Assembly: GCF_000687715.1 (NCBI RefSeq) | Contig: NZ_JHXD01000004.1 | Location: forward strand, 124,001 to 188,000 | Length of the DNA stretch: 64,000 bases | From: Xylanibacter ruminicola Ga6B6 | GTDB lineage: Bacteria; Bacteroidota; Bacteroidia; Bacteroidales; Bacteroidaceae | Direction of reading: 5' to 3' | Shown here: in pieces, positions 1 through 64,000 of the stretch | Numbering within the stretch: position 1 is the stretch's first letter | Layout of the letters: each line of letters opens with the position of its first letter | Position numbers and translations under genes: made by a program | Notes under the pieces: generated by a model | The model's database searches: none | What the model was told of the DNA's origin: nothing | What the model saw: the letters and a program-made list of their open reading frames with translations, nothing else

Positions 1-64
1 TAATGTTACCAGCATAAAGCGCATCCGCCAGTTCCTGCTTAGAATAGTCTTTTACTTCTAACAT
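1..64 (-). CDS. N-terminal fragment, DUF4248-like small protein (cut by window edge)
   Basis: An ATG at position 64 on the minus strand opens a frame running off the left edge. The visible 21 residues begin MLEVKDYSKQELADALY. This resembles the start of the small DUF4248 proteins that commonly lie next to VirE/VapE genes in Bacteroidales islands (family knowledge). The gene follows the VapE gene in the same direction, with a 95-nt spacer holding an inverted repeat. Too little is visible to assign a function. Confidence 0.4.
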   Translation of the reverse strand, partial: MLEVKDYSKQELADALYAGNI

Positions 65-92
65 AATCAATTCAATTTTTAATTTTTCTCCT

Positions 93-142
93 GCGTACGT
101 GCAGGAAGTATTTTTTCGATTTTAAAGTTCCTGCACGTACGC
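93..142. repeat. 15-bp perfect inverted repeat between vapE and the next gene
   Basis: GCGTACGTGCAGGAA (93-107) is exactly complementary to 128-142, with a 20-nt AT-rich spacer. Each arm also holds the self-complementary core GTACGT/ACGTAC. No T-run follows on either strand, so it is not a normal intrinsic terminator. It could be a protein-binding site or an RNA-processing hairpin. Confidence 0.7.
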
Positions 143-159
143 GAGGAAAGTTTAAAATA

Positions 160-1935
160 TCACTGCTTCGGTGCTTCGCCTTCAACAGCAGTACCCATAC
201 GATTGCTTTTATTATACTTCTTTTCCATGTCGTTATAGCGGTACACCCAGTAGCCACGCTTCCTGTTATGCTGTGTGCGCTCAAAGCCCAATTTAGCCAT
301 AGCCGGACCGATATTCTCTATCTTGAGTTTAAGCGTAGGGTTCCAACTGATAGTCTGGAAAATGATGGTACGAGTCACAAACTCAACTGCATCGCCGGGT
401 TTGGGGAGTCGGAAATTTTCCTCAATCATTTCAAGCTCAGGCATCGCACTCTCAAACGCTTCGTTGTGCTCCGAGAGCTGATCCATCTCGTTCGACTTCA
501 CCCAGTGACAGAAGCCCTGCTTATACAGAGCATAAGCCTCGGCAAATACACCCTCGTAGTCGATAGGATTGTTACGAGGATTATTGATGGCCTCCACTTC
601 GAAAGGCATCCAGCGACGGTTACCGGTATTATCCGTTAAGAACTGTACATTATTGCCCGTAGCACAAAACGAGGCAATATGCTTGCGATGCTCGTGATAA
701 TGGGCATAGGCAGCACGCTCGTCGATGCTCTGCATGGTAACAGCAGCTTTCAGCTGGTTCAGCTCAGCTGGGCGCATGGTGTCAAGCTCCTCGTAACACA
801 CCAGACCATACTGTGCCAATGTCAAAAGGTCATCTCTCGACATACGGTTGGCATTCGTCTTGGTGTAAAAATAATTACGCAGTTCTGGTGGAAGCAGATA
901 TTGAAACCAGGTTGTTTTGTAAATACCCTGATCGCCTATCAGCACAAGTATCTCGTGGTTCACCTCGTTAGGGTCAACCCAACCAGCCACCATGCCCACC
1001 AGCCACTTTCGCAGGTATTCATAAAACAGCTTACGCTGCTCTTCACCTCCCTTTACCATCACGCTCAGCGACAGCACCAGAATATTGTTACCCCCATCCC
1101 ATGGCGGTAAATTTTCGAGATAGCTGGTAAACGGATTAAAATCAGGCACATAGTCCGATTCAATCACACGATATATATCCTGCACACGCACAGGTTTATC
1201 GTCCGACATTTGGGCCCATAGCGAGTTTACTACACGGTCGTCGATAGGACGCCAATCCATGTAGCTATCAGGCTTACGGAACTCCACACGCGATATAATC
1301 ACATTACGCCGCAGCATCACGTGGTTATCCAGAAACACGCGTATTTCCTGCACACTGGCATATAATTCTTTCCAGTTAGGTTTACGTTCCTTGGGTTGGC
1401 CACGCGGTTTGCGCCCCTCGATTTTTGCCGCATTAGCCTCTTTTATCTCCCACACATAAAACGGCTCGGCATAGGTTTGATAATACACCTCGGCATCGTG
1501 AACCAGCTGCACCATACGCCCCTTACCCATACGGTTGGAGTTCTGACCCATCAGCTGGTCGTAATAATCACATCCAAAGTCGTACGCCTTGGCATAAAAC
1601 AGCTTTTGTTGTCGTAACTCGTAAGTTTTATCAAGCTCGTAACTGAACACGATGTGTAGCACATTTGTGGTACCAAACAGCAATAGCGTGTGCGGGTCGG
1701 CTCGTGCCTCCTCACGGAGCTCCGCCACACTATTGCCATCAGTACCATGATAGCTAACCACCGATAGCCCCGTAAAACTCGTAATATCCTTCGGTCGGTA
1801 GCCACCCTCTAAAATAGCCGATACCGAGCATACCGGCATTACCAGACTACCAGTACGAATTAACTCTACTACCTGTTCAAGCGATACGCATTGCGGTTGT
1901 GAATCCTTGCTGTGTTGTAATAATGAAACTTTCAT
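160..1935 (-). CDS. VapE/VirE-type P-loop primase-helicase-like protein
   Basis: A 591-residue protein with the usual Bacteroidales VirE layout: an N-terminal BT4734/VirE-N-like domain (about residues 1-250), then a VapE-type P-loop ATPase. A Walker A-like stretch GDQGIYKTT lies near residue 330 and an acidic Walker B-like CYEELDT near 377. A helical, basic C-terminus follows. Related proteins occur in mobile islands and satellite-like elements, where a role in replication of the element is suspected but unproven. No signal peptide, so cytoplasmic. Translation starting at 1935 gives MKVSLLQHS, typical of the family, and overlaps the end of the upstream 146-residue gene by 59 nt, implying co-transcription. 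Assignment to the family is strong; the biochemical role is inferred. Confidence 0.85.
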   Translation of the reverse strand: MKVSLLQHSKDSQPQCVSLEQVVELIRTGSLVMPVCSVSAILEGGYRPKDITSFTGLSVVSYHGTDGNSVAELREEARADPHTLLLFGTTNVLHIVFSYELDKTYELRQQKLFYAKAYDFGCDYYDQLMGQNSNRMGKGRMVQLVHDAEVYYQTYAEPFYVWEIKEANAAKIEGRKPRGQPKERKPNWKELYASVQEIRVFLDNHVMLRRNVIISRVEFRKPDSYMDWRPIDDRVVNSLWAQMSDDKPVRVQDIYRVIESDYVPDFNPFTSYLENLPPWDGGNNILVLSLSVMVKGGEEQRKLFYEYLRKWLVGMVAGWVDPNEVNHEILVLIGDQGIYKTTWFQYLLPPELRNYFYTKTNANRMSRDDLLTLAQYGLVCYEELDTMRPAELNQLKAAVTMQSIDERAAYAHYHEHRKHIASFCATGNNVQFLTDNTGNRRWMPFEVEAINNPRNNPIDYEGVFAEAYALYKQGFCHWVKSNEMDQLSEHNEAFESAMPELEMIEENFRLPKPGDAVEFVTRTIIFQTISWNPTLKLKIENIGPAMAKLGFERTQHNRKRGYWVYRYNDMEKKYNKSNRMGTAVEGEAPKQ

Positions 1936-2317
1936 CTTTCTTAGTTAGATTTCTTTCTTTTCTAAATTGATTAATTTGCCCATAAATACCATGACGTATG
2001 TTCTCTTTTCGTCTAAACATATTCTCATTATCATCCAGGTTAGTATGTTTAGCCAGATAAACGCTTATACGATCGATTTTACGGTCCTTAAACCAGCCAT
2101 AAGCAATCATACGTGCCAAGTCGTAATATAGATTTTGCTTTTTGAATTTGTCATCAAAAACAAATTCAAGATTATCCCAGTCCATAAACTTGCGTGTACG
2201 GTTAGGTTCTTTTAGGTGTGTACGCCAAATCTCAAGGATTGGCCTTAAATCGCCCCAGCAAATTGGGGCATAGAACAGCCCTAAAAAGGATTGCTCCTTT
2301 TTTATCAATTTCTTCAT
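1877..2317 (-). CDS. Hypothetical protein upstream of and overlapping vapE
   Basis: A 146-residue, charged, soluble protein without signal peptide or membrane segment. It begins MKKLIKKEQSFLGL and contains aromatic-rich helices and a basic stretch around RRKENIRHGIYGQ. It is not a family I recognise. It is the first gene after a promoter at 2516-2523 and its end overlaps the VapE start, so the two probably form one unit. A DNA-binding or replication accessory role within the island is possible but unsupported by motif. The open frame, upstream promoter and coupling to vapE argue that it is real. Confidence 0.65.
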   Translation of the reverse strand: MKKLIKKEQSFLGLFYAPICWGDLRPILEIWRTHLKEPNRTRKFMDWDNLEFVFDDKFKKQNLYYDLARMIAYGWFKDRKIDRISVYLAKHTNLDDNENMFRRKENIRHGIYGQINQFRKERNLTKKDESFIITTQQGFTTAMRIA

Positions 2318-2523
2318 AATTAATTTGTTTTTAGTTGATAATTACATACCCGCCACTAAAGGCCGGCGTATGCGTAATTGGTCGCAAATAAGTAACTACA
2401 TCATAGTGGGTGGTTTGGCTAGGAGGGCTGCAAGTTTTAAGAATGCAGCCCAGCAAATAGAGCCTGGTTGGCGGTTTATAACTTGAATTAATTGCATAAT
2501 TCGATAATTTTCCTACAAAGTTA
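2318..2523 (-). promoter_or_regulatory. Promoter and long structured 5' leader of the VapE unit
   Basis: On the minus strand TAACTTTG (2516-2523) matches the Bacteroidetes -7 element. Transcription from it would give a leader of about 190 nt before the start codon at 2317. The leader holds a perfect 8-bp hairpin (2425-2432 with 2444-2451) and a second interrupted hairpin around 2340-2385. This accounts for the left half of the 637-nt gene-free stretch between 2318 and 2954. Confidence 0.5.
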
Positions 2524-2626
2524 CAGGTTACCTTTTATATCCGCAAAAAAATCTTAGATTTTTTTCACGCGTAAGGCACAAAACCAGCATTTTCATGTAA
2601 CACTTTTTATTTTTCGCCCCAAAAGC

Positions 2627-2657
2627 TTGCTTATTTCAGCACTTATTCGTACCTTTG
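2627..2657 (+). promoter_or_regulatory. Bacteroidetes promoter driving the structured RNA
   Basis: TTG at 2627-2629 and TACCTTTG at 2650-2657 are separated by 20 nt, matching the -33 and -7 elements. Transcription should begin near 2663. No open frame follows for almost 300 nt; a highly structured segment does. Confidence 0.7.
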
Positions 2658-2662
2658 CACTC

Positions 2663-2904
2663 GATCACCAGCATAAAACTTCAGAGGAAGGTTGGTGTGA
2701 CATATGGGTAAATAAAATAACAGCATTAGCTGATTATTCGGTACATCTTGAAACCTAGGAAATTTCACTGATTGCGTAACCGATGATTAGTCACTGATGT
2801 CTGCGTCGTATGGCGTGGACATGACTTATCTGGTTACGCGGGCTTTCCTAGGGCCTCAAGATGTAGATAAGGCGGTTCACGCTTTTTCTATGTCTTGAGG
2901 CCCC
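2663..2904 (+). ncRNA. Candidate structured ncRNA or long leader RNA (possibly 6S/Bacteroidales-1-like)
   Basis: Downstream of a consensus promoter lies a rod-shaped fold made of three perfect nested stems: 2742-2751 with 2856-2865 (10 bp), 2754-2762 with 2844-2852 (9 bp) and 2774-2781 with 2832-2839 (8 bp), with a weaker apical hairpin inside. An 11-bp perfect hairpin (2851-2861 with 2893-2903, extended inside by 2864-2867 with 2887-2890) uses the same bases as the first two stems, so the two folds exclude each other. No T-run follows 2903, so the RNA could also continue into the restriction gene at 2955. A rod with a central asymmetric loop and its own promoter is what is expected of 6S-like RNA or the Rfam Bacteroidales-1 motif. 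I could not test either match. Confidence 0.5.
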
Positions 2905-2954
2905 ATTAGTTTAGCCCGTTTAAATCCCGATAAGTCGGCAGTGCTATAAACCGA

Positions 2955-5732
2955 ATGATAGCAACTATGACCGACAAACAACAGTCAGCCGCCGCTGCAG
3001 CCTTTGCTGAGCGGTGGAAAGGCAGAGGATACGAACGGGGTGAATCGCAGCCATTCTGGATTGACCTCCTGAGCAACGTGTATGGAATCGATACACCTAC
3101 CAATGGTTTTATCACTTTCGAAGACCATCGGATGGTGGACAGCTCAAACTTTATCGATGGACGCATACCATCCACCAAGGTACTCATCGAGCAGAAATCG
3201 CTGGGTAAGGATCTGCGTAAAGGCATCCACCAAAGCGATGGTTCGCTGCTTAACCCATTCCAGCAGGCACGCCGCTATGTGGTGAGTCTGCCTGTATCCG
3301 AACATCCCCGATGGATTGTCACCTGCAACTTCTCAGAGTTTCTGGTTTACGATATGGAGCAGCCCAATGGCGAGCCCGAGCAGATACTGCTCGAAAATCT
3401 GGGCAAAGAGTATTACCGTCTGCAGTTTTTGGTAGATGCCAAGAATGAGCACCTGCGCAAGGAGATGGAAGTATCAATGCAGGCCGGCGAAATAGTGGGC
3501 CGCATCTACGAGGCACTGCTCAAACAGTATGACGACAATTCGCCCGAAGCCCTGCGCTGGCTGAACATCCTTTGCGTTCGCATCGTATTCTGCTTGTATG
3601 CCGAGGATGCAGGCATTTTCAGTCACGACCAATTCCACGATTTTCTGGTAACTTACGAGGCCAAGGACCTTCGCCGTGCACTGCGCGATTTGTTCGAGGT
3701 TCTAAATACCCCTAAAGAGCAACGCAGCAAATACCTGCAGGCAGAACTGGCAGCATTCCCTTACACCAATGGCGGACTGTTTGCCGAACCTATCGAGATA
3801 CCACAGTTTACCGAAGAGCTGAAACAAACATTGCTACAGAATGCCAGCTTGGATTTCGACTGGAGCGAAATCTCCCCCACTATATTTGGTGCCGTTTTCG
3901 AGAGTACGCTAAATCCAGAAACGCGTCGCAGTGGTGGTATGCACTATACCTCGATAGAGAACATCCATAAGGTTATCGATCCGCTGTTCCTGAACGATCT
4001 GCGAACAGAACTCGACGAGATATTGGATGAGAAGGTTGAAAAGCAACGTGCTCGTAAACTCGATGCTTATCAAGAAAAGTTAGCATCGCTCACCTTCCTG
4101 GATCCAGCCTGCGGCTCAGGTAACTTCCTGACCGAAACCTACCTGAGTTTGCGCCGATTAGAGAACGAGGCTATCCGTTCTAAATACCACGACCAAACCA
4201 TGATAGGTGCATTTATGAACCCCATCAAAGTGAGCATCCACCAATTTTTTGGTATCGAGATTAACGACTTTGCTGTAACCGTAGCCACAACAGCTTTATG
4301 GATCAGCGAGGCTCAGATGATGGCTGAAACAGAGAAAATAGTAACATTTGAGGATAATTTCCTGCCATTAAAAAGCTATTCAAATATCCACGAAGGCAAC
4401 GCCCTCCGCACCGATTGGGAAACCGTAGTACCCAAATCCCACCTTACTTATATAATAGGCAACCCCCCGTTTGTGGGATATTCGCTGCAAAGTAAAGAGC
4501 AGAAAGACGATATTCTTAGTGTATTTGTTGACGTTGATGGCAAACCGTTTAAGACTGCTGGCAAGATCGACTATGTAGCAGGTTGGTATTACAAAGCAGC
4601 CCAACTGATGCAGCACACTAATATACGTGCTGCCCTGGTATCAACTAACAGTATTACACAAGGCGAGCAGGTGGCTGCTATTTGGAAGCCACTTAAAGAA
4701 ATGTTTGGCGTTCACATCGATTTTGCTCATCGCACATTCCGTTGGGACAGCGAGGCTTCACTGAAAGCTCACGTGCACTGTGTAATAGTAGGCTTTAGCA
4801 ATGTAAATGTTCCTAAGGTAATCTACGATAACGATAAGCAAAAGATTGCTGATAACATCAATGCTTATCTGATTGATGCACCTGATGTGTATTTGGAAAG
4901 TAAAACTAAACCCATGTGCAATGTTCCGCAGATGAGTAGTGGCGGCAAACCGGTAGAGGGTGGATTCTTAATCCTATCTCCTGATGAAAAGAACGCTCTT
5001 CTAACCAAAGAGCCACATATGGCGAAGTACATAAGACCCTTCACCAGTGGAGATGATTTTATCAACAAAAAAAACAGATATTGTATTTGGTTAGTTGGGG
5101 CGAATCCTACTGACTTGAAACATGCGCCAGAAACAATATCAAGAGTTGAAAAGGTGAAGGAGTTCCGTCTGGCAAGTGTAAAAGAGGCTACTCGTCGTTG
5201 TGCAGATACACCTACATTATTTATGGAAGTGAAAGAACCTAAGAGTAATTATTTACTGATACCTGCTACTTCATCTGAACAACGAAGGTATATCCCTATC
5301 GGTTATGTTGATAAGAGTGTCATCCCGAATAATGCGGTACAGTTCGTTCCAGATGCGACTCTATACCATTTCGGTATACTAACTTCTAATGTTCATATGG
5401 CATGGATGCGCGTTATCTGTGGCCGTCTAAAAAGCGACTATCGTTATTCAGCAAACATTGTCTACAACAACTTCCCCTGGCCTACTCCAACAGACGAACA
5501 AAAGGCAAAGATAGAGCAAACAGCTCAAGCCATTTTAGATGCAAGAGTCCTTTACCCCGACTCATCATTAGCCGACCTCTACGACGAACTAACCATGCCC
5601 GTAGAACTACGCAAAGCCCACCAAGAGAACGACCGCGCCGTTATGACCGCCTATGGTTTCCCCATCAAAACCATGACCGAAAGCCAGTGCGTCGCCGCCC
5701 TCTTCAAACTCTATCAGCAACTAACAAAATGA
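2955..5732 (+). CDS. MmeI-like fused restriction endonuclease / adenine-specific DNA methyltransferase
   Basis: A 925-residue single-chain restriction-modification enzyme of the type IIG/IIL kind. An N-terminal PD-ExK nuclease core is visible: Asp near residue 68 (FIDGRIPS) followed by IEQK near 79-81. A helical connector (about 150-340) follows. The gamma-class N6-adenine methyltransferase has SAM-binding motif I LDPACGSGNF near residue 382 and catalytic motif IV NPPF near 503. The C-terminal third (about 620-880) would be the target-recognition domain. One protein normally methylates and cuts, so no separate partner is needed, and none is seen. A second start at residue 5 (MTDKQQSA) is equally plausible. 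It follows the structured RNA without an obvious promoter of its own. Its stop codon overlaps a 21-codon open frame that is probably not a gene. Confidence 0.88.
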   Translation: MIATMTDKQQSAAAAAFAERWKGRGYERGESQPFWIDLLSNVYGIDTPTNGFITFEDHRMVDSSNFIDGRIPSTKVLIEQKSLGKDLRKGIHQSDGSLLNPFQQARRYVVSLPVSEHPRWIVTCNFSEFLVYDMEQPNGEPEQILLENLGKEYYRLQFLVDAKNEHLRKEMEVSMQAGEIVGRIYEALLKQYDDNSPEALRWLNILCVRIVFCLYAEDAGIFSHDQFHDFLVTYEAKDLRRALRDLFEVLNTPKEQRSKYLQAELAAFPYTNGGLFAEPIEIPQFTEELKQTLLQNASLDFDWSEISPTIFGAVFESTLNPETRRSGGMHYTSIENIHKVIDPLFLNDLRTELDEILDEKVEKQRARKLDAYQEKLASLTFLDPACGSGNFLTETYLSLRRLENEAIRSKYHDQTMIGAFMNPIKVSIHQFFGIEINDFAVTVATTALWISEAQMMAETEKIVTFEDNFLPLKSYSNIHEGNALRTDWETVVPKSHLTYIIGNPPFVGYSLQSKEQKDDILSVFVDVDGKPFKTAGKIDYVAGWYYKAAQLMQHTNIRAALVSTNSITQGEQVAAIWKPLKEMFGVHIDFAHRTFRWDSEASLKAHVHCVIVGFSNVNVPKVIYDNDKQKIADNINAYLIDAPDVYLESKTKPMCNVPQMSSGGKPVEGGFLILSPDEKNALLTKEPHMAKYIRPFTSGDDFINKKNRYCIWLVGANPTDLKHAPETISRVEKVKEFRLASVKEATRRCADTPTLFMEVKEPKSNYLLIPATSSEQRRYIPIGYVDKSVIPNNAVQFVPDATLYHFGILTSNVHMAWMRVICGRLKSDYRYSANIVYNNFPWPTPTDEQKAKIEQTAQAILDARVLYPDSSLADLYDELTMPVELRKAHQENDRAVMTAYGFPIKTMTESQCVAALFKLYQQLTK

Positions 5733-5754
5733 GCGACGAAGATAAAAACATGCT

Positions 5755-5789
5755 CCCCCTAAAGCGCATCTCGTTCTTAGGGAATAATG
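5755..5789 (+). repeat. Imperfect direct repeat A, copy 1
   Basis: This 35-bp segment matches 6978-7012 at 28 of 35 positions, ending in the shared TAGGGAATAATG block. The two copies lie on either side of the orphan hypothetical gene at 5831-6826. Confidence 0.65.
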
Positions 5790-5800
5790 AATAATAAAGA

Positions 5801-5824
5801 AGCAGGGCAGTTAACTGCCCTGCT
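5801..5824. terminator. Bidirectional intrinsic terminator
   Basis: A perfect 24-bp palindrome (12-bp arms with central GTTAAC) is followed by TTCTTGTTATTTTTT on the plus strand. It lies between the convergent restriction gene and hypothetical gene and could end both transcripts. Confidence 0.85.
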
Positions 5825-5830
5825 TTCTTG

Positions 5831-6826
5831 TTATTTTTTATCTTCATCGTGCAACCATTTCCATTCCCATTTTGCCATGCATTCGAAATCAGGCGAGAAC
5901 TGGATGATATTGCCATCGCGAGAAACATAGCCTAAATCAATAGCCAATTGCAGATCTTTATCGGAACCACTATAGCTTTCCCATCTAGCTTTCTTAATAG
6001 CCATCACAAAGTCGTCGTAAAAACAACGACTTTTTCCTATCGTTTCCAAGCAACTCAATAGCATGTCAACAAGATCGCGATTTTCCTTAATTTCAATATA
6101 CTTGCCATAAAGCTTTGCCAACTCTATTAGTTCGTCAACCTGAGACTGATAGTCGGCACACCTGTCTTTCAGCTTGATATTCTCAAATGTAATACCTACT
6201 TCCTTCCAACTATTAATCTGACGCCATATTTCGCCTAAAACAATTTTGGGAGATATCCTTTTTTCGTAACTATTCCAAATATTTACTCTCAAAGCAATAT
6301 CTTTTCTAACCTCCAAATAATAACTTTTGCTATCATTATCGCCATAAGAATAATGGATATCGCCTTCAACTTCCTTCATCTTGCAGTTATCACCCAGGTT
6401 AACTTTTAATCCTGTCATCATTATTCTTTTAATAATGCTCTTCATTGTCAGATATCCATCAGAGCAGAACAAATCCATCCATCCAATCTTGACTAATTTG
6501 TCCTTCCCGATTGTGTCACCAACAAAGCCTAAGAATTCAGGGTCACTTTCCATAGGACCCATATCATCGGGTATATAGCAATGCTCATAGTCAAGCATAT
6601 ATTCACTCGGCATACGGTAAACAGTTTTACTCTCGAAACACATTTTACCCTCCTCGTTCACTTTTCCTGTTAGCATAGTACCAATCAACTGCGCTATAGT
6701 TGTAAACGGGCCTTCATAAACGAAAGCATAGACCGCATAGGGCTTTTCTGCGGGCACGTAGTGACTCTGATAATTTGCTCCCTGAACCGTAACTGGTTCT
6801 GAGTAATGATTGTGAATTTGATCCAT
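5831..6826 (-). CDS. Orphan hypothetical protein in the accessory island
   Basis: A soluble 331-residue protein I cannot place in a family. The start at 6826 (MDQIHNHYSEPV) is chosen because the longer open frame (to 6910) would run through the promoter at 6877-6885. The protein is acidic, lacks a signal peptide or membrane segment, and looks like two halves: a beta-rich N-terminal part with YAVYAFVYEGPF, and a helical C-terminal part ending in a tryptophan-rich tail (KWEWKWLHDEDKK). It stands alone with its own promoter and terminator, between a restriction-modification gene and a toxin-antitoxin pair. Imperfect direct repeats flank it. A defence or stress role is only guilt by association. 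Confidence 0.7.
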   Translation of the reverse strand: MDQIHNHYSEPVTVQGANYQSHYVPAEKPYAVYAFVYEGPFTTIAQLIGTMLTGKVNEEGKMCFESKTVYRMPSEYMLDYEHCYIPDDMGPMESDPEFLGFVGDTIGKDKLVKIGWMDLFCSDGYLTMKSIIKRIMMTGLKVNLGDNCKMKEVEGDIHYSYGDNDSKSYYLEVRKDIALRVNIWNSYEKRISPKIVLGEIWRQINSWKEVGITFENIKLKDRCADYQSQVDELIELAKLYGKYIEIKENRDLVDMLLSCLETIGKSRCFYDDFVMAIKKARWESYSGSDKDLQLAIDLGYVSRDGNIIQFSPDFECMAKWEWKWLHDEDKK

Positions 6827-6876
6827 AATTCGGTTTATTTTTAAAATAGTAACTTGTTTAATTGTAATTTTTGCGT

Positions 6877-6885
6877 GCAAAGATA
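6877..6885 (-). promoter_or_regulatory. -7 promoter element of the orphan hypothetical gene
   Basis: TATCTTTGC on the minus strand matches the Bacteroidetes -7 consensus. It lies about 50 nt upstream of the chosen start at 6826, and decides that start over the longer frame. Confidence 0.65.
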
Positions 6886-6977
6886 CTAATAGTTTTTTAA
6901 AACTCAGCATTATTTAAGAAAAAACATGTCCTAAAATAGGACTAGTTTTTTAGTCACCTACTTCTTTATTAAGAGTT

Positions 6978-7012
6978 CGCCCTTAAACGCGTCTAGTTTC
7001 TAGGGAATAATG
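6978..7012 (+). repeat. Imperfect direct repeat A, copy 2
   Basis: This copy matches 5755-5789 at 28 of 35 positions in the same orientation. Translated, both copies give similar peptides (PLKRISFLGNN versus PLNASSF-stop-GNN), so the repeat may be a coding remnant. Confidence 0.65.
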
Positions 7013-7101
7013 TGCGGAACGGTGGCATGGCTGCAGTAATGCAGAGATGATGAGCAATTCGACCTTCTTGCGTCCCGCTGTTAGCAAGCCAGCATAGCTG
7101 G

Positions 7102-7139
7102 AGCGGCCGCTTGGTTTCATAAACATAGCGACCATCACT
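7102..7139 (+). repeat. Direct repeat B, copy 1, with terminator-like hairpin
   Basis: About 32 of 38 bases match 7999-8036 in the same orientation, including CGGCCGCT and CGACCATCACT. An imperfect hairpin (CGACCATC with GATGGGCG) follows, then TTTTCTATTTATT on the plus strand. The two copies bracket the HepT/MntA pair. Confidence 0.65.
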
Positions 7140-7177
7140 CAATCGAGGGATGGGCGTTTTCTATTTATTATTCAGGG

Positions 7178-7576
7178 CTATTTGTTGCCGGAAAAATTGT
7201 CTATTTCCTCTACATCAGCAATCATCCTGTCGATAACACTTTTCATCCTTGGCACGTCTTCCTGCACAGTGCGAAACACGACGTCGGTGTCAACTTCAAA
7301 ATAATGATGAGCTATTTTGTCGCGCATCCGCATCACGCCACTCCAGTAGATTTCTGGATAACGGGACAACATCTCACCGTGCGTCTGCTTGTCAAGCCCC
7401 TTCACTGCCTCGCCCAGTGCAATCAAATTCATGCAGATGGCATCAAGGCGCATCATGCCTCCCGGCGATTTAAGAAGTTCATTGGGGTCGCTGACCACGG
7501 CTGAACGCTCCAGAATTGTTTCAATGGCCTTACTGATTTTTCGCAGGCTATCCATCACAATCTCGTGATCAAACAT
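7178..7576 (-). CDS. hepT: HepT-like toxin (HEPN ribonuclease family, formerly DUF86)
   Basis: A 132-residue all-helical protein of the HEPN superfamily. The RX4HXY active-site motif is visible as RDKIAHHY, the signature of HepT RNases and of HepT proteins that are AMPylated by their partner. The start at 7576 (MFDHEIVMDSL) is preferred over 7603 because it overlaps the end of mntA by 8 nt, a usual arrangement for translational coupling. In the HepT/MntA systems studied, HepT is the toxin and the nucleotidyltransferase MntA neutralises it by attaching AMP to a Tyr near this motif (established for the family). The Tyr is present here. Cytoplasmic. Confidence 0.85.
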   Translation of the reverse strand: MFDHEIVMDSLRKISKAIETILERSAVVSDPNELLKSPGGMMRLDAICMNLIALGEAVKGLDKQTHGEMLSRYPEIYWSGVMRMRDKIAHHYFEVDTDVVFRTVQEDVPRMKSVIDRMIADVEEIDNFSGNK

Positions 7577-7862
7577 AGACAGCCTCCTTTCTGATGCGCT
7601 CACGGAGCAAACTGTTCATACCATCACGGATGCGGACCAAATCGACGCGACTGCCCAGCATACGCTCCAGTTCTGTCTGAATGAGGTCGAGCGTAAGCAG
7701 CGATGGAGCCTTGCCTTCATAGCACACATCAACATCGCTATCGTCGGTCTGTTCGCCACGAGCTACGGAACCAAAGATACCGATGCGCGTCAGTCCGTAC
7801 TTGCTCTCTGCCGTCGGCTTATAGACACTCAGCAGATGTAAAATTTCGTTTTTTGTCTTCAT
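7569..7862 (-). CDS. mntA: MntA-like minimal nucleotidyltransferase antitoxin
   Basis: A 97-residue nucleotidyltransferase of the DNA polymerase beta superfamily. The defining GSX10DXD motif is intact: GSVARGEQTDDSDVD near residues 31-45. The family AMPylates and silences the HepT toxin encoded immediately downstream. The gene starts at 7862 and its last codons overlap hepT. A promoter at 7919-7927 lies upstream. A 30-codon open frame starting at 7911 in another frame overlaps the beginning of mntA; it may be an unused frame or a short leader peptide. The pair is bracketed by direct repeat B. Confidence 0.85.
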   Translation of the reverse strand: MKTKNEILHLLSVYKPTAESKYGLTRIGIFGSVARGEQTDDSDVDVCYEGKAPSLLTLDLIQTELERMLGSRVDLVRIRDGMNSLLRERIRKEAVYV

Positions 7863-7918
7863 CGCGTTTGTCGTTTTCTATAATGGACTGAATGATTTCA
7901 GTTCGACTCATATCTGCT

Positions 7919-7927
7919 GCAAAATTA
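7919..7927 (-). promoter_or_regulatory. -7 promoter element of mntA-hepT
   Basis: TAATTTTGC on the minus strand matches the Bacteroidetes -7 consensus, about 55 nt upstream of the mntA start. No convincing -33 element was found. Confidence 0.55.
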
Positions 7928-7998
7928 CGACTTTATTTTAAAACTTACAAGCATAAAGGCAAAAAAATAGGAAAAAATCCACGATGTGTGGTGATTGG

Positions 7999-8053
7999 CT
8001 CGGCCGCTAGGTTTTATAAGCATAACGACCATCACTTGTTTGAGTGGTGGTCG
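7999..8053 (+). repeat. Direct repeat B, copy 2, with strong hairpin
   Basis: 7999-8036 repeats 7102-7139. It ends in a perfect 11-bp hairpin (8026-8036 with 8043-8053) followed by TTTATTTATC on the plus strand. On the minus strand the hairpin lies just after the stop codon of the small membrane protein gene at 8059, so it may also end that transcript. Confidence 0.65.
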
Positions 8054-8058
8054 TTTAT

Positions 8059-8340
8059 TTATCTTTGGCGTTTGGCTAGTTTCATGGCATCGGGGGTACC
8101 GAAAGTTCTACGGATAAGGGTTTCCCATACATACGGCTGAGCTGCCAACAAGATATCGTACTGCTGCCAACCCCAGATACCTACCTTACCAGATAAATAC
8201 TGGATCGACTCTATATAGCTATCATCATCGATAAACGACTCTGTTACTATTTTCTTTTTCTGTCTGCAATGAATAACATAGCAGATATAAAACAATAAGA
8301 ACGCAATTACTATTGTGCCTATTGAAAATATTGGTGACAT
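8059..8340 (-). CDS. Small single-pass membrane protein coupled to GH43
   Basis: A 93-residue protein with one N-terminal hydrophobic segment (about residues 5-25, IGTIVIAFLLFYICYVI). A basic stop-transfer sequence (CRQKKK) and a soluble tail of about 65 residues with tryptophans follow. No family is recognised. Its ATG lies one base after the GH43 stop codon, so the two are likely translated from one message. The tail should face the cytoplasm by the positive-inside rule. A role in the xylan locus is possible but unsupported. Confidence 0.6.
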   Translation of the reverse strand: MSPIFSIGTIVIAFLLFYICYVIHCRQKKKIVTESFIDDDSYIESIQYLSGKVGIWGWQQYDILLAAQPYVWETLIRRTFGTPDAMKLAKRQR

Positions 8341-8341
8341 A

Positions 8342-9337
8342 TCAATCTGGATTTTTTACCACGAGCTTGTCGCCCGAGAGATCTACTTCGAAGAAATGGG
8401 GAATGCGGACGGTGCGACCTTGGGCATCTTTAGCATGACTATGAACCGACATCATCCACTGACCATCGAAACGCTGGAACAGCATACTGTGACCGTAAGT
8501 TGGAGGCGTGATGGGCTCGGGTTCCTGAATCCATGGACCATCAAGGGTGCCGCTGGCTGAATAGGCCACACCTTGGGTATAGACATCATACACCCACGAG
8601 GTCCATAACATACCAAGACGACCAGTACCGGTGCGGAATAGCCATGGACCATCGGTTACTTTATTCCACGTAATGTTGCCCTTATCATCTTTTTCGCGAC
8701 TCCAGGGCGAATCGCTGGCACGGAACAACAACTTAGGATTACCTATGGTACCACTCAGGTCAGGCTTCAATTCAATCTTCTCGATGGTGCCGTTCCAATT
8801 CTGCAGCCACTCGCCACAGAACACCATATAGGGTTTGCCATCGGTATCGCGCCAAAACGTGCCATCGAGTGTAGGTCGATTGGCAGGTAGATAGGTGGCA
8901 TCGCCAAAAGCACGATATGGTCCCATAGGCTTATCGGCACGCAGTACCTGACTGGCACGGCGCTCGATAACATTGCCACGAACGGTATCAATCTTTACAT
9001 CCTGATTGGTAAACGTAGCAAAATAGTAATAATAGCCATCGCCTGTCTGGTGCAGTTCGGCAGCCCATATCATAGGATGAGCACCCATCCATGAGTTGGC
9101 ATCGAACTCGGTAACGCGAAATGGTCCCTCCCACAGTTTTAAATCTGCACTACGCCACATCATACCGCCAGTACCCGTCATGTAGTACATCTTTGTTTTC
9201 TGATCGGCCAGGATGGCTGGATCGCTCAAACGGATGGAGTCGGTTGGTATATTACTACGAACCTTAAAGGCTCGCGGTTGTGCCTGTGCCATAGTCATGC
9301 ACATCAAAGCGACAATACTGAGAAATACTCTTTTCAT
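8342..9337 (-). CDS. Glycoside hydrolase family 43, exported
   Basis: A 331-residue enzyme with a signal peptide (MKRVFLSIVALMCMTMAQA) and a single five-bladed propeller typical of GH43 (arabinofuranosidases, xylosidases and relatives). The catalytic base is Asp39 in RLSDPAI and the pKa-modulating Asp is in TLDGTFW. Where most GH43 enzymes carry the acid Glu (EGP), this one has Asp (VTDGPW, near residue 228). A C-terminal beta-sandwich domain is absent. The gene has its own promoter (9357-9389) behind the terminator of the GH115 transcript, so it can be expressed apart from the susCD operon. Removal of arabinose or xylose side groups is likely; the exact specificity cannot be read from the sequence. 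Confidence 0.85.
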   Translation of the reverse strand: MKRVFLSIVALMCMTMAQAQPRAFKVRSNIPTDSIRLSDPAILADQKTKMYYMTGTGGMMWRSADLKLWEGPFRVTEFDANSWMGAHPMIWAAELHQTGDGYYYYFATFTNQDVKIDTVRGNVIERRASQVLRADKPMGPYRAFGDATYLPANRPTLDGTFWRDTDGKPYMVFCGEWLQNWNGTIEKIELKPDLSGTIGNPKLLFRASDSPWSREKDDKGNITWNKVTDGPWLFRTGTGRLGMLWTSWVYDVYTQGVAYSASGTLDGPWIQEPEPITPPTYGHSMLFQRFDGQWMMSVHSHAKDAQGRTVRIPHFFEVDLSGDKLVVKNPD

Positions 9338-9356
9338 ACAATCAATGAATTTTGCC

Positions 9357-9389
9357 GCAAAATTACAACTTTATCTTGAAACAGACAAA
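9357..9389 (-). promoter_or_regulatory. Promoter of the GH43 gene
   Basis: On the minus strand TTTG (9386-9389) and TAATTTTGC (9357-9365) are 20 nt apart, a full match to the Bacteroidetes promoter. Confidence 0.75.
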
Positions 9390-9440
9390 CAACTATAATA
9401 AAATGAAGGAAAAACAGCACTCTTTTTACAACAAAAATAA

Positions 9441-9470
9441 AGAGTATCTTACCTCACGGCAAAATACTCT
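9441..9470 (-). terminator. Terminator of the HTCS-linked operon after GH115
   Basis: AGAGTAT (9441-9447) pairs with ATACTCT (9464-9470). On the minus strand the hairpin is followed by TTATTTTTGTTG. It lies after the GH115 stop and before the GH43 promoter. Confidence 0.65.
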
Positions 9471-9499
9471 CTCCATTAAATAACTAACAAACCTAACGT

Positions 9500-12061
9500 T
9501 TAGTTAGGATTTTTTTCGGGTGAGCCAAAATAGCTGTAGCACGAATCGTCGGGATTCACGATCAAACGCTCTATCACTAGCTCTGGATCAACCATGATCA
9601 ACTTGAATATATGTTTTCCCTTGCTGGCGACTTTAAACGTAACATCCAGCCAACGGATATTATCAAACACTTCGTTGCGGCGCAGCTTGCGATAACCATT
9701 CAAAGCCATGGTGCCTGGTGCTGGCAGGGGCTTTAGTTTCGAGGAGCGTGCCAGATTATCGGGCGTGTACTCCAGGAAGGTGTCAACCAGTCCGCGACGT
9801 GCATCCAGCACCTGGATACTATCGTTGTCCAACTGTACTGCCAGGCGCAGACCGCGTTCGGGGTTTACATCCTGTGTGGGCAGAATGCCAATAGCCACCT
9901 TCAGCAAACCGGTTTTATCGACATCGATATCATATTCTAACCGGGCGCCACTTCCTACTGGTGCCGAGGCGGCCGTTACTTTGCTGGCACCCATGCAGCC
10001 CTCTTTCCGGCCCAGATCGGGCAGCAATCTCCATGTCACTCCATCGGCAGCCGTGATACGACTGTAGTGGATGGCTTCGATGGCATACTCATCCGAAACA
10101 GTTGGTGGTGTTACTACCGATGGCTGGGCATCATCGGCTGACACATAGGTGAAGTGTGGCAACTCGTTGCTTTGAGGCATGAACCACTCGCGATAGCCCA
10201 TGTGCTTATCCTGCATCATGCCCTGCCATTTGCCACCAGCCAACTGATGATTATAATAGGCTGTGAGCAGCGAATCTTTCTCATACAATTGTTTGGCGCG
10301 ATCGGCATAGGCATTGGCCCTCATATCGCCTCGCTGGGCATAATAGCTGTTCATGGTGGCACAGTTATAAATCTCGGCCACACCTGCCGATGCCACTGCC
10401 GGATAATACACCAGCTGATAGTAAGCATCCTGCATCTCAGCAGGCACACGCAGGCGCAAGGCTTCGGCCTGCTCGGCCAACTGTCGCCACATCAGTGTGA
10501 CACGCTCTGCCTCGTTCCAATGATCGGCACTGAAGATGCCCGGCACCTGTACCTCGGCCTTACGCCACAGGTTATACTTGGGATATTTCACCAGGATATC
10601 GGTGACTTCCTCGGCCAGGTCGTCGCCAAAAATCGAGGCTGCCCACTGGTGCACATAGCCACGCTCGTCGCCAGGCTGCACAGCATCAGGATTCCAGGCA
10701 TAGTGCATGATGAAATCGATGGGCAGTTCCTTGGGTTTCAGATCGCCCACGTTGATGATCCAGATGCGATCTAATCCCGACTGGTAAGCCAGATTCAACT
10801 GCTCGCGGAGCTTAGGGATGGGCGAGGTGTTTACCCAGCGGTCGTTCCATGGTCCACCATTCATGTCGATATGATAGTAGAGTCCCATGCCGCCTTTGCG
10901 CTGACGTTCGGTTGCGGGACCCGTACGGCGCACGTAGCCCCAGTTGTTGTCGCAGAATAGCAGGGTGACATCATCGGGCACGTTGAATCCGGCATCATAG
11001 TAACGCTGCACTTCGGTGAAGATTGCCCACAACTGCGGCACAGCATCCTGACGGCCGTAGATATCCTTGATAATTCGTCGCTGACCGTCGATCACCTTGC
11101 CCAGCGTCTTAATATTATCGGCATCGTCGCCCTTACCCATAGCCACGTCGCCATCGCCACGCATACCAATGGTTACCAGGTTTTCGTAGGCTTTATTGCG
11201 CTCCATACCATCACGGAAAAACTGATCCAGGCGCTGCTTGTTGACCGCATAGTCCCAGGGGCCTACTTCCTTTCTGCGCGAGGTGTATTCCTTGTGGGCG
11301 CGCATCATCGGCTCATGGTGCGAGGTACCCATCACGATACCGTATTCGTCGGCCAGGGACGGGTTCAGAGGATCGTCTTCGTTAAACATCGAGTTCCACA
11401 TGGCTGGCCACAGATAGTTGGCCTTCAAGCGCAGTAACAGCTCGAACATGCGGGTATATACCTTGGAGTTCTGACCGCCAAACTTATTGGTGGTCCACTC
11501 GCCAAACGATGGCCACTCGTCGTTAATAAAAATGCCGCGGTACTTCACCTTTGGCGAGGGCTGCACTACCCTGCCCTGCTGATAAATCAAACTGCTGCGA
11601 TGCTGCACGGGCACATCTGCCCACCAATACCAAGGCGACACACCAATCTGGCGACTGATTTCATAGATGCCATAGATTGTGCCGCGCTTATCGCTACCGG
11701 CTATCACCAGACTGCCATCCACCACATCAATCAGATATGACTCCCACTGGCCGCGAACCTGACTCACGTCGATTTTATGCTTGGCAATCAGCCCATTGAT
11801 GGCACGGCTCTTGCCAATGGTGCCCACGATGATGGCTTTGCGACTGTTGCTGCCAGACTTGATGACTTCGGCTGGAGTGCCTGTCACCTTACGGATGTCG
11901 TCGGCCAGATCGGAAGCAGCACGAACCACGCCTTTCCAATCACGACCATCGATGATGATGGGCGACACCACACCATGATCGGCAATAGTGAATGCCTCAT
12001 GCTGGGCGGAAGATATCATGCATACGCATACAAAAAAGAAAAATAAATAGATTCTTTTCAT
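9500..12061 (-). CDS. Glycoside hydrolase family 115 (xylan alpha-1,2-glucuronidase family)
   Basis: An 853-residue exported enzyme with signal peptide (ending ISSAQ). Conserved GH115 blocks are seen in order: an N-terminal domain with the GTIYGIYEISR stretch near 130, PWYWWADVPV, KYRGIFINDEWP at the start of the TIM barrel, the MGTSHHEPM segment, FTEVQRYYD near residue 348, a helical domain and a C-terminal beta-rich domain (about 665-853). GH115 enzymes remove glucuronic acid or 4-O-methyl-glucuronic acid from internal xylose units of xylan (established for the family); some act on arabinogalactan side chains. The gene is downstream of susD, past a terminator-like hairpin, and is the main enzyme marker for what this locus eats. 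Confidence 0.92.
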   Translation of the reverse strand: MKRIYLFFFFVCVCMISSAQHEAFTIADHGVVSPIIIDGRDWKGVVRAASDLADDIRKVTGTPAEVIKSGSNSRKAIIVGTIGKSRAINGLIAKHKIDVSQVRGQWESYLIDVVDGSLVIAGSDKRGTIYGIYEISRQIGVSPWYWWADVPVQHRSSLIYQQGRVVQPSPKVKYRGIFINDEWPSFGEWTTNKFGGQNSKVYTRMFELLLRLKANYLWPAMWNSMFNEDDPLNPSLADEYGIVMGTSHHEPMMRAHKEYTSRRKEVGPWDYAVNKQRLDQFFRDGMERNKAYENLVTIGMRGDGDVAMGKGDDADNIKTLGKVIDGQRRIIKDIYGRQDAVPQLWAIFTEVQRYYDAGFNVPDDVTLLFCDNNWGYVRRTGPATERQRKGGMGLYYHIDMNGGPWNDRWVNTSPIPKLREQLNLAYQSGLDRIWIINVGDLKPKELPIDFIMHYAWNPDAVQPGDERGYVHQWAASIFGDDLAEEVTDILVKYPKYNLWRKAEVQVPGIFSADHWNEAERVTLMWRQLAEQAEALRLRVPAEMQDAYYQLVYYPAVASAGVAEIYNCATMNSYYAQRGDMRANAYADRAKQLYEKDSLLTAYYNHQLAGGKWQGMMQDKHMGYREWFMPQSNELPHFTYVSADDAQPSVVTPPTVSDEYAIEAIHYSRITAADGVTWRLLPDLGRKEGCMGASKVTAASAPVGSGARLEYDIDVDKTGLLKVAIGILPTQDVNPERGLRLAVQLDNDSIQVLDARRGLVDTFLEYTPDNLARSSKLKPLPAPGTMALNGYRKLRRNEVFDNIRWLDVTFKVASKGKHIFKLIMVDPELVIERLIVNPDDSCYSYFGSPEKNPN

Positions 12062-12088
12062 AAACTTAAGTTTCTAATCAAGAAAAAA

Positions 12089-12116
12089 GTGCATCCTATC
12101 TCACGACAGGATGCAC
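12089..12116 (-). terminator. Terminator-like hairpin between susD and GH115
   Basis: GTGCATCCT (12089-12097) pairs perfectly with 12108-12116; on the minus strand the stem is followed by TTTTTTC. No new promoter was found between it and GH115, so it probably lowers rather than stops transcription. Confidence 0.75.
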
Positions 12117-12156
12117 GCTGCCAAATTATTTACTAACCAACTATCACAAATATCTA

Positions 12157-14106
12157 CTAATTTCTGTATGCGGGATTCTGGTAATTCAACTTCTCATCCT
12201 CGCTCATTTCCATGCCATCAAGCTGACCTTGTGGGATAGGACGGATGTAGTAACCTGCAGGAATATCACGCTTAACGGTCTGCAAATCCTTGTCGGTATA
12301 ACCTGCTCCTGCGATGCGATAGGTGCTGGCGCGCTCGGCCCACTTCTGAGTACGAACGAGATCGAACCAACGGTATCCCTCGCCCCAGAACTCACGGCTA
12401 CGCTCGTCGAGGATAAAGTCGATATCAATAACAGCGGGTGTAGCAGCTACCATTTCAGCGCTCTTATCAACAGATACGGCTACATTGTCGTTCTGACTGA
12501 AAGTCTGCTTACCGGCACGGGCACGGAGCACGTTGACCAGTGTCTTAGCCTCGGTCTGTTTGCCAAGTTTCACAGCTGCCTCGGCACCGATGAGATAGAA
12601 CTCAGAGAACTTGGCAACATTCCAAGGACGTGGGCTACCACCGTTAACCTTTGAACCCAGACCACCATCATTGTCGGTACGATAGATACCAATCTTCCAG
12701 TTGATAGGGTACTTCTTACGGCTGATGTGATTGACTGCCACTACGAAGTCGGCACGTCCAGGCATCTCACCGAAGCCGAGCTTACCATCGGCACCAGTGT
12801 AGTTGATGTTGGCATCCTCGCTCTCAGGAACCCAGCTGAAGTAAACTTCATCGGGACCTACCTGCATACCATTAGCACCAAACACGTAAGGCTCGGCATT
12901 GCCTGTCTTATGCCAGTTGGTGTGATAGCGCAGCGTGAAAGTTGCGTCGTAGCGAGAGTCGATAGCCTTAACAGCATCTTCCCAAACACCACCTTCCATG
13001 AAGTTGTCGGCGATAGGAGCCATACGAGTCCAAGGACGACCGAGTGCCTGAACAGCCTCACGCTGAATGGGGTTGATAGTGTTACCCGAAGCAGCTTTAG
13101 CAATCATCTCGGTATAGTTCCAGGTCTCCATCCAGTAAGCGAAGTTCTCAGGAGAACCACCGCTACCCCATCCGTAGCCTGAACCGCCGTTACCAAACTT
13201 CTCGTCCTCATCATGATCGGCATAGAGCATGATCTCAGAGTTACGGTCGTTGGTAGCCACGTTTACATCGTAGAATGTAGGCTGCAGCGCGTATGGGCCA
13301 GGATTGTTGATGGCAGCCATCGCTGTGTCGTAAGCCTTCTGGAAGTAGCTGTTAGCCTGACTGGCATCACGGCTGCACTCTGGGAAGGTAGGAATGTTGT
13401 TAGGATTCTCCAACCACCAACCATAGGTGAGATAAGCCTTTGAGAGATACAGGCGAGCCAGATTCTTGGTAGCAGTGCCTGTGAGACGTGGGTTCTCGGG
13501 CAGATCGTTAACAGCCTTCTCAAGGTCGGCGAAGATAGCTGCATAAACCTCAGGCACAGTATTGCGTACAGAGGTACGGATGGTAGAAGTATTAAACTTC
13601 AGTTCGCCGGCACCCAGATCGAGGGGCACACCACCATAGGTCTGAACCAGGATAAAATAGTCGAAAGCACGGAAGAAATAAGCCTCGGCCAGCAGTGCCT
13701 CGTCGATGCCGGCAGCAGCGCCGTTCTCGATAATACCACTACAGGTATTGATATTGGCAAACAGTGTGCCCCATGCGCCACCAGCCACTGTGCTGTTGGG
13801 TGTCACCGAGCCCACCCCCGAGAGGTCGGCATCCTTAAAGTTTCCATCAGCACTCTGTGCATAGGTATATTCATCGGTACCAGTTTCCAAACTGTTCAGA
13901 TAATAACCGTTGCCATAGAAATAGCGCAGGTGAGCATAAAGCGAGGTAAGACCTCCCTCGATACCAGCCTTCGTATTGAAGAAGGTGGGGTCGAACTGCG
14001 TGCGAGGCTGCTCGTCGAGCACGTTATTGCAGGATGTCATGGTTGTAGAAAGACCACAGCATACGAGCCCCGCAGCAAGAATATATTTGATACTTTTAGT
14101 TTTCAT
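12157..14106 (-). CDS. susD: SusD/RagB-family surface glycan-binding lipoprotein
   Basis: A 649-residue lipoprotein with a signal peptide and lipobox Cys26 (TMTSCNN). SusD family features are the N-terminal segment around LDEQPRTQFDPTFF, TPR-like helices with the AEAYFFRAFDYFILVQTYGGVPL block (the AxxRA..Y element) and the C-terminal WGEGYRWFDLVRTQKW and YYIRPIPQGQL segments. These proteins cap the SusC transporter on the cell surface and deliver oligosaccharides (established). The ligand is unknown; GH115 and GH43 nearby suggest decorated xylan. The start codon is preceded by tandem 7-nt repeats in the short gap after susC. Confidence 0.95.
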   Translation of the reverse strand: MKTKSIKYILAAGLVCCGLSTTMTSCNNVLDEQPRTQFDPTFFNTKAGIEGGLTSLYAHLRYFYGNGYYLNSLETGTDEYTYAQSADGNFKDADLSGVGSVTPNSTVAGGAWGTLFANINTCSGIIENGAAAGIDEALLAEAYFFRAFDYFILVQTYGGVPLDLGAGELKFNTSTIRTSVRNTVPEVYAAIFADLEKAVNDLPENPRLTGTATKNLARLYLSKAYLTYGWWLENPNNIPTFPECSRDASQANSYFQKAYDTAMAAINNPGPYALQPTFYDVNVATNDRNSEIMLYADHDEDEKFGNGGSGYGWGSGGSPENFAYWMETWNYTEMIAKAASGNTINPIQREAVQALGRPWTRMAPIADNFMEGGVWEDAVKAIDSRYDATFTLRYHTNWHKTGNAEPYVFGANGMQVGPDEVYFSWVPESEDANINYTGADGKLGFGEMPGRADFVVAVNHISRKKYPINWKIGIYRTDNDGGLGSKVNGGSPRPWNVAKFSEFYLIGAEAAVKLGKQTEAKTLVNVLRARAGKQTFSQNDNVAVSVDKSAEMVAATPAVIDIDFILDERSREFWGEGYRWFDLVRTQKWAERASTYRIAGAGYTDKDLQTVKRDIPAGYYIRPIPQGQLDGMEMSEDEKLNYQNPAYRN

Positions 14107-14145
14107 AACTCTTAAATTTCTTAATTCTTAATTCTTAACTCTTAA
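14107..14145 (-). repeat. Tandem 7-nt repeats in the susC-susD gap
   Basis: Read on the minus strand, the 39-nt spacer is made of degenerate copies of GAATTAA placed directly before the susD start codon. Confidence 0.6.
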
Positions 14146-17100
14146 TTAGAATGTTACGTTAAGGCCGAAGATGAAGTTGCGGGTAGAAGGTGTGTTATAA
14201 CCCACGATTGGCATCTTGTGCTTACCGGTATAACCATCTACAGCCACAGCCGTATTCTGGTTGGCCCATGAGTTGGTTTCGGGATCCAGACCGCTCTCGT
14301 TGTTGAATGGCGAGAAGAATACGAATGGGTTCTGAACGGTAGCGTAGAGGCGCAGACGGCTGATACCGAGATCTTTCACAGCCTTCAGCTTGTCGAAGTT
14401 GTAGCCCAGTGTTATGGCGCGGATCTTCAGATAGCCGGCATCAAAATAACCGAGTGTAGAACCATACTTAGGATTATCACCATTCTGGATGCCACCGGGT
14501 TTGGGATACTTGGCGCCGGTGTTCTCCTCGGTCCAGTAGTCCACATTCATGTTGTTCACACGACTGGTGAGCTGGTTCAGATAACCGCTTGATGAGTGGA
14601 GGGCACTGATGAGTTTGCCGCCTACCTGGAATGCACCTATCACATTCAGGTCAAAGCCTTTGTAACCCACGGTGGTGTTGAAACCTCCCATCAGTTTGGG
14701 CTCCATGCTGATAATCTGACGGTCCTCAGGACCAATCTGGCGACTTGGGGTGACACCGTCTTCCTTGAAGTCGCCCTTTGAGGCATCGCCACGATACTTC
14801 ACCTTGATCATACCTACGTTGCCACCTGGCTCAAGGATATCCAGATAGGGATCGTCCCTCTGCCACAAGCCTACATACTCGTAGTCGTAGATCACGTCGA
14901 TAGGATGGCCCACGAACCAGCGGTTGGCTTCATCGGCATCGCGACCCGACTCCAGAGCCACCAGTTTGTTGCGGTTGGCATAGAGGTTGATGCCGGCATC
15001 CCAGCTCCAGCCATTCTTATTGTCGATGATGATACCATTCAGTGTGAACTCCCAACCCTTATTCTCGGTCTTACCGATGTTGCCAGTGAAGCTGCTTACA
15101 CCTGATGTTGAAGGCAGCGACACATCGAGCAGGATATCATTGGTTTTCTGGGTATAGTACTCAAACGATCCTGACAGGCGACCATTGAAGAACGAGAAGT
15201 CGAGACCGAAGTTCCAGGTCTTAGAGAACTCCCATCCCAGGTCGGGGTTAGGCAGAGAGTTTACATAGTAACCAGCCTTATAGGTGGTGCCGAAATTGTA
15301 GTTGCGCACAGCCAGTCCGCCCAGTGTAGAATATGGGTTGATGCTCTGGTTAGAGGTCTCACCATAACCCACGCGCAGCTTCAGGTTGTCTATCCAAGAG
15401 AGATTCTCCATAAACTGCTCGCGAGCGATATTCCAACCAGCACTTACGGCAGGATATGTGTGCCACTGATGACCCTTGGCCAGGCGCGATGAAGCATCCG
15501 AACGGAGGGCAGCAGAAATCATATACTTATTATCATATGAATACATCACACGTCCCATCCAAGAGATCAGTCCGCTCTGCCAGTAGTTGTAACCGGTGAG
15601 GTTGGCCTGACCCACGGCCTTGTCGAGTGCATAGTACTGGAAGTAATCGGCTGGGATATCCTGTGCGTTGGCACCAGTTGATTCGTAAGTAGTTTGTTCA
15701 GCCGAATACATAGCCACCACATTCAGGTTGTGTTTCTCGGCAAAGGTGCGGTCGTAAGTCAGGATATTCTCTACAGCCCAGTTGCGCATCTGATCTTCAG
15801 AAATCCAGCCGCCGTTCACAGCCTTAGGATCCTTGTTGTTGACACCTGTACCGGTAAAGCCGCCACCTTTCGAGCTACGGAAGTTAAGACCTACGTTTAC
15901 ACGATAGCTCAGGCCCTCAACCCATGGGCACTTTACCTCGGCAAACAAGGTGTTGTATGAACCGATACCCTTGTTCTCGCTCAGCCATACATTCTTGTCG
16001 CGCTCCACGGTCTCGCGGGTCACCACGGCCTTATCATCGGCAGGCATGGCAATGTAGCGCTTGATGTTGCCGTCGGCATCGTAAGGACTGGCCAGCGGAC
16101 TCATCGTGAGCACCGCATGCATATCGTTCACACCCTGGGTTTTACGATAGCTGTTGTTGGTGGTCAATCCAAAGCGGAAGTACTTACCTACTTTCTGATC
16201 GAAGTTGCCACGCACATTCAGGCGATCATAACCCTCGGTGGGCACTACCGACTCGTCGTGATAGTAACCGGCACCGAAACTGTAGCTACCACCATTGGTA
16301 CCACCGGCCACGCTCACATCATGGTTGTGACTGATACCGGTCTTATAATACAGGTCCTGCCAGTCGGTGTTGTTGCTGTCGCTCTCGTCGAGCGAGTTCT
16401 GGTACTTACCTACATACTGGCGGAACTTGCTATAGGTAGGACCGTCCATCATGGGATACTTCTTAAAGATTTTCTTAAAGCTCACATAACCATTGTACGA
16501 CACTTTGGCGGGGGTGCCCTGTGCGCCCTTGGCGGTGGTGATAATGATCACACCGTTGGCTCCACGCGAACCGTAGATGGCGGTGGCCGAGGCATCCTTC
16601 AGGATATCCATCGATTTGATGTCGGCAGGGTTGATATCCGACAACTGACCCATGAAGGGGATTCCATCCAGCACGATCAGCGGGTCGTTGCTGGCTGAGA
16701 GAGAGCGCTGACCGCGGATACGGATCTGCATCTCTTGTCCCGGCTTGGTGGAGGTCTGAGTCATCAGCACACCAGCCACACGGCCCTGCAGTGCCTGGGC
16801 GGCATTGGTAGCGGCAATCTGATTCAACTTCTCGCCACCGATGTTGGCCACCGAACCGGTTACAGCTTCGCGGCGCTGGGTACCGTAACCGATCACCACC
16901 ACCTCGTTGACTACATGACCATCCTCTTTCAAGGTGACAGCCATGTTGCTGCCAGCCTTGATCTCCTGGGGCACATATCCCACATAGGAAATAACGAGCG
17001 TGGCGCCGGGTTTTACACTCAGAGAAAATCTACCATCGAAATCGGTAACGGTACCATTATTAGTACCTTTCTCCATTACTGTGGCACCAATCAAAGGACC

Positions 17101-17250
17101 CTGTGAGTCGGATACCTGACCGGTTGCCTGCTTGTTTTGCTGAACGGAAGCTACTGCTGTGGTAGCTGCCGAAACCTGCTGTGCGCTGGTCATGCCAAGC
17201 ATGCACATGCCCACGATGTACGTGGTTCTTCTTAGGAAAGCAGTTTTCAT
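14146..17250 (-). CDS. susC: SusC/RagA-family TonB-dependent outer-membrane transporter
   Basis: A 1034-residue outer-membrane transporter with a signal peptide. A carboxypeptidase-regulatory-like domain (about 40-115, ending NEVVVIGYGTQRREAVTG) precedes the plug domain with the SusC signature around LDGIPFMGQLSDINP and the DILKDASATAIYGSRGANGV block. The rest is the 22-stranded barrel, ending in RNFIFGLNVTF with a terminal aromatic residue as needed for assembly. It imports oligosaccharides using TonB energy, with the SusD next door. A promoter at 17291-17299 and paired repeats at 17321-17356 lie upstream. Confidence 0.96.
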   Translation of the reverse strand: MKTAFLRRTTYIVGMCMLGMTSAQQVSAATTAVASVQQNKQATGQVSDSQGPLIGATVMEKGTNNGTVTDFDGRFSLSVKPGATLVISYVGYVPQEIKAGSNMAVTLKEDGHVVNEVVVIGYGTQRREAVTGSVANIGGEKLNQIAATNAAQALQGRVAGVLMTQTSTKPGQEMQIRIRGQRSLSASNDPLIVLDGIPFMGQLSDINPADIKSMDILKDASATAIYGSRGANGVIIITTAKGAQGTPAKVSYNGYVSFKKIFKKYPMMDGPTYSKFRQYVGKYQNSLDESDSNNTDWQDLYYKTGISHNHDVSVAGGTNGGSYSFGAGYYHDESVVPTEGYDRLNVRGNFDQKVGKYFRFGLTTNNSYRKTQGVNDMHAVLTMSPLASPYDADGNIKRYIAMPADDKAVVTRETVERDKNVWLSENKGIGSYNTLFAEVKCPWVEGLSYRVNVGLNFRSSKGGGFTGTGVNNKDPKAVNGGWISEDQMRNWAVENILTYDRTFAEKHNLNVVAMYSAEQTTYESTGANAQDIPADYFQYYALDKAVGQANLTGYNYWQSGLISWMGRVMYSYDNKYMISAALRSDASSRLAKGHQWHTYPAVSAGWNIAREQFMENLSWIDNLKLRVGYGETSNQSINPYSTLGGLAVRNYNFGTTYKAGYYVNSLPNPDLGWEFSKTWNFGLDFSFFNGRLSGSFEYYTQKTNDILLDVSLPSTSGVSSFTGNIGKTENKGWEFTLNGIIIDNKNGWSWDAGINLYANRNKLVALESGRDADEANRWFVGHPIDVIYDYEYVGLWQRDDPYLDILEPGGNVGMIKVKYRGDASKGDFKEDGVTPSRQIGPEDRQIISMEPKLMGGFNTTVGYKGFDLNVIGAFQVGGKLISALHSSSGYLNQLTSRVNNMNVDYWTEENTGAKYPKPGGIQNGDNPKYGSTLGYFDAGYLKIRAITLGYNFDKLKAVKDLGISRLRLYATVQNPFVFFSPFNNESGLDPETNSWANQNTAVAVDGYTGKHKMPIVGYNTPSTRNFIFGLNVTF

Positions 17251-17290
17251 TTCAATTAATAAGTTTTGTAAGTGAATAAAAAAAACTGCT

Positions 17291-17299
17291 GCAAAGATA
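17291..17299 (-). promoter_or_regulatory. -7 promoter element of susC
   Basis: TATCTTTGC on the minus strand fits the -7 consensus about 41 nt upstream of the susC start. No TTTG is found at the -33 distance, as expected for a promoter that needs an activator. Confidence 0.65.
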
Positions 17300-17320
17300 C
17301 AATGATTACTAAAAAAGAGT

Positions 17321-17356
17321 TTTTGTGTTTAACCCATTTGCTTTTCTGTTTGACAC
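17321..17356 (-). promoter_or_regulatory. Candidate HTCS operator upstream of susC (direct repeats, 21-bp period)
   Basis: TTTTGTGTTTAACCC (17321-17335) and TTTTCTGTTTGACAC (17342-17356) agree at 12 of 15 positions and are exactly 21 bp apart, two helical turns. This is what a dimeric AraC-type DNA-binding domain would contact. The second half-site recurs upstream of the HTCS gene (21302-21316). Confidence 0.55.
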
Positions 17357-17390
17357 GCAGTGCCAAATCATACAAATAACAAACAAAAGA

Positions 17391-20300
17391 TTACTTTTGC
17401 TGCGCCACATACTCGGATGGCGACACCCCGAAATGCTTGCGGAACACCGTTGAGAAGTGGGCCAGATTGCTGAAGCCAACCGAATAGGCCACCTGCGAGA
17501 CATTCAACTTCTGTTCGTGCAACATACGGGCGGCCTGCTCCAGGCGCAGGTTGCGCACAAACTCCTTCACGTTCAGGCCGGTGATATCCTTCATCTTGCG
17601 CTGCAGATGGGTACGACTGAGGCCTACCTCGGTAGCCAGCTGCTCGGCCGTAAAGTCGCTATCATCCATGTGCTTGTTCACGGCTTGCATCACGCGCTCC
17701 ATCAGCGCTTCGTCGTTGCTCTTCACCTGTTTCTCCTCTATCTTATCCTTCTGTTGCTGGGCGCCGGTGAATTTGCCCTTCAGGCGGAGCACATTGCTGA
17801 TCAGACTGTTGATGACCACGTGCAACTCATGGATATTGAAAGGTTTGGCCATAAAGGCATCGGCACCTCCCTCCAAGCCTTCCAAACGGTTGGCTACATC
17901 GGCTTTCGACGTGAGCATAATCACGGGTATATGATTAACGACCGGATTCTTTTTGATCATACGCAGCAGCGTGAAACCGTCCATCTCGGGCATCATCACA
18001 TCGCTAACCACCAGATCGTAAGGCGCATTGAGCAGCGTCTTCATAGCATCACGCCCATTATAGCAGGTGTCCACATGATAATACTTGGCCAGTTCGCGCA
18101 CAATGAAACTGCATAGCTCAGCATCATCGTCAACAAACAGAATACGATAGTGATTGGCAGGTCGGATGGTGCTGCAGGCAGGCTTTTCTGCCACTTCGGT
18201 TATCATCTCTTGCTGCTGAAGATGGGCATGGCCCTTAGGCAAACGCACCACAAAACGGCTGCCATGCTCATCGGCCCCCGTGCTTACATCGATGCTGCCA
18301 TGGTGCATATCCACAATCATCTTACACAGGTTGAGCCCAATGCCCGTGCCAGCCAGATGAACCTCGCCAGAGGGATGACTCTGGTAGAAGCGGTCGAAGA
18401 TATGCTTGCGGTCTTCGGGCCTGATTCCTATGCCGTCATCCTCAACCGTCAATGAGATATGGCCGTCGGCAGTGTCGCTCAAACCAAGTGTGATATGCCC
18501 GCCATCAAAGGTATATTTGAAAGCGTTGGACAGCAGATTACTGATCACCTTGTCGAACTGGGCATGGTCTATCCATGCCATCAGGCGCTGGTCGGGATGC
18601 TTGAACTCGTAAGTAATATGGCGCTCGTTGGCATTGTATTTATACATATTAAACACGCCCTCGGCAAAAGCCACCATATCGGTATGCTGGCACTGCAGTT
18701 GCATCTGCTGCTTGTCGATCTTACGCATATCCAGAATCTGGTTCACCAGGTTCAGAATACGCTGGGTATTGCGTTCTATCAGTCCCAGTTCTTCGGCATC
18801 CTGAGCAGTCGGATGGCGCTGTTTCAGTTTCTCGAGTGGTGCCATGATAAGCGTGAGTGGCGAACGGATGTCGTGAGTGGCATTAATCAGGAATTTCATC
18901 TTCTCATCGTCCATCTGCCTGCGCTTTTCACGTATATAAATATAAATAAGGTAAAACAGGATGGCCAGTGCTATAAAGAGATAGCACACGATGGCCCAAG
19001 CCGAACGATACCAGGGAGTTAGCACGACAACGGTAAACATACTAACCGGCGAGTAAACACCATTGACGTTGGCCCTGACACAGATACGATACGTGCCCGA
19101 AGCAAGGTGATTGAAACTGATGGTATTATTACCTGCATCAAGCGCCGTCCAGTCGGCTGCGTTGTTCACGTTATACTCATAAATGGTATTATCGGCATGG
19201 ATAAAATCCAGCAACGAGAACTCCATCGTAAAGGAGTTAGTCTGGTAAGGTATCTCAAAATACGCCAGCTGATGGGTTGGGTAATGATAATCGGTTGTTA
19301 CCAGCGCCGTAAGCACTACCTGACCACATGACTGGTTGGGCATTAACACACGGTCGGGCTTGAAGGTGGTGACACCATCGGCTGTGCCAAAATAGATGCT
19401 GTTGTCATCTGTATGCAGACCGGCCCCCACCACATACTCGCGGTTGCTCAGTCCGTTGCCTCGCACATAACTGGTCCATTGGGCATTTCGGTTGTCGTAG
19501 TAACAGATGCCCATAGAGGTGCTGCACCAGATGCCACCACTACGGTCGCACACCATATAACTGATGATGCGGTTGCGCAGCAGTTCTGAATGAGCCAGCT
19601 CCTCTACCCTGTTGCTCTGGTTGCGATACACAAACAGTCCCTGACCGGTGCCTATCAGGATGTCGCCCTCGTGGGTTTCGCAAAGAGAGTAGCACATGGT
19701 GTCGTTAAGAATATGCGACCAACCAAGCGAGTTGAAGCTGCCTGTAGCAGGCTCAAAGCACGAAACGCCGGTAGAAGTGGCCAGCCATACGCGCCCTTTA
19801 CTGTCGGGCAATATGGCTTGTATCCAGTTGTTGCACAACTCACCTTTCTTACTATTCTTCTGATAGGAGTTGTAGTTAACCAGCCGGCCTGTAGCTACAT
19901 CATAGATACAGAATCCACGCGAAAAAGTAGAGATGTATATCTTGCCTTTGCCATCATCGGCAAGCACATTAAACTTATCGCAGTCATACTCGGCCACCTG
20001 CTTATAGGCGCCCGTCAAGGGGTCATAGCTATAGAGCGCCTTGTCAGTGCCCACCCAGTAGCGTCCCTGCGCATCGCGGTGTATCGACTCGATGGGCATG
20101 GGCGCTTTAGGCTGCTGAACCAACTTGCCCTGCAGGTTAAAGCCATATATACCATTTTCTTGTACCGAGCACCAAATCAGTCCGTTATCGCCCTGACAGA
20201 TGGCTGTGACAGGGGCACCTATGGCGTGCGACGCTGGCGAGATCTGCCAACTGGAAAATGGTAACGCACGTTGCGGCAGCATGAGCAAACCGCGCTGCTG

Positions 20301-21254
20301 GCAACCTATCCAGAGATTGTCTTGACGGTCTTTAAAGATGCTCCACACTTTCGAGGTGTTCAAGCCGGTTTCGGGGGTGTCGGTTTCAATCCTGGTCATG
20401 CGGTTGGTGCCTTTCTTCATGCAGAACAAACCGCTACCACGGGTGCCGATATACAAATCGCCTGTCTTATCCTTATAAATAGTTCGGAAAACCAGGCCCG
20501 ATGTAGTGCCACTGTCCATCTCGTAATCCATCGGCTGCAGTTGGCCGTTCTGATAACAAAGAATACCGTGCATACAGAGTATCAGCACCTTACCGCCGGA
20601 CTCGGCAAAACCCATAGGGGTTCCTAAAACCGACACATACTTCTGTACGGAGGCATGACTATGCAGTTTTTTTACCGATAGGCCTTGACTGGCATCACAT
20701 TTCCAAAGTCGGCCCATGCTATCCTCAAACAGGTTAGAATAAAACTCGTCGTCATCGGCTGTAGTAAACCCCTTTTCACGCGTCAAGGTAAGGGTATGCT
20801 TGTCGGCTTTATACAGGCCATAGCCTGCTGTGCCAACCATCAACTCGCCACTGGTGAGGCGCAGTATCTTGGTGACGCGGGGTTTCAAACCATCAGGGAA
20901 TCTGAAATGCAAGAAATTACGCGCTGATGGGTTATACAAATCAAGTCCTTTACCTGTGCCTATCCAAACCTCGCCCGTTGGCTCGCAGAAAACGGTAGAT
21001 ACCAGATTATTGGCGATACTGCCAGGGTCGGCAGGATTATTCAGGAAACTCACAAAATGATAACCATCATATCTGTTAAGTCCATATTCGGTTCCTACCC
21101 AGATATAACCCTCGGCATCCTGACAAACCGAGGCTGCCGAAATGGTAGTACTCGACAATTGTTCGGCCGTAAAGATACGCCATGCCACACTCTGCTCTGG
21201 TTGCAGCCAGAACAGAATCAATAGAACAATCATCGAAAACCTTACACGCTTCAT
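17391..21254 (-). CDS. Hybrid two-component system regulator (HTCS)
   Basis: A 1287-residue one-protein sensor and transcription activator. Visible in order: signal peptide; two seven-bladed propellers of Reg_prop repeats with WVGTEYGL and WIGTGKGL motifs (about 30-650); Y_Y_Y domain; one membrane segment (about 756-778); HisKA with phospho-acceptor His in NATHDIRSPL near 792; HATPase with NLLSNAFKYT and GTGIGLNL; receiver with phospho-acceptor Asp in SDVMMPEMDG near 1084; and C-terminal AraC-type HTH (about 1185-1285) with VAYSVGFSNLAHFSTVFRKHFG. HTCS proteins sense glycan breakdown products in the periplasm and activate the adjacent susC operon (established). All key residues are present. 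It lies directly upstream of susC in the same direction with 140 nt between. Confidence 0.96.
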   Translation of the reverse strand: MKRVRFSMIVLLILFWLQPEQSVAWRIFTAEQLSSTTISAASVCQDAEGYIWVGTEYGLNRYDGYHFVSFLNNPADPGSIANNLVSTVFCEPTGEVWIGTGKGLDLYNPSARNFLHFRFPDGLKPRVTKILRLTSGELMVGTAGYGLYKADKHTLTLTREKGFTTADDDEFYSNLFEDSMGRLWKCDASQGLSVKKLHSHASVQKYVSVLGTPMGFAESGGKVLILCMHGILCYQNGQLQPMDYEMDSGTTSGLVFRTIYKDKTGDLYIGTRGSGLFCMKKGTNRMTRIETDTPETGLNTSKVWSIFKDRQDNLWIGCQQRGLLMLPQRALPFSSWQISPASHAIGAPVTAICQGDNGLIWCSVQENGIYGFNLQGKLVQQPKAPMPIESIHRDAQGRYWVGTDKALYSYDPLTGAYKQVAEYDCDKFNVLADDGKGKIYISTFSRGFCIYDVATGRLVNYNSYQKNSKKGELCNNWIQAILPDSKGRVWLATSTGVSCFEPATGSFNSLGWSHILNDTMCYSLCETHEGDILIGTGQGLFVYRNQSNRVEELAHSELLRNRIISYMVCDRSGGIWCSTSMGICYYDNRNAQWTSYVRGNGLSNREYVVGAGLHTDDNSIYFGTADGVTTFKPDRVLMPNQSCGQVVLTALVTTDYHYPTHQLAYFEIPYQTNSFTMEFSLLDFIHADNTIYEYNVNNAADWTALDAGNNTISFNHLASGTYRICVRANVNGVYSPVSMFTVVVLTPWYRSAWAIVCYLFIALAILFYLIYIYIREKRRQMDDEKMKFLINATHDIRSPLTLIMAPLEKLKQRHPTAQDAEELGLIERNTQRILNLVNQILDMRKIDKQQMQLQCQHTDMVAFAEGVFNMYKYNANERHITYEFKHPDQRLMAWIDHAQFDKVISNLLSNAFKYTFDGGHITLGLSDTADGHISLTVEDDGIGIRPEDRKHIFDRFYQSHPSGEVHLAGTGIGLNLCKMIVDMHHGSIDVSTGADEHGSRFVVRLPKGHAHLQQQEMITEVAEKPACSTIRPANHYRILFVDDDAELCSFIVRELAKYYHVDTCYNGRDAMKTLLNAPYDLVVSDVMMPEMDGFTLLRMIKKNPVVNHIPVIMLTSKADVANRLEGLEGGADAFMAKPFNIHELHVVINSLISNVLRLKGKFTGAQQQKDKIEEKQVKSNDEALMERVMQAVNKHMDDSDFTAEQLATEVGLSRTHLQRKMKDITGLNVKEFVRNLRLEQAARMLHEQKLNVSQVAYSVGFSNLAHFSTVFRKHFGVSPSEYVAQQK

Positions 21255-21271
21255 TAGTTATTTATTTGGGT

Positions 21272-21280
21272 GCAAAGTTA
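21272..21280 (-). promoter_or_regulatory. -7 promoter element of the HTCS gene
   Basis: TAACTTTGC on the minus strand matches the Bacteroidetes -7 consensus, 18 nt upstream of the HTCS start codon. Confidence 0.65.
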
Positions 21281-21301
21281 CAATAAAAAACTTAATTGAC
21301 C

Positions 21302-21337
21302 TTTTCTATTTGACACATTTTCTTTCAATTTTAACAC
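21302..21337 (-). promoter_or_regulatory. Candidate HTCS autoregulatory operator
   Basis: TTTTCTATTTGACAC (21302-21316) matches the susC-upstream half-site at 17342-17356 at 14 of 15 positions. A weaker copy (TTTCAATTTTAACAC, 21323-21337, 10 of 15) sits again 21 bp away. Here the strong half-site is the one nearer the promoter. Confidence 0.5.
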
Positions 21338-21417
21338 ACACAAAGTAGCATCAATCATAAAAATAAAGGAAAATAGTTGCAACTTTAAGATAGAGTTCGT
21401 ATTAAAATACATTAAGA

Positions 21418-21813
21418 TTATTTCTTCTTGGTTTTTCTTTTGGGGGTGAAGAGCTCGGAGATGATGTTAAGGGTGGTGTCGAGAAGGACATCACCAAAGG
21501 AGTAATCTTCATACCACTCCTGGCGTTCTTCCTGGTCTTCAAAAAGACCTTTCTGGTCGGGTACCCATACAACGCCGGGGATTTTGAAGGCATTGGGATT
21601 GGCTTTAAGATGGCCATAGCGATTAACAAGCAACGACTGTTGATGCTCGGATTCGATACGCAGCAAATGATACGGATCGTACTTCGCCTGCAACTCCACC
21701 ATCACAGAGTCGACATGATGCATCTCGGCTGTTAAGCTCTGTGCCAAGCCTGCAACAGGAGTCACCAACAATAGCGCTATTAAAGATGTAAAGAATCCTT
21801 TTGCTGATATCAT
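21418..21813 (-). CDS. Small exported hypothetical protein
   Basis: A 131-residue protein with a signal peptide (MISAKGFFTSLIALLLVTPVAG). The start at 21813 is chosen because the longer frame (to 21861) would include the promoter element at 21831-21839. The mature part is acidic in the middle (DQEERQEWYEDYS) and ends in a very basic tail (TPKRKTKKK). No family is recognised. It has its own promoter and lies between the HTCS gene and another small exported protein, with no evident link to either. Confidence 0.65.
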   Translation of the reverse strand: MISAKGFFTSLIALLLVTPVAGLAQSLTAEMHHVDSVMVELQAKYDPYHLLRIESEHQQSLLVNRYGHLKANPNAFKIPGVVWVPDQKGLFEDQEERQEWYEDYSFGDVLLDTTLNIISELFTPKRKTKKK

Positions 21814-21830
21814 ACACTTATATTTTGAGG

Positions 21831-21839
21831 GCAAATGTA
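21831..21839 (-). promoter_or_regulatory. -7 promoter element of the small exported protein
   Basis: TACATTTGC on the minus strand matches the Bacteroidetes -7 consensus, 17 nt upstream of the chosen start at 21813. Confidence 0.6.
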
Positions 21840-21899
21840 CAATTTTGTTTTGGAATATCAAAAGAATGGAAACAAAAAATCAAACAATGGTGCAAAAAA

Positions 21900-21930
21900 A
21901 CGACCGCTACCCTCATCAGGTGGCGGCCGT
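21900..21930 (-). terminator. Intrinsic terminator of the Spy-like gene
   Basis: A hairpin with arms 21900-21911 and 21919-21930 (GC-rich, with small mismatches) is followed on the minus strand by a run of seven T. Confidence 0.75.
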
Positions 21931-21944
21931 TTCGCTGTTTTTAT

Positions 21945-22358
21945 TTATTTGTTATCCTTCATTTCAGGGCGCTTGCCGTGTGGTGGCTGCATCTTCTGGT
22001 AAGACTTATACTGCTCGTCGGTAAGAATCTGCTTCAGCTTCTTCTCGTATTCCTGACGCTTAGCCATATGCTTACTGTCGGGTTTCTTTGGCATAGCCTT
22101 GTTGCCATCCATCTTGGGTGGTTCTGGTCTGCTGCCATCAGCCATCTTAGGTGGCTTTGGTGGCATCAGAATATCCTGGTACTCCTTGTTCAGCGCAGCC
22201 ACTTTGCTTTTCTGTGTATCGTTCAGCTTCAGCTTACTGGTCATCTGGGTTGTCATCTCCTGATGCGTCATCTTCTTAGGTGCCTTTCGGTCCGATGGCT
22301 GAGCCATCGCTGTAGTCATCGACAGGAGAGCTACCATCATTACAATAATCTTCTTCAT
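21945..22358 (-). CDS. Periplasmic Spy/DUF4890-like protein
   Basis: A 137-residue exported protein with signal peptide (ending TTAMAQ). The mature protein is rich in Lys, Met and Pro. It has two helical segments with LTDEQYKSYQKMQ and LKLNDTQKSKVAALNKEYQDIL, typical of the Spy/CpxP-like and DUF4890 proteins of Bacteroidales. A proline-rich linker (MPPKPPKMADGSRPEPPK) separates them. Spy-type proteins are periplasmic chaperones or stress proteins in other bacteria; the role here is inferred from that resemblance. It has its own promoter (22422-22430) and terminator. Confidence 0.7.
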   Translation of the reverse strand: MKKIIVMMVALLSMTTAMAQPSDRKAPKKMTHQEMTTQMTSKLKLNDTQKSKVAALNKEYQDILMPPKPPKMADGSRPEPPKMDGNKAMPKKPDSKHMAKRQEYEKKLKQILTDEQYKSYQKMQPPHGKRPEMKDNK

Positions 22359-22743
22359 TGTTTCTAAGTTTTTATAATTGTTATTACTATCAATAATTGT
22401 CGATGTTTGTATTTCGACGCTGCAAAGATAGTAATATACTCAATACCAGCCAAATAATTTCAGCCAACCCGTATTTTTCTTCAGCAAGCACTTGCTTGTC
22501 GGTGCTGGTGTTCAGAGCTACCGTCATGCCGTTATCTTTTTAGGATTCATTAGGTACTGGTTACAAATCGTAACAAAATGTAGGGGTTATAATTATAATT
22601 TATTTCAAAAGTACACGTTTTAAAGCGTATTATATTACAGATTGTTAGTTTGAAAGAGTTTTTATAATCAAACTGAAAGATTTATGCTTGTATCATTTTG
22701 AATGTTTGTACCTTTGCGGGCGGAAATTTCAAACAACATAAAT
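22359..22743. promoter_or_regulatory. 385-nt divergent spacer with two promoters
   Basis: On the minus strand TATCTTTGC (22422-22430) should drive the Spy-like gene. On the plus strand TTG (22688-22690) and TACCTTTGC (22709-22717) should drive amtB. Between them the sequence is AT-rich with a small hairpin near 22491-22504 (AAGCA/TGCTT). Nothing else was recognised, including any binding site for a known nitrogen regulator. Confidence 0.65.
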
Positions 22744-24138
22744 ATGATGAAGGTAAAAAAACGTTGGATTATCCTGATGACAGCAATGACACTGATTGCT
22801 GCCATGGGTGTGTTTGTGGGCGAACCCACATTTGAGTGCGACTGGCGTGTGATATCGGCAGCTGATGTAGCGTGGATTATTACTGCTACCATCTTTGTGT
22901 TGATGATGACGCCAGGACTCTCGTTCTTTTATGGTGGTATGGTAGGCGCTAAGAATGTGATTTCTACCATGCTGCAGTCGTTTATTGCCATGGGACTGAT
23001 TTCGGTGCTGTGGGTAGTAGTAGGTTTCTCGCTGTGTTTTGGCGACGACATCGGTGGTATTATCGGTAACCCGCTCACGTTCCTGATGTTCCAGGGTGTA
23101 GGTGGCGAGGTTTATACCACACCTGCAGGTAATATATTAGGTGGCGCTACCATTCCTTTGGCACTGTTTGCACTGTTCCAGATGAAGTTTGCCATCATCA
23201 CCCCATCGCTGATTACGGGATCGTTTGCCGAGCGTGTACGCTTTTCGGCCTACATGTTCTTTATGATGTTCTTTTTCTTCGTCATCTACTGTCCGCTGGC
23301 ACACATGACGTGGCATCCCGAGGGACTGTTTATGCGCTGGGGCGTGGTTGACTTTGCCGGTGGTATCGTGGTACACGCATCGAGTGGTGTTGCCGCACTG
23401 GCAGGTGCTATCTTCTTAGGTCGCCGCAAGGCTGAGACACGTAAGAGCGAGCCAGCCAACATCCCCTTTGTGCTGCTGGGTGCTGCCATGTTGTGGCTGG
23501 GATGGTTCGGCTTTAACGCAGGATCGTCGCTCCATGCTGATGGTATAGCTGTAAAGGCATTTCTGAATACCAACACCGCATCGGCCACTGCGATGATGAC
23601 CTGGATTTTCTTCGACTGTCTGCGCGGTCGTAAGCCATCGGCCATGGGCGCTGCCGTGGGTTGTGTAGTTGGTTTGGTAGCCATCACACCATCGGCCGGT
23701 TATGTAACCGTAGGACAGAGCATCTTTATTGCATTTGTTATCACACTGATTTGTAATATTGCCGTGTACTGGCGCTCACGTACCAGCATCGACGATGCAC
23801 TCGATGTATTCCCAACACACGGAACCGGTGGTATCTTTGGTACAGTGCTGACGGGTATTTTTATTCAAGAGGGTCTGATTGCCGGTACCTGGGAAGGTTT
23901 CGTCATCTTCCTGTATCACCTGCTAGCCATTGTCATAGTTTTTGTTTATACATTTATTATGAGTTGGTTGGGCTACAAGTTGATTGATCATCTGATTCCT
24001 ATGCGTGTATCAGCCTACAGTGAGAAGGTAGGACTCGACTTCTCGCAGCACGACGAGCACTACGGACTAGCCCACATTGGTGAACGTGAGTTAGCCGAGT
24101 ACGAAGAGCATATTCGTGAGAAATACAAAGCCCAGTAA
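22744..24138 (+). CDS. amtB: AmtB-type ammonium channel
   Basis: A 464-residue inner-membrane protein with about eleven membrane segments. Key residues of the family are present: Asp in VVDFAGGIVVHASSG (near 201), first pore His in the same segment (near 209) and the second pore His in FPTHGTGGIFG (near 357). It conducts ammonium into the cell under nitrogen limitation. The start at 22744 (MMKVKKRW; 22747 is also possible) is chosen because the longer frame would begin upstream of the promoter element at 22709-22717. No glnK-type PII gene is adjacent, unlike the usual amtB-glnK pair. The stop codon lies one base from that of the convergent phosphatase-HD gene. Confidence 0.93.
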   Translation: MMKVKKRWIILMTAMTLIAAMGVFVGEPTFECDWRVISAADVAWIITATIFVLMMTPGLSFFYGGMVGAKNVISTMLQSFIAMGLISVLWVVVGFSLCFGDDIGGIIGNPLTFLMFQGVGGEVYTTPAGNILGGATIPLALFALFQMKFAIITPSLITGSFAERVRFSAYMFFMMFFFFVIYCPLAHMTWHPEGLFMRWGVVDFAGGIVVHASSGVAALAGAIFLGRRKAETRKSEPANIPFVLLGAAMLWLGWFGFNAGSSLHADGIAVKAFLNTNTASATAMMTWIFFDCLRGRKPSAMGAAVGCVVGLVAITPSAGYVTVGQSIFIAFVITLICNIAVYWRSRTSIDDALDVFPTHGTGGIFGTVLTGIFIQEGLIAGTWEGFVIFLYHLLAIVIVFVYTFIMSWLGYKLIDHLIPMRVSAYSEKVGLDFSQHDEHYGLAHIGERELAEYEEHIREKYKAQ

Positions 24139-24139
24139 A

Positions 24140-25516
24140 TCAGGCGTATCTAGAAAATACCTGATCTACCAGAGCTGCGAATTCTTGGAAAGCATCGGTG
24201 TCGCTGAGCGACGAAAGACTTTTTACCAATTGGCGATAATACCAGGCGTGGCACGCTGGATCTTTCTGATTAAAGCGCTGCCATACCTGCTCGCCCTGCT
24301 CATGATAATGAAGGAGCATGGCACGCATGTTTGACAGTTTATCGCCAAGCGCCACAATCTTAACATCGCGACTAGCTGCTGCGATATGATCGATAGCAGC
24401 CTGTTTGCGTATCTGCCAGCTGTCGATATGACTCATGCCGGGCACCTCGCTGTCGGTCTCGGAATCAACCAGAGCAGCTACACGAGGGCCGAACTCGGTA
24501 CGGATATCGGCCACATTTACACCGGCATCCTCAACCACATCGTGCAGTACGGCTGCTGCCAACAATTCCTGATCGTCGGTAATAGAACCCACGATAGCCA
24601 TAGCCTCGAGGGGATGCGCAATGTAAGGGATTTTAGTACCCTTACGAACGACGCCTGAATGGGCCTTAGTGGCAAAACAGATAGCACGATCAACCAGACT
24701 GGAATCGATGGTCTGCTTTTTCTTATCGTGAGGTTTCTCGTTGGTAAGGTGCGACAACAAATCGTGCTGGATGATACCATTGGTAGCCACCACACTATTG
24801 CCCTGGGTAAAGTCGGCCTCGCCATCGTAATTGGTAACGGTGCCGCCTGCCTCTTTTACTATCAACGCACCAGCCATGAAATCCCACTGACCGATGTACT
24901 GCTCGGCATAACCGTCGTATCGGCCTGCAGCCACATAGCACAATGCCATGGCAGCCGAACCGCACATGCGGATGCTACCTACATGACCGTAAAGCTCATC
25001 GATTAAGCGCTTGATAACCGGCTTATAAGCATCGCTGTTATAAGGCAGTTGCAAGCAGAGTAAAGCATCGTTGATTTTCTGTGTACTTACGTGTAGCAGT
25101 TGGCCGTCCCTATAGGCGCCCCCACCCTGCCAGGCGTAAAAACACTCGTCGTGACAAACCTCGTAAACCACACCTAACAATACCTCGCTACCTTGTAGCA
25201 GGGCTATGCTAACGGCGTAAGGTGCATACTGATGAATAAAGTTGGTGGTACCATCAAGCGGATCGACCACCCATAAAAGCTGCTCCTGATCGTGACCAGC
25301 CAAACCTTCCTCGGTAATAAAACCTGCCTCGGGCAGTAACTGGCGCAATGCGGTTACAATCAGTTGCTCGGAGCCCTTGTCGACATACGACACGTAATCG
25401 TGCGCATGCTTGCGCTCCACGCTCTCTAGCGAGAACTTGCTTCGTTCGTTCCTAATATAAGCGCCCGCCTGCCTAGCAATCTGGCAGACGGCGCTTGTTA
25501 ATTGTTTTAACTCCAT
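24140..25516 (-). CDS. Fusion of inositol-monophosphatase-like and RelA/SpoT-type HD hydrolase domains
   Basis: A 458-residue soluble protein of two parts. Residues 1-265 form an IMPase-family phosphatase with the metal-binding DPLDGTTNF (about 83-91) and the second WDFMAGALIVKEAGG motif. Residues about 275-458 form an HD-type hydrolase like the ppGpp hydrolase domain of SpoT/MESH1. It has AHSGVVRKGTKIPYIAHPLE, the LHDVVED box near 325 and GDKLSNMRAM, and retains the metal-binding His and Asp residues. No synthetase, TGS or ACT domains follow. Plausible substrates are sugar phosphates or 3'-phosphonucleotides for the first domain and ppGpp or NADPH for the second; neither can be read directly. 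The start is one base after the stop of the oxidoreductase gamma subunit, so it ends that operon. Confidence 0.85.
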   Translation of the reverse strand: MELKQLTSAVCQIARQAGAYIRNERSKFSLESVERKHAHDYVSYVDKGSEQLIVTALRQLLPEAGFITEEGLAGHDQEQLLWVVDPLDGTTNFIHQYAPYAVSIALLQGSEVLLGVVYEVCHDECFYAWQGGGAYRDGQLLHVSTQKINDALLCLQLPYNSDAYKPVIKRLIDELYGHVGSIRMCGSAAMALCYVAAGRYDGYAEQYIGQWDFMAGALIVKEAGGTVTNYDGEADFTQGNSVVATNGIIQHDLLSHLTNEKPHDKKKQTIDSSLVDRAICFATKAHSGVVRKGTKIPYIAHPLEAMAIVGSITDDQELLAAAVLHDVVEDAGVNVADIRTEFGPRVAALVDSETDSEVPGMSHIDSWQIRKQAAIDHIAAASRDVKIVALGDKLSNMRAMLLHYHEQGEQVWQRFNQKDPACHAWYYRQLVKSLSSLSDTDAFQEFAALVDQVFSRYA

Positions 25517-26062
25517 TTATTTGATTTCCTGGATAATCTTAGCACCCTCTTTCAGGGCTTCCATATTCAGAGGAATCAGTCCGTGGTGGCGCTCAGGCAG
25601 AGTTTTGTAGAGAGCCTTCTCTACACCCTTGTCGCTTACCACAGGGGCTACCTTTAAGAGTCCACCCAAAACAATCATGTTGAACACCTTACCGTTCTTC
25701 ATCTCGGCTGCCTTGTCCATCGCATTGATCTCGTATACGGTGATATCCTTACGGGTTGGCTTGTTGATGATACCGAAGCCATCGTAAATCAGAATGCCAC
25801 CGGGCTTGATTTTGGGCTCAAACTTCTCGAGTGAGGGCTGATTAAGTACCACAGCGATGTCGTACTTGCTGAGGATAGGCGAAGAGATGCGCTCGTCACT
25901 AACGATCACAGTAACGTTGGCTGTACCACCACGCTGCTCAGGACCGTAAGCAGGCATCCATGTTACCTCCTTATCCTCCATCAGTCCACTATAGGCCAGA
26001 ATCTTACCCATAGAGAGCACGCCCTGACCTCCGAAACCTGAAATAATTATTTCTTTCTTCAT
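25517..26062 (-). CDS. korC: 2-oxoacid:ferredoxin oxidoreductase, gamma subunit
   Basis: A 181-residue subunit of the pyruvate/2-oxoacid:ferredoxin oxidoreductase superfamily. The glycine-rich start IISGFGGQGVLSMGKILAYSG and the WMPAYGPEQRGGTANVTVIVS block, which line the CoA site, are typical of gamma subunits. It works with the ferredoxin, alpha and beta subunits encoded just upstream in one operon. The complex oxidises 2-oxoacids to acyl-CoA while reducing ferredoxin. Whether the substrate is 2-oxoglutarate, branched-chain 2-oxoacids or indolepyruvate is not decided by the sequence. Confidence 0.9.
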   Translation of the reverse strand: MKKEIIISGFGGQGVLSMGKILAYSGLMEDKEVTWMPAYGPEQRGGTANVTVIVSDERISSPILSKYDIAVVLNQPSLEKFEPKIKPGGILIYDGFGIINKPTRKDITVYEINAMDKAAEMKNGKVFNMIVLGGLLKVAPVVSDKGVEKALYKTLPERHHGLIPLNMEALKEGAKIIQEIK

Positions 26063-26076
26063 AAAACTACGTTTTA

Positions 26077-26122
26077 TGCATCATCGGCTGCACCTCAGCA
26101 AAGAGTAAACTCTCTGCATTCG
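26077..26122. repeat. Intergenic hairpin element in the oxidoreductase operon
   Basis: The spacer between the beta and gamma subunit genes holds a palindromic block: core GCAAAGAG (26098-26105) pairs with CTCTCTGC (26110-26117) at 7 of 8 positions. It is flanked by TGCA-bearing arms with CATCATCGGCTGCACC on one side. From memory, similar blocks recur in intergenic regions of Prevotella genomes. Only one copy is seen here. Confidence 0.45.
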
Positions 26123-26139
26123 GTTTGCACGATAATTCA

Positions 26140-26910
26140 TTATTTATTTGTCGTATCTTTTAAGTCACCTTTGGGATAGAAGGGGAACATATTCTCCTTC
26201 ATCCATTCGTTAGCCTTAGCGGGCGAAAGCTTCCAACCGCTGTTACAGGTTGAAACAAACTCTACCAGCGATGAACCCTTACCAGCCATCGAAGCCTCGA
26301 AAGCCTTACGCAGAGCCTTCTTAGCCTTGTTGATAGAGGCCACGCTCTCTACACTCTGACGGGTAACATAGCAGGTACCCTCGAGCTGAGCAGCGATATC
26401 GGCCATCTTCAATGGATAACCGTGAATCTCAGGATCACGACCGTAAGGACAGGTAGAGGTTTTCTGACCAATCAGTGTGGTTGGAGCCATCTGACCACCC
26501 GTCATACCATAAATGGCATTGTTAACGAAGATAATCACGATGTTCTCGCCACGGTTCAGTGCGTGGATGGTTTCGCAGGTACCGATACAAGCCAGGTCGC
26601 CATCGCCCTGATAGGTGAATACCAGGCGATCGGGCCAGGTGCGCTTGATACCTGTGGCCAGTGCGGGTGCACGACCATGGGCAGCCTCCTGCCAGTCGAT
26701 ATCAATATAATTATAGGCGAAGACAGCGCAACCTACAGGTGATACACCTACGGTCTTGTCTTCCATACCCATCTCTTCGATGACTTCGGCAATGAGCTTA
26801 TGTACTACACCGTGGCTACAGCCTGGGCAGTAGTGCATATTGTTGTCGTTCATCAGCGTCGGCTTCTTGCAGACGATGTTCTCTGGTTGAACTATTTGAT
26901 TTCTATCCAT
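26140..26910 (-). CDS. korB: 2-oxoacid:ferredoxin oxidoreductase, beta (TPP-binding) subunit
   Basis: A 256-residue subunit carrying thiamine pyrophosphate. The CPGCSHG motif near residue 28 and the TPP-binding run from GDGDLACIG to NNAIYGMTGGQ (about 95-130) are intact. Conserved cysteines CPGC and, further on, STCPYGRD and STCNSGWK fit beta subunits that may hold an iron-sulfur cluster. The protein is cytoplasmic and works with its operon partners. The 33-nt gap from the alpha subunit gene is built of 9-nt repeats. Confidence 0.92.
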   Translation of the reverse strand: MDRNQIVQPENIVCKKPTLMNDNNMHYCPGCSHGVVHKLIAEVIEEMGMEDKTVGVSPVGCAVFAYNYIDIDWQEAAHGRAPALATGIKRTWPDRLVFTYQGDGDLACIGTCETIHALNRGENIVIIFVNNAIYGMTGGQMAPTTLIGQKTSTCPYGRDPEIHGYPLKMADIAAQLEGTCYVTRQSVESVASINKAKKALRKAFEASMAGKGSSLVEFVSTCNSGWKLSPAKANEWMKENMFPFYPKGDLKDTTNK

Positions 26911-26943
26911 ATTTCTCTAGTATTTCTAGTACTTCAAGTACTT
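26911..26943 (-). repeat. Tandem 9-nt repeats before the beta subunit start
   Basis: On the minus strand the gap reads as CTAGAAGTA, CTTGAAGTA, CTAGAAATA, CTAGAGAAA, then the start codon: four copies of one 9-nt unit filling the space where the ribosome binds. Confidence 0.6.
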
Positions 26944-28026
26944 CTAGATTAATTTCTTTAACGCTTCAACAATCTCTTCCGGATCGGGAACGATACCTCC
27001 CAGACGACCGAACTGCTCTACGGGCACTGCGCCGTTGGCAGCCAGGCGAACATCCTGTACCATCTGACCAGCATTGATCTCGGCTACCAGGATACCCTTT
27101 ACCTTCTTTGAAAGCTCGGCAATCTGCTTCTCGGGGAATGGGAACAGTGTGATAGGACGGAACAGACCTACCTTGATACCCTGCTCGCGGGCAATCTCTA
27201 CGCTCTTCTCTGCAATACGGGCGGCACTACCGAATGCTACGATAGCATACTCGGCATCGTCCAGCTGCTGCTGCTCAAAGCGTACCTCGTTCTCCTGAAT
27301 CTTGCGATACTTCTCCTGCAGAGCCAGGTTGCGCTGCTCCATAATCTCAGGCTTGAGTTCGAGTGATGTAATCACCACACGCTCGCGGTTCTTTGGCTTA
27401 CCTGTTGAAGCCCAAGGACACTCCTTAATCACCTCCTCGTCGGTACGACGGGGCTTGAATGGAGGCAGAACTACCTTCTCCATCATCTGACCGATAACAC
27501 CATCGCTCAGAATCATGGCAGGGTTACGATACTTGAATGCCAGCTCGAAAGCCAGATCTACGAAATCGGCCATCTCCTGAACTGACGATGGAGCCAGTAC
27601 GATAACCTTGTAGTCGCCATTACCACCACCACGGGTAGCCTGGAAATAGTCGCCCTGCGATGGCTGGATGGTACCCAGACCGGGACCTCCACGCTGAACA
27701 TTGACAAACACACCCGGCACCTCGGCACCAGCCATGTAAGTGATTCCCTCCTGCATCAGTGCGATACCAGGAGACGAAGATGAGGTCATGGCACGCTTAC
27801 CGGCACCGGCAGCACCATAAACCATGTAGATACTGGCCAGCTCGCTCTCGGCCTGAACTACCTGCATACCGGTAGTCTCCCAAGGCTTCAGCTCAGCCAA
27901 TGTCTCGATCACTTCACTCTGCGGAGTAATAGGATAGCCGAAATAGCCGTCGCATCCGCATCGAATAGCAGCGTGGGCAATAGCCTCGTTGCCTTTCATC
28001 AATACAACTTCTTTCTCTTTTTCCAT
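26944..28026 (-). CDS. korA: 2-oxoacid:ferredoxin oxidoreductase, alpha subunit (VorB/KorA type)
   Basis: A 360-residue subunit with an N-terminal pyrimidine-binding domain of the 2-oxoacid:ferredoxin oxidoreductase superfamily (GNEAIAHAAIRCGCDGYFGYPITPQSE) and a C-terminal transketolase-C-like domain (about 250-360). The segment SSSPGIALMQEGITYMAGAEVPG is typical. Annotation pipelines often name close relatives VorB (3-methyl-2-oxobutanoate dehydrogenase). The gene overlaps nothing and is spaced 2 nt from the ferredoxin gene upstream. Confidence 0.92.
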   Translation of the reverse strand: MEKEKEVVLMKGNEAIAHAAIRCGCDGYFGYPITPQSEVIETLAELKPWETTGMQVVQAESELASIYMVYGAAGAGKRAMTSSSSPGIALMQEGITYMAGAEVPGVFVNVQRGGPGLGTIQPSQGDYFQATRGGGNGDYKVIVLAPSSVQEMADFVDLAFELAFKYRNPAMILSDGVIGQMMEKVVLPPFKPRRTDEEVIKECPWASTGKPKNRERVVITSLELKPEIMEQRNLALQEKYRKIQENEVRFEQQQLDDAEYAIVAFGSAARIAEKSVEIAREQGIKVGLFRPITLFPFPEKQIAELSKKVKGILVAEINAGQMVQDVRLAANGAVPVEQFGRLGGIVPDPEEIVEALKKLI

Positions 28027-28028
28027 AA

Positions 28029-28259
28029 TTACTCCTCCACTTTTTTACGATACACGGTGATACAACCATCGGGGCAGACGATGCCACACGAAGCACAGCC
28101 TACGCAGGCCTCTTCGTTGACAGCCTCCACGTAGGGGTAGCCGTGCAGATTAACTTTGTTGGCAAGGGCGATAACCTTCTGAGGGCAAGCAACGATGCAG
28201 AGGCTGCATCCCTTACACCTCTCGGTATTCACCTCAATAGCGCCTTTCATTTTTGCCAT
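28029..28259 (-). CDS. korD: 2-oxoacid:ferredoxin oxidoreductase, delta (2x[4Fe-4S] ferredoxin) subunit
   Basis: A 76-residue ferredoxin with two CxxCxxCxxxCP cluster motifs: CKGCSLCIVACP near residues 15-26 and CVGCASCGIVCP near 52-63. The start at 28259 (MAKMKGAIEV) is chosen because a longer frame to 28421 would run through the TPR gene and shows no family similarity. It passes electrons from the catalytic subunits to free ferredoxin. Confidence 0.93.
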   Translation of the reverse strand: MAKMKGAIEVNTERCKGCSLCIVACPQKVIALANKVNLHGYPYVEAVNEEACVGCASCGIVCPDGCITVYRKKVEE

Positions 28260-28272
28260 ATTCAGTATTTGT

Positions 28273-28452
28273 TTATGGATTATACATATCTTTACAATAG
28301 AAAGCCATGATGTCGTCGAGCATACGCTTGGCCTCCACAGCGGGACTCTCAGGGTCGAGCTCAATAGCCTGGATATAGCTGTTGATAGCCTCGTGCCACT
28401 GACCGCGCTTGCGGGCCTCATTGCCTTGTTCGTAATACTCTTGTGCCGTCAT
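28273..28452 (-). CDS. Short TPR protein of the oxidoreductase operon
   Basis: A 59-residue protein that is essentially one and a half tetratricopeptide repeats (EYYEQGNEARKRGQWHEAINSYIQAIELDPES). The start is set at the ATG at 28452; the longer frame uses a TTG. A gene of this kind commonly precedes the ferredoxin subunit in Bacteroidales (from memory), which suggests an assembly or scaffold role that has not been shown. It is separated from folD by 7-nt tandem repeats. Confidence 0.75.
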   Translation of the reverse strand: MTAQEYYEQGNEARKRGQWHEAINSYIQAIELDPESPAVEAKRMLDDIMAFYCKDMYNP

Positions 28453-28482
28453 AATTGTCAATTATCAACTATCAATTGTCAA
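28453..28482 (-). repeat. Tandem 7-nt repeats before the TPR gene
   Basis: Read on the minus strand the gap is AATTGAC, AATTGAT, AGTTGAT, AATTGAC, AATT and then ATG: four near-identical 7-nt units. Confidence 0.65.
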
Positions 28483-29361
28483 TTATTTATAGTACTCTTT
28501 TTTACCTGCGGCTAAGGTATTCTTCATGAGCGAACAGATGGTCATGGGACCTACGCCACCAGGAACAGGTGTAATATACGAGCACTTATGTGCAACCTCG
28601 TCGAACTTCACGTCGCCATTCAGACGGAATCCGCTCTTACGGGTAGCATCGGGTACGCGGGTGGTACCTACATCCACAATCACAGCACCCTCTTTTACCA
28701 TGTCGGCGGTAACAAAGTCGGGCTGACCGATGGCAGCGATAATAATATCGGCGGCACGGCACTCCTCCTTCAGGGTTTTAGAACGCGAGTGGCATACGGT
28801 AACGGTAGCGTCGCCATACTGCTTCTGCATCATCAGCTGAGCCATTGGCTTACCTACGATGTTTGAACGACCCAGGATGACACACTTCTTACCGCTGGTT
28901 TCGATACCATAGCGCTTAAGCAGAGTGATGATACCAAGGGGTGTGGCCGAGATGAAGCAAGGCAGACCGATAGCCATACGACCCACGTTAATGGGGTGGA
29001 AACCGTCGACATCCTTACGGTAGTCGATTGCCTCGATAATCTTCTGCTCATCGATATGCTTTGGCAAGGGCAACTGTACGATGAAACCATCTACATCGTC
29101 GTCCTTGTTGAGCTTGTCGACGCAACATAAAAGCTCATCCTCCGAGATATTATCCTCGAAACGGATGAGCGTACTCTTAAAGCCACAAGCCTCGCAGGCC
29201 AGCACCTTATTTTTTACATAAGTCTCCGATCCCCCATCGTGACCCACCAAGACGGCGGCCAGATGGGGTTGTTTGCCTCCTTGGGCAACAATCTCTTTTA
29301 CCTCCTCAGCGATTTCGGCCTTGATAGCCGCCGCTGTTGCTTTTCCATCAATCAGTTGCAT
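28483..29361 (-). CDS. folD: Bifunctional methylenetetrahydrofolate dehydrogenase / methenyltetrahydrofolate cyclohydrolase
   Basis: A 292-residue cytoplasmic enzyme of one-carbon metabolism, normal length for the family. The catalytic-domain segment [13 protein letters not shown] contains the conserved Tyr and Lys. [13 protein letters not shown] and the NADP-binding [14 protein letters not shown] follow, and [11 protein letters not shown] near the C-terminus is the family signature. It lies 11 nt downstream of ffh and just upstream of the TPR and oxidoreductase genes, probably in one long transcript. Confidence 0.96.
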
Positions 29362-29372
29362 ATGTGTTGTAT

Positions 29373-30734
29373 TTAGAACTTGGGCATACCACCTCGCATC
29401 TTCATGGCTGCAGCCATCTGAGCCATTTTCGACGAATTGAGGCCGGTAACCATCTTCATCATCTTGCGAGTCTGCTCGAACTGTTTCATCAGTCGGTTCA
29501 CATCGTCCAATTTGGTACCCGAACCAGCTGCGATACGACGGCGACGGCTCTGGTTGATGATATCGGGATTGGCGCGCTCCTTTGGTGTCATCGAGTTGAT
29601 GATAGCCTCGATACCCTTAAAGGCATTATCGTCGATATCCAGATCCTTAATCTGCTTGCCAACACCTGGAATCATAGCAGCCAGATCCTTGATGTTACCC
29701 ATCTTCTTAATCTGCTGTATCTGACCCATGAAGTCGTCGAAGTCGAACTTATTCTTGCGGATTTTCTTTTCAAGTTTCTTTGCTTCCTCCTCGTCGAACT
29801 GCTGCTGGGCACGCTCAACCAGAGAAACAATATCACCCATACCGAGGATACGGTCGGCCATACGCTCGGGATAGAACACATCGATAGCCTCCATCTTTTC
29901 GCCCGTACCTACAAACTTAATAGGCTTGGTAACTACGGTGCGGATTGAAAGGGCAGCACCACCACGGGTGTCACCATCGAGCTTGGTAAGGATCACACCA
30001 TCGAAATCCAGACGATCGTTGAATTCCTTAGCGGTGTTAACGGCATCCTGACCGGTCATTGAATCAACTACGAACAGAGTCTCGTTAGGATTAACGGCCT
30101 TCTTCAGGGTCTCGATCTCCTGCATCATCTCCTCGTCGACAGCCAGACGACCGGCGGTATCGATAATCACCACGTCGTTGGCCTTTGACTTGGCCTCCTG
30201 GATAGCATGGTTGGCAATCTCCACCACATTTTTATTATCAGGCTCGGAATATACGGGAACACCTACAGTCTCACCCACTACCTTGAGCTGCTCGATAGCA
30301 GCAGGACGATATACGTCGCAGGCTACCAGCAAAGGCTTCTTGTGGTTGCGCTCCTTCAGCATCTTAGCCAGCTTACCACTGAAAGTAGTCTTACCAGAAC
30401 CCTGCAGACCCGACATCAGAATGATGGCAGGTGCACCGGCACGGCCCTCAACCTTCAGCTCGGCAGCCTTACCACCCATCAGTTCGGCCAGCTCATCGTG
30501 AACAATCTTCACCATCAGCTGACTTGGCTTAACGGCTGTAAGCACGTTCATACCTAAAGCTTTCTGCTTAACGGTATCGGTAAAGCTTTTGGCTACCTTA
30601 TAGTTTACGTCGGCATCCAACAAGGCTCGACGTACATCTTTCAGCGTTTCGGCTACGTTAATCTCGGTGATTTTACCCTCACCCTTCAGTATCTTAAACG
30701 AGCGTTCTAGTCTATCACTTAAATTCTCAAACAT
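29373..30734 (-). CDS. ffh: Signal recognition particle protein Ffh (SRP54)
   Basis: A 453-residue GTPase of usual length. It has the N domain, G1 [15 protein letters not shown] near 105, [13 protein letters not shown], the [14 protein letters not shown] motif and the GTGEKME segment. The methionine-rich M domain ends in [10 protein letters not shown] and binds signal peptides and SRP RNA. It directs membrane proteins to the translocon. A promoter lies at 30757-30765. The SRP RNA gene was not found in this window. Confidence 0.97.
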
Positions 30735-30756
30735 ATTACTAATCTATTTTTAGGGC

Positions 30757-30765
30757 GCAAAGTTA
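30757..30765 (-). promoter_or_regulatory. -7 promoter element of ffh
   Basis: TAACTTTGC on the minus strand matches the Bacteroidetes -7 consensus, 22 nt before the ffh start. It likely drives ffh, folD and perhaps the whole oxidoreductase operon. Confidence 0.65.
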
Positions 30766-30770
30766 CAATA

Positions 30771-30807
30771 AAAAAACGACACACCCAAATTTTACTCGTC
30801 GTTTTTT
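30771..30807 (-). terminator. Terminator overlapping the 3' end of queH
   Basis: AAAAAACGAC (30771-30780) is complementary to GTCGTTTTTT (30798-30807). On the minus strand the stem ends in a run of seven T. The stem includes the queH stop region. Confidence 0.65.
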
Positions 30808-31403
30808 TCGTTTTCTTTTATTTCTGTTGATTTTGGCCGCATGCTGAACTCGCAGCCGCAATACTGCTGATTATAGAACTGATACTCCTTCAGCAGTTGG
30901 TTGCGACGTTCGTACAAACCACCCTTACGCCAGTTCTGCGCCCAAAAGTATGCGCCCTCAACGGCCTCTTCGGCAGCATGGCCGGCACATTCTATCTGCT
31001 CCAAACTTTTCCAACGGCTCGATGCCAGCGTGGTGGTAAAATACTTAATACCTAACGCCTTGGCCTGCTTGGCAGCGGCAATCAGGCGCAATGTAAAACA
31101 GCGTTCGCAACGGCGCCCGCGTTCGGGCTCGGCCTCCAGTCCGCATACGCCACCCAACCACTCATCGTGGTTATAATCGCCATCAATCCATCGCAGTCCT
31201 AAGCTCTCAGCATGACGCTTACTCTCCTGTTTACGAATCTCGTATTCCTCTCGGGGCCAGATATTTGGATTAAAATAATAAATAACAGGTATAACACCGT
31301 TGGCCATCATCCACTCGACAATGGCACTCGAACATGGGGCGCAGCAAGCATGCAGCAGCACGCGGCTCAATCCCTCGGGTTTTTGAATAGCTGGTTGTTT
31401 CAT
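30792..31403 (-). CDS. queH: Epoxyqueuosine reductase QueH
   Basis: A 203-residue enzyme of the QueH (formerly DUF208) family, which reduces epoxyqueuosine to queuosine in tRNA wobble positions and replaces the cobalamin-dependent QueG. Metal-binding cysteines are visible: HACCAPCSS near residue 19, CERCF in the middle and YCGCEF near the end. The ATG at 31403 is used; the longer frame starts at a TTG inside the promoter element. This places the start codon within a few bases of the predicted transcription start, so the message may be nearly leaderless. Confidence 0.9.
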   Translation of the reverse strand: MKQPAIQKPEGLSRVLLHACCAPCSSAIVEWMMANGVIPVIYYFNPNIWPREEYEIRKQESKRHAESLGLRWIDGDYNHDEWLGGVCGLEAEPERGRRCERCFTLRLIAAAKQAKALGIKYFTTTLASSRWKSLEQIECAGHAAEEAVEGAYFWAQNWRKGGLYERRNQLLKEYQFYNQQYCGCEFSMRPKSTEIKENEKNDE

Positions 31404-31410
31404 CGGGTGC

Positions 31411-31477
31411 AAAATTACACATTATTATTGTTAATCTTCATAAAATATGCGTTTATTTCGCGCAAAATGTGTAATTT
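31411..31477. promoter_or_regulatory. Divergent promoter region built as an inverted repeat (queH / PIG-L gene)
   Basis: AAATTACACATT (31412-31423) and AATGTGTAATTT (31466-31477) are exact inverted repeats, 42 nt apart. The left copy includes the queH -7 element (TAATTTTG, minus strand, 31411-31418). The right copy includes a one-mismatch -7 element (TAATTTCG, plus strand, 31472-31479) for the PIG-L gene. Confidence 0.6.
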
Positions 31478-31513
31478 CGCGGAAAATTTTTACTTTACTA
31501 CATTAATATAACA

Positions 31514-32653
31514 ATGATGAATTTAAATCTAACTAACAGTATTAAGATGCCTAACCACGAGCTTAGACGTCAGGTAATCGAACTGTGTGAAAAGGTAGAG
31601 AAGCCACTGCTTAAGCTTTCTACCAAGGACTATGTTGAGAATGGACTGGGCCACCTGGTTGAGCAGTTTGACGGACAGGCCGGTCTAGTTAACATCGAAG
31701 TATTTAACGAGTTGCAGCATACCATCACTGGATGGCCAGGCGGCAAACCCAATGTAGATGATAGCACCCGTCCCGAGCGCGCAAACCCCTACCCCAAGCG
31801 TGTGATCGTATTCTCGCCCCACCCCGACGACGATGTAATTTCGATGGGTGGAACCATTCGCCGACTGATGCAGCAGCATCACGATGTACACGTGGCTTAC
31901 GAAACATCTGGTAATATTGCTGTAGGCGACGAAGAGGTACGCCGTTTCATGCACTTCATCAATGGTTTTAATACCATTTTTGCCAATGGTAGCGACGAAG
32001 TGATTAAACACTCATACCAGGCAGTAAAGGCCTTTATCAAAGGTAAGAAGCCAGGTGATCTGGACAACGAGCAGATTCTGCGTCTGAAGGGTCTGATTCG
32101 TCGTGGCGAGGCCCGTTTGGCTTGCGAGTACAGCGGTATCGACAGTAAGCATATCCACTTCCTCGACCTGCCTTTCTACGAGAGCGGTAAGATTGAAAAA
32201 CTGCCTATGACCGAGGCCGACGTTACACCCATCATCGAGCTGATTAACGAAATTAAGCCTCACCAGATTTATGTGGCTGCCGACCTGGCCGACCCACACG
32301 GCACACACCGTAAGTGTACCGATGCTGTGCTGGCTGCCATCGACGAAAGCAAGAAGGCTGGCGCCGAGTGGCTGAAGGACTGCCGCGTATGGATGTACCG
32401 TGGTGCTTGGGCTGAATGGGATGTTGCTGATATCGAGATGTGCGTACCAATGAGTCCTGAGGAGCTGCGCGAGAAGCGAAATGCCATCCTGCGCCACCAG
32501 AGCCAGATGGAGAGTGCCCCATTCCTGGGTAACGACGAGCGCCTGTTCTGGCAGCGCGCCGAGGATCGCAACCGCGAAACAGCCAAGCGCTACGACAACC
32601 TCGGACTGGCTTGCTACGAGGCCATGGAGGCTTTCGTGGAATACAAATTCTAG
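31514..32653 (+). CDS. Stand-alone PIG-L deacetylase (C-terminal half of Bacteroidales NagB-PIG-L proteins)
   Basis: A 379-residue cytoplasmic protein. Its main domain is a PIG-L/LmbE zinc-dependent N-acetylglucosamine deacetylase: VFSPHPDDDVISMGG holds the metal-binding HPDD, and AADLADPHGTHRKC the third ligand region. Residues 12-100 (including HTITGWPGGKPNVDD) correspond, from memory, to the linker following the sugar isomerase domain in the roughly 660-residue Bacteroidales proteins annotated glucosamine-6-phosphate deaminase. The deaminase half is missing here and no remnant is seen upstream. The gene is followed by two exported GH20 hexosaminidases, 25 and then 28 nt apart, so a role in processing imported GlcNAc-containing sugars is likely. 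It has no signal peptide. Confidence 0.8.
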   Translation: MMNLNLTNSIKMPNHELRRQVIELCEKVEKPLLKLSTKDYVENGLGHLVEQFDGQAGLVNIEVFNELQHTITGWPGGKPNVDDSTRPERANPYPKRVIVFSPHPDDDVISMGGTIRRLMQQHHDVHVAYETSGNIAVGDEEVRRFMHFINGFNTIFANGSDEVIKHSYQAVKAFIKGKKPGDLDNEQILRLKGLIRRGEARLACEYSGIDSKHIHFLDLPFYESGKIEKLPMTEADVTPIIELINEIKPHQIYVAADLADPHGTHRKCTDAVLAAIDESKKAGAEWLKDCRVWMYRGAWAEWDVADIEMCVPMSPEELREKRNAILRHQSQMESAPFLGNDERLFWQRAEDRNRETAKRYDNLGLACYEAMEAFVEYKF

Positions 32654-32678
32654 ACAACGATCCAAACTGAATAACAAT

Positions 32679-34316
32679 ATGAAGACTATTAACAAGTATT
32701 TTAAAGGAATGGTGTTGACAGCACTCATCTCTTTAGGTTCGACCACAGCTACAGCTGGCGGACCTGCCAACTACAACGTGGTTCCATTGCCACAATCCAT
32801 CCAGATGGCGAAAGGCGCTGCCTTCGAACTTGACGGTAACGTGCAGATACTGGCACCTGCCGAATTGCAGAACGAGGCAGAATTCCTGAAGCAGTACATC
32901 ACAGAACTAACCAAGATCGACCTGAGCATCGTGAACAAGCGTGCCAAGAAAGTGCGCTACATCGAACTGGCCGTATCGCCTAAGGTGACTGCCAAGGAGG
33001 GTTATGTGATGAATATCAACCAGAAGGGTGTTACCATCCAGGGTGGTACTGCTGCTGGTGTGTTCTATGGTATCCAGACCCTGCGCAAATCACTGCCTAT
33101 CGCCTGCAAGTGCGGTAAGCATAAAGGAGGAAGTCTACCTGCCGCAACGATTACCGATGCACCACGCTTTGGCTATCGCGGCATGCACCTCGACTGCTCG
33201 CGCCACTTCTGGAGCGTGGATTTCGTAAAGAAGTTCATCGACCTGTTGGCCATGCACAACATGAACATCTTCCACTGGCATCTGACCGACGACCAGGGCT
33301 GGCGTATCGAGATCAAGAAGTATCCTAAGCTTACCACAATCGGTTCGCAGCGTTCGGGTACGATTCTCGGCACCAACTCCGATTTGGACGATGGCATTCC
33401 CCACGGTGGTTTCTACACCCAGCAGGAGGCTCGCGACATTGTAAAATATGCTCAGGAGCGCCACATCACTATCATCCCCGAGATTGACATGCCCGGCCAC
33501 ATGCTGGCTGCACTGGCTTGCTATCCCGAACTGGGTTGCACAGGCGGTCCGTACGAGGTGGGGCACTACTGGGGTGTTTATACCGATGTGCTGTGCGTAG
33601 GCAATCCTAAGGTTTACGAGTTTGTAGAGGGTGTGCTGGCCGAAATAATGGATATCTTCCCATCGGAGGTGATCCATATAGGTGGCGACGAGACTCCAAC
33701 CGTAAAATGGGAGGCTTGTCCTAAGTGTCAGGCCCTCGGTTTAAGCAAGGATAAGCTGCAGGCCCACTTTACACAGAAGGTGTTCGACTACCTGACAGCC
33801 CATCAGCGCCGTGCCCTGGGTTGGGACGAGATTCTGGATGGCTGTCCACAGGATGCCATGATTATGTCGTGGCGTGGTAGCGAGCCTGGTGCCAAGGCTG
33901 CCGAGGCCGGACACGATGTGGTGATGACACCAACATCGCACTGCTATTTCGACTATCTGCAGTCGGAAGATGCACGTTTCGAACCTTCGCGTTGCGGTGG
34001 ATTCATCCCTGTAGAGAAAGTATATTCGCTGGAGCCTGCTCCCGAGTCGTTCTCGGCCGAAGCCAAGAAGCACATCCTGGGTGCACAGGCAAACCTCTGG
34101 TCGGAGTATCTGCTCACCGAGGGACTGGTGGAGTATCAGGCCCTGCCACGTATGTCGGCCCTGTCGGAGGTACAGTGGACACAGCCCGAGCTGAAGAACT
34201 ACGACGCCTTTAAGGAGCGTTTGACACGATTCACGAAGCTGTTCGAGTTCTACAACTACAAATATGCCAAGCATCTGTGGCCAGAGCGTCAGCTGCCCAG
34301 TCGCTGGCAATTCTAA
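32679..34316 (+). CDS. Glycoside hydrolase family 20 beta-N-acetylhexosaminidase
   Basis: A 545-residue exported enzyme; the start at 32679 (MKTINKYFKGM) gives a signal peptide ending near TATA-GG, whereas the longer frame overlaps the PIG-L gene. A GH20 N-terminal alpha/beta domain is followed by the TIM barrel. Signatures are FHWHLTDDQGWRIEIKKYP, PEIDMPGHM, and the catalytic Asp-Glu pair in IHIGGDETPT near 337-338. Family members release terminal GlcNAc or GalNAc by substrate-assisted catalysis. No C-terminal accessory domain, unlike the next gene. Confidence 0.95.
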   Translation: MKTINKYFKGMVLTALISLGSTTATAGGPANYNVVPLPQSIQMAKGAAFELDGNVQILAPAELQNEAEFLKQYITELTKIDLSIVNKRAKKVRYIELAVSPKVTAKEGYVMNINQKGVTIQGGTAAGVFYGIQTLRKSLPIACKCGKHKGGSLPAATITDAPRFGYRGMHLDCSRHFWSVDFVKKFIDLLAMHNMNIFHWHLTDDQGWRIEIKKYPKLTTIGSQRSGTILGTNSDLDDGIPHGGFYTQQEARDIVKYAQERHITIIPEIDMPGHMLAALACYPELGCTGGPYEVGHYWGVYTDVLCVGNPKVYEFVEGVLAEIMDIFPSEVIHIGGDETPTVKWEACPKCQALGLSKDKLQAHFTQKVFDYLTAHQRRALGWDEILDGCPQDAMIMSWRGSEPGAKAAEAGHDVVMTPTSHCYFDYLQSEDARFEPSRCGGFIPVEKVYSLEPAPESFSAEAKKHILGAQANLWSEYLLTEGLVEYQALPRMSALSEVQWTQPELKNYDAFKERLTRFTKLFEFYNYKYAKHLWPERQLPSRWQF

Positions 34317-34344
34317 CAAATTCAAAACATCTACCAACACTTTT

Positions 34345-36594
34345 ATGAAGAAAATCATTTTACTGCTATTTAGTATCCTGAGTCTGGGCATCCAGGCTCA
34401 GGTTAACTTGGTACCTGCACCACAGAAAGTAACTGTTGGCACAGGCGAGTTTAACCTAGCACCAGGCACTACCATTGCCTACTCATCGGCAGCACTGAAG
34501 CCTGCTGCTGAGTACCTGCAGGTTTGTCTGCAACGCTATGCAAAGGTAAACACCACGCTGGTTGCCGGCAAACAGGGCGACATCCGCCTGACTACCCAAA
34601 AAGGTATAGCCAAGGATGGCTATCAGCTGAGTGTAAAGGCCAACGGTATCGACATCAACGCTGCCAACTACAGCGGAACCCTGTCGGCCATTGCCACCTT
34701 GAACCAGTTGCTGCTGCAGAACGACGGCAAAGCTGCCATCCCTGCAGTTGCGGTTACCGATGCTCCACGCTTTAACTGGCGCGGATTCCATCTGGATGTA
34801 TCACGTCACTTCTTTACCGTGGATGAGGTGAAGGAGATCATCGACCTGATGGCGCTGTACAAGTTGAACCGATTCCACTGGCATCTGACCGACGATCAGG
34901 GCTGGCGCATCGAGATTAAGAAGTACCCATTGCTCACTGAGAAGGGTGCCTGGCGTATCTACAACAACCAGGACACCGCCTGCATGCAGCTGGCTGCCCG
35001 CGATGACAATCCCGATCTGCTGATTCCGAAGAAGAATACCCGCGTGGAGAACGGCGACACCCTGTATGGTGGCTATTACACACAGGATCAGATTCGCGAC
35101 GTGGTGGCCTATGCCAAGCAGCGCGGTATCGAGATTGTGCCCGAGATTGACATGCCAGGTCATTTCCTGAGTGCCATCGAGAACTACGAGGGACTGTCGT
35201 GCTTCCCCACCATCGGCTGGGGCCAGTACTTTACCACCCCACTCTGTCCCGGTAAACAGAAGGTGCTAGATTTCTGCAAGGATATCTGGAGCGAGATTTT
35301 CAAGCTGTTCCCCTACGAGTATGTACACGTAGGTGGCGACGAGGTGCGTAAGGATACCTGGAAGGAATGTCCCGACTGTCAGAAGCGTATCAAGGATAAC
35401 CATCTGAAGAACGAGGAGGAACTGCAGTCGTGGTTTATCCATCAGATGGAGGCTTTCATCAACAAGAACGGTAAGAAGATGATGGGCTGGGACGAAATCC
35501 TGGAGGGTGGACTCTCGAAGACCGCTACCGTCACCTGGTGGCGCACTTGGGTGCCCGACGCTCCACTGCAGGTAACAGCTCAGGGAAACGACGTGGTGTT
35601 CTGTCCTGGTGCACCCATGTATTTCTCGCAGGCTGAAGAGAAAACCAGCATGCGTAGCATCTATGAATACGACATCATGCCAAAGAACATGAACGCCAAG
35701 CAGAAGCAGCACGTGATTGGCGTGCAGGGCAATATGTGGTGCGAGTATATCCCTACCCGCGAGCGTGTGCTGTTCCAGTATTTCCCTCGTATCTTAGCAC
35801 TCTCGGAGCTGGCATGGACCAAGCCCGAGCTGAAGGATTACGATCAGTTCTACAGTCGCCTGCCCAAACAGTTTGCCATGCTGCACAAGCTGAATGTGCC
35901 TTTCCGTACACCTAGTCTGGATGGTGTTTACCACGTAAATGCCTTTACTAACGAGGGTACTATGGCAGTGAGCTGTGCCGACCCATTGGCAACGGTACGT
36001 TACACCACCGATGGAAGTTTCCCCAATAAGAACTCGCAGCTGTATAACGGACCGGTTAAGGTTGATGAGACCACGCACTTTATTCTGCGTACCTTTGCAC
36101 CTAACGGACAGGCTGGGGAGATGCTGAAGGCCGACTTCCTGAAGCAGGGATTGCTGGAGCCTGTAAAGGCAGATGCCAGCAAGCTGACACAGGGACTGAA
36201 CGCATCCTGGTATAACTATCGCGGTGAGAAATGTCGTGAGATCCACAAGGCACCCTTCAACGGCAACTATCCCGCTAACGACGTGGTAATTCCCGAGGGC
36301 GTAAAGGGTAACATCGGACTGATTATTACCGGTTACCTGCGTGTGCCCGAGGATGGTGTTTATACCTTCTCGCTGATGAGCGACGACGGTAGCTGGCTGA
36401 AGATTGATGGCAACATGGTGGTTGATAACGACCGTCCACAGAGTCCTCACGAGGAAGTAAGTCAGCAGGCACTGAAAGCCGGTCTGCACAAGATTGAAGT
36501 TCGCTATTTTGATAGCAACGGTGGTATGCTACGCCTCTGGGTATTTGATACCAAAGGCCAAAAGATGCAACCTGCCGACATATACTTTAAATAA
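34345..36594 (+). CDS. GH20 beta-N-acetylhexosaminidase with C-terminal PA14 domain
   Basis: A 749-residue exported enzyme; start at 34345 gives the signal peptide MKKIILLLFSILSLGIQAQ. The GH20 barrel has FHWHLTDDQGWRIEIKKYP and the catalytic pair in VHVGGDEVRKD near 331-332. The C-terminal part adds a beta-domain with YTTDGSFPNKNS (about 545-615) and a PA14-like carbohydrate-binding domain (about 625-749) with FSLMSDDGSWLKIDG. It and the previous GH20 are about equally distant paralogues in one operon, so they probably act on different termini. An intrinsic terminator follows. Confidence 0.95.
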   Translation: MKKIILLLFSILSLGIQAQVNLVPAPQKVTVGTGEFNLAPGTTIAYSSAALKPAAEYLQVCLQRYAKVNTTLVAGKQGDIRLTTQKGIAKDGYQLSVKANGIDINAANYSGTLSAIATLNQLLLQNDGKAAIPAVAVTDAPRFNWRGFHLDVSRHFFTVDEVKEIIDLMALYKLNRFHWHLTDDQGWRIEIKKYPLLTEKGAWRIYNNQDTACMQLAARDDNPDLLIPKKNTRVENGDTLYGGYYTQDQIRDVVAYAKQRGIEIVPEIDMPGHFLSAIENYEGLSCFPTIGWGQYFTTPLCPGKQKVLDFCKDIWSEIFKLFPYEYVHVGGDEVRKDTWKECPDCQKRIKDNHLKNEEELQSWFIHQMEAFINKNGKKMMGWDEILEGGLSKTATVTWWRTWVPDAPLQVTAQGNDVVFCPGAPMYFSQAEEKTSMRSIYEYDIMPKNMNAKQKQHVIGVQGNMWCEYIPTRERVLFQYFPRILALSELAWTKPELKDYDQFYSRLPKQFAMLHKLNVPFRTPSLDGVYHVNAFTNEGTMAVSCADPLATVRYTTDGSFPNKNSQLYNGPVKVDETTHFILRTFAPNGQAGEMLKADFLKQGLLEPVKADASKLTQGLNASWYNYRGEKCREIHKAPFNGNYPANDVVIPEGVKGNIGLIITGYLRVPEDGVYTFSLMSDDGSWLKIDGNMVVDNDRPQSPHEEVSQQALKAGLHKIEVRYFDSNGGMLRLWVFDTKGQKMQPADIYFK

Positions 36595-36599
36595 AAAGA

Positions 36600-36630
36600 A
36601 ATCCCGCTTCAGTTTGTTTGAAGCGGGATT
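36600..36630. terminator. Bidirectional intrinsic terminator between GH20 and GH125
   Basis: A perfect stem (36600-36611 with 36619-36630) is followed by CTTTTTATAG on the plus strand and, on the minus strand, by TTCTTTTTAT. It ends two convergent transcripts. Confidence 0.88.
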
Positions 36631-36634
36631 CTTT

Positions 36635-38098
36635 TTATAGATTATTCAATAACTCGGTTTTGCCATCAGCTATGAGTTTTAATACCAACTCGCCAAAGAG
36701 TGTGTTCTGCCAAGCAAACCACGGACGGGTGTAATCGTTGGCATTATCCTTATTAAAACTCTCGTGAATAAAACCTGTACCTGCATCGGTAGCTAACAAG
36801 GTTCGCATGCACCAGCGAATCTCGTCGTCATCGGTTGCGGTAAAGCACTTCATCATAATCGACATAGGCCATACCATATCGTAGCCGATATGCGGACCAC
36901 CTATACCCTCGCCTGCCTTGCCACGGAAGAACCAGGGGTTATCCTCGCTCCATACAAAACGACGGGTGTTCTGATAGATGGGATCGTCCATCGGCACATC
37001 ACCCAAATATCCCATACCTAACAGACTGGGCACGTTGGCATCGTCCATCAGCAGATGATTGCCAAAACCATCCACTTCGTACGCATAAACAGGTCCGTAC
37101 TTGGGATGACTAACCACCGCATACTGCTTCAGAGCGGTTTCTACCTCACTGGCCAATGCCTTGCACTCGGCGGCTTTCTCAGTCTGGGCGTTAACCTTGG
37201 TCAAAATCTCGGCCATCTTTTTAAGTGATGACACTGCCATGAAGTTAGAAGGCACCAGGAAAGGCAATGAGGTGCGATCGTCGGAAGGACGGAACACCGA
37301 GGCTATCAGGCCAACGGGCTTTACAGGGGCGCCATAGCCATTCCAACCTACGGTATCGTAAGTACGATCGGTCATACGGAAGAATTGGTATGGACCATGT
37401 CCATCCTTACGCTGCTGCTCGCGGAAGGTTTTTACGATGTTATCTACTGCCTGAAGCCAGATGTCGCCAAAGATAGTGGCATCGCCCGTTACCAGCCAAT
37501 ACCAATAAGCCAGACGCACGGGATAGCACAGTGAGTCGATCTCGTACTTGCGCTCAAACACATCCTTAGTCATTTTGGTCACATCCTTCTGCCAACCGGC
37601 ACCGGTAGGACCATCGTTAAAGGCATTCGCGTACCTATCTATATTAATACACTTCAGCTGGCGCAGAATCACACCACGCAGCATTTTTCTGAGTTTCTTA
37701 TCCTTGGCACACAACTGCACGTAAGGCCATACCTGAGCACCCGAATCGCGCAGCCACATAGCAGGAATATCGCCGGTATATACAAAGGTATCATCCTCGC
37801 CATCTACCACACGGTAATGCACGGTAGATTCCAAGGTGTTTGGAAAGCAGTTGGCAAACATCCAAGCCAGACGGGGATTGCCACTCAGCAGTTTCTGCAC
37901 CTCGCGGATCTTAGCCTCTACGGCATCCGACGTAAAGAGGCGCTCGGCTACTGGTGGACGCTTGGAAGCATACACCTTCGTATTATCGGAAACCACAGAG
38001 GTGTATCGATTGCTGACACTAACCTCTGCGTTTTCCTGCGCTGCTGCAGCCATCGAAAGCATGCAGCACCATACTATCAAACTTTTACGCATAAGCAT
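36635..38098 (-). CDS. Glycoside hydrolase family 125 (exo-alpha-1,6-mannosidase family)
   Basis: A 487-residue exported enzyme with signal peptide (ending AAAAQ) and an (alpha/alpha)6 barrel. Family blocks include TGDIPAMWLRDSGAQVWPY, NAFNDGPTGAGWQKDVT, LLMDDANVPSLLGMGYLG and PHIGYDMVWPMSI. Characterised GH125 enzymes remove non-reducing alpha-1,6-mannose by inversion (established). The start codon shares one base with the stop of the GH92 gene upstream (TAATG), so translation is coupled. Together these two trim alpha-mannose from N-glycans or related mannans. Confidence 0.93.
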   Translation of the reverse strand: MLMRKSLIVWCCMLSMAAAAQENAEVSVSNRYTSVVSDNTKVYASKRPPVAERLFTSDAVEAKIREVQKLLSGNPRLAWMFANCFPNTLESTVHYRVVDGEDDTFVYTGDIPAMWLRDSGAQVWPYVQLCAKDKKLRKMLRGVILRQLKCINIDRYANAFNDGPTGAGWQKDVTKMTKDVFERKYEIDSLCYPVRLAYWYWLVTGDATIFGDIWLQAVDNIVKTFREQQRKDGHGPYQFFRMTDRTYDTVGWNGYGAPVKPVGLIASVFRPSDDRTSLPFLVPSNFMAVSSLKKMAEILTKVNAQTEKAAECKALASEVETALKQYAVVSHPKYGPVYAYEVDGFGNHLLMDDANVPSLLGMGYLGDVPMDDPIYQNTRRFVWSEDNPWFFRGKAGEGIGGPHIGYDMVWPMSIMMKCFTATDDDEIRWCMRTLLATDAGTGFIHESFNKDNANDYTRPWFAWQNTLFGELVLKLIADGKTELLNNL

Positions 38099-40275
38099 TA
38101 AGGACGGTTCTTAATCTGAGTACCCCATGCTGAAGGCTGGTTACCCATCTCGAGTTCGAGTACACCACCCTTCACGATATCCTGGAACATCAGATACGAC
38201 TTAGCATAAGGCTTGCCGTTCAACTTGGCACTCTGTACGTAGATATTCTCCTTGCTATTGTTATGAGCCTTAACAGTAAATGTCTTACCGCCACCTACGT
38301 TAACCTTAGCCTCGTTGAAGAGTGGACTGCCGATGATGTACTTACCACCTGCTGGCTCTACCTGATACAGACCTAACGACGACATGACATACCAAGCCGA
38401 CATCTGACCTACATCCTCGTTACCCGACAGACCGTCGAAATCGTTGAAGTAGAGTTCGCTCATGGTCTGACGCAGCAACTTGGCTGCCTTCCAAGGCTGA
38501 CCTACGTAGTTATACATATATAATATGTGGTGACTAGGCTCGTTGCCATGTGCATACTGTCCAATCAAACCAGAGATATCGGGCGAAGCCTCGGCACCCA
38601 TATCGCCACTGACGATGAAGAGTGAGTCGAACTTCTCAACAAAACGCTTCTCGCTGGGGAACAAACTAACCAGTCCGTGTACATCGTGAGGTACCAGCCA
38701 GGTGTACTGCCAAGCATTACCCTCGGTATAGTCGTCGGCGGTGTGTACACTCTTGAATGGATTGAATGGCTCGTGGAAACTACCATCGCTACCACGTCCA
38801 CGCATAAACAACGTCTTGCGATCGAAATAATGCTTATAGCCACGACTGCGGTTGTAGAAGTACTTGTAATCAGCCTTCTTACCCAACAGCTTAGCTACCT
38901 TAGCGATACAGTCGTCAGCCAGTGCATACTCCAAGCCCTTAGCCACCGTCTGGAAAGTAGAATCCTTATCGTAAGGCAGATAGCCATACTTTTTGAGCAG
39001 ATCCATACTGCGCTCATCAAGCATAGCCGATGTCTTCATGGCATTAAAGGCAGCCTCCTTATCGGCAACAAAACCTTTCAGTACCATATCGGCCAGCACA
39101 GCAGCACCGGGATTACCCACCATACAGTCGGTCTCGTTACCCATCAGGTGCCATACAGGCAGCTTGCCCTGCTGCTCAAAGATGTGCAGGAAAGTGGCAG
39201 CCATATCCTTCTGCTTCTCAGGATGAATCAGTGTCATCAAAGGATGAGCTGCACGATAGGTATCCCAGAGCGAGAAGGTGGTATAGTTGGTAAAGTCGCC
39301 ATGATGCACCTTACCATCGGCACCACGGTAGTTGCCTGTAACATCGCTGAACACCGATGGTGCGGTCATAGTGTGATAAAGGGCTGTATAGAAGATGGTA
39401 CGAACGGTCTCATCGTCGGTATCTACATCAATCTTACCCAACTCGTCGTTCCATGCCTGATTAGCAGCAGCTACGGTAGCCCTGAAATCCCAACCTGGCA
39501 GCTCGGCCTTGAGGTTAGCCTTGGCATCCTCGACACTTACTGCCGAGATGGCACATTTTACCATCACAGGCTTTGAGATATCCTCGAAGGTAAGCACCAT
39601 GATAGAGTCGCCTACCTGCTTCTTCACTTTTACAGGGGTTGAGAACTCGGCTGCAAAGAACACATGCTGATTACGGGCCCAACCCGACGACTGACGGAAG
39701 CCGGTAACCATGGTAGGACTCTCTACAGAAAAACCGCTCTTACGCCAGTTGTCCCAACCGGTACCCTGTCGCAAATCGATACGCAGCATACCTTTATGAT
39801 TGTCGGCACCGAATGTATAACGGTGGAAACCAACGCGTTTTGTAGCAGTGAGCTCAACAAAAACATTAGGCTGCTGCAAACGGATGGCATAGTAGCCTGG
39901 ACGAACCGACTCGTTGGCATGTGAGAACTTAGTCTCGGTAGCGCTGCAATGAGCCACTGGCAGGAAACCGATATCACCCAGATCGCCGATACCCGTACCA
40001 CTCAGGTGGGTATGACCAAAACCTACCAGTACCGAATCGCTGATGTGATAGCCCGAACACCAGTCCCATCCGTGGGTGTGCTCTGTGGGGCCAAGCTGTA
40101 CCACGCCAAAGGGCACATTTGCACCCAGGAATACGTGACCGTGACCTCCGGTACCAATCCAGGGATTAACATAATTAGTAAACTCGTTTTTGTGTTGGCA
40201 AGCATCTGCCGCCATAACCTGACCAGACACTGCAGTCATGGTCAACGCCAGAATAAATTTATTTAAGCATTTCAT
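38098..40275 (-). CDS. Glycoside hydrolase family 92 alpha-mannosidase (copy 1)
   Basis: A 725-residue exported enzyme with signal peptide (ending QVMAAD). The N-terminal beta-sandwich begins YVNPWIGTGGHGHVFLGANVPFG. The (alpha/alpha)6 domain holds the WHLMGNETDCMVGNPGA segment with a Glu where characterised alpha-1,2-mannosidases of this family have their acid (from memory), and GNEDVGQMSAWYVMSSLG. GH92 are calcium-dependent inverting exo-alpha-mannosidases. This copy is transcribed divergently from susC, with GH125 downstream. Confidence 0.94.
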   Translation of the reverse strand: MKCLNKFILALTMTAVSGQVMAADACQHKNEFTNYVNPWIGTGGHGHVFLGANVPFGVVQLGPTEHTHGWDWCSGYHISDSVLVGFGHTHLSGTGIGDLGDIGFLPVAHCSATETKFSHANESVRPGYYAIRLQQPNVFVELTATKRVGFHRYTFGADNHKGMLRIDLRQGTGWDNWRKSGFSVESPTMVTGFRQSSGWARNQHVFFAAEFSTPVKVKKQVGDSIMVLTFEDISKPVMVKCAISAVSVEDAKANLKAELPGWDFRATVAAANQAWNDELGKIDVDTDDETVRTIFYTALYHTMTAPSVFSDVTGNYRGADGKVHHGDFTNYTTFSLWDTYRAAHPLMTLIHPEKQKDMAATFLHIFEQQGKLPVWHLMGNETDCMVGNPGAAVLADMVLKGFVADKEAAFNAMKTSAMLDERSMDLLKKYGYLPYDKDSTFQTVAKGLEYALADDCIAKVAKLLGKKADYKYFYNRSRGYKHYFDRKTLFMRGRGSDGSFHEPFNPFKSVHTADDYTEGNAWQYTWLVPHDVHGLVSLFPSEKRFVEKFDSLFIVSGDMGAEASPDISGLIGQYAHGNEPSHHILYMYNYVGQPWKAAKLLRQTMSELYFNDFDGLSGNEDVGQMSAWYVMSSLGLYQVEPAGGKYIIGSPLFNEAKVNVGGGKTFTVKAHNNSKENIYVQSAKLNGKPYAKSYLMFQDIVKGGVLELEMGNQPSAWGTQIKNRP

Positions 40276-40466
40276 AATTTAAATAGGTATATTAGCAATT
40301 CGCTTACAAAATTATAAAATAGTGCACGATAACAGAACAAAATGCAAGATTATTATATGAATTTAACCTAAATTAACCTAAAAGTCTTGCTAGTTTGTAT
40401 AATTATGTTTAGATTTGCACCGTTTTTATAACTATAATTACTATTCAATTAATTAAAACCAACAAC
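40276..40466. promoter_or_regulatory. Divergent control region GH92 / susC
   Basis: Minus strand: TAATTTTG (40307-40314) fits the GH92 -7 element. Plus strand: TTG (40387-40389), 20 nt, TAGATTTGC (40410-40418) fits a full promoter for susC, with a leader of about 43 nt. Just upstream of the plus-strand -33, TTAACCTAAA occurs twice in tandem (40363-40372 and 40373-40382), a candidate activator site. Confidence 0.65.
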
Positions 40467-43400
40467 ATGAAAATGGGAAATTACTTTCTTAGCTCTCACA
40501 TGAGAGCGTGTATGATGGCCATTTGTCTGCTTTTTGCAGCAGTTGTCAATGCACAGAATGTTACGGTTAAGGGAAGTGTTCTCGACACTAAGGGTGACCC
40601 CATTATTGGAGCCACTATTAAGGTCGAAGGCGCCCAAGCCGGAACGGTTACTAACTACGATGGCGACTTCACCATCTCTTGTCGCAATGGAGCTACGCTT
40701 AATGTCAGCTACATTGGCTTTGCCCCAAAACAGGTAAAAGCCGAGACAGGCAAAGTTCTCAAAATTGTTCTTGAGGAAGAAGCTACTACCCTGAACGAGG
40801 TGGTTGTAACAGCTCTTGGTATCAAGAAAGACCAGAAGAAACTGGGTTACGCCATCAGCTCGATCAACAGCGACGAGCTGATCAAGACTGGTGCTTCTAA
40901 CTTCGCATCAGCCCTGTATGGTAAGGCTCCTGGTGTTCGCATCCAGTCAGCCCCTGGTGGTAACACATCTGCTGTATCTATCTCGGTACGTGGTATGTCA
41001 TCAATCACTGGTAACACCCAGCCTCTGATCGTTATGGACGGTGTGCCCATCCACAACGGTAATACCAATAACGAAGGCTACTGGGACAACCAGCGTATCC
41101 GTTCAAACGGTTTGGTTGATATCAACCCAGAGGATATCGAGAACATCTCAATCCTGAAGGGTGCTGCCGCTTCTGCACTGTACGGATCTGAGGCTGCCAA
41201 CGGTGTTGTAATGATTACCACCAAGAAGGCTGCCAAGGGTACTGGTACACGTGTAAACTTCAGCGCTAACGTAAGCTGGGATAAGATTGCCTACATGCCT
41301 GACATGCAGACAGAGTTCGGTCCTGGTTTCGACAACTGGGCCTATGGTTCAGACGATAATATGGACTGTCTTACAGGTTTCAAGCAGACTATGTTTGATC
41401 GCAATGGCAATACCATCGTAACACCAGCTCAGCCACGTTACTATTCATATGGCCCCCGCTACAATGGCAGAGAGATAACCTATTTCGATGGCACCAAGCG
41501 TCCTTACTCGCCTATCGGTGGCAACCAGTGGAACGAGGTATTCCGCACAGGTTTCAACCAGAACTACAATGTTGCTATCACTAACAGTTCTGAGCGTAGC
41601 AACATCCGCTTCTCATACAACTTCAACGATGTGAAGCCCATGCAGTTCAACTCTGCTAACCACAAGCACAACTTTAATGTAAATGGTTCGTTTGATATTA
41701 CCAACACCATTAAGTTGAACTATACCGCTACTTATCAGAAGCAGTTCATTAAGAACCGTCCTTATCGTATCAGCCGTATCGTCCAGAACTACTCTGGTAT
41801 GTTCGGTAGCTTCACCGATGTTAAGTACATCCGTGAGCACACTATGACAAGTCTCGGTTATCTGAACAGCGTATATGCTGCAAACGGTGGTACTACCAAT
41901 ACTCTGACTCCCGACGAGCAGTTCCTGTACAGCCCAATGGGTTCTACCTCATTGATCAGCGAGTACTTCTGGAACATCCTTGGTAAGGAGCAGCTTGAGG
42001 ATCACCAGCGTTTCATCGGCAGTATCAACCCAACATGGGAGATTATCCCTGGTCTGACACTTGGTGCACGTATTGCTACCGACCTGACATCAGATAAGAT
42101 TGAGAATAAGAACCGTGCAGAGAATGCACATATCTTCTCTTCTAACGGTCAGTACAGCGATGCATACGCACTCGAGAACAGCAAGTACGAGATTGTTTAC
42201 GGTGACGTAATGCTGAGCTTCGACAAGACATTTGCTGATGTTCACAACGTACAGGCTAACTTCGGTTACAACGCCCGTCAGGAGACATACTACATGTCAA
42301 GCGTTAGCACCAGTCAGGGTCTGAGCCAGGAGAACTGGTTTAACCTCGCAGCTTCTGTAGGAACCAAGAACGCCAACATGAACAAGCAGGATATGCTTCG
42401 CACAGGTATGTTCCTCACCGCTAGCTACGGCTACGATAACTGGGCATACATCGAGGGTACTATCCGTAACGAGAAGACCTCTACCCTGAAGAAGGGCAAC
42501 AACTCATTCTGGTATCCATCAGCCAGTGCCAGCATTCTGTTCACAGAGCTGATGAAGGACAACAAGCCAGCTTGGTACGACTATGGTAAGATTCGCGCTT
42601 CTTACGGTATCGTAGGTAACGCTCCTGAGATCTACCGCGCTAACTTGGCATACAGCCAGGGCAACCTGCAGCACGGTGATACTTACATCTACAACTACAT
42701 GAGTACATCTGTAGGTAACGAGAGCATCAAGCCTGAGAAGAAGTACGAGTTCGAGATTGGTCTCGAGAGTAAGTTCTTCAACAACCGCTTAGGTTTCGAG
42801 TTCTCTTACTACCACAATGATATCAAGGACCAGATTCTGCAGACAACTTCTGCCTACTCTATGGGTGCTCAGAGCATGCTGATGAACGTAGGTGAGCTGA
42901 CTAACTCAGGTGCTGAGTTCAGTATCTATGGTACTCCATTCGAGAATAAGGACTGGCGTGTTGACCTGCGTGCTAACATCGCCGTTAATAAGAATAAGGT
43001 AAAGAAACTGGCCGATGGTCTGGATGTTCTTTCACACGCTAACTGGGATAACGGTGCAGCTACCCTTGAGTCACACGTTGGTGAGCCTATGGGTGACTTC
43101 TACACATACACTTGGAAGACCGACGAGAACGGTAACCGTATCGTAGGCGAGGATGGTTTGTACATCACCGATACTTCTGAGCGTCACAAGGTAGGTAACG
43201 CTATGCCTGATGCCGTTGGTGGATTCGCTGCTTCGGTAAGCTACAAGAACTTCACACTGGATATGAGTTTCGACTACCGTATCGGTGGCGACGTTATCAA
43301 CCAGCCTTGGCAGTACTATATGGATACTGGTATCATCAAGGATGCTGTTGGTGCTCGTGACTACCTCTCAGGCGGTCTGTTCTATTACAGCACAACAGGA

Positions 43401-43880
43401 AGTGTTGACGATAAGGCTAGCATCGTACGTGTTGATCCTTCACAGGTTCCTAACTACCAGCGTGGTGTAACCATGATCGACGGTCACTATGTATGGGATA
43501 ACGGTGTTATCCAGCCAGGTGTTAAGGAGGACGGAACTCCTAACGACATCATCACCACTCAGTTTGCTATCAACGATATGCAGTACGGTTGGGGTACCAG
43601 CGCTACTCAGAGCTATCAGGAGGCTATCCAGAAGAACAGCTACGTGAAGTGCCGTGAGATCAGCCTGTCATATCAGCTGCCTACACAGTGGACCAAGCGT
43701 TTCGGATGCAGCAACCTCACAGTATCTGCATTTGCACGTAACCCATTCTATCTCTATCGTACACTGAAGCTGTTCGATTCAGAGACTACCGATGGAACTA
43801 ACTGGATCTATCAGGCACAGGTTGGTGGTTCAACTGCCAGCGCACGCACATTCGGTGTTTCACTCCGTGCAAGCTTCTAA
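40467..43880 (+). CDS. susC: SusC/RagA-family TonB-dependent transporter (second locus)
   Basis: A 1137-residue outer-membrane transporter. Signal peptide (to about residue 30), carboxypeptidase-regulatory-like domain (VKGSVLDTKGDPIIGATIKV), TonB-box-like region LNEVVVTALGIKKDQK and plug with LIVMDGVPIHNGN and SILKGAAASALYGSEAANGV precede the barrel. The C-terminus ends in FGVSLRASF with a terminal Phe. It is clearly different from the transporter of the first locus and of the longer subgroup. It is expected to import large oligosaccharides released from glycoproteins, judging from the surrounding enzymes (inference). Confidence 0.96.
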   Translation: MKMGNYFLSSHMRACMMAICLLFAAVVNAQNVTVKGSVLDTKGDPIIGATIKVEGAQAGTVTNYDGDFTISCRNGATLNVSYIGFAPKQVKAETGKVLKIVLEEEATTLNEVVVTALGIKKDQKKLGYAISSINSDELIKTGASNFASALYGKAPGVRIQSAPGGNTSAVSISVRGMSSITGNTQPLIVMDGVPIHNGNTNNEGYWDNQRIRSNGLVDINPEDIENISILKGAAASALYGSEAANGVVMITTKKAAKGTGTRVNFSANVSWDKIAYMPDMQTEFGPGFDNWAYGSDDNMDCLTGFKQTMFDRNGNTIVTPAQPRYYSYGPRYNGREITYFDGTKRPYSPIGGNQWNEVFRTGFNQNYNVAITNSSERSNIRFSYNFNDVKPMQFNSANHKHNFNVNGSFDITNTIKLNYTATYQKQFIKNRPYRISRIVQNYSGMFGSFTDVKYIREHTMTSLGYLNSVYAANGGTTNTLTPDEQFLYSPMGSTSLISEYFWNILGKEQLEDHQRFIGSINPTWEIIPGLTLGARIATDLTSDKIENKNRAENAHIFSSNGQYSDAYALENSKYEIVYGDVMLSFDKTFADVHNVQANFGYNARQETYYMSSVSTSQGLSQENWFNLAASVGTKNANMNKQDMLRTGMFLTASYGYDNWAYIEGTIRNEKTSTLKKGNNSFWYPSASASILFTELMKDNKPAWYDYGKIRASYGIVGNAPEIYRANLAYSQGNLQHGDTYIYNYMSTSVGNESIKPEKKYEFEIGLESKFFNNRLGFEFSYYHNDIKDQILQTTSAYSMGAQSMLMNVGELTNSGAEFSIYGTPFENKDWRVDLRANIAVNKNKVKKLADGLDVLSHANWDNGAATLESHVGEPMGDFYTYTWKTDENGNRIVGEDGLYITDTSERHKVGNAMPDAVGGFAASVSYKNFTLDMSFDYRIGGDVINQPWQYYMDTGIIKDAVGARDYLSGGLFYYSTTGSVDDKASIVRVDPSQVPNYQRGVTMIDGHYVWDNGVIQPGVKEDGTPNDIITTQFAINDMQYGWGTSATQSYQEAIQKNSYVKCREISLSYQLPTQWTKRFGCSNLTVSAFARNPFYLYRTLKLFDSETTDGTNWIYQAQVGGSTASARTFGVSLRASF

Positions 43881-43929
43881 TAGATGGTGCAATAGAACAT
43901 TTGAAACTAACTAAAAGATTATAAGATTT

Positions 43930-45645
43930 ATGAAAAAGATATTTTTTACAGTCTTTGCTGCAGTGGGAATGATGTCTCTCGTATCTTGTTCTAATTCAGA
44001 CTTTGACGAGAAGTATGCTGACCCATCAAAGACTACAACAGTAGGCGTTCCACAGGTGTTCACCGGCGTGCTTGATGCAGGTAACCGTTGGATGAACCTG
44101 GATTATTGGCGCTATTACACCCAGTCAACCACATCAGGTTGCTTCTCGGGTGTAATCGGTAACGCTAACGGCCGCGGTCGTTTCCGTGGAGCCAGCGAGG
44201 GTTACTTCAATATCCGTTGGCAGGATTTCTACAACATGCTGACTCAGTTCCGTGTGCTGGAGGATACCTATAACAACCTCTCTGACGACGAGAAGGCTGC
44301 TAACAAGATTTTCTTCTATCTTGGTCGTACCTTGATGCAGGCTCAGCTCCACGAGGTTATCTCTATCTGGGGCGATGCTCCCTACTCTGGTGCAGGAACT
44401 CTGTGGAAGACCGGTAACTACGATGCCGCTAAGACAGCAGCTACATACGACGACGACGTACAGATCTACAAGCAGATTCTGGCCGACCTGAAGGAAGTTG
44501 GCGATTACTTCGCCGCTGGCAACTTGAATGCAGCTGGTGTCAGCGCACTGAAGCGTCAGGACTATACTTCTGCCGCTGGTTCTACCGACATCTGGCAGCG
44601 TTATGTTAACTCACTCCGTCTGCGCATCGCTCTGCATCTGGCTACCAATGGTGACCTGACTGCCGACGCTAAGAGCGCTATCCAGGAGATTCTGAGCAAC
44701 CCAACACAGTATCCTCTGATTGAGAGCAACGATCAGAACATCGGTGTAAACGGTGATACAGCTACCGACCACTTCAACTATGGTAAGGGTGTTTCTCAGG
44801 CTCTGGCTGGTAGTTCTATGGCAGCTGGTTCTCAGGCTATGCTCGACGCTATGAACGTTCCTGCAAATGGTATCCCCGATGAGAATACCGACCCACGTCT
44901 GGCTGCTATTTACGATTGCAACCCCGACAACGAGTACATTGCTTACGACAACTCACTCACCAGCAGCGAGATTGACAATATCGCCGATGAGAAGAACAAG
45001 GAGTATGTGGAGCGTGGTATCACCTCTTCAAATTACTATTGTCGTATCGATACCATCGCCTTCGCTGGTTGGGCTGCTTATCAGGGCAACGCTAACCTGA
45101 ATGGTACTTGGATCAACGCTGCTGAGGTAGCTCTGAGCAAGGCCGAGGCTTACCTGATGGGTTACGGTGTAGCTGCTAACGAGGCAACAGCTAAGGAGAA
45201 CTTCATCAAGGGTGTAGTACTCTCTAACGAATACTACTGGAACATGAAGACTACTTCTTCACTGTACAAGGAGGGTAACGACTCATACAGCGGTTTCCGT
45301 GCACTGACCGTTCCTACATCAGCCGACTTCGAGGCATATGCCAACAAGATCTGGAAGGCTACTCAGGAGTGCGTTGCTACTCAGCTCTGGCTGAACTTCG
45401 CCTACCTGAACGAGCTGGAGGCTTGGAACGTGAACCGTCGTACTGGATTCCCCAACGTGAAGTTTGCTAAGGATACCCAGATGGCTGACTATCCTACTCC
45501 TCCAAACCGTCTGCCTTACCCAAGCGACGAGTTGAACTTCAACAAGGACAACTGCGAGGCTGCTAAGGCTATCAACTACTCAGAAAGCACTGGTTACTAC
45601 ACTAACCTGTTCTGGGCTAAGCAGACCTACTATTCACTCTATTAA
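43930..45645 (+). CDS. susD: SusD-family surface glycan-binding lipoprotein (second locus)
   Basis: A 571-residue lipoprotein with lipobox Cys20 (SLVSCSNS). It belongs to the SusD-like_2 subgroup, seen from FDEKYADPSKTT near the start, NIRWQDFYNMLTQFRVLEDTY and the C-terminal RRTGFPNVKF and PPNRLPYPSDELNFN segments. It partners the SusC upstream (49 nt). A terminator-like hairpin follows 25 nt after its stop. No separate surface glycan-binding protein gene is seen behind it. Confidence 0.94.
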   Translation: MKKIFFTVFAAVGMMSLVSCSNSDFDEKYADPSKTTTVGVPQVFTGVLDAGNRWMNLDYWRYYTQSTTSGCFSGVIGNANGRGRFRGASEGYFNIRWQDFYNMLTQFRVLEDTYNNLSDDEKAANKIFFYLGRTLMQAQLHEVISIWGDAPYSGAGTLWKTGNYDAAKTAATYDDDVQIYKQILADLKEVGDYFAAGNLNAAGVSALKRQDYTSAAGSTDIWQRYVNSLRLRIALHLATNGDLTADAKSAIQEILSNPTQYPLIESNDQNIGVNGDTATDHFNYGKGVSQALAGSSMAAGSQAMLDAMNVPANGIPDENTDPRLAAIYDCNPDNEYIAYDNSLTSSEIDNIADEKNKEYVERGITSSNYYCRIDTIAFAGWAAYQGNANLNGTWINAAEVALSKAEAYLMGYGVAANEATAKENFIKGVVLSNEYYWNMKTTSSLYKEGNDSYSGFRALTVPTSADFEAYANKIWKATQECVATQLWLNFAYLNELEAWNVNRRTGFPNVKFAKDTQMADYPTPPNRLPYPSDELNFNKDNCEAAKAINYSESTGYYTNLFWAKQTYYSLY

Positions 45646-45669
45646 AAAATAGATTGAAACACAATAATT

Positions 45670-45704
45670 ATCCCGAGACCCTTTGCGGGTTTCGGGATTT
45701 TTAT
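45670..45704 (+). terminator. Intrinsic terminator or attenuator between susD and GH18-GH78
   Basis: ATCCCGA-ACCC pairs with GGGT-TCGGGAT (45670-45698) and is followed by TTTTTATT. The next start codon is only about 27 nt later and no new promoter fits in between, so some read-through is required. Confidence 0.8.
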
Positions 45705-45730
45705 TAAAACCCAACAAACCCAAAACTGAA

Positions 45731-48700
45731 ATGAAAAGACTTCTATTACTAATTGTCGCATTATGCGTTTTCTGGCATAGTTATGCCGGAAAGCAGGTAA
45801 CAAATCGTGTAGTGGTAGCTTATGTTACCGCAGGTACAACAGAGATTCCCGATCCTACGTTGATGACACACATCAACTATGCGTTCGGAACAGTTAACAA
45901 AACATTTAATGGTGTAGATATCCAAAAGCCAGAACGCCTAAGGGTGATTGCTGGTTTGAAACAGCAGAACCCGGAACTGAAGGTGCTGCTGTCGATTGGT
46001 GGATGGACAGCAGGACGATTCAGCGAAATGGCTGCCACCAAACAGAACCGCGCTGCCTTTGCTAAGGACTGCAAACGCATTGTAGATGAGTTCGGACTGG
46101 ATGGTATCGATATCGACTGGGAATACCCGTCATCCAGCGAGGCTGGTATCTCGTCGTCACCCGACGATATCGATAACTTTACGCTGCTGATGAAGGAACT
46201 GCGCCGCGTGTTAGGTAAACAGAAGCTGCTTACCATCGCCACCATCTGCACCGCAAAGTATATCGACTTTAAGAAATGTCTGCCTTATCTCGACTTGGTG
46301 AATGTAATGTCGTACGACATGAGTGATCCCAACAAGGCACACCATGCAGCCCTCTACCCCTCGCCTATCTCAGGTTACTGCACTGGCTCTGAAGCTGTCG
46401 AGGCACACCTGAAGGCAGGTGTACCCAAGGAGAAACTGGTAATGGGTATGCCCTTCTACCAAAAAGGCAGAAGACAGGATGCTGGTGTTGACGAATACCT
46501 GCGTACGGGTATCCTGCCCGTTGGCTACACACGTCAATGGAGCGATGTGGCCCAAGCCGATTATATTGCCAACGAAAAAGGCGAGTTTGTATGGGCCTAC
46601 GAAACAACCCGTTCCTTAGGCGCCATCTGTCAGTATATCCTTGAAAACAACCTGCGTGGCGGTATGTACTGGGAATACTCGAACGACCGAACTGGTGAAT
46701 TCAGTTCGCTGCTGAGTAAAATGTTGTTGGAGCAGCCCACCACGGTAGGCCATAAAACCACAGCTCTCAACGCATCAGCCTGGCAGAATGCCGAATGGAT
46801 TTCGGTAGTGAACGCCCCCGTAGTAACAGGACGTGCCGATAAGGTGATTCGTGCTGCCGATGGTGCCAGTTGGTTTGTATCTACCATCAAAAACGAAAAG
46901 CCCGTTACACAAGCCAAATGGATGACAACGGGATTAGGTGTGTTTGAGCTTTACCTGAACGGACAACCTGTAGGCGAGGAAATCCTGAAGCCAGGATTTA
47001 CGCATTACGCCAAGACCAAGCGTTCGTTTACCTATGATATCACCGATGCTTTCCAGAAGCAGACAGGTAACGAGAATGTGCTCTCGGCTCAGGTAACTCC
47101 GGGCTGGTGGGCCGACAAGATTATCACCCCTGGTGATCACGAAGGTATGATTGGTAAGAAATGCGCCTTCCGTGGTGTGCTGGAGCTGACATTTGCCGAT
47201 GGTACCAAACAGTACTACGGTACCAACTGCAAGGATTGGAAAGCAGGTATTGCAGGTCCGGTAAAGCATGCCGGTATCTTTGATGGCGAAGCTTTTGATG
47301 CCCGCGAATTGCCTGGGTTTGCTACTATCGAAAAACTCACAACTCCCGAAGTAAACACCGAGTTTACAGGTGAGATAGTTCCATCAGAGGGTGCAGAGGT
47401 TTATCTGCGTCGCGACTTGGCATTACGTCCCGTCAGCACCTATATCTGGCAAGGCGTTACCGGCGAGAAAAAAGCTGCCGACAAGAAGGATATCGAATAT
47501 GGTAAGGTTATCATCAAACGAAACTATGCCCTGGGCGAAACCATCACTCTGAATCCTGGCGAAACGCTGATTGTGGATTTCGGACAGAACACATCGGGTG
47601 TACCGTTCTTTAGCTTTAAAGCGAATGAAGGTACCACACTGACCTGCTTGCCTGCAGAGATTCTGAACGATGGCAACGGTGCCGAGCGTCGTGGTATGGA
47701 TGGGCCTGAAGGTAGTGTACATCGTCGCAACCTGCGTATCCAGAACACAGGTATTCGCATCGATTACACCTTTGCCAACAACCCAAGCTTTGTAAGCTAC
47801 TATCCCCACTGCACGTTCTTTGGCTACCGTTACATCTCGGTAACCGCTACCGATAAGGTGGAGATTCAACGCGTGGAATCGTTGCCTGTAACCAGTATTG
47901 CCAAAGGTCTGGAAATAGGAAAAATCACCACAGGTAACGACCTGATTAACAAGCTGATTTCGAACACTGTTTGGGGCCAGCGTTCTAACTATCTCTCGGT
48001 ACCTACCGACTGTCCACAGCGTGATGAACGATTAGGTTGGATGGCTGATACTCAAGTATTTACAGAGGCAGGTTCATTCTTTGCTAATACCGACGGATTC
48101 TTCCATAAATGGACCCGCGACGTACGCGACTCACAGAGTGCCGCAGGTGGATTCCCAGGTGTATCGCCTACTGCCCAGTATGGTAATGAGATGATGCGTT
48201 TGGGTTGGGCCGATGCCGGTGTGATTGTGCCTTGGACGGTATGGAAGCAGTTTGGCGACAAAGCCATCGTGGATGAGAACTGGGAGGCGATGGAACGCTT
48301 CATGAACCACATCAATGAGGTGAAATACAACCACGAGGCACTCGTAAAAGAGAATGGTAACTACCAATGGGCCGACTGGCTGAGCTGTGAGGCATTGGAA
48401 ACATGTATCAACCTGGCTTTCGACGAGAACTGGAAGCCACGTCCTGATGCCATCGCCTACTGGAATTACCTGAGTGCTTGCTACTGGCAGATTGATGCCG
48501 AGATGATGCGTGACATGGCACTGGCAACAGGTCGCGATGCCACAAAATACCAGCAGATGGCAGAGGCTGCCCAGAATTATCTGAAACAGCAGTTCCTGAA
48601 TCAGGATGGTACCTTTAAGACTGCCGTGCTGAACACCATGCAAACCCCTGCCCTCTTTGCGTTGAAGAACCGTCTGGTTGAGGGTGCTGCTAAGGAGCGT

Positions 48701-49258
48701 ACGATTCAGCGCCTACGCCAGAACTTTGTGGAGCATGGTAACTGCTTGCAGACCGGTTTCTTAGGCACCAGCATCCTGATGGCTACACTCACCGAGAACG
48801 GCATGGTAGATATTGCTTATGAGCTGCTCTTCCAGCGTAAGAACCCCAGTTGGATTTACTCTATCGACAACGGTGCCACCACTATCTGGGAACGCTGGAA
48901 CAGCTACCGCCGCGATAATGGCTTAGGACCTAACGGCATGAACAGTTTTAACCACTATGCCTACGGTGCCGTATGCGAGTGGATTTGGGAGACTGCTGCC
49001 GGAATCGCCACCGATACCCAGGTGCCAGGCTTTAAACAGATAATCATGAAACCTATCCCTGATAAGCGCTTAGGCTTTATGGTAGCCGAATACCAGTCGG
49101 CTGCCGGTTTGATCAAGAGCGAATGGAAATACGAGGGCGACCTGTGGCTGTGGAACTTCACTGTTCCCGAAGGTGCCACCGCCATCGTTACCCTACCCGG
49201 CGATACAACCTCAAAGACATATCCAAGTGGTACTTACCACTTACAAAAGAAACTCTAA
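45731..49258 (+). CDS. GH18-GH78 fusion: chitinase-type hydrolase joined to alpha-L-rhamnosidase
   Basis: A 1175-residue exported protein with two catalytic modules. The start at 45731 gives signal peptide MKRLLLLIVALCVFWHSYA. Residues about 25-330 form a GH18 barrel with KVLLSIGGWT and the DxDxE motif intact (DGIDIDWEYP, acid Glu near 133). Such enzymes cut the GlcNAc-GlcNAc bond of chitin or of N-glycan cores. Residues about 345-1175 form a GH78 protein: the N-terminal sugar-binding domain (GVFELYLNGQPVGEE), a second beta-domain, then the (alpha/alpha)6 barrel with CPQRDERLGWMADTQVF near 765 and a C-terminal beta-domain (about 1085-1175). GH78 enzymes remove alpha-L-rhamnose. Both modules look active. 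The reading frame is continuous across the joint. Confidence 0.9.
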   Translation: MKRLLLLIVALCVFWHSYAGKQVTNRVVVAYVTAGTTEIPDPTLMTHINYAFGTVNKTFNGVDIQKPERLRVIAGLKQQNPELKVLLSIGGWTAGRFSEMAATKQNRAAFAKDCKRIVDEFGLDGIDIDWEYPSSSEAGISSSPDDIDNFTLLMKELRRVLGKQKLLTIATICTAKYIDFKKCLPYLDLVNVMSYDMSDPNKAHHAALYPSPISGYCTGSEAVEAHLKAGVPKEKLVMGMPFYQKGRRQDAGVDEYLRTGILPVGYTRQWSDVAQADYIANEKGEFVWAYETTRSLGAICQYILENNLRGGMYWEYSNDRTGEFSSLLSKMLLEQPTTVGHKTTALNASAWQNAEWISVVNAPVVTGRADKVIRAADGASWFVSTIKNEKPVTQAKWMTTGLGVFELYLNGQPVGEEILKPGFTHYAKTKRSFTYDITDAFQKQTGNENVLSAQVTPGWWADKIITPGDHEGMIGKKCAFRGVLELTFADGTKQYYGTNCKDWKAGIAGPVKHAGIFDGEAFDARELPGFATIEKLTTPEVNTEFTGEIVPSEGAEVYLRRDLALRPVSTYIWQGVTGEKKAADKKDIEYGKVIIKRNYALGETITLNPGETLIVDFGQNTSGVPFFSFKANEGTTLTCLPAEILNDGNGAERRGMDGPEGSVHRRNLRIQNTGIRIDYTFANNPSFVSYYPHCTFFGYRYISVTATDKVEIQRVESLPVTSIAKGLEIGKITTGNDLINKLISNTVWGQRSNYLSVPTDCPQRDERLGWMADTQVFTEAGSFFANTDGFFHKWTRDVRDSQSAAGGFPGVSPTAQYGNEMMRLGWADAGVIVPWTVWKQFGDKAIVDENWEAMERFMNHINEVKYNHEALVKENGNYQWADWLSCEALETCINLAFDENWKPRPDAIAYWNYLSACYWQIDAEMMRDMALATGRDATKYQQMAEAAQNYLKQQFLNQDGTFKTAVLNTMQTPALFALKNRLVEGAAKERTIQRLRQNFVEHGNCLQTGFLGTSILMATLTENGMVDIAYELLFQRKNPSWIYSIDNGATTIWERWNSYRRDNGLGPNGMNSFNHYAYGAVCEWIWETAAGIATDTQVPGFKQIIMKPIPDKRLGFMVAEYQSAAGLIKSEWKYEGDLWLWNFTVPEGATAIVTLPGDTTSKTYPSGTYHLQKKL

Positions 49259-49262
49259 CAAA

Positions 49263-49296
49263 AAAGCCGCCCTTCAGCAAATTGAAGAGCGGCTTT
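49263..49296. terminator. Bidirectional intrinsic terminator after GH18-GH78
   Basis: AAAGCCGC-CTTCA (49263-49276) pairs with TGAAG-GCGGCTTT (49283-49296), followed by CTTTTT on the plus strand and TTTTTTG on the minus strand. It separates convergent genes. Confidence 0.85.
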
Positions 49297-49312
49297 CTTT
49301 TTGGTTATCTGA

Positions 49313-52300
49313 TTAGTTAATCGGTGTCACCTCGATTACAGGACTCTGTCCTCTACCATCCTCGGCTTTCCATTCGATGGTAACCACCTTCTGTTCGCCA
49401 GGCATCAAGGTAAAGTAGTTATCGCTATAGATAACTGGCAGAATCTGCTCGCCATCAGCACCCTTCAGATTGATGCGGAGGAATGGAGCAACCGACTTAC
49501 CAGTGTTCTTCACTGTCACAACAGCCTTGGTACCAGTAACTCGTACGTTCTGCTGCAATGCTGTTTTTGGCAGGGTATTCAGGGCACGGTAATTATTTTC
49601 CTCGCGACCCATAATATACTCGTTCTCCGAAATCAAGCCACGCTTATCGGCAAGTGTCAAACGCAGGAACCATACATCCGATGGAGCTTGAGCCTGCAAC
49701 TTAGCCAACTTAAGGATGGCCTTGGTGGTATCCTCGTTGCTATTCAGACGGAACTTCTGCTGACGCACTTTTTTACCGTTCAGATCATAAACAGCAACGG
49801 TAGCGGTGATACCTGCCACGTTACCAGCCGAATGGTTAACCACCTCAACGCTGTCTGTCAGGGCGTTATACTGGATATGCAATGGCTCACAAGCCTTCTT
49901 CACACCAAAGTAAGCCGCTGTGGGATCGAAATAGTAATCGTAAGTCTGCCAAACCATCGAGGGCCAGCATGCATGACTCATCCAGATCAACAGTCCTGCA
50001 CGACTCTTGCTCGTGCTCTCATACATACCACGATAGCCATTATAGTTAATGAGCTGAGCCCAACGGGTAAACTCATCGGCGCTGCTAGCCTTGCCAAGAC
50101 CCTCTTCAACCAGTCCATTAAACTCGCGGGCACGCTGGGCACCTAACAGGGTGTAATCGTGCATACCCCACTGTACGCTCTGCGGCCAGAGTGAATCGGG
50201 ACTCAACGTACGCTTCAGACTCTCGATATTCATTACGTTAGGCATACCACGCTCGGTGTGAATCTTACCACTCTGACGAGAGAAGTACTCTTTCATAGGC
50301 AGTGCCCAGTATGGACCGTGACCACTCACACCATCATCAGCTGAGCTTGAGATAAACTCCAGACCTGGCGACAGGGTGTGTACATACTCACGCAACTTGC
50401 GATCGATAGCTTCGGGAGGGAATCCTTCGTTACGTCCTACCCAGATACCTATGCTGGCATGACTGCGAATACGACGCAGGTAATCCTGTGCATTGCTCAG
50501 GAACAGCAAATCATCATGAGGATCGGGTCCGTCGGCAGGGTTAGCCAACCAGAAGTCCTGCCATACCATGATACCATGCTTATCGCAAGCCTCGTAGAAA
50601 GCCTCGTCGCCTATCTGGCCTACCCAGTTACGAATCATGGTGCAGTTCATTTGCTTGTGGTAACCCACCGCAATATCGTACTCACGTGAACGGTACAGCA
50701 GATTGTGCTCGTCGAAACCCCAGTTACCACCCAGTGGAATAAAGCGTCGACCATTGATATACATGATGAGCGAATCCTTCAGTCCCTCGTATTTCATCTC
50801 ACGGATACCTGCCTTATAGTTGATAGTGGTAGCCACGCCGTTATCAGGTGTGAAGGTAAAGCCAGCCTCGTACAGATTGGGCTCGCCATAACCATTAGGC
50901 CACCACAGTTTGAAGTCGCTGCTGGTCAACTGCTTGTTGCAATGAGGACAGAAGCTTACCTCCTGCTCAGTGTTGGCAGGTAGCGTCATCTTCTTTTCAA
51001 ACTTCACATCGCCAATCCAGCCCTTCAGGGTACCGGATACGGGCTTGTTATCGTTGTTGCGTACAAACACAGCAGGCTTTACGCTGGCTGTTATTCCATC
51101 GGCAGCCAATTTGGTCTTTACGTATGGATCGCTTACGGTAACATTACCTGTTGAGGTGAGATAAACCTCGTTCCAGATACCAACCTCGCGTCCACGTACA
51201 GTCGTAATCCAGTCCCAACCAATCGTAGCATGGAAGGTAGGATTATCGGCACCAAGCAGTCCACCATTCAGCTGGGTGGTGTTGCGGTCCTTCTCCTTCA
51301 CAGCACCAAAGTACTTATTGCACTCCACCTCTACTGCCAGGTAGTTCTTACCGGTATGCAGCAGTCCGGTTACGTTGAACTTGCCACGCATAAAGGCACC
51401 CTCGATACGTCCCAAACGCTGTCCGTTCAGATATACGTTAGCCTTCCAGTTGATACCATCGAAGTTGAGCCACTGCTGCTCACCATCGATACGCTCTACA
51501 TTGAACTCCTGACGGTACCAGAAGTTCGAACGGAAATATGATTCTGAAATCTGATTGATATCATCAGCATAGTTTGGATCGGGTACAGCGCCGATATTCA
51601 TATACGAAGCCAGTATGGTACCAGGTACGGTAGCAGCAATCCAGCTCTTGCTATCATAGTCGGCCGATGCAATCTGCTCGCCACGGGCATCTACCTCCGA
51701 GGCACGCTGCAACTGCCACATGCCGCCACTCAACTCGTAGCGTCCATTCTTCATACCAGCCACAGCATGTGGGGTGTAAACCTGCTTCTGCTTCGACAGA
51801 ACCTCCAGCTCACGCAGCGCATAACAACCTGCCTCACCAGGCTCCTGCAGCAACAAACGCACGTAGCGCGCTGTAGCCTTTACATTCACGCGATCGGCAA
51901 TATCAGCCACCTTTGTCCAGGTTTTAGCATCGTCTGATACCTGGATGATACCCTTTTTAGGAGCATAGAGCCAATCCAGCGCAATCTGCTCGATAGGCAG
52001 ACTCTTTCCTAAGTCGGTGTATATCCACTGCTCGCCGCCACCATCGCTCATCCACAAGCTACTGAACTGCTGCGAAGGCAACAACTCTACATACTCGCCG
52101 ATGGCATTCTGGAACTGCAACTCGTACACGTCCCAGTGGGCAGCACCAGTCATATCCATTACCACACGCAGATGCTGGGTGTTTACAGGTGTCTTGAATT
52201 TGATGAGTTCATCCAACTGACGGGCTGGCAACAGACTCTCCTCGGTCTGTTTGTTGGGGTCGGAATGTAACTTATAGTACAGTGGCTTACCAGGCAGTTT

Positions 52301-52834
52301 GACGCCCTTCAACTCACCAACCACCTGCCAGTCTTTTCCGTTTTCCGAAGCCTCGCATCGAATGCTGTAGCCCTCGGTAGCCAGCTGGTCGTTATAGGCC
52401 ATCATACCTACCACACGTACCCCAGCAGTCTTTACCTTCATGGCACCGCTGTAATCGTACTGCAGCCAGGTCTTCTCACCCATCAGGATGTTCTTCGAAT
52501 AGGCACCGCCATCGATAGCCCACTCTGCCTCCTTACGTGGCAGCACACCATCCTGTGTTGATACCTTGAGCATGATGGGTTCGGCTGTGTCGCAGATGCC
52601 ATCTGTTACCAGATGTGCCGTCAGGTTGTAGTCGATAGCCGACGAAGCCCAAGCCGCACGGTGGCGTGCTACATTTGTTAATGTCTGGCCATTCTCCACC
52701 CAGCTCAGTGTGGGTGCGTAATACTCACTCTTGGCACCCGGATACTGTCCGATGCCACGCGTGTAATCAGTTGGTTGAGGTGCAGCCACAGCGCACATGC
52801 CGATACACGAAAAAATTGCTGTAAGATACTTCAT
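49313..52834 (-). CDS. Glycoside hydrolase family 2 with N-terminal discoidin-like domains
   Basis: A 1173-residue exported enzyme; the start at 52834 (MKYLTAIFSCIGMCAVAAP) is set because the longer frame runs into the promoter at 52861-52869. Two F5/8 type C-like domains (about 45-215 and 235-350) precede the GH2 sugar-binding domain (RSNFWYRQEFNV, about 440-580), an Ig-like domain and the TIM barrel. The acid/base Glu is in WVGRNEGFPPE near 802 and the nucleophile is probably Glu in HTERGMPN near 861. C-terminal Ig-like domains resemble those of exo-beta-glucosaminidases. Beta-mannosidase or exo-glucosaminidase activity is possible. In an N-glycan locus, cleavage of the core beta-mannose would fit. 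Transcribed divergently from GH29. Confidence 0.9.
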   Translation of the reverse strand: MKYLTAIFSCIGMCAVAAPQPTDYTRGIGQYPGAKSEYYAPTLSWVENGQTLTNVARHRAAWASSAIDYNLTAHLVTDGICDTAEPIMLKVSTQDGVLPRKEAEWAIDGGAYSKNILMGEKTWLQYDYSGAMKVKTAGVRVVGMMAYNDQLATEGYSIRCEASENGKDWQVVGELKGVKLPGKPLYYKLHSDPNKQTEESLLPARQLDELIKFKTPVNTQHLRVVMDMTGAAHWDVYELQFQNAIGEYVELLPSQQFSSLWMSDGGGEQWIYTDLGKSLPIEQIALDWLYAPKKGIIQVSDDAKTWTKVADIADRVNVKATARYVRLLLQEPGEAGCYALRELEVLSKQKQVYTPHAVAGMKNGRYELSGGMWQLQRASEVDARGEQIASADYDSKSWIAATVPGTILASYMNIGAVPDPNYADDINQISESYFRSNFWYRQEFNVERIDGEQQWLNFDGINWKANVYLNGQRLGRIEGAFMRGKFNVTGLLHTGKNYLAVEVECNKYFGAVKEKDRNTTQLNGGLLGADNPTFHATIGWDWITTVRGREVGIWNEVYLTSTGNVTVSDPYVKTKLAADGITASVKPAVFVRNNDNKPVSGTLKGWIGDVKFEKKMTLPANTEQEVSFCPHCNKQLTSSDFKLWWPNGYGEPNLYEAGFTFTPDNGVATTINYKAGIREMKYEGLKDSLIMYINGRRFIPLGGNWGFDEHNLLYRSREYDIAVGYHKQMNCTMIRNWVGQIGDEAFYEACDKHGIMVWQDFWLANPADGPDPHDDLLFLSNAQDYLRRIRSHASIGIWVGRNEGFPPEAIDRKLREYVHTLSPGLEFISSSADDGVSGHGPYWALPMKEYFSRQSGKIHTERGMPNVMNIESLKRTLSPDSLWPQSVQWGMHDYTLLGAQRAREFNGLVEEGLGKASSADEFTRWAQLINYNGYRGMYESTSKSRAGLLIWMSHACWPSMVWQTYDYYFDPTAAYFGVKKACEPLHIQYNALTDSVEVVNHSAGNVAGITATVAVYDLNGKKVRQQKFRLNSNEDTTKAILKLAKLQAQAPSDVWFLRLTLADKRGLISENEYIMGREENNYRALNTLPKTALQQNVRVTGTKAVVTVKNTGKSVAPFLRINLKGADGEQILPVIYSDNYFTLMPGEQKVVTIEWKAEDGRGQSPVIEVTPIN

Positions 52835-52860
52835 ATTGTCGTAGTTTCTGATTTTTGTGG

Positions 52861-52920
52861 GCAAAAGTACAAAAAAAATGGATACCATACTAAACTTTCG
52901 TCATTTTTTTGCTATCTTTG
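52861..52920. promoter_or_regulatory. Divergent promoters GH2 / GH29
   Basis: TACTTTTGC on the minus strand (52861-52869) and TATCTTTG on the plus strand (52913-52920) are -7 elements for GH2 and GH29. The intervening sequence is AT-rich. The whole divergent gap is only 115 nt. Confidence 0.7.
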
Positions 52921-52949
52921 CACCCATAACTAATAAACAATTTCATTTC

Positions 52950-54320
52950 ATGCAAAAAACTAGAAAGATATGTCTGGCCTTAGGGCTGGCAGTGTGCCTG
53001 ACGGTAGGCGCACAGGATAACGAAATTCATCAGCGTTCCGAAACCTACGAGTGGCCAACCGACCAGCTGGTAGTAAAGAATCTTAAAGCATGGCAGGACC
53101 TGAAGTTCGGCGTGCTGTTTCATTGGGGATTGTATGCCGTACCTGGCATGGTAGAATCATGGGCTATCTGCGACGAGAATTGGATTACCCGCGACTCTAC
53201 ACGCACCTATCAGCAGTATATGGACTGGTACTTCGGACTGGCCGATGAGCTGAAACCCACCAAGTTTGATCCTACCCAGTGGGCCGAGGCCTGCAGCAAT
53301 GCGGGTATGAAATATATGATTTTCACCACCAAGCACCACGATGGTTTCTGTATGTGGGACTCACAGGAAACCGATTTTACAATTGCCAAGCACGCCTTTA
53401 AGGACGATCCACGTCGCGATGTGCTGAAGCATGTGCTGGATGCCTTCCGCCAGAAGCAGTTTACCATCGGTACCTACTTTTCAAAGCCCGATTGGCACTC
53501 GCAGTACTACTGGTGGGATGTATATGCCAAGAAAGGTCGCAACGTGAACTATCCCGTTGATCAGCACCCCTGGCGCTGGCAGCAGTTCAAGAAGTTCACC
53601 CACAATCAGATGAACGAAATTCTGTCACGTTACGGTAAGGTAGATATCCTGTGGCTCGATGGCGGCTGGGTAGCTAAGGAAAACCGCGGTCAGGATCTGG
53701 ATATGCCCGAGGTGGCCCGTATCGCCCGTAAGAATCAGCCTGGCATCATCATCGTAGACCGTACCATCCATGGTCCTTACGAGAACTACCAGACACCCGA
53801 GCGCACCATCCCCGAAACACAGTTGGATTTCCCTTGGGAGAGCTGTATCCCCTTGAGCGATGACTGGGGCTGGGTACCACGCCCACGTTTCAAGAGTCCT
53901 GAGAAAGTAATTGGTACTCTCATCGAGATTGTAGCCAAGGGTGGTAACCTGGTGTTAGGTGTTGGTCCTACTCCAGAGGGACTGATTGAGCCCGAGAGTG
54001 TAAAACGCCTGAATGCCATCGGTGCCTGGCTCAAACAAAACGGCAAGGCCATCTACAACACCACCATCACCCCCTATTACAACGAGGGTAACGTATGGTT
54101 CACCAAGGCCAAGGACAGCAGTCGCTATTACGCCATCTACCGTTTAAACGATGGCGAGAAGCTGCCCACCAGCATCACCTGGAGTCAGAATCTGCCGAAG
54201 AAATCCATCCGATTGGTAAGCAATGGCAAACGTGTAAAATACAAACTGCAGGGCAACCAGGTAACTGTATATCTGCCCAAGCAGCTGCCACAGCAGTCGG
54301 TTGCACTTGAAATCGAATAA
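52950..54320 (+). CDS. Glycoside hydrolase family 29 alpha-L-fucosidase (copy 1)
   Basis: A 456-residue exported enzyme; start at 52950 (MQKTRKICLALGLAVCLTVGAQ) leaves the promoter outside the gene. GH29 blocks are FGVLFHWGLYAVPGMVESWA, IFTTKHHDGFCMWDS and the nucleophile Asp in DILWLDGGW near 236. A short C-terminal beta-domain closes the protein. Family members remove alpha-linked fucose with retention. It is the first gene of a compact six-gene operon ending at cutC. Confidence 0.93.
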   Translation: MQKTRKICLALGLAVCLTVGAQDNEIHQRSETYEWPTDQLVVKNLKAWQDLKFGVLFHWGLYAVPGMVESWAICDENWITRDSTRTYQQYMDWYFGLADELKPTKFDPTQWAEACSNAGMKYMIFTTKHHDGFCMWDSQETDFTIAKHAFKDDPRRDVLKHVLDAFRQKQFTIGTYFSKPDWHSQYYWWDVYAKKGRNVNYPVDQHPWRWQQFKKFTHNQMNEILSRYGKVDILWLDGGWVAKENRGQDLDMPEVARIARKNQPGIIIVDRTIHGPYENYQTPERTIPETQLDFPWESCIPLSDDWGWVPRPRFKSPEKVIGTLIEIVAKGGNLVLGVGPTPEGLIEPESVKRLNAIGAWLKQNGKAIYNTTITPYYNEGNVWFTKAKDSSRYYAIYRLNDGEKLPTSITWSQNLPKKSIRLVSNGKRVKYKLQGNQVTVYLPKQLPQQSVALEIE

Positions 54321-54346
54321 CGCAGGTTGAACTAAACCCTGAACTT

Positions 54347-56623
54347 ATGAGGATACATCGCATCCAAAAGGCATTTGCAGCCTTGTTGCTCATAGCATGC
54401 CAGTCGACAGCAACTGCCAAGTTGCAGCCCGTCGATTACGTGAGTACCTTGGTAGGTACTGAGTCGAACTACAACCTCTCAACAGGTAACACCTACCCTG
54501 CCGTTGCCATGCCTTGGGGTATGAACTTCTGGGTGGCACAGACCGGTAAGAATGGAGATGGCTGGCAGTACACCTATACCGCCAACAAGATTCGTGGCTT
54601 GAAACAAACCCACCAGCCCAGTCCTTGGATTAACGATTACGGACAGTTTTCGCTAATGCCAACGGTGGGGCCGAAGGTATTCAACGAAAACAAGCGTGCC
54701 AGCTGGTTCTCGCATAAGGCCGAGATAGCCACACCCTATTATTACAGCGTGTATCTGGCCGATTACGATGTAACTGCCGAGGTGGCTCCTACCGAGCGAG
54801 CCGCCGTGATGCAGTTTACCTTCCCCGAGACTGATGAGGCCAACGTGGTGATTGATGCCTTTGATAACGGTTCGTACGTAAAAATCATCCCCACCGAGAA
54901 TAAGGTGATAGGCTACACCACCAGGAACAGCGGCGGTGTACCCGAGAACTTCAAGAACTGGTTTGTGATGGTGTTCGATAAGCCATTCGCCAACTGCGTA
55001 ACGGTGCAGGATAGCATTTTTACCAAACAGCAGGAGATGACAGCCAATCATGCCGGTGCCATCGTATCGTTCAAGACACGTAAAGGCGAGAAGGTATGTG
55101 CCCGTGTGGCATCATCGTTTATCAGTCTGGAGCAGGCTGAGCAGAACCTGAACGAGATTGGCAAACGTTCTTTGGAGCAGGTAAAAGTTGCAGGCAGCCA
55201 ACGCTGGAACGAGGTTTTGGGACGTATCGAGATCGAAGATAACGATATCGACCACCTGCGCACTTTCTATAGCTGCTTGTACCGCTCCGTGCTCTTCCCA
55301 CGTAGTTTCTACGAGCTCAACGCCCAGGGCGAGCCCATCCACTACAGTCCTTACAACGGCGAGGTTCGTAAGGGTTATATGTTTACTGATACGGGGTTCT
55401 GGGATACCTTCCGCTGTCTGTTCCCGCTGCTCAACCTGGTTTATCCCTCGATGAATGTCAAAATTCAGGAGGGACTGGTAAATGCCTATCTGGAGAGCGG
55501 CTTCCTACCCGAGTGGGCCAGTCCCGGGCATCGTGGCTGCATGGTGGGTAACAACTCTGCCTCGATTGTTGCCGATGCCTACCTGAAGGGGCTACGTGGC
55601 TACGATATCAACAAGCTTTGGGAAGCTGTGGTGCACGGCACCCAGACTGTACACCCCGAGGTGAGCAGCACGGGTAGATTGGGCTACGAGTACTACAACA
55701 AATTAGGCTATGTACCCTACGATGTGAAGATTAATGAGAATGCCGCCCGCACCTTGGAGTACGCTTACGACGACTGGTGCATCTATCAGTTGGGCAAAGC
55801 CTTAGGAAAAAAGAAAAAGGAGATCGACGTGTTTGCCAAGCGCGCCATGAACTATAAGAACCTGTTTGATGCCGAGACCAAGTTGATGCGAGGACGCCTG
55901 AAGAATGGCGAGTTCATGAAGCCCTTCAACCCCTTGAAATGGGGCGACGCCTTTACCGAAGGTAACTCATGGCATTACACCTGGTCGGTATTCCACGACC
56001 CTCAGGGACTCATCAACCTGATGGGCGGTAAGGCTGCGTTCAATCAGATGCTCGACTCGGTATTTGCCCTGCCACCTGTATTCGACGACAGCTACTATGG
56101 CTTTACCATTCACGAAATCCGTGAGATGCAGATTATGAATATGGGCAACTATGCCCATGGTAACCAGCCCATACAGCACATGATTTACCTGTATGGCTAC
56201 AGCGGCGAGCCTTGGAAGACCCAGTATTGGATTAACCAGACAATGAAGCGTATGTACAATGCCAACCCCGATGGTTATTGCGGCGATGAGGACAACGGAC
56301 AGACTTCGGCCTGGTATGTGTTCTCGGCCTTGGGTTTCTATCCCGTTTGTCCCGGCAGCAACCAGTATGTGATTGGCACACCGTATTTCAAGCAGGCCAT
56401 CGTACACCTGGAGAACGGCAACACGCTATCTATCGGTGCCGAGGGCGAAGGCTGCTATATCCAGCAGATGACATTGAATGGTACCGACTACCAGCATAAC
56501 TACCTGGATCACAACCTGCTGATGCAGGGTGCTACCATCCGTTTCGGTATGGGAACCACCGCCAACAAACAGCGCGGTACTCACCCCGAGGATGCCCCCT
56601 ATTCGTTTACGAATATACAATAA
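54347..56623 (+). CDS. Glycoside hydrolase family 92 alpha-mannosidase (copy 2)
   Basis: A 758-residue exported enzyme with a signal peptide; a Cys at residue 18 (LLLIACQST) makes a lipoprotein possible. The GH92 pattern runs from VDYVSTLVGTESNYNLSTGN to GDEDNGQTSAWYVFSALGFYP. In the segment where copy 1 reads GNETDCMVGN, this copy reads GHRGCMVGNNSA, without the Glu. This matches a different GH92 subgroup rather than damage, and suggests another linkage specificity. 26 nt after GH29 in the same operon. Confidence 0.92.
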   Translation: MRIHRIQKAFAALLLIACQSTATAKLQPVDYVSTLVGTESNYNLSTGNTYPAVAMPWGMNFWVAQTGKNGDGWQYTYTANKIRGLKQTHQPSPWINDYGQFSLMPTVGPKVFNENKRASWFSHKAEIATPYYYSVYLADYDVTAEVAPTERAAVMQFTFPETDEANVVIDAFDNGSYVKIIPTENKVIGYTTRNSGGVPENFKNWFVMVFDKPFANCVTVQDSIFTKQQEMTANHAGAIVSFKTRKGEKVCARVASSFISLEQAEQNLNEIGKRSLEQVKVAGSQRWNEVLGRIEIEDNDIDHLRTFYSCLYRSVLFPRSFYELNAQGEPIHYSPYNGEVRKGYMFTDTGFWDTFRCLFPLLNLVYPSMNVKIQEGLVNAYLESGFLPEWASPGHRGCMVGNNSASIVADAYLKGLRGYDINKLWEAVVHGTQTVHPEVSSTGRLGYEYYNKLGYVPYDVKINENAARTLEYAYDDWCIYQLGKALGKKKKEIDVFAKRAMNYKNLFDAETKLMRGRLKNGEFMKPFNPLKWGDAFTEGNSWHYTWSVFHDPQGLINLMGGKAAFNQMLDSVFALPPVFDDSYYGFTIHEIREMQIMNMGNYAHGNQPIQHMIYLYGYSGEPWKTQYWINQTMKRMYNANPDGYCGDEDNGQTSAWYVFSALGFYPVCPGSNQYVIGTPYFKQAIVHLENGNTLSIGAEGEGCYIQQMTLNGTDYQHNYLDHNLLMQGATIRFGMGTTANKQRGTHPEDAPYSFTNIQ

Positions 56624-56634
56624 TAACACAAAAT

Positions 56635-58440
56635 ATGAAACAGCTTTTTTTACTATTCAGTTTTAACTTTCTACTACTCCCTACTTTTGCCCAGAAGCAG
56701 GCACCCGCACCGGTTGCACCTCTGCCAACAGCCCATCAGGTGGCATGGCAGAAGTTAGAGACTTATGCTTTTATCCACTTCGGTCCCAACACCTTTGGCG
56801 ATCGTGAGTGGGGCTATGGCGATGCGCCACTGAGTGATTTCAACCCCACCAAGCTTGATACCGAGCAGTGGGCTAAGACCGTCAAGGCAGCTGGCATGAA
56901 AGGTGTGATACTCACCGCCAAGCACCACGACGGCTTCTGTCTGTGGCCCACCAAGTACACCGACTACAGTGTACGCAATACGCCTTACAAAAATGGTAAG
57001 GGTGATATTGTAGGCGAGTTGGCAGCCGCCTGTAAGAAGTACGGCTTGAAACTGGGTTTGTACCTCTCGCCATGGGATCGCCATCAGGCATTCTACAGCA
57101 CCCCACTCTACGTAGAGTATTTCTATGCCCAGCTCGAGGAGTTGCTCACCCAATATGGCGAGCTTTTCGAGGTGTGGTTTGATGGTGCCAACGGTGGCGA
57201 TGGCTGGTATGGCGGTGCCAAGGAACAGCGCAAGATTAATCGTCGCACCTACTATGATTTCCCCCGTGCCCACAAGCTGGTGTACAAGCATCAGCCCCAG
57301 GCCATTATCTTTAGCGACGGCGGCCCCGGTTGCCGTTGGGTTGGTAACGAGGAGGGCTATGCCGATGCCACTAACTGGTCGTTCCTGCGAATCAACGAGG
57401 TTTATCCTGGTTACGACAAATATTACGAGTTGACCAGCGGACATGCCGATGGCGACACCTGGGTACCCTCAGAGTGCAACACCAGTATCCGTCCGGGCTG
57501 GTTCTACCACGAGAGTGAGGACACACGTGTGAAAAGCATCCCACAGCTTACCGACCTATACTACCGTAGCGTGGGTCATAACGGCACGTTCCTGCTTAAC
57601 TTCCCCGTGGATAAGGAAGGACTCATTCACCCCATCGACTCGGCTAATGCCGTAAACTACCACCAGCAGGTAGCTGCCGAACTGAGTAACAATCTGCTGC
57701 GTAAAGTCAGTATCAAAGCTTCGAACGTACGTGATAAAAAACTGTATGGAACGGCAAACCTGACCGATGACAACTACGATACCTACTGGGCTACCGAGGA
57801 TGGTGTTACCACCGCCACACTCGAGATTGCTCTCAAGGGAACACAGAAGATTAACCGCATCATGCTGCAGGAGTATATTCCTCTGGGCCAGCGTGTTAGC
57901 AAATTCCACTTAGAGTACTTTAACGGTGGCAAATGGCAGCCCATCAGTATCAAGGAGGCTACCACCACCATCGGTTATAAGCGCCTGCTCCGCTTCCAGG
58001 CGATTACTGCCAAGAAGCTGCGTGTATGCTTCGATGAGGCTCGCGGTCCACTCTGCATCAACGGCATCGGCGCCTACTATGCTCCTAAGGCTTTGGAGAG
58101 CTACCAGCAGAAGGAACTGGATGTGAAAGGCATCGATTACACCATCCAGCAACAGGATGCCAACACCATCACCCTCGACCTGGGTCGCACCCGTCAGATA
58201 CGTTCGCTGCATTACAAGCCCACCACAACTGGTATGATTTCGCACTACGAGATATGGGCTGGCAACACCCCCGACAACATGAAGTGTATTGCCGCCGGCG
58301 AGTTCTCAAACATCCGCAACAACCCCATTATGCAGGATGTGTATTTCGCACCCGCCGACTGCCGTTACGTACAGCTCAAAGCCGTACACCTGGTGAACGA
58401 ATCTGAATCAGCATCTTACGATAAACTCATCATACTGTAA
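56635..58440 (+). CDS. Glycoside hydrolase family 29 alpha-L-fucosidase with F5/8C domains (copy 2)
   Basis: A 601-residue exported enzyme (signal peptide ending PTFAQ). It is of the multi-domain type (subfamily B-like, alpha-1,3/4-fucosidases): catalytic barrel with YAFIHFGPNTFGDREWG, ILTAKHHDGFCLWP, nucleophile Asp in EVWFDGANGGDGW near 182 and an acid/base Glu candidate in WVPSECNTSIRPGWFYH near 279. Two discoidin-like domains follow (about 345-475 and 490-601). It is only distantly related to copy 1, so the two probably remove differently linked fucose. Eleven nt after GH92. Confidence 0.93.
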   Translation: MKQLFLLFSFNFLLLPTFAQKQAPAPVAPLPTAHQVAWQKLETYAFIHFGPNTFGDREWGYGDAPLSDFNPTKLDTEQWAKTVKAAGMKGVILTAKHHDGFCLWPTKYTDYSVRNTPYKNGKGDIVGELAAACKKYGLKLGLYLSPWDRHQAFYSTPLYVEYFYAQLEELLTQYGELFEVWFDGANGGDGWYGGAKEQRKINRRTYYDFPRAHKLVYKHQPQAIIFSDGGPGCRWVGNEEGYADATNWSFLRINEVYPGYDKYYELTSGHADGDTWVPSECNTSIRPGWFYHESEDTRVKSIPQLTDLYYRSVGHNGTFLLNFPVDKEGLIHPIDSANAVNYHQQVAAELSNNLLRKVSIKASNVRDKKLYGTANLTDDNYDTYWATEDGVTTATLEIALKGTQKINRIMLQEYIPLGQRVSKFHLEYFNGGKWQPISIKEATTTIGYKRLLRFQAITAKKLRVCFDEARGPLCINGIGAYYAPKALESYQQKELDVKGIDYTIQQQDANTITLDLGRTRQIRSLHYKPTTTGMISHYEIWAGNTPDNMKCIAAGEFSNIRNNPIMQDVYFAPADCRYVQLKAVHLVNESESASYDKLIIL

Positions 58441-58442
58441 AC

Positions 58443-60791
58443 ATGAAACGAATACTGATATCAACAATGGCTTGCTGCATGGCCCTGAGCCTGTCAGCCG
58501 CCAAAAAGAAAGCTAAGGAGCTGCTACCCTACCAGAACCCGAAACTCTCGGTAGAACAACGTGTAAACGATCTGGTTAGTCGTATGACTCTTCAGGAGAA
58601 AGTGGGACAGCTACGCTGCACCTTGGCATGGAACTACTACACCATCAAAGGAAAGAATGTAGAACCCTCGGAGCTGTTTAAGAAAGATATTGCCGAGGGA
58701 CAGATAGGTATGCTCTGGGGCACCTACCGTGCCGACCCCTGGACACAGAAGTCGCTCGAGAACGGCCTCACCCCCGAAATGGCTGCCAAAGCAGGTAATG
58801 CCCTGCAGAAGTACGTGATGGAGCACACCCGCCTGGGTATCCCCCTGTTCTTAGCCGAAGAAGCACCACATGGACACATGGCTATCGGTACCACCGTATT
58901 CCCTACCGGATTCGGTATGGCTGCTACATGGAACCCTGCCCTGATTGAGAAAACCGGCGAGGTGATAGGTCAGGAAATCCGATTGCAGGGCGGACACATC
59001 AGCTACGGTCCGGTATTGGATCTGGCCCGCGAACCCCGTTGGTCACGTGTCGAGGAGACGATGGGTGAAGATCCTGTTCTGGCAGGCGAGTTAGGTGCTG
59101 CCATGGTAAAAGGTCTGGGTGGCGGCGATTTATCAAAGCCCTATAGCACCATTGCCACACTGAAGCATTTTATCGGCTACGGCACCACCGAAGCCGGACA
59201 GAACGGCGGTATCACCATTGCCGGTCCACGTGAGTTACAGGAGAGTTTCCTGCCCCCATTCAAGAAAGCCATTAATGCCGGCGCTCTGTCGGTGATGACC
59301 AGCTATAACTCGCTGGATGGTATCCCCAGCACCTGCAGCAAGGCGCTACTTACCGATCTGTTGCGTACCCAGTGGGGATTCAACGGATTTGTAGTGAGCG
59401 ACCTGTATAGCATCGACGGTATCCAGGGCACACACCGTGTGGCCCAGACCAAGCAGGAGGCAGGTGTAATGGCGCTGCAGGCGGGTGTTGATGCCGACCT
59501 GGGCGCTCTGGCTTTCGGCAGACTGGAAGATGCCGTGGAGAAAGGCATGGTAAGTGAGGCCGAGATAGACGTAGCCCTGAAGCGCATCCTGAAGATGAAG
59601 TTCGAGATGGGCCTGTTCGAGCATCCCTACGTCGATGTAGCTCAGGCCAAGCAGCTGGTACGCTGCGATAACAACAAGGCTGTAGCCCTGCAGGTTGCCC
59701 GCGAGGTCATCACTCTACTAAAGAACCAGAACCACGTGCTGCCACTCAGCAAAACCCAGAAGGTGCTGGTGTGCGGACCTAACGCCGACAACGTATATAA
59801 CATGCTGGGCGACTATACCGCCCCACAGGAAGAAGGCAACGTAAAAACCATCCTCACAGGTATCCGCGCCAAACTGCCTGCCAGTCAGGTAACCTACGTG
59901 AAAGGTTGTGCCGTACGCGACACCACTACCTCGAATATTGCCGAGGCTGTAGCTGCAGCCAAAGAGGCTGATGTCATCGTGGTAGCTGTAGGTGGCTCGA
60001 GTGCTCGCGACTTCAAGACCAGCTATAAGGAGACAGGAGCGGCTGTGACAGACAGCAAGACTATCAGCGATATGGATTGCGGCGAAGGATTCGACCGTGC
60101 CACCCTCACCCCACTAGGACACCAGATGCAGCTGCTCAAGGCCCTCAAGGCAACCGGCAAGCCACTGGTAGTGGTGTATATCGAAGGGCGCCCCATGGAT
60201 AAGAGTTGGGCTGCCCAGCATGCCGATGCCCTGCTTACGGCTTACTATCCCGGACAGGAAGGTGGTACCGCCATTGCCGATGTGCTGTTTGGCGATTACA
60301 ACCCAGCCGGACGCATGCCCGTATCGGTACCCGCCAACGTAGGTCAGATTCCTGTTTACTACAACAAGAAGCCACCTATGCCACACGATTATGTAGAGAT
60401 GAGTGCCCGTCCGCTGTATGCCTTTGGCTACGGTCTGTCGTACACCACATTCAAATACGATAACCTGAATATCGAAGAGACTGGCGACACCCAGTTTAAG
60501 GTAACCTTTACCGTTACCAACACCGGTGATATGGATGGCGACGAGGTGGTGCAGCTGTATCTGCACGACGAGTTTGCCTCTACCGCCCAGCCTATGATGC
60601 AGCTCAAGAAGTTCAGTCGTATCTTCATCCCCAAGGGCGAGACCAAGCAGGTTGAGTTCACCCTCGAAGCCGAGGACCTGGAGATTGTAGATCAAGAGAT
60701 GAACCACGTTGTTGAGACTGGCGACTTTACCGTGATGGTAGGTCCCAGCTCGGATAACATTATTCTTAAAGCCACATTTACCCAGAATTAA
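58443..60791 (+). CDS. Glycoside hydrolase family 3 (beta-glucosidase/beta-xylosidase type)
   Basis: A 782-residue exported enzyme with signal peptide MKRILISTMACCMALSLSA. The GH3 N-terminal barrel has PLFLAEEAPHGHMAIG and nucleophile Asp in GFVVSDLYSIDG near 319. The C-terminal alpha/beta domain (about 415-640) has VITLLKNQNHVLPL and YPGQEGGTAIADVLFG, and an Fn3-like domain follows (about 690-780). Beta-glucosidase, beta-xylosidase or related activity fits; linkage to alpha-mannosidases and fucosidases makes a beta-xylosidase on plant-type N-glycans attractive (inference). Start is 2 nt after the previous stop. Confidence 0.92.
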   Translation: MKRILISTMACCMALSLSAAKKKAKELLPYQNPKLSVEQRVNDLVSRMTLQEKVGQLRCTLAWNYYTIKGKNVEPSELFKKDIAEGQIGMLWGTYRADPWTQKSLENGLTPEMAAKAGNALQKYVMEHTRLGIPLFLAEEAPHGHMAIGTTVFPTGFGMAATWNPALIEKTGEVIGQEIRLQGGHISYGPVLDLAREPRWSRVEETMGEDPVLAGELGAAMVKGLGGGDLSKPYSTIATLKHFIGYGTTEAGQNGGITIAGPRELQESFLPPFKKAINAGALSVMTSYNSLDGIPSTCSKALLTDLLRTQWGFNGFVVSDLYSIDGIQGTHRVAQTKQEAGVMALQAGVDADLGALAFGRLEDAVEKGMVSEAEIDVALKRILKMKFEMGLFEHPYVDVAQAKQLVRCDNNKAVALQVAREVITLLKNQNHVLPLSKTQKVLVCGPNADNVYNMLGDYTAPQEEGNVKTILTGIRAKLPASQVTYVKGCAVRDTTTSNIAEAVAAAKEADVIVVAVGGSSARDFKTSYKETGAAVTDSKTISDMDCGEGFDRATLTPLGHQMQLLKALKATGKPLVVVYIEGRPMDKSWAAQHADALLTAYYPGQEGGTAIADVLFGDYNPAGRMPVSVPANVGQIPVYYNKKPPMPHDYVEMSARPLYAFGYGLSYTTFKYDNLNIEETGDTQFKVTFTVTNTGDMDGDEVVQLYLHDEFASTAQPMMQLKKFSRIFIPKGETKQVEFTLEAEDLEIVDQEMNHVVETGDFTVMVGPSSDNIILKATFTQN

Positions 60792-62963
60792 ATGAAAAAG
60801 TACATTTTACTATTCACTATTCACTGTTCACTATTCACTGCTGCCCAGCAGCCCGTGGATTACGTCGATCCCTTCATCGGCACCACCAACTACAGCGTGT
60901 GCAATCCGGGTGCCGTATGCCCCAATGGCATGATGAGTGTGGTACCCTTTAACGTGATGGGGAGCGACCTGAACATGTACGATAAAGATAAGCGCTGGTG
61001 GTCGGCGCCTTACGAGTATAACAACAAGTATTTCACCGGCTTTGCCCATGTAACGCTAAGTGGTGTAGGCTGTCCAGAACTGGGCACGATGCTCACCATG
61101 CCTACCACCGGCAAGCTGGATGTGGATTACCGCCACTACGGTTCGGAATACAGCAATGAGCAGGCCACACCTGGTTACTATGCCGTAAGTCTGAAGAAGT
61201 ACGGCATCCGTTGCGAGGTAAGTGCCACCACCCGTTGTTCAGCTGAGCGTTTCACCTTCCCTCAAGGCGAGGGCCATATCCTGCTGAATCTGGGTAACGG
61301 ACTCACCAACGAGGTGGGTGGCATGGTGCGCCGTGTCAGCGATACCGAGATTGAGGGTTATCGCCTGGTGGGCACCTTCTGCTATAACCCGCAGGCCGTA
61401 TTCCCCATCTACTTTGTGATGCGAGTAAACAAGCAGCCCGCCTCGGCAGGTTACTGGAAAAAGCAGCCACCGATGGACGGTCCCGAGAAGGACTGGGATC
61501 CCGACCAGGGTAAATACAAACTCTACACCACCTACGGCAAAGAGTTGGCAGGCGATGAAGTGGGCTACTATTTCAACTACGATTGTGCTGAAGGCGAACA
61601 GATTGAGGTGCAGATGGGCGTATCGTTTGTATCCATCGAGAATGCCCGACAGAACCTGAACACCGAACAGCCCCAGTTTGCTTTCGACAACACCCGCAAG
61701 CAGGCCCGTCAGACTTGGGCCGAGACGCTGAACCGTGTTACTGTCGATGGTGGCACCGAGGCCCAGCGCCGCATGTTCTATACCGCCTTGTATCACACCC
61801 AGATTCACCCCAACATCCTACAGGATGCAAACGGCCAGTACCCCGAAATGGAGAGCTTTAAGATTGGCACCACCAAGGGTAACCGCTACACCGTATTCTC
61901 ACTCTGGGATACCTACCGTAACGTGGGTCAGCTGATGACGCTGCTCTACCCCGACAAGCAGTTGGATATGGTACGCTCTATGATTGGCATGTACAAGGAA
62001 TGGGGCTGGATGCCGAAGTGGGAACTGTATAGTCGCGAAACCTGGACGATGGAGGGCGATCCTGCCATCCCCTTTATTGCCGACACCTGGCTGAAGGGCT
62101 TGCGCGATTTCGATATCGACACCGCCTACGAGGCTTTCTATAAGTCGGCTACGCTGCCTGGCAAGGATAACAAGATGCGTCCCGATGTAGATAACTACTA
62201 CAAGCGCGGCTACGTGCCGATGGGCGAATATGCCGCTGATATGTCGGGCGACAACTCGGTATCGCACGCCTTGGAGTACTATATTGCCGATGCCTCGCTG
62301 GCTAACCTGGCCGAGGCTCTGGGTAAGAAAGCCGATGCCAAGCGTTTCCGTCAGCAGAGTCTGGGCTACCGTCATTACTATTCTAAGGAGTCGGGTACGC
62401 TGCGCCCCATCAATCAGGATGGCACGTTCCTCACACCTTTCGATCCTAAGGATGGTGCCGACTTCTCGAATGCCCCCGGATTCCACGAAGGCAGCGCCTG
62501 GAACTATACCTTCTATGTGCCCCACGATATCAAGGGACTGGCACGTCTGATGGGTGGCGACAAGAAATTTGTACAGAAGCTGCAGCGCGTGTTCGACGAG
62601 GGATTGTACGACCCAGCCAACGAACCCGACATTGCCTATCCTTACCTGTTTACCTACTTTAAGGGCGAGGAATGGCGCACCGAGAAGATTGTTACCAGCC
62701 TGATTAACAAGTACTTTAACGATCAGCCCAACGGTATTCCAGGCAACGACGATTGCGGCACCATGTCAACATGGCTCATCTTCTCGATGATGGGCTTGTA
62801 TCCTGATTGTCCTGGCACACCCAGCTATGCACTTACCAAACCGGTATTCGATAAGGTAACGCTACATCTCGACAAGCGTTATTACCCCAAGGGCGACATC
62901 ATTATCGATGGCACCAAACCACTCAAGAAACATCGCATCTCGCATAGCGAATTGGTAGATTAA
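60792..62963 (+). CDS. Glycoside hydrolase family 92 alpha-mannosidase (copy 3)
   Basis: A 723-residue exported enzyme whose start codon directly abuts the GH3 stop (TAAATG). Family pattern from VDYVDPFIGTTNYSVCNPGAVCPNG to GNDDCGTMSTWLIFSMMGLYP. The equivalent of the GNETDCM segment is SRETWTMEGDPA, keeping the Glu. It is the most divergent of the three copies (GNDD instead of GNED). The signal peptide is coded largely by four tandem 7-nt repeats (60811-60838), which a slipped repeat would shift out of frame. Confidence 0.91.
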   Translation: MKKYILLFTIHCSLFTAAQQPVDYVDPFIGTTNYSVCNPGAVCPNGMMSVVPFNVMGSDLNMYDKDKRWWSAPYEYNNKYFTGFAHVTLSGVGCPELGTMLTMPTTGKLDVDYRHYGSEYSNEQATPGYYAVSLKKYGIRCEVSATTRCSAERFTFPQGEGHILLNLGNGLTNEVGGMVRRVSDTEIEGYRLVGTFCYNPQAVFPIYFVMRVNKQPASAGYWKKQPPMDGPEKDWDPDQGKYKLYTTYGKELAGDEVGYYFNYDCAEGEQIEVQMGVSFVSIENARQNLNTEQPQFAFDNTRKQARQTWAETLNRVTVDGGTEAQRRMFYTALYHTQIHPNILQDANGQYPEMESFKIGTTKGNRYTVFSLWDTYRNVGQLMTLLYPDKQLDMVRSMIGMYKEWGWMPKWELYSRETWTMEGDPAIPFIADTWLKGLRDFDIDTAYEAFYKSATLPGKDNKMRPDVDNYYKRGYVPMGEYAADMSGDNSVSHALEYYIADASLANLAEALGKKADAKRFRQQSLGYRHYYSKESGTLRPINQDGTFLTPFDPKDGADFSNAPGFHEGSAWNYTFYVPHDIKGLARLMGGDKKFVQKLQRVFDEGLYDPANEPDIAYPYLFTYFKGEEWRTEKIVTSLINKYFNDQPNGIPGNDDCGTMSTWLIFSMMGLYPDCPGTPSYALTKPVFDKVTLHLDKRYYPKGDIIIDGTKPLKKHRISHSELVD
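60811..60838 (+). repeat. Tandem 7-nt repeats inside the signal peptide code of GH92 copy 3
   Basis: TATTCAC, TATTCAC, TGTTCAC, TATTCAC follow one another exactly. Seven is not a multiple of three, so gain or loss of a unit would break the frame. Confidence 0.85.
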
Positions 62964-62977
62964 ACATTAATTTTTAT

Positions 62978-63649
62978 ATGAAACGAACATTAGAAGTATG
63001 TACTGGCAATATGGCCAGTGTGATTGCAGCTGCAGAGGGCGGTGCCGAGCGCATCGAACTGTGTACAGCTTTGGCATTAGGCGGTGTAACCCCCACCATA
63101 GGTATGATGAAGTGGATTCGCCAGCAGTATCCCGAACTCAAGATTCAGGTACTCATCCGTTCACGCGAGGGCGATTTTGTGTATAACAAGGCAGATATCG
63201 AGGCGATGCTCGAGGATATCCGTCTGTCGTTGCCTTACTGCGATGGTATCGTGTGCGGCGCCCTCACTGCCGATGGCGATATCGACGTAGAGGCACTGAA
63301 GCTGATGGTTGAGGCTTCGGGCAACAAACCTTTTACCTTCCACCGTGCTTTCGACCGTTGTCGTGAGCCTGAGAAGGCCCTCGAGCAGATTATCGCTGCC
63401 GGTTGTGCCCGCATCCTTACCTCAGGTCATGAGCCATCAGCCGAAAAGGGTATCCCCTTGCTGCGTAAACTCGTAGAACAGGCAGCTGGACGTATCATCA
63501 TCATGCCAGGCGGTGGCGTTACTACAAAAAATGCCCGCCTGATCATCGACCAGACGGGCTGTATGGAAATTCACGGTTCATTCTCGGCTGGCAGTGGTGT
63601 TACCAGTGCCGACGACGTGAAATACGTGCTTTCTACAATTGACGAATAA
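62978..63649 (+). CDS. cutC: CutC-family TIM-barrel protein
   Basis: A 223-residue cytoplasmic protein with the family start EVCTGNMASVIAAAEGGAERIELC, GGVTPTIGMM, VLIRSREGDFVY and MPGGGVTTKNA. CutC was linked to copper handling in E. coli, but its biochemical role is unresolved. Here it is the last gene of a glycan-degradation operon, 14 nt after GH92, the only cytoplasmic protein in it. Its end overlaps the convergent gene on the other strand by 17 nt. Confidence 0.92.
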   Translation: MKRTLEVCTGNMASVIAAAEGGAERIELCTALALGGVTPTIGMMKWIRQQYPELKIQVLIRSREGDFVYNKADIEAMLEDIRLSLPYCDGIVCGALTADGDIDVEALKLMVEASGNKPFTFHRAFDRCREPEKALEQIIAAGCARILTSGHEPSAEKGIPLLRKLVEQAAGRIIIMPGGGVTTKNARLIIDQTGCMEIHGSFSAGSGVTSADDVKYVLSTIDE

Positions 63650-64000
63650 CCTTGATCAGCTGCTCACCTAAGTTGATGGTGTAGCCCTGCTGAACAAATA
63701 CCACGCGGTTAAACGAATCGCAAATCAGGAACACAGGGAGTGCTGGGCTCTGCAGTTTCATCTGCTGCCACACTTCCTGTTTTATTTTACCCTCTACATC
63801 GGTTCCCCATACCACGGTGTTAGGCAGCTTGTCGAACTCGGCAAAGTTAAAGCGCTGTGCCTCGTCGTCGTTCTGGAACAGGAAAATCATCTTTCTACCC
63901 CACTCCTCAAACTGCTGCTTGTAAACCGAGATATCGCGCATGGCGTGGTTGGTAGGCTCCTGGTTAGGTGCCACAATAGCCAGCACATAATACCCGCGAC
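63633..64000 (-). CDS. C-terminus of a probable large transglutaminase-like protein (cut by window edge)
   Basis: About 121 codons are visible; the frame is open to the right edge, so the start lies outside (a GTG at 63986 is probably internal). The segment has a thioredoxin-like look: RGYYVLAIVAPNQEPTNHA, WGRKMIFLFQ, LPVFLICDSFNRVVFVQQGY. It resembles the C-terminal domain found on large Bacteroidales proteins with a transglutaminase-like core (from memory). No CxxC is present in the visible part. Its 3' end overlaps cutC by 17 nt, tail to tail. Confidence 0.55.
   Translation of the reverse strand, partial: RGYYVLAIVAPNQEPTNHAMRDISVYKQQFEEWGRKMIFLFQNDDEAQRFNFAEFDKLPNTVVWGTDVEGKIKQEVWQQMKLQSPALPVFLICDSFNRVVFVQQGYTINLGEQLIKVIRQL

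Follow-up and report, generated by a model that had tools for sequence, protein, structure and literature searches.

On the forward strand of the window (the 64,000-nt stretch of Xylanibacter ruminicola Ga6B6 DNA analysed here), a single open reading frame running from an ATG at 45731 to a stop at 49258 encodes a 1175-residue protein in which a GH18 and a GH78 module are joined; an alternative, longer TTG start at 45683 was not needed. Pfam gives the order of parts as leader, GH18, linker and complete four-domain GH78, and the gene aligns with other carriers of the fusion. The first 19 residues (45731–45787) read by eye as a type I signal, and a crude pattern found no lipobox in this leader. 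The GH18 module (45812–46687; PF00704, E 8.8e-63, 213 bits against a cut-off of 29.6), chitinase-type by its sequence and structure matches, carries the catalytic motif DGIDIDWE at residues 124–131 (46100–46123) and a YD motif at residues 195–196, with D124, D127, D129, E131, Y195 and D196 invariant across 19 aligned GH18 sequences. The linker that contains the fusion junction (46730–46810, placed by comparison with unfused GH78 N-termini) is followed by the GH78 N-terminal domain (PF08531, 46901–47329), the concanavalin-like domain (PF05592, 47558–47881), the six-hairpin catalytic domain (PF17389, 47915–48994, E 1.3e-92, also aligned to PDB entry 3w5m) and the C-terminal domain (PF17390, 49016–49219). 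Residues D760, E766, W770, D773, E1054 and H1075 (positions counted on the alignment) are kept relative to 3w5m, in which we take D630, E636, W640, D643, E895 and H916 to be their active-site counterparts. With its four-domain architecture and catalytic residues present, the second module fits the GH78 alpha-L-rhamnosidase family. An AlphaFold model of the whole protein had a mean pLDDT of 55.7 and was set aside as a guide to domain arrangement.

The SusD-like lipoprotein gene directly upstream (43930–45645) and the SusC-type TonB-dependent receptor gene preceding it (40467–43880) share the strand of the fusion gene. Further upstream lie, on the forward strand, a PIG-L/LmbE protein (31514–32653; NCBIfam: glucosamine-6-phosphate deaminase-like, C-terminal part) and two GH20 enzymes (32481–34316, and 34264–36594 with PA14; both are longest open reading frames, with true starts probably later), and, on the reverse strand, a GH125 of the alpha-mannosidase family (36635–38098) and the first of three GH92 enzymes (38098–40275). 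Downstream come a reverse-strand GH2 of the exo-glucosaminidase/beta-mannosidase branch (49313–52888) and, on the forward strand, a GH29 of the fucosidase family (52857–54320), the second GH92 (54347–56623), a second GH29 whose nearest solved relatives include alpha-1,3/4-fucosidases (56635–58440), the only GH3 of the cluster, from the beta-xylosidase/beta-glucosidase branch (58443–60791), and the third GH92 (60792–62963). The cluster thus has the content by which N-glycan utilisation loci are recognised, SusCD with GH92, GH20, GH29, GH2 and GH3. Judged by family, its enzymes match the sugars of plant-type N-glycans: GlcNAc, fucose and alpha-mannose, and perhaps beta-mannose and xylose. Among them the rhamnosidase stands apart: rhamnose is, to our knowledge, no part of ordinary plant N-glycans, and an earlier annotation made from the DNA letters (the sequence-only reading) was right to call it unexpected at an N-glycan-type locus. 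The scan of the cluster proteins revealed no clear galactosidase that would act on plant antennae, and PNGase (PF09113) was found in 0/6 genomes searched, control genomes being likewise silent. The GH2 scored highest against the exo-glucosaminidase 2vzo, with beta-mannosidases nearly equal, and has the NE motif; a route of chitobiose de-acetylation via PIG-L and GH2 was considered.

In the available text of the papers concerned, the Bacteroides thetaiotaomicron high-mannose system around BT3983–BT3990 (PMC7021837) and the B. massiliensis plant N-glycan loci (PMC9522356) combine SusCD and GH92 with exo-glycosidases of the same families as in the window; Bacteroides plant N-glycan loci are given there as GH92, GH29, GH3, GH130 and SusCD (PMC9522356; see also PMC10154615). 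The Xanthomonas campestris cluster for stepwise plant N-glycan breakdown, cited in the accessible part of PMC10154615, is likened by description only. As described in the portion available of PMC7021837, the B. thetaiotaomicron system also includes a GH18, which acts at the cell surface, whereas the chitinase-type GH18 of the window is joined to GH78 and starts with what reads by eye as a type I leader. A term search of the PMC9522356 main text turned up no mention of GH78 or rhamnose.

With the GH2 as query, and with a look at 15 genomes, a like cluster was found in genomes G281 and G322 besides the window's own; all three clusters hold both GH18 and GH78, and so do those of D31d and SIG140. 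No such cluster was present in the fetched stretches (some short) of 12 further genomes with a GH2 at 64–70%. At the same place in genome G513 (PIG-L 97%), only PIG-L, GH20 and GH2 matched, SusC giving no more than a weak, partial hit (36%); the remainder of the cluster therefore behaves like an island that was added.

The sequence-only reading had described GH18 and GH78 in one exported frame and proposed a search for other such proteins. Three further carriers of the full fusion were found, D31d (98% protein identity), SIG140 (84%) and Prevotella sp. MA2016 (84%), so that it is known in 4 genomes, which form two sequence groups ~84% identical. D31d and SIG140 were recovered by searching with the fusion protein itself, and the fusion locus of G281 is, by its coordinates, that of MA2016. 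The full fusion occurs in 3/80 relatives (the best 80 of 127 in a contig search); the remaining ones match the GH78 part at 56–79% identity (best segment), mostly as a separate gene of ~860 residues. Whole-genome searches, in which at most two candidates were scored per genome, placed it, among the matches listed, in 2/398 genus genomes and 2/301 family genomes (in both cases the window's own and G281) and in 1/393 order-level genomes (the window's own). Of 264 plasmid records with a match, 0 reached 80% coverage of the query. In genome G329, an open frame of 3502 residues was rejected, as it reads as an ordinary 857-residue GH78 from the first ATG in the fetched stretch.

That an assembly or sequencing error merged two genes is scarcely credible. 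Two relatives, L034 and G322, do have GH18 and GH78 as unfused genes, but the same in-frame junction is present in three other assemblies (two isolates and one MAG, by titles), and the error is refuted because D31d, SIG140 and MA2016 carry the same fusion, with no stop around residues 335–350, where the sequence-only reading had suggested looking for one. Its further claim, that DGIDIDWE and the GH78 active site are intact, was borne out: all checked residues are kept and the motifs are identical in the three further carriers. Against MA2016, dN/dS was 0.050 for GH18 (dS 1.25) and 0.085 for GH78 (dS 1.18), placing both modules under strong purifying selection; the linker is looser (dN 0.37, dS not defined). 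The fusion is therefore real and conserved, with an export leader judged by eye, and its parts are of known kinds. A literature search for a GH18-GH78 pairing found no paper, though the architecture may still be listed in CAZy. In the main text of PMC11107044 on X. ruminicola KHP1, a term search gave no hit for N-glycan, 'rhamnos-', GH18, GH78, GH92 or GH125.

By eye, a signal peptide or lipobox opens most unfused GH78 proteins, and a conserved segment around ALDxxAWxxSxWI comes next. A crude pattern that misses some obvious cases detected a lipobox in 51/94 GH78 N-termini, 3 of those 94 being fusions and the starts being script-chosen. In the fusion, the conserved segment (ending W..SxWI) directly continues the GH18 C-terminus, so the join would have eliminated the stop of GH18 together with the signal of GH78, leaving the protein to rely on the GH18 leader. 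In a GH78 tree of 95 rows (quick method, SH-aLRT support), the four fusions form one clade (96), with L034 next (98) and the GH78-GH97 protein of G322 close by (94); a GH78-GH106 protein sits apart from these, though in the 17-row clade (99) that includes them. The GH18 tree, built from 20 rows picked among the GH18 matches fetched, gave the fusions (100/99), L034 (100/97) and G322 (99/96). The branching order of four fusions, then L034, then G322 is thus common to both modules. In L034 an arginine-deiminase-family gene stands between EEP-GH18 and GH78, and the 25 kb examined there shows none of the other cluster genes. In G322, the GH18 is a 329-residue gene adjoining GH2, the GH97-fused GH78 lies ~22 kb away, and PIG-L, two GH20, GH125, two GH92, GH2 and GH29 are 75–94% identical to those of the window. 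Some genes of G322 read broken, and its contig ends after a GH92. Because both trees give the same order through the unfused L034 and G322, the GH18/GH78 partnership looks older than the fusion, which is genuine and, as far as these trees go, of single origin.

Among the matches listed (60 of 135 by sequence), the GH18 module is nearest to chitinases and a GH18 N-acetylglucosaminidase, and no endoglycosidase is named. Its model (pLDDT 88.9) had the CotE chitinase domain (6t9m) as best structural match (Z 36.9, 2.8 Å, 311 residues; next rows ~Z 35); the fold is closest to chitinases among the structure matches listed, and endoglycosidases are absent from the 50 structure rows listed per search. 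ChiW (5gzu) and a Paenibacillus barengoltzii GH18 (6inx) have the same fold, and the aligned 5gzu and 6inx also have the DxxDxDxE and YD motifs of the window's GH18; unlike it, the three entries name no GH78 partner. The fusion scored 27.9 bits with the EndoS model PF23916 (cut-off 27) and 34.7 bits with EndoH (NCBIfam NF045482, cut-off 300). The module, the sole GH18 match in its genome, is chitinase-type, its kinship to N-glycan endoglycosidases appearing weak or marginal. By the substrate-assisted mechanism of its family it would hydrolyse GlcNAc-beta-1,4-GlcNAc, in the chitobiose core or in short chito-oligosaccharides. Among the GH18 relatives scanned, four carry a fused ThuA, and another, further removed, a fused GH16.

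RhaA was present in 43/54 genus genomes with the GH78 lineage and absent in 11/54 (the 54 include the window's own and G281, and two were judged on gene fragments), compared with 141/344 having RhaA among genomes without the lineage (Fisher p 1e-7, relatedness uncorrected). Among the best 80 of 127 GH78 loci, rha genes lay in the fetched DNA of 5, one of which, L084, had only a RhaB-like gene at 53%. Since RhaA is so associated and rha genes are neighbours in these five loci, the lineage looks and behaves like a rhamnosidase; the module would remove terminal alpha-L-rhamnose with inversion. In the window's genome (99.65% complete) neither RhaA nor RhaT has a match, while there are three fucose-isomerase-type matches, and the fusion holds its sole GH78 match. 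Because RhaA and RhaT are missing from this genome, it is more likely that in the window's strain GH78 uncaps blocking rhamnose than that it serves feeding on rhamnose. D31d and SIG140 likewise gave no RhaA (completeness of both unstated). A tie between absence of RhaA and the fusion was rejected: MA2016 has both the fusion and RhaA, and the unfused KHT3 (completeness unstated) has neither.

Clearing rhamnose caps needs no RhaA, which would also fit two targets on one glycoprotein, GH18 acting on N-glycans while GH78 takes rhamnose caps off the O-glycans of plant arabinogalactan-proteins. Of the solved GH78 structures, the Streptomyces enzyme 3w5m scores best, and it presumably acts on gum arabic; it has no GH18 and matches the window's GH78 over the N-terminal and catalytic parts, the six checked residues included. 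This kinship is distant, however (phmmer 337 bits), and typical arabinogalactan enzymes are absent among the scanned cluster proteins, making such a division of labour very unlikely.

The evidence tilts slightly towards a bifunctional enzyme for short imported glycans in the cell envelope, probably the periplasm, with GH18 acting on GlcNAc-GlcNAc and GH78 on terminal rhamnose. It would have arisen once, when two glycosidase genes with an existing partnership were joined, and its target would most likely be N-glycan-type sugar chains of glycoproteins, plant-type by the enzyme content of the cluster. Through the fusion, predicted GlcNAc-cleaving and rhamnose-cleaving activities are tied to a single cluster of glycoprotein type in a rumen bacterium. 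Against this explanation, L034 has GH18 and GH78 but no other cluster genes in the 25 kb examined. The likelihoods given here for competing readings overlap and are not meant to sum to one.

The sequence-only reading had gone further, suggesting that the pair may reveal the target of the locus, a bacterial or plant glycoconjugate with rhamnose built on a GlcNAc core. Spelled out, this would be one substrate, its core GlcNAc or chitobiose, for which both modules would be needed in turn; a bacterial cell-wall or exopolysaccharide, an algal glycan and a fungal rhamnomannan-protein are candidates. The shared branching order of the two modules, their linkage in three arrangements, and the presence of GH92 in the examined DNA of 11/77 non-fusion loci (from the best 80 of 127) point that way. 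GH18, however, was absent from the examined DNA of 72/80 GH78 loci (best 80 of 127; 52/80 loci at least 15 kb), some GH18 relatives are fused instead to ThuA or GH16, and a literature search pointed to no such rumen glycan (rhamnose is present in chlorovirus N-glycans), so we regard a single substrate as unlikely. The pair is unproven as a guide to substrate because for most GH78 relatives the examined DNA shows no neighbouring GH18, and two of them are joined to GH97 (G322/L036) or GH106 (L059). What stands of the earlier interpretation is the structure, the intact sites and the unexpected rhamnose; the pair as proof of substrate is not supported. If both modules do act on one chain, this would mark rhamnose-bearing glycoconjugates as a likely rumen food.

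The GH97 and GH106 fusions belong to the same GH78 lineage as the window's protein, yet their partners are C-terminal to GH78 and they occupy separate places in the GH78 tree from the GH18-GH78 fusions. Other GH78 relatives are fused to a solute-binding domain, and GH18 kin to ThuA, EEP or GH16; since both modules belong to such fusion-prone lineages, a deletion within a flexible cluster may have joined the two genes without any gain in function, each module working on independently. The fusion has nevertheless been kept at dS ~1.2 with both modules constrained, a constraint compatible with neutrality because each module may be needed for itself, and we consider a neutral join somewhat unlikely. 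If the modules do not share a chain, the protein would be a clean case of clusters shuffling and fusing enzymes.

SusC, SusD and GH78 stand in this order in G322 (with three small genes between), L043 and L047, which favours a single substrate and suggests that the transporter may belong to a rhamnosylated glycan. Extending this, GH18-GH78 could be an old selected unit whose target is a so far undescribed glycan with a rhamnose cap and a core of GlcNAc or chitobiose, taken up through a SusCD pair of the kind that travels with GH78. Though decidedly unlikely, this would make it a novel system of enzymes acting on rhamnosylated chains that resemble N-glycans, in a bacterium that does not eat rhamnose via RhaA. 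As a separate observation, one group of GH78 loci adds other GH78s, GH92, a LacZ-type GH2 and an alpha-galactosidase.

Strain D31d, which carries the same GH18–GH78 fusion as the window (45731–49258, + strand), differed from it in the SusCD pair upstream. DNA flanking SusCD shared 91–93% identity between the two strains, and divergence covered all of SusD and most of SusC (window 41326–45717, against about 5644–9987 in the D31d locus, L032). D31d SusC had 57% protein identity to the window's SusC and 86% to that of G322, a genome with a similar cluster in which GH18 and GH78 are not fused to each other; for SusD, the values were 29% and 84%, respectively. Judged from these sequence comparisons, the difference is apparently a swap of the SusCD cassette, with adjoining enzymes unchanged.

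Relatives of each module were found in other fusions. G322, in a cluster of the same kind as the window's, encodes a GH78–GH97 fusion of 1600 residues (L036:9929–14731, equivalent to C61:37565–42367). Also in G322, a GH65-type gene adjoining a GH97 gene reads as two overlapping ORFs (L142:5284–7193), and is possibly broken. A 1890-residue GH78–GH106 protein (L059:9935–15607) combines two distinct rhamnosidase families in a single chain, and in L195 (2629–5976; 1115 residues) GH78 is followed in frame by a family-3 solute-binding domain. GH18-module relatives were fused to ThuA domains at L174:5275–7002, L181:6953–8713, L185:5905–7713 and L186:5980–7509 (ThuA partial in the last), with a GH9 gene adjoining in L174 and L181; L181 also joins GH16 to GH18 (4253–6946), and an endonuclease/exonuclease/phosphatase domain precedes the GH18 module N-terminally at L034:9068–10933.

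SusC–SusD–GH78 gene order recurred at L043:4769–13210 (SusC homologue, 49%), followed by an M15-type peptidase gene, and at L047:276–5381, a locus starting near the end of SusC. Within the examined stretches of both, the window's GH92, GH20, GH29, GH2 and GH18 had no match. At 9500–21254 the window has a second cluster, separate from that of the fusion, whose genes include GH115, SusCD and one for a hybrid two-component regulator.
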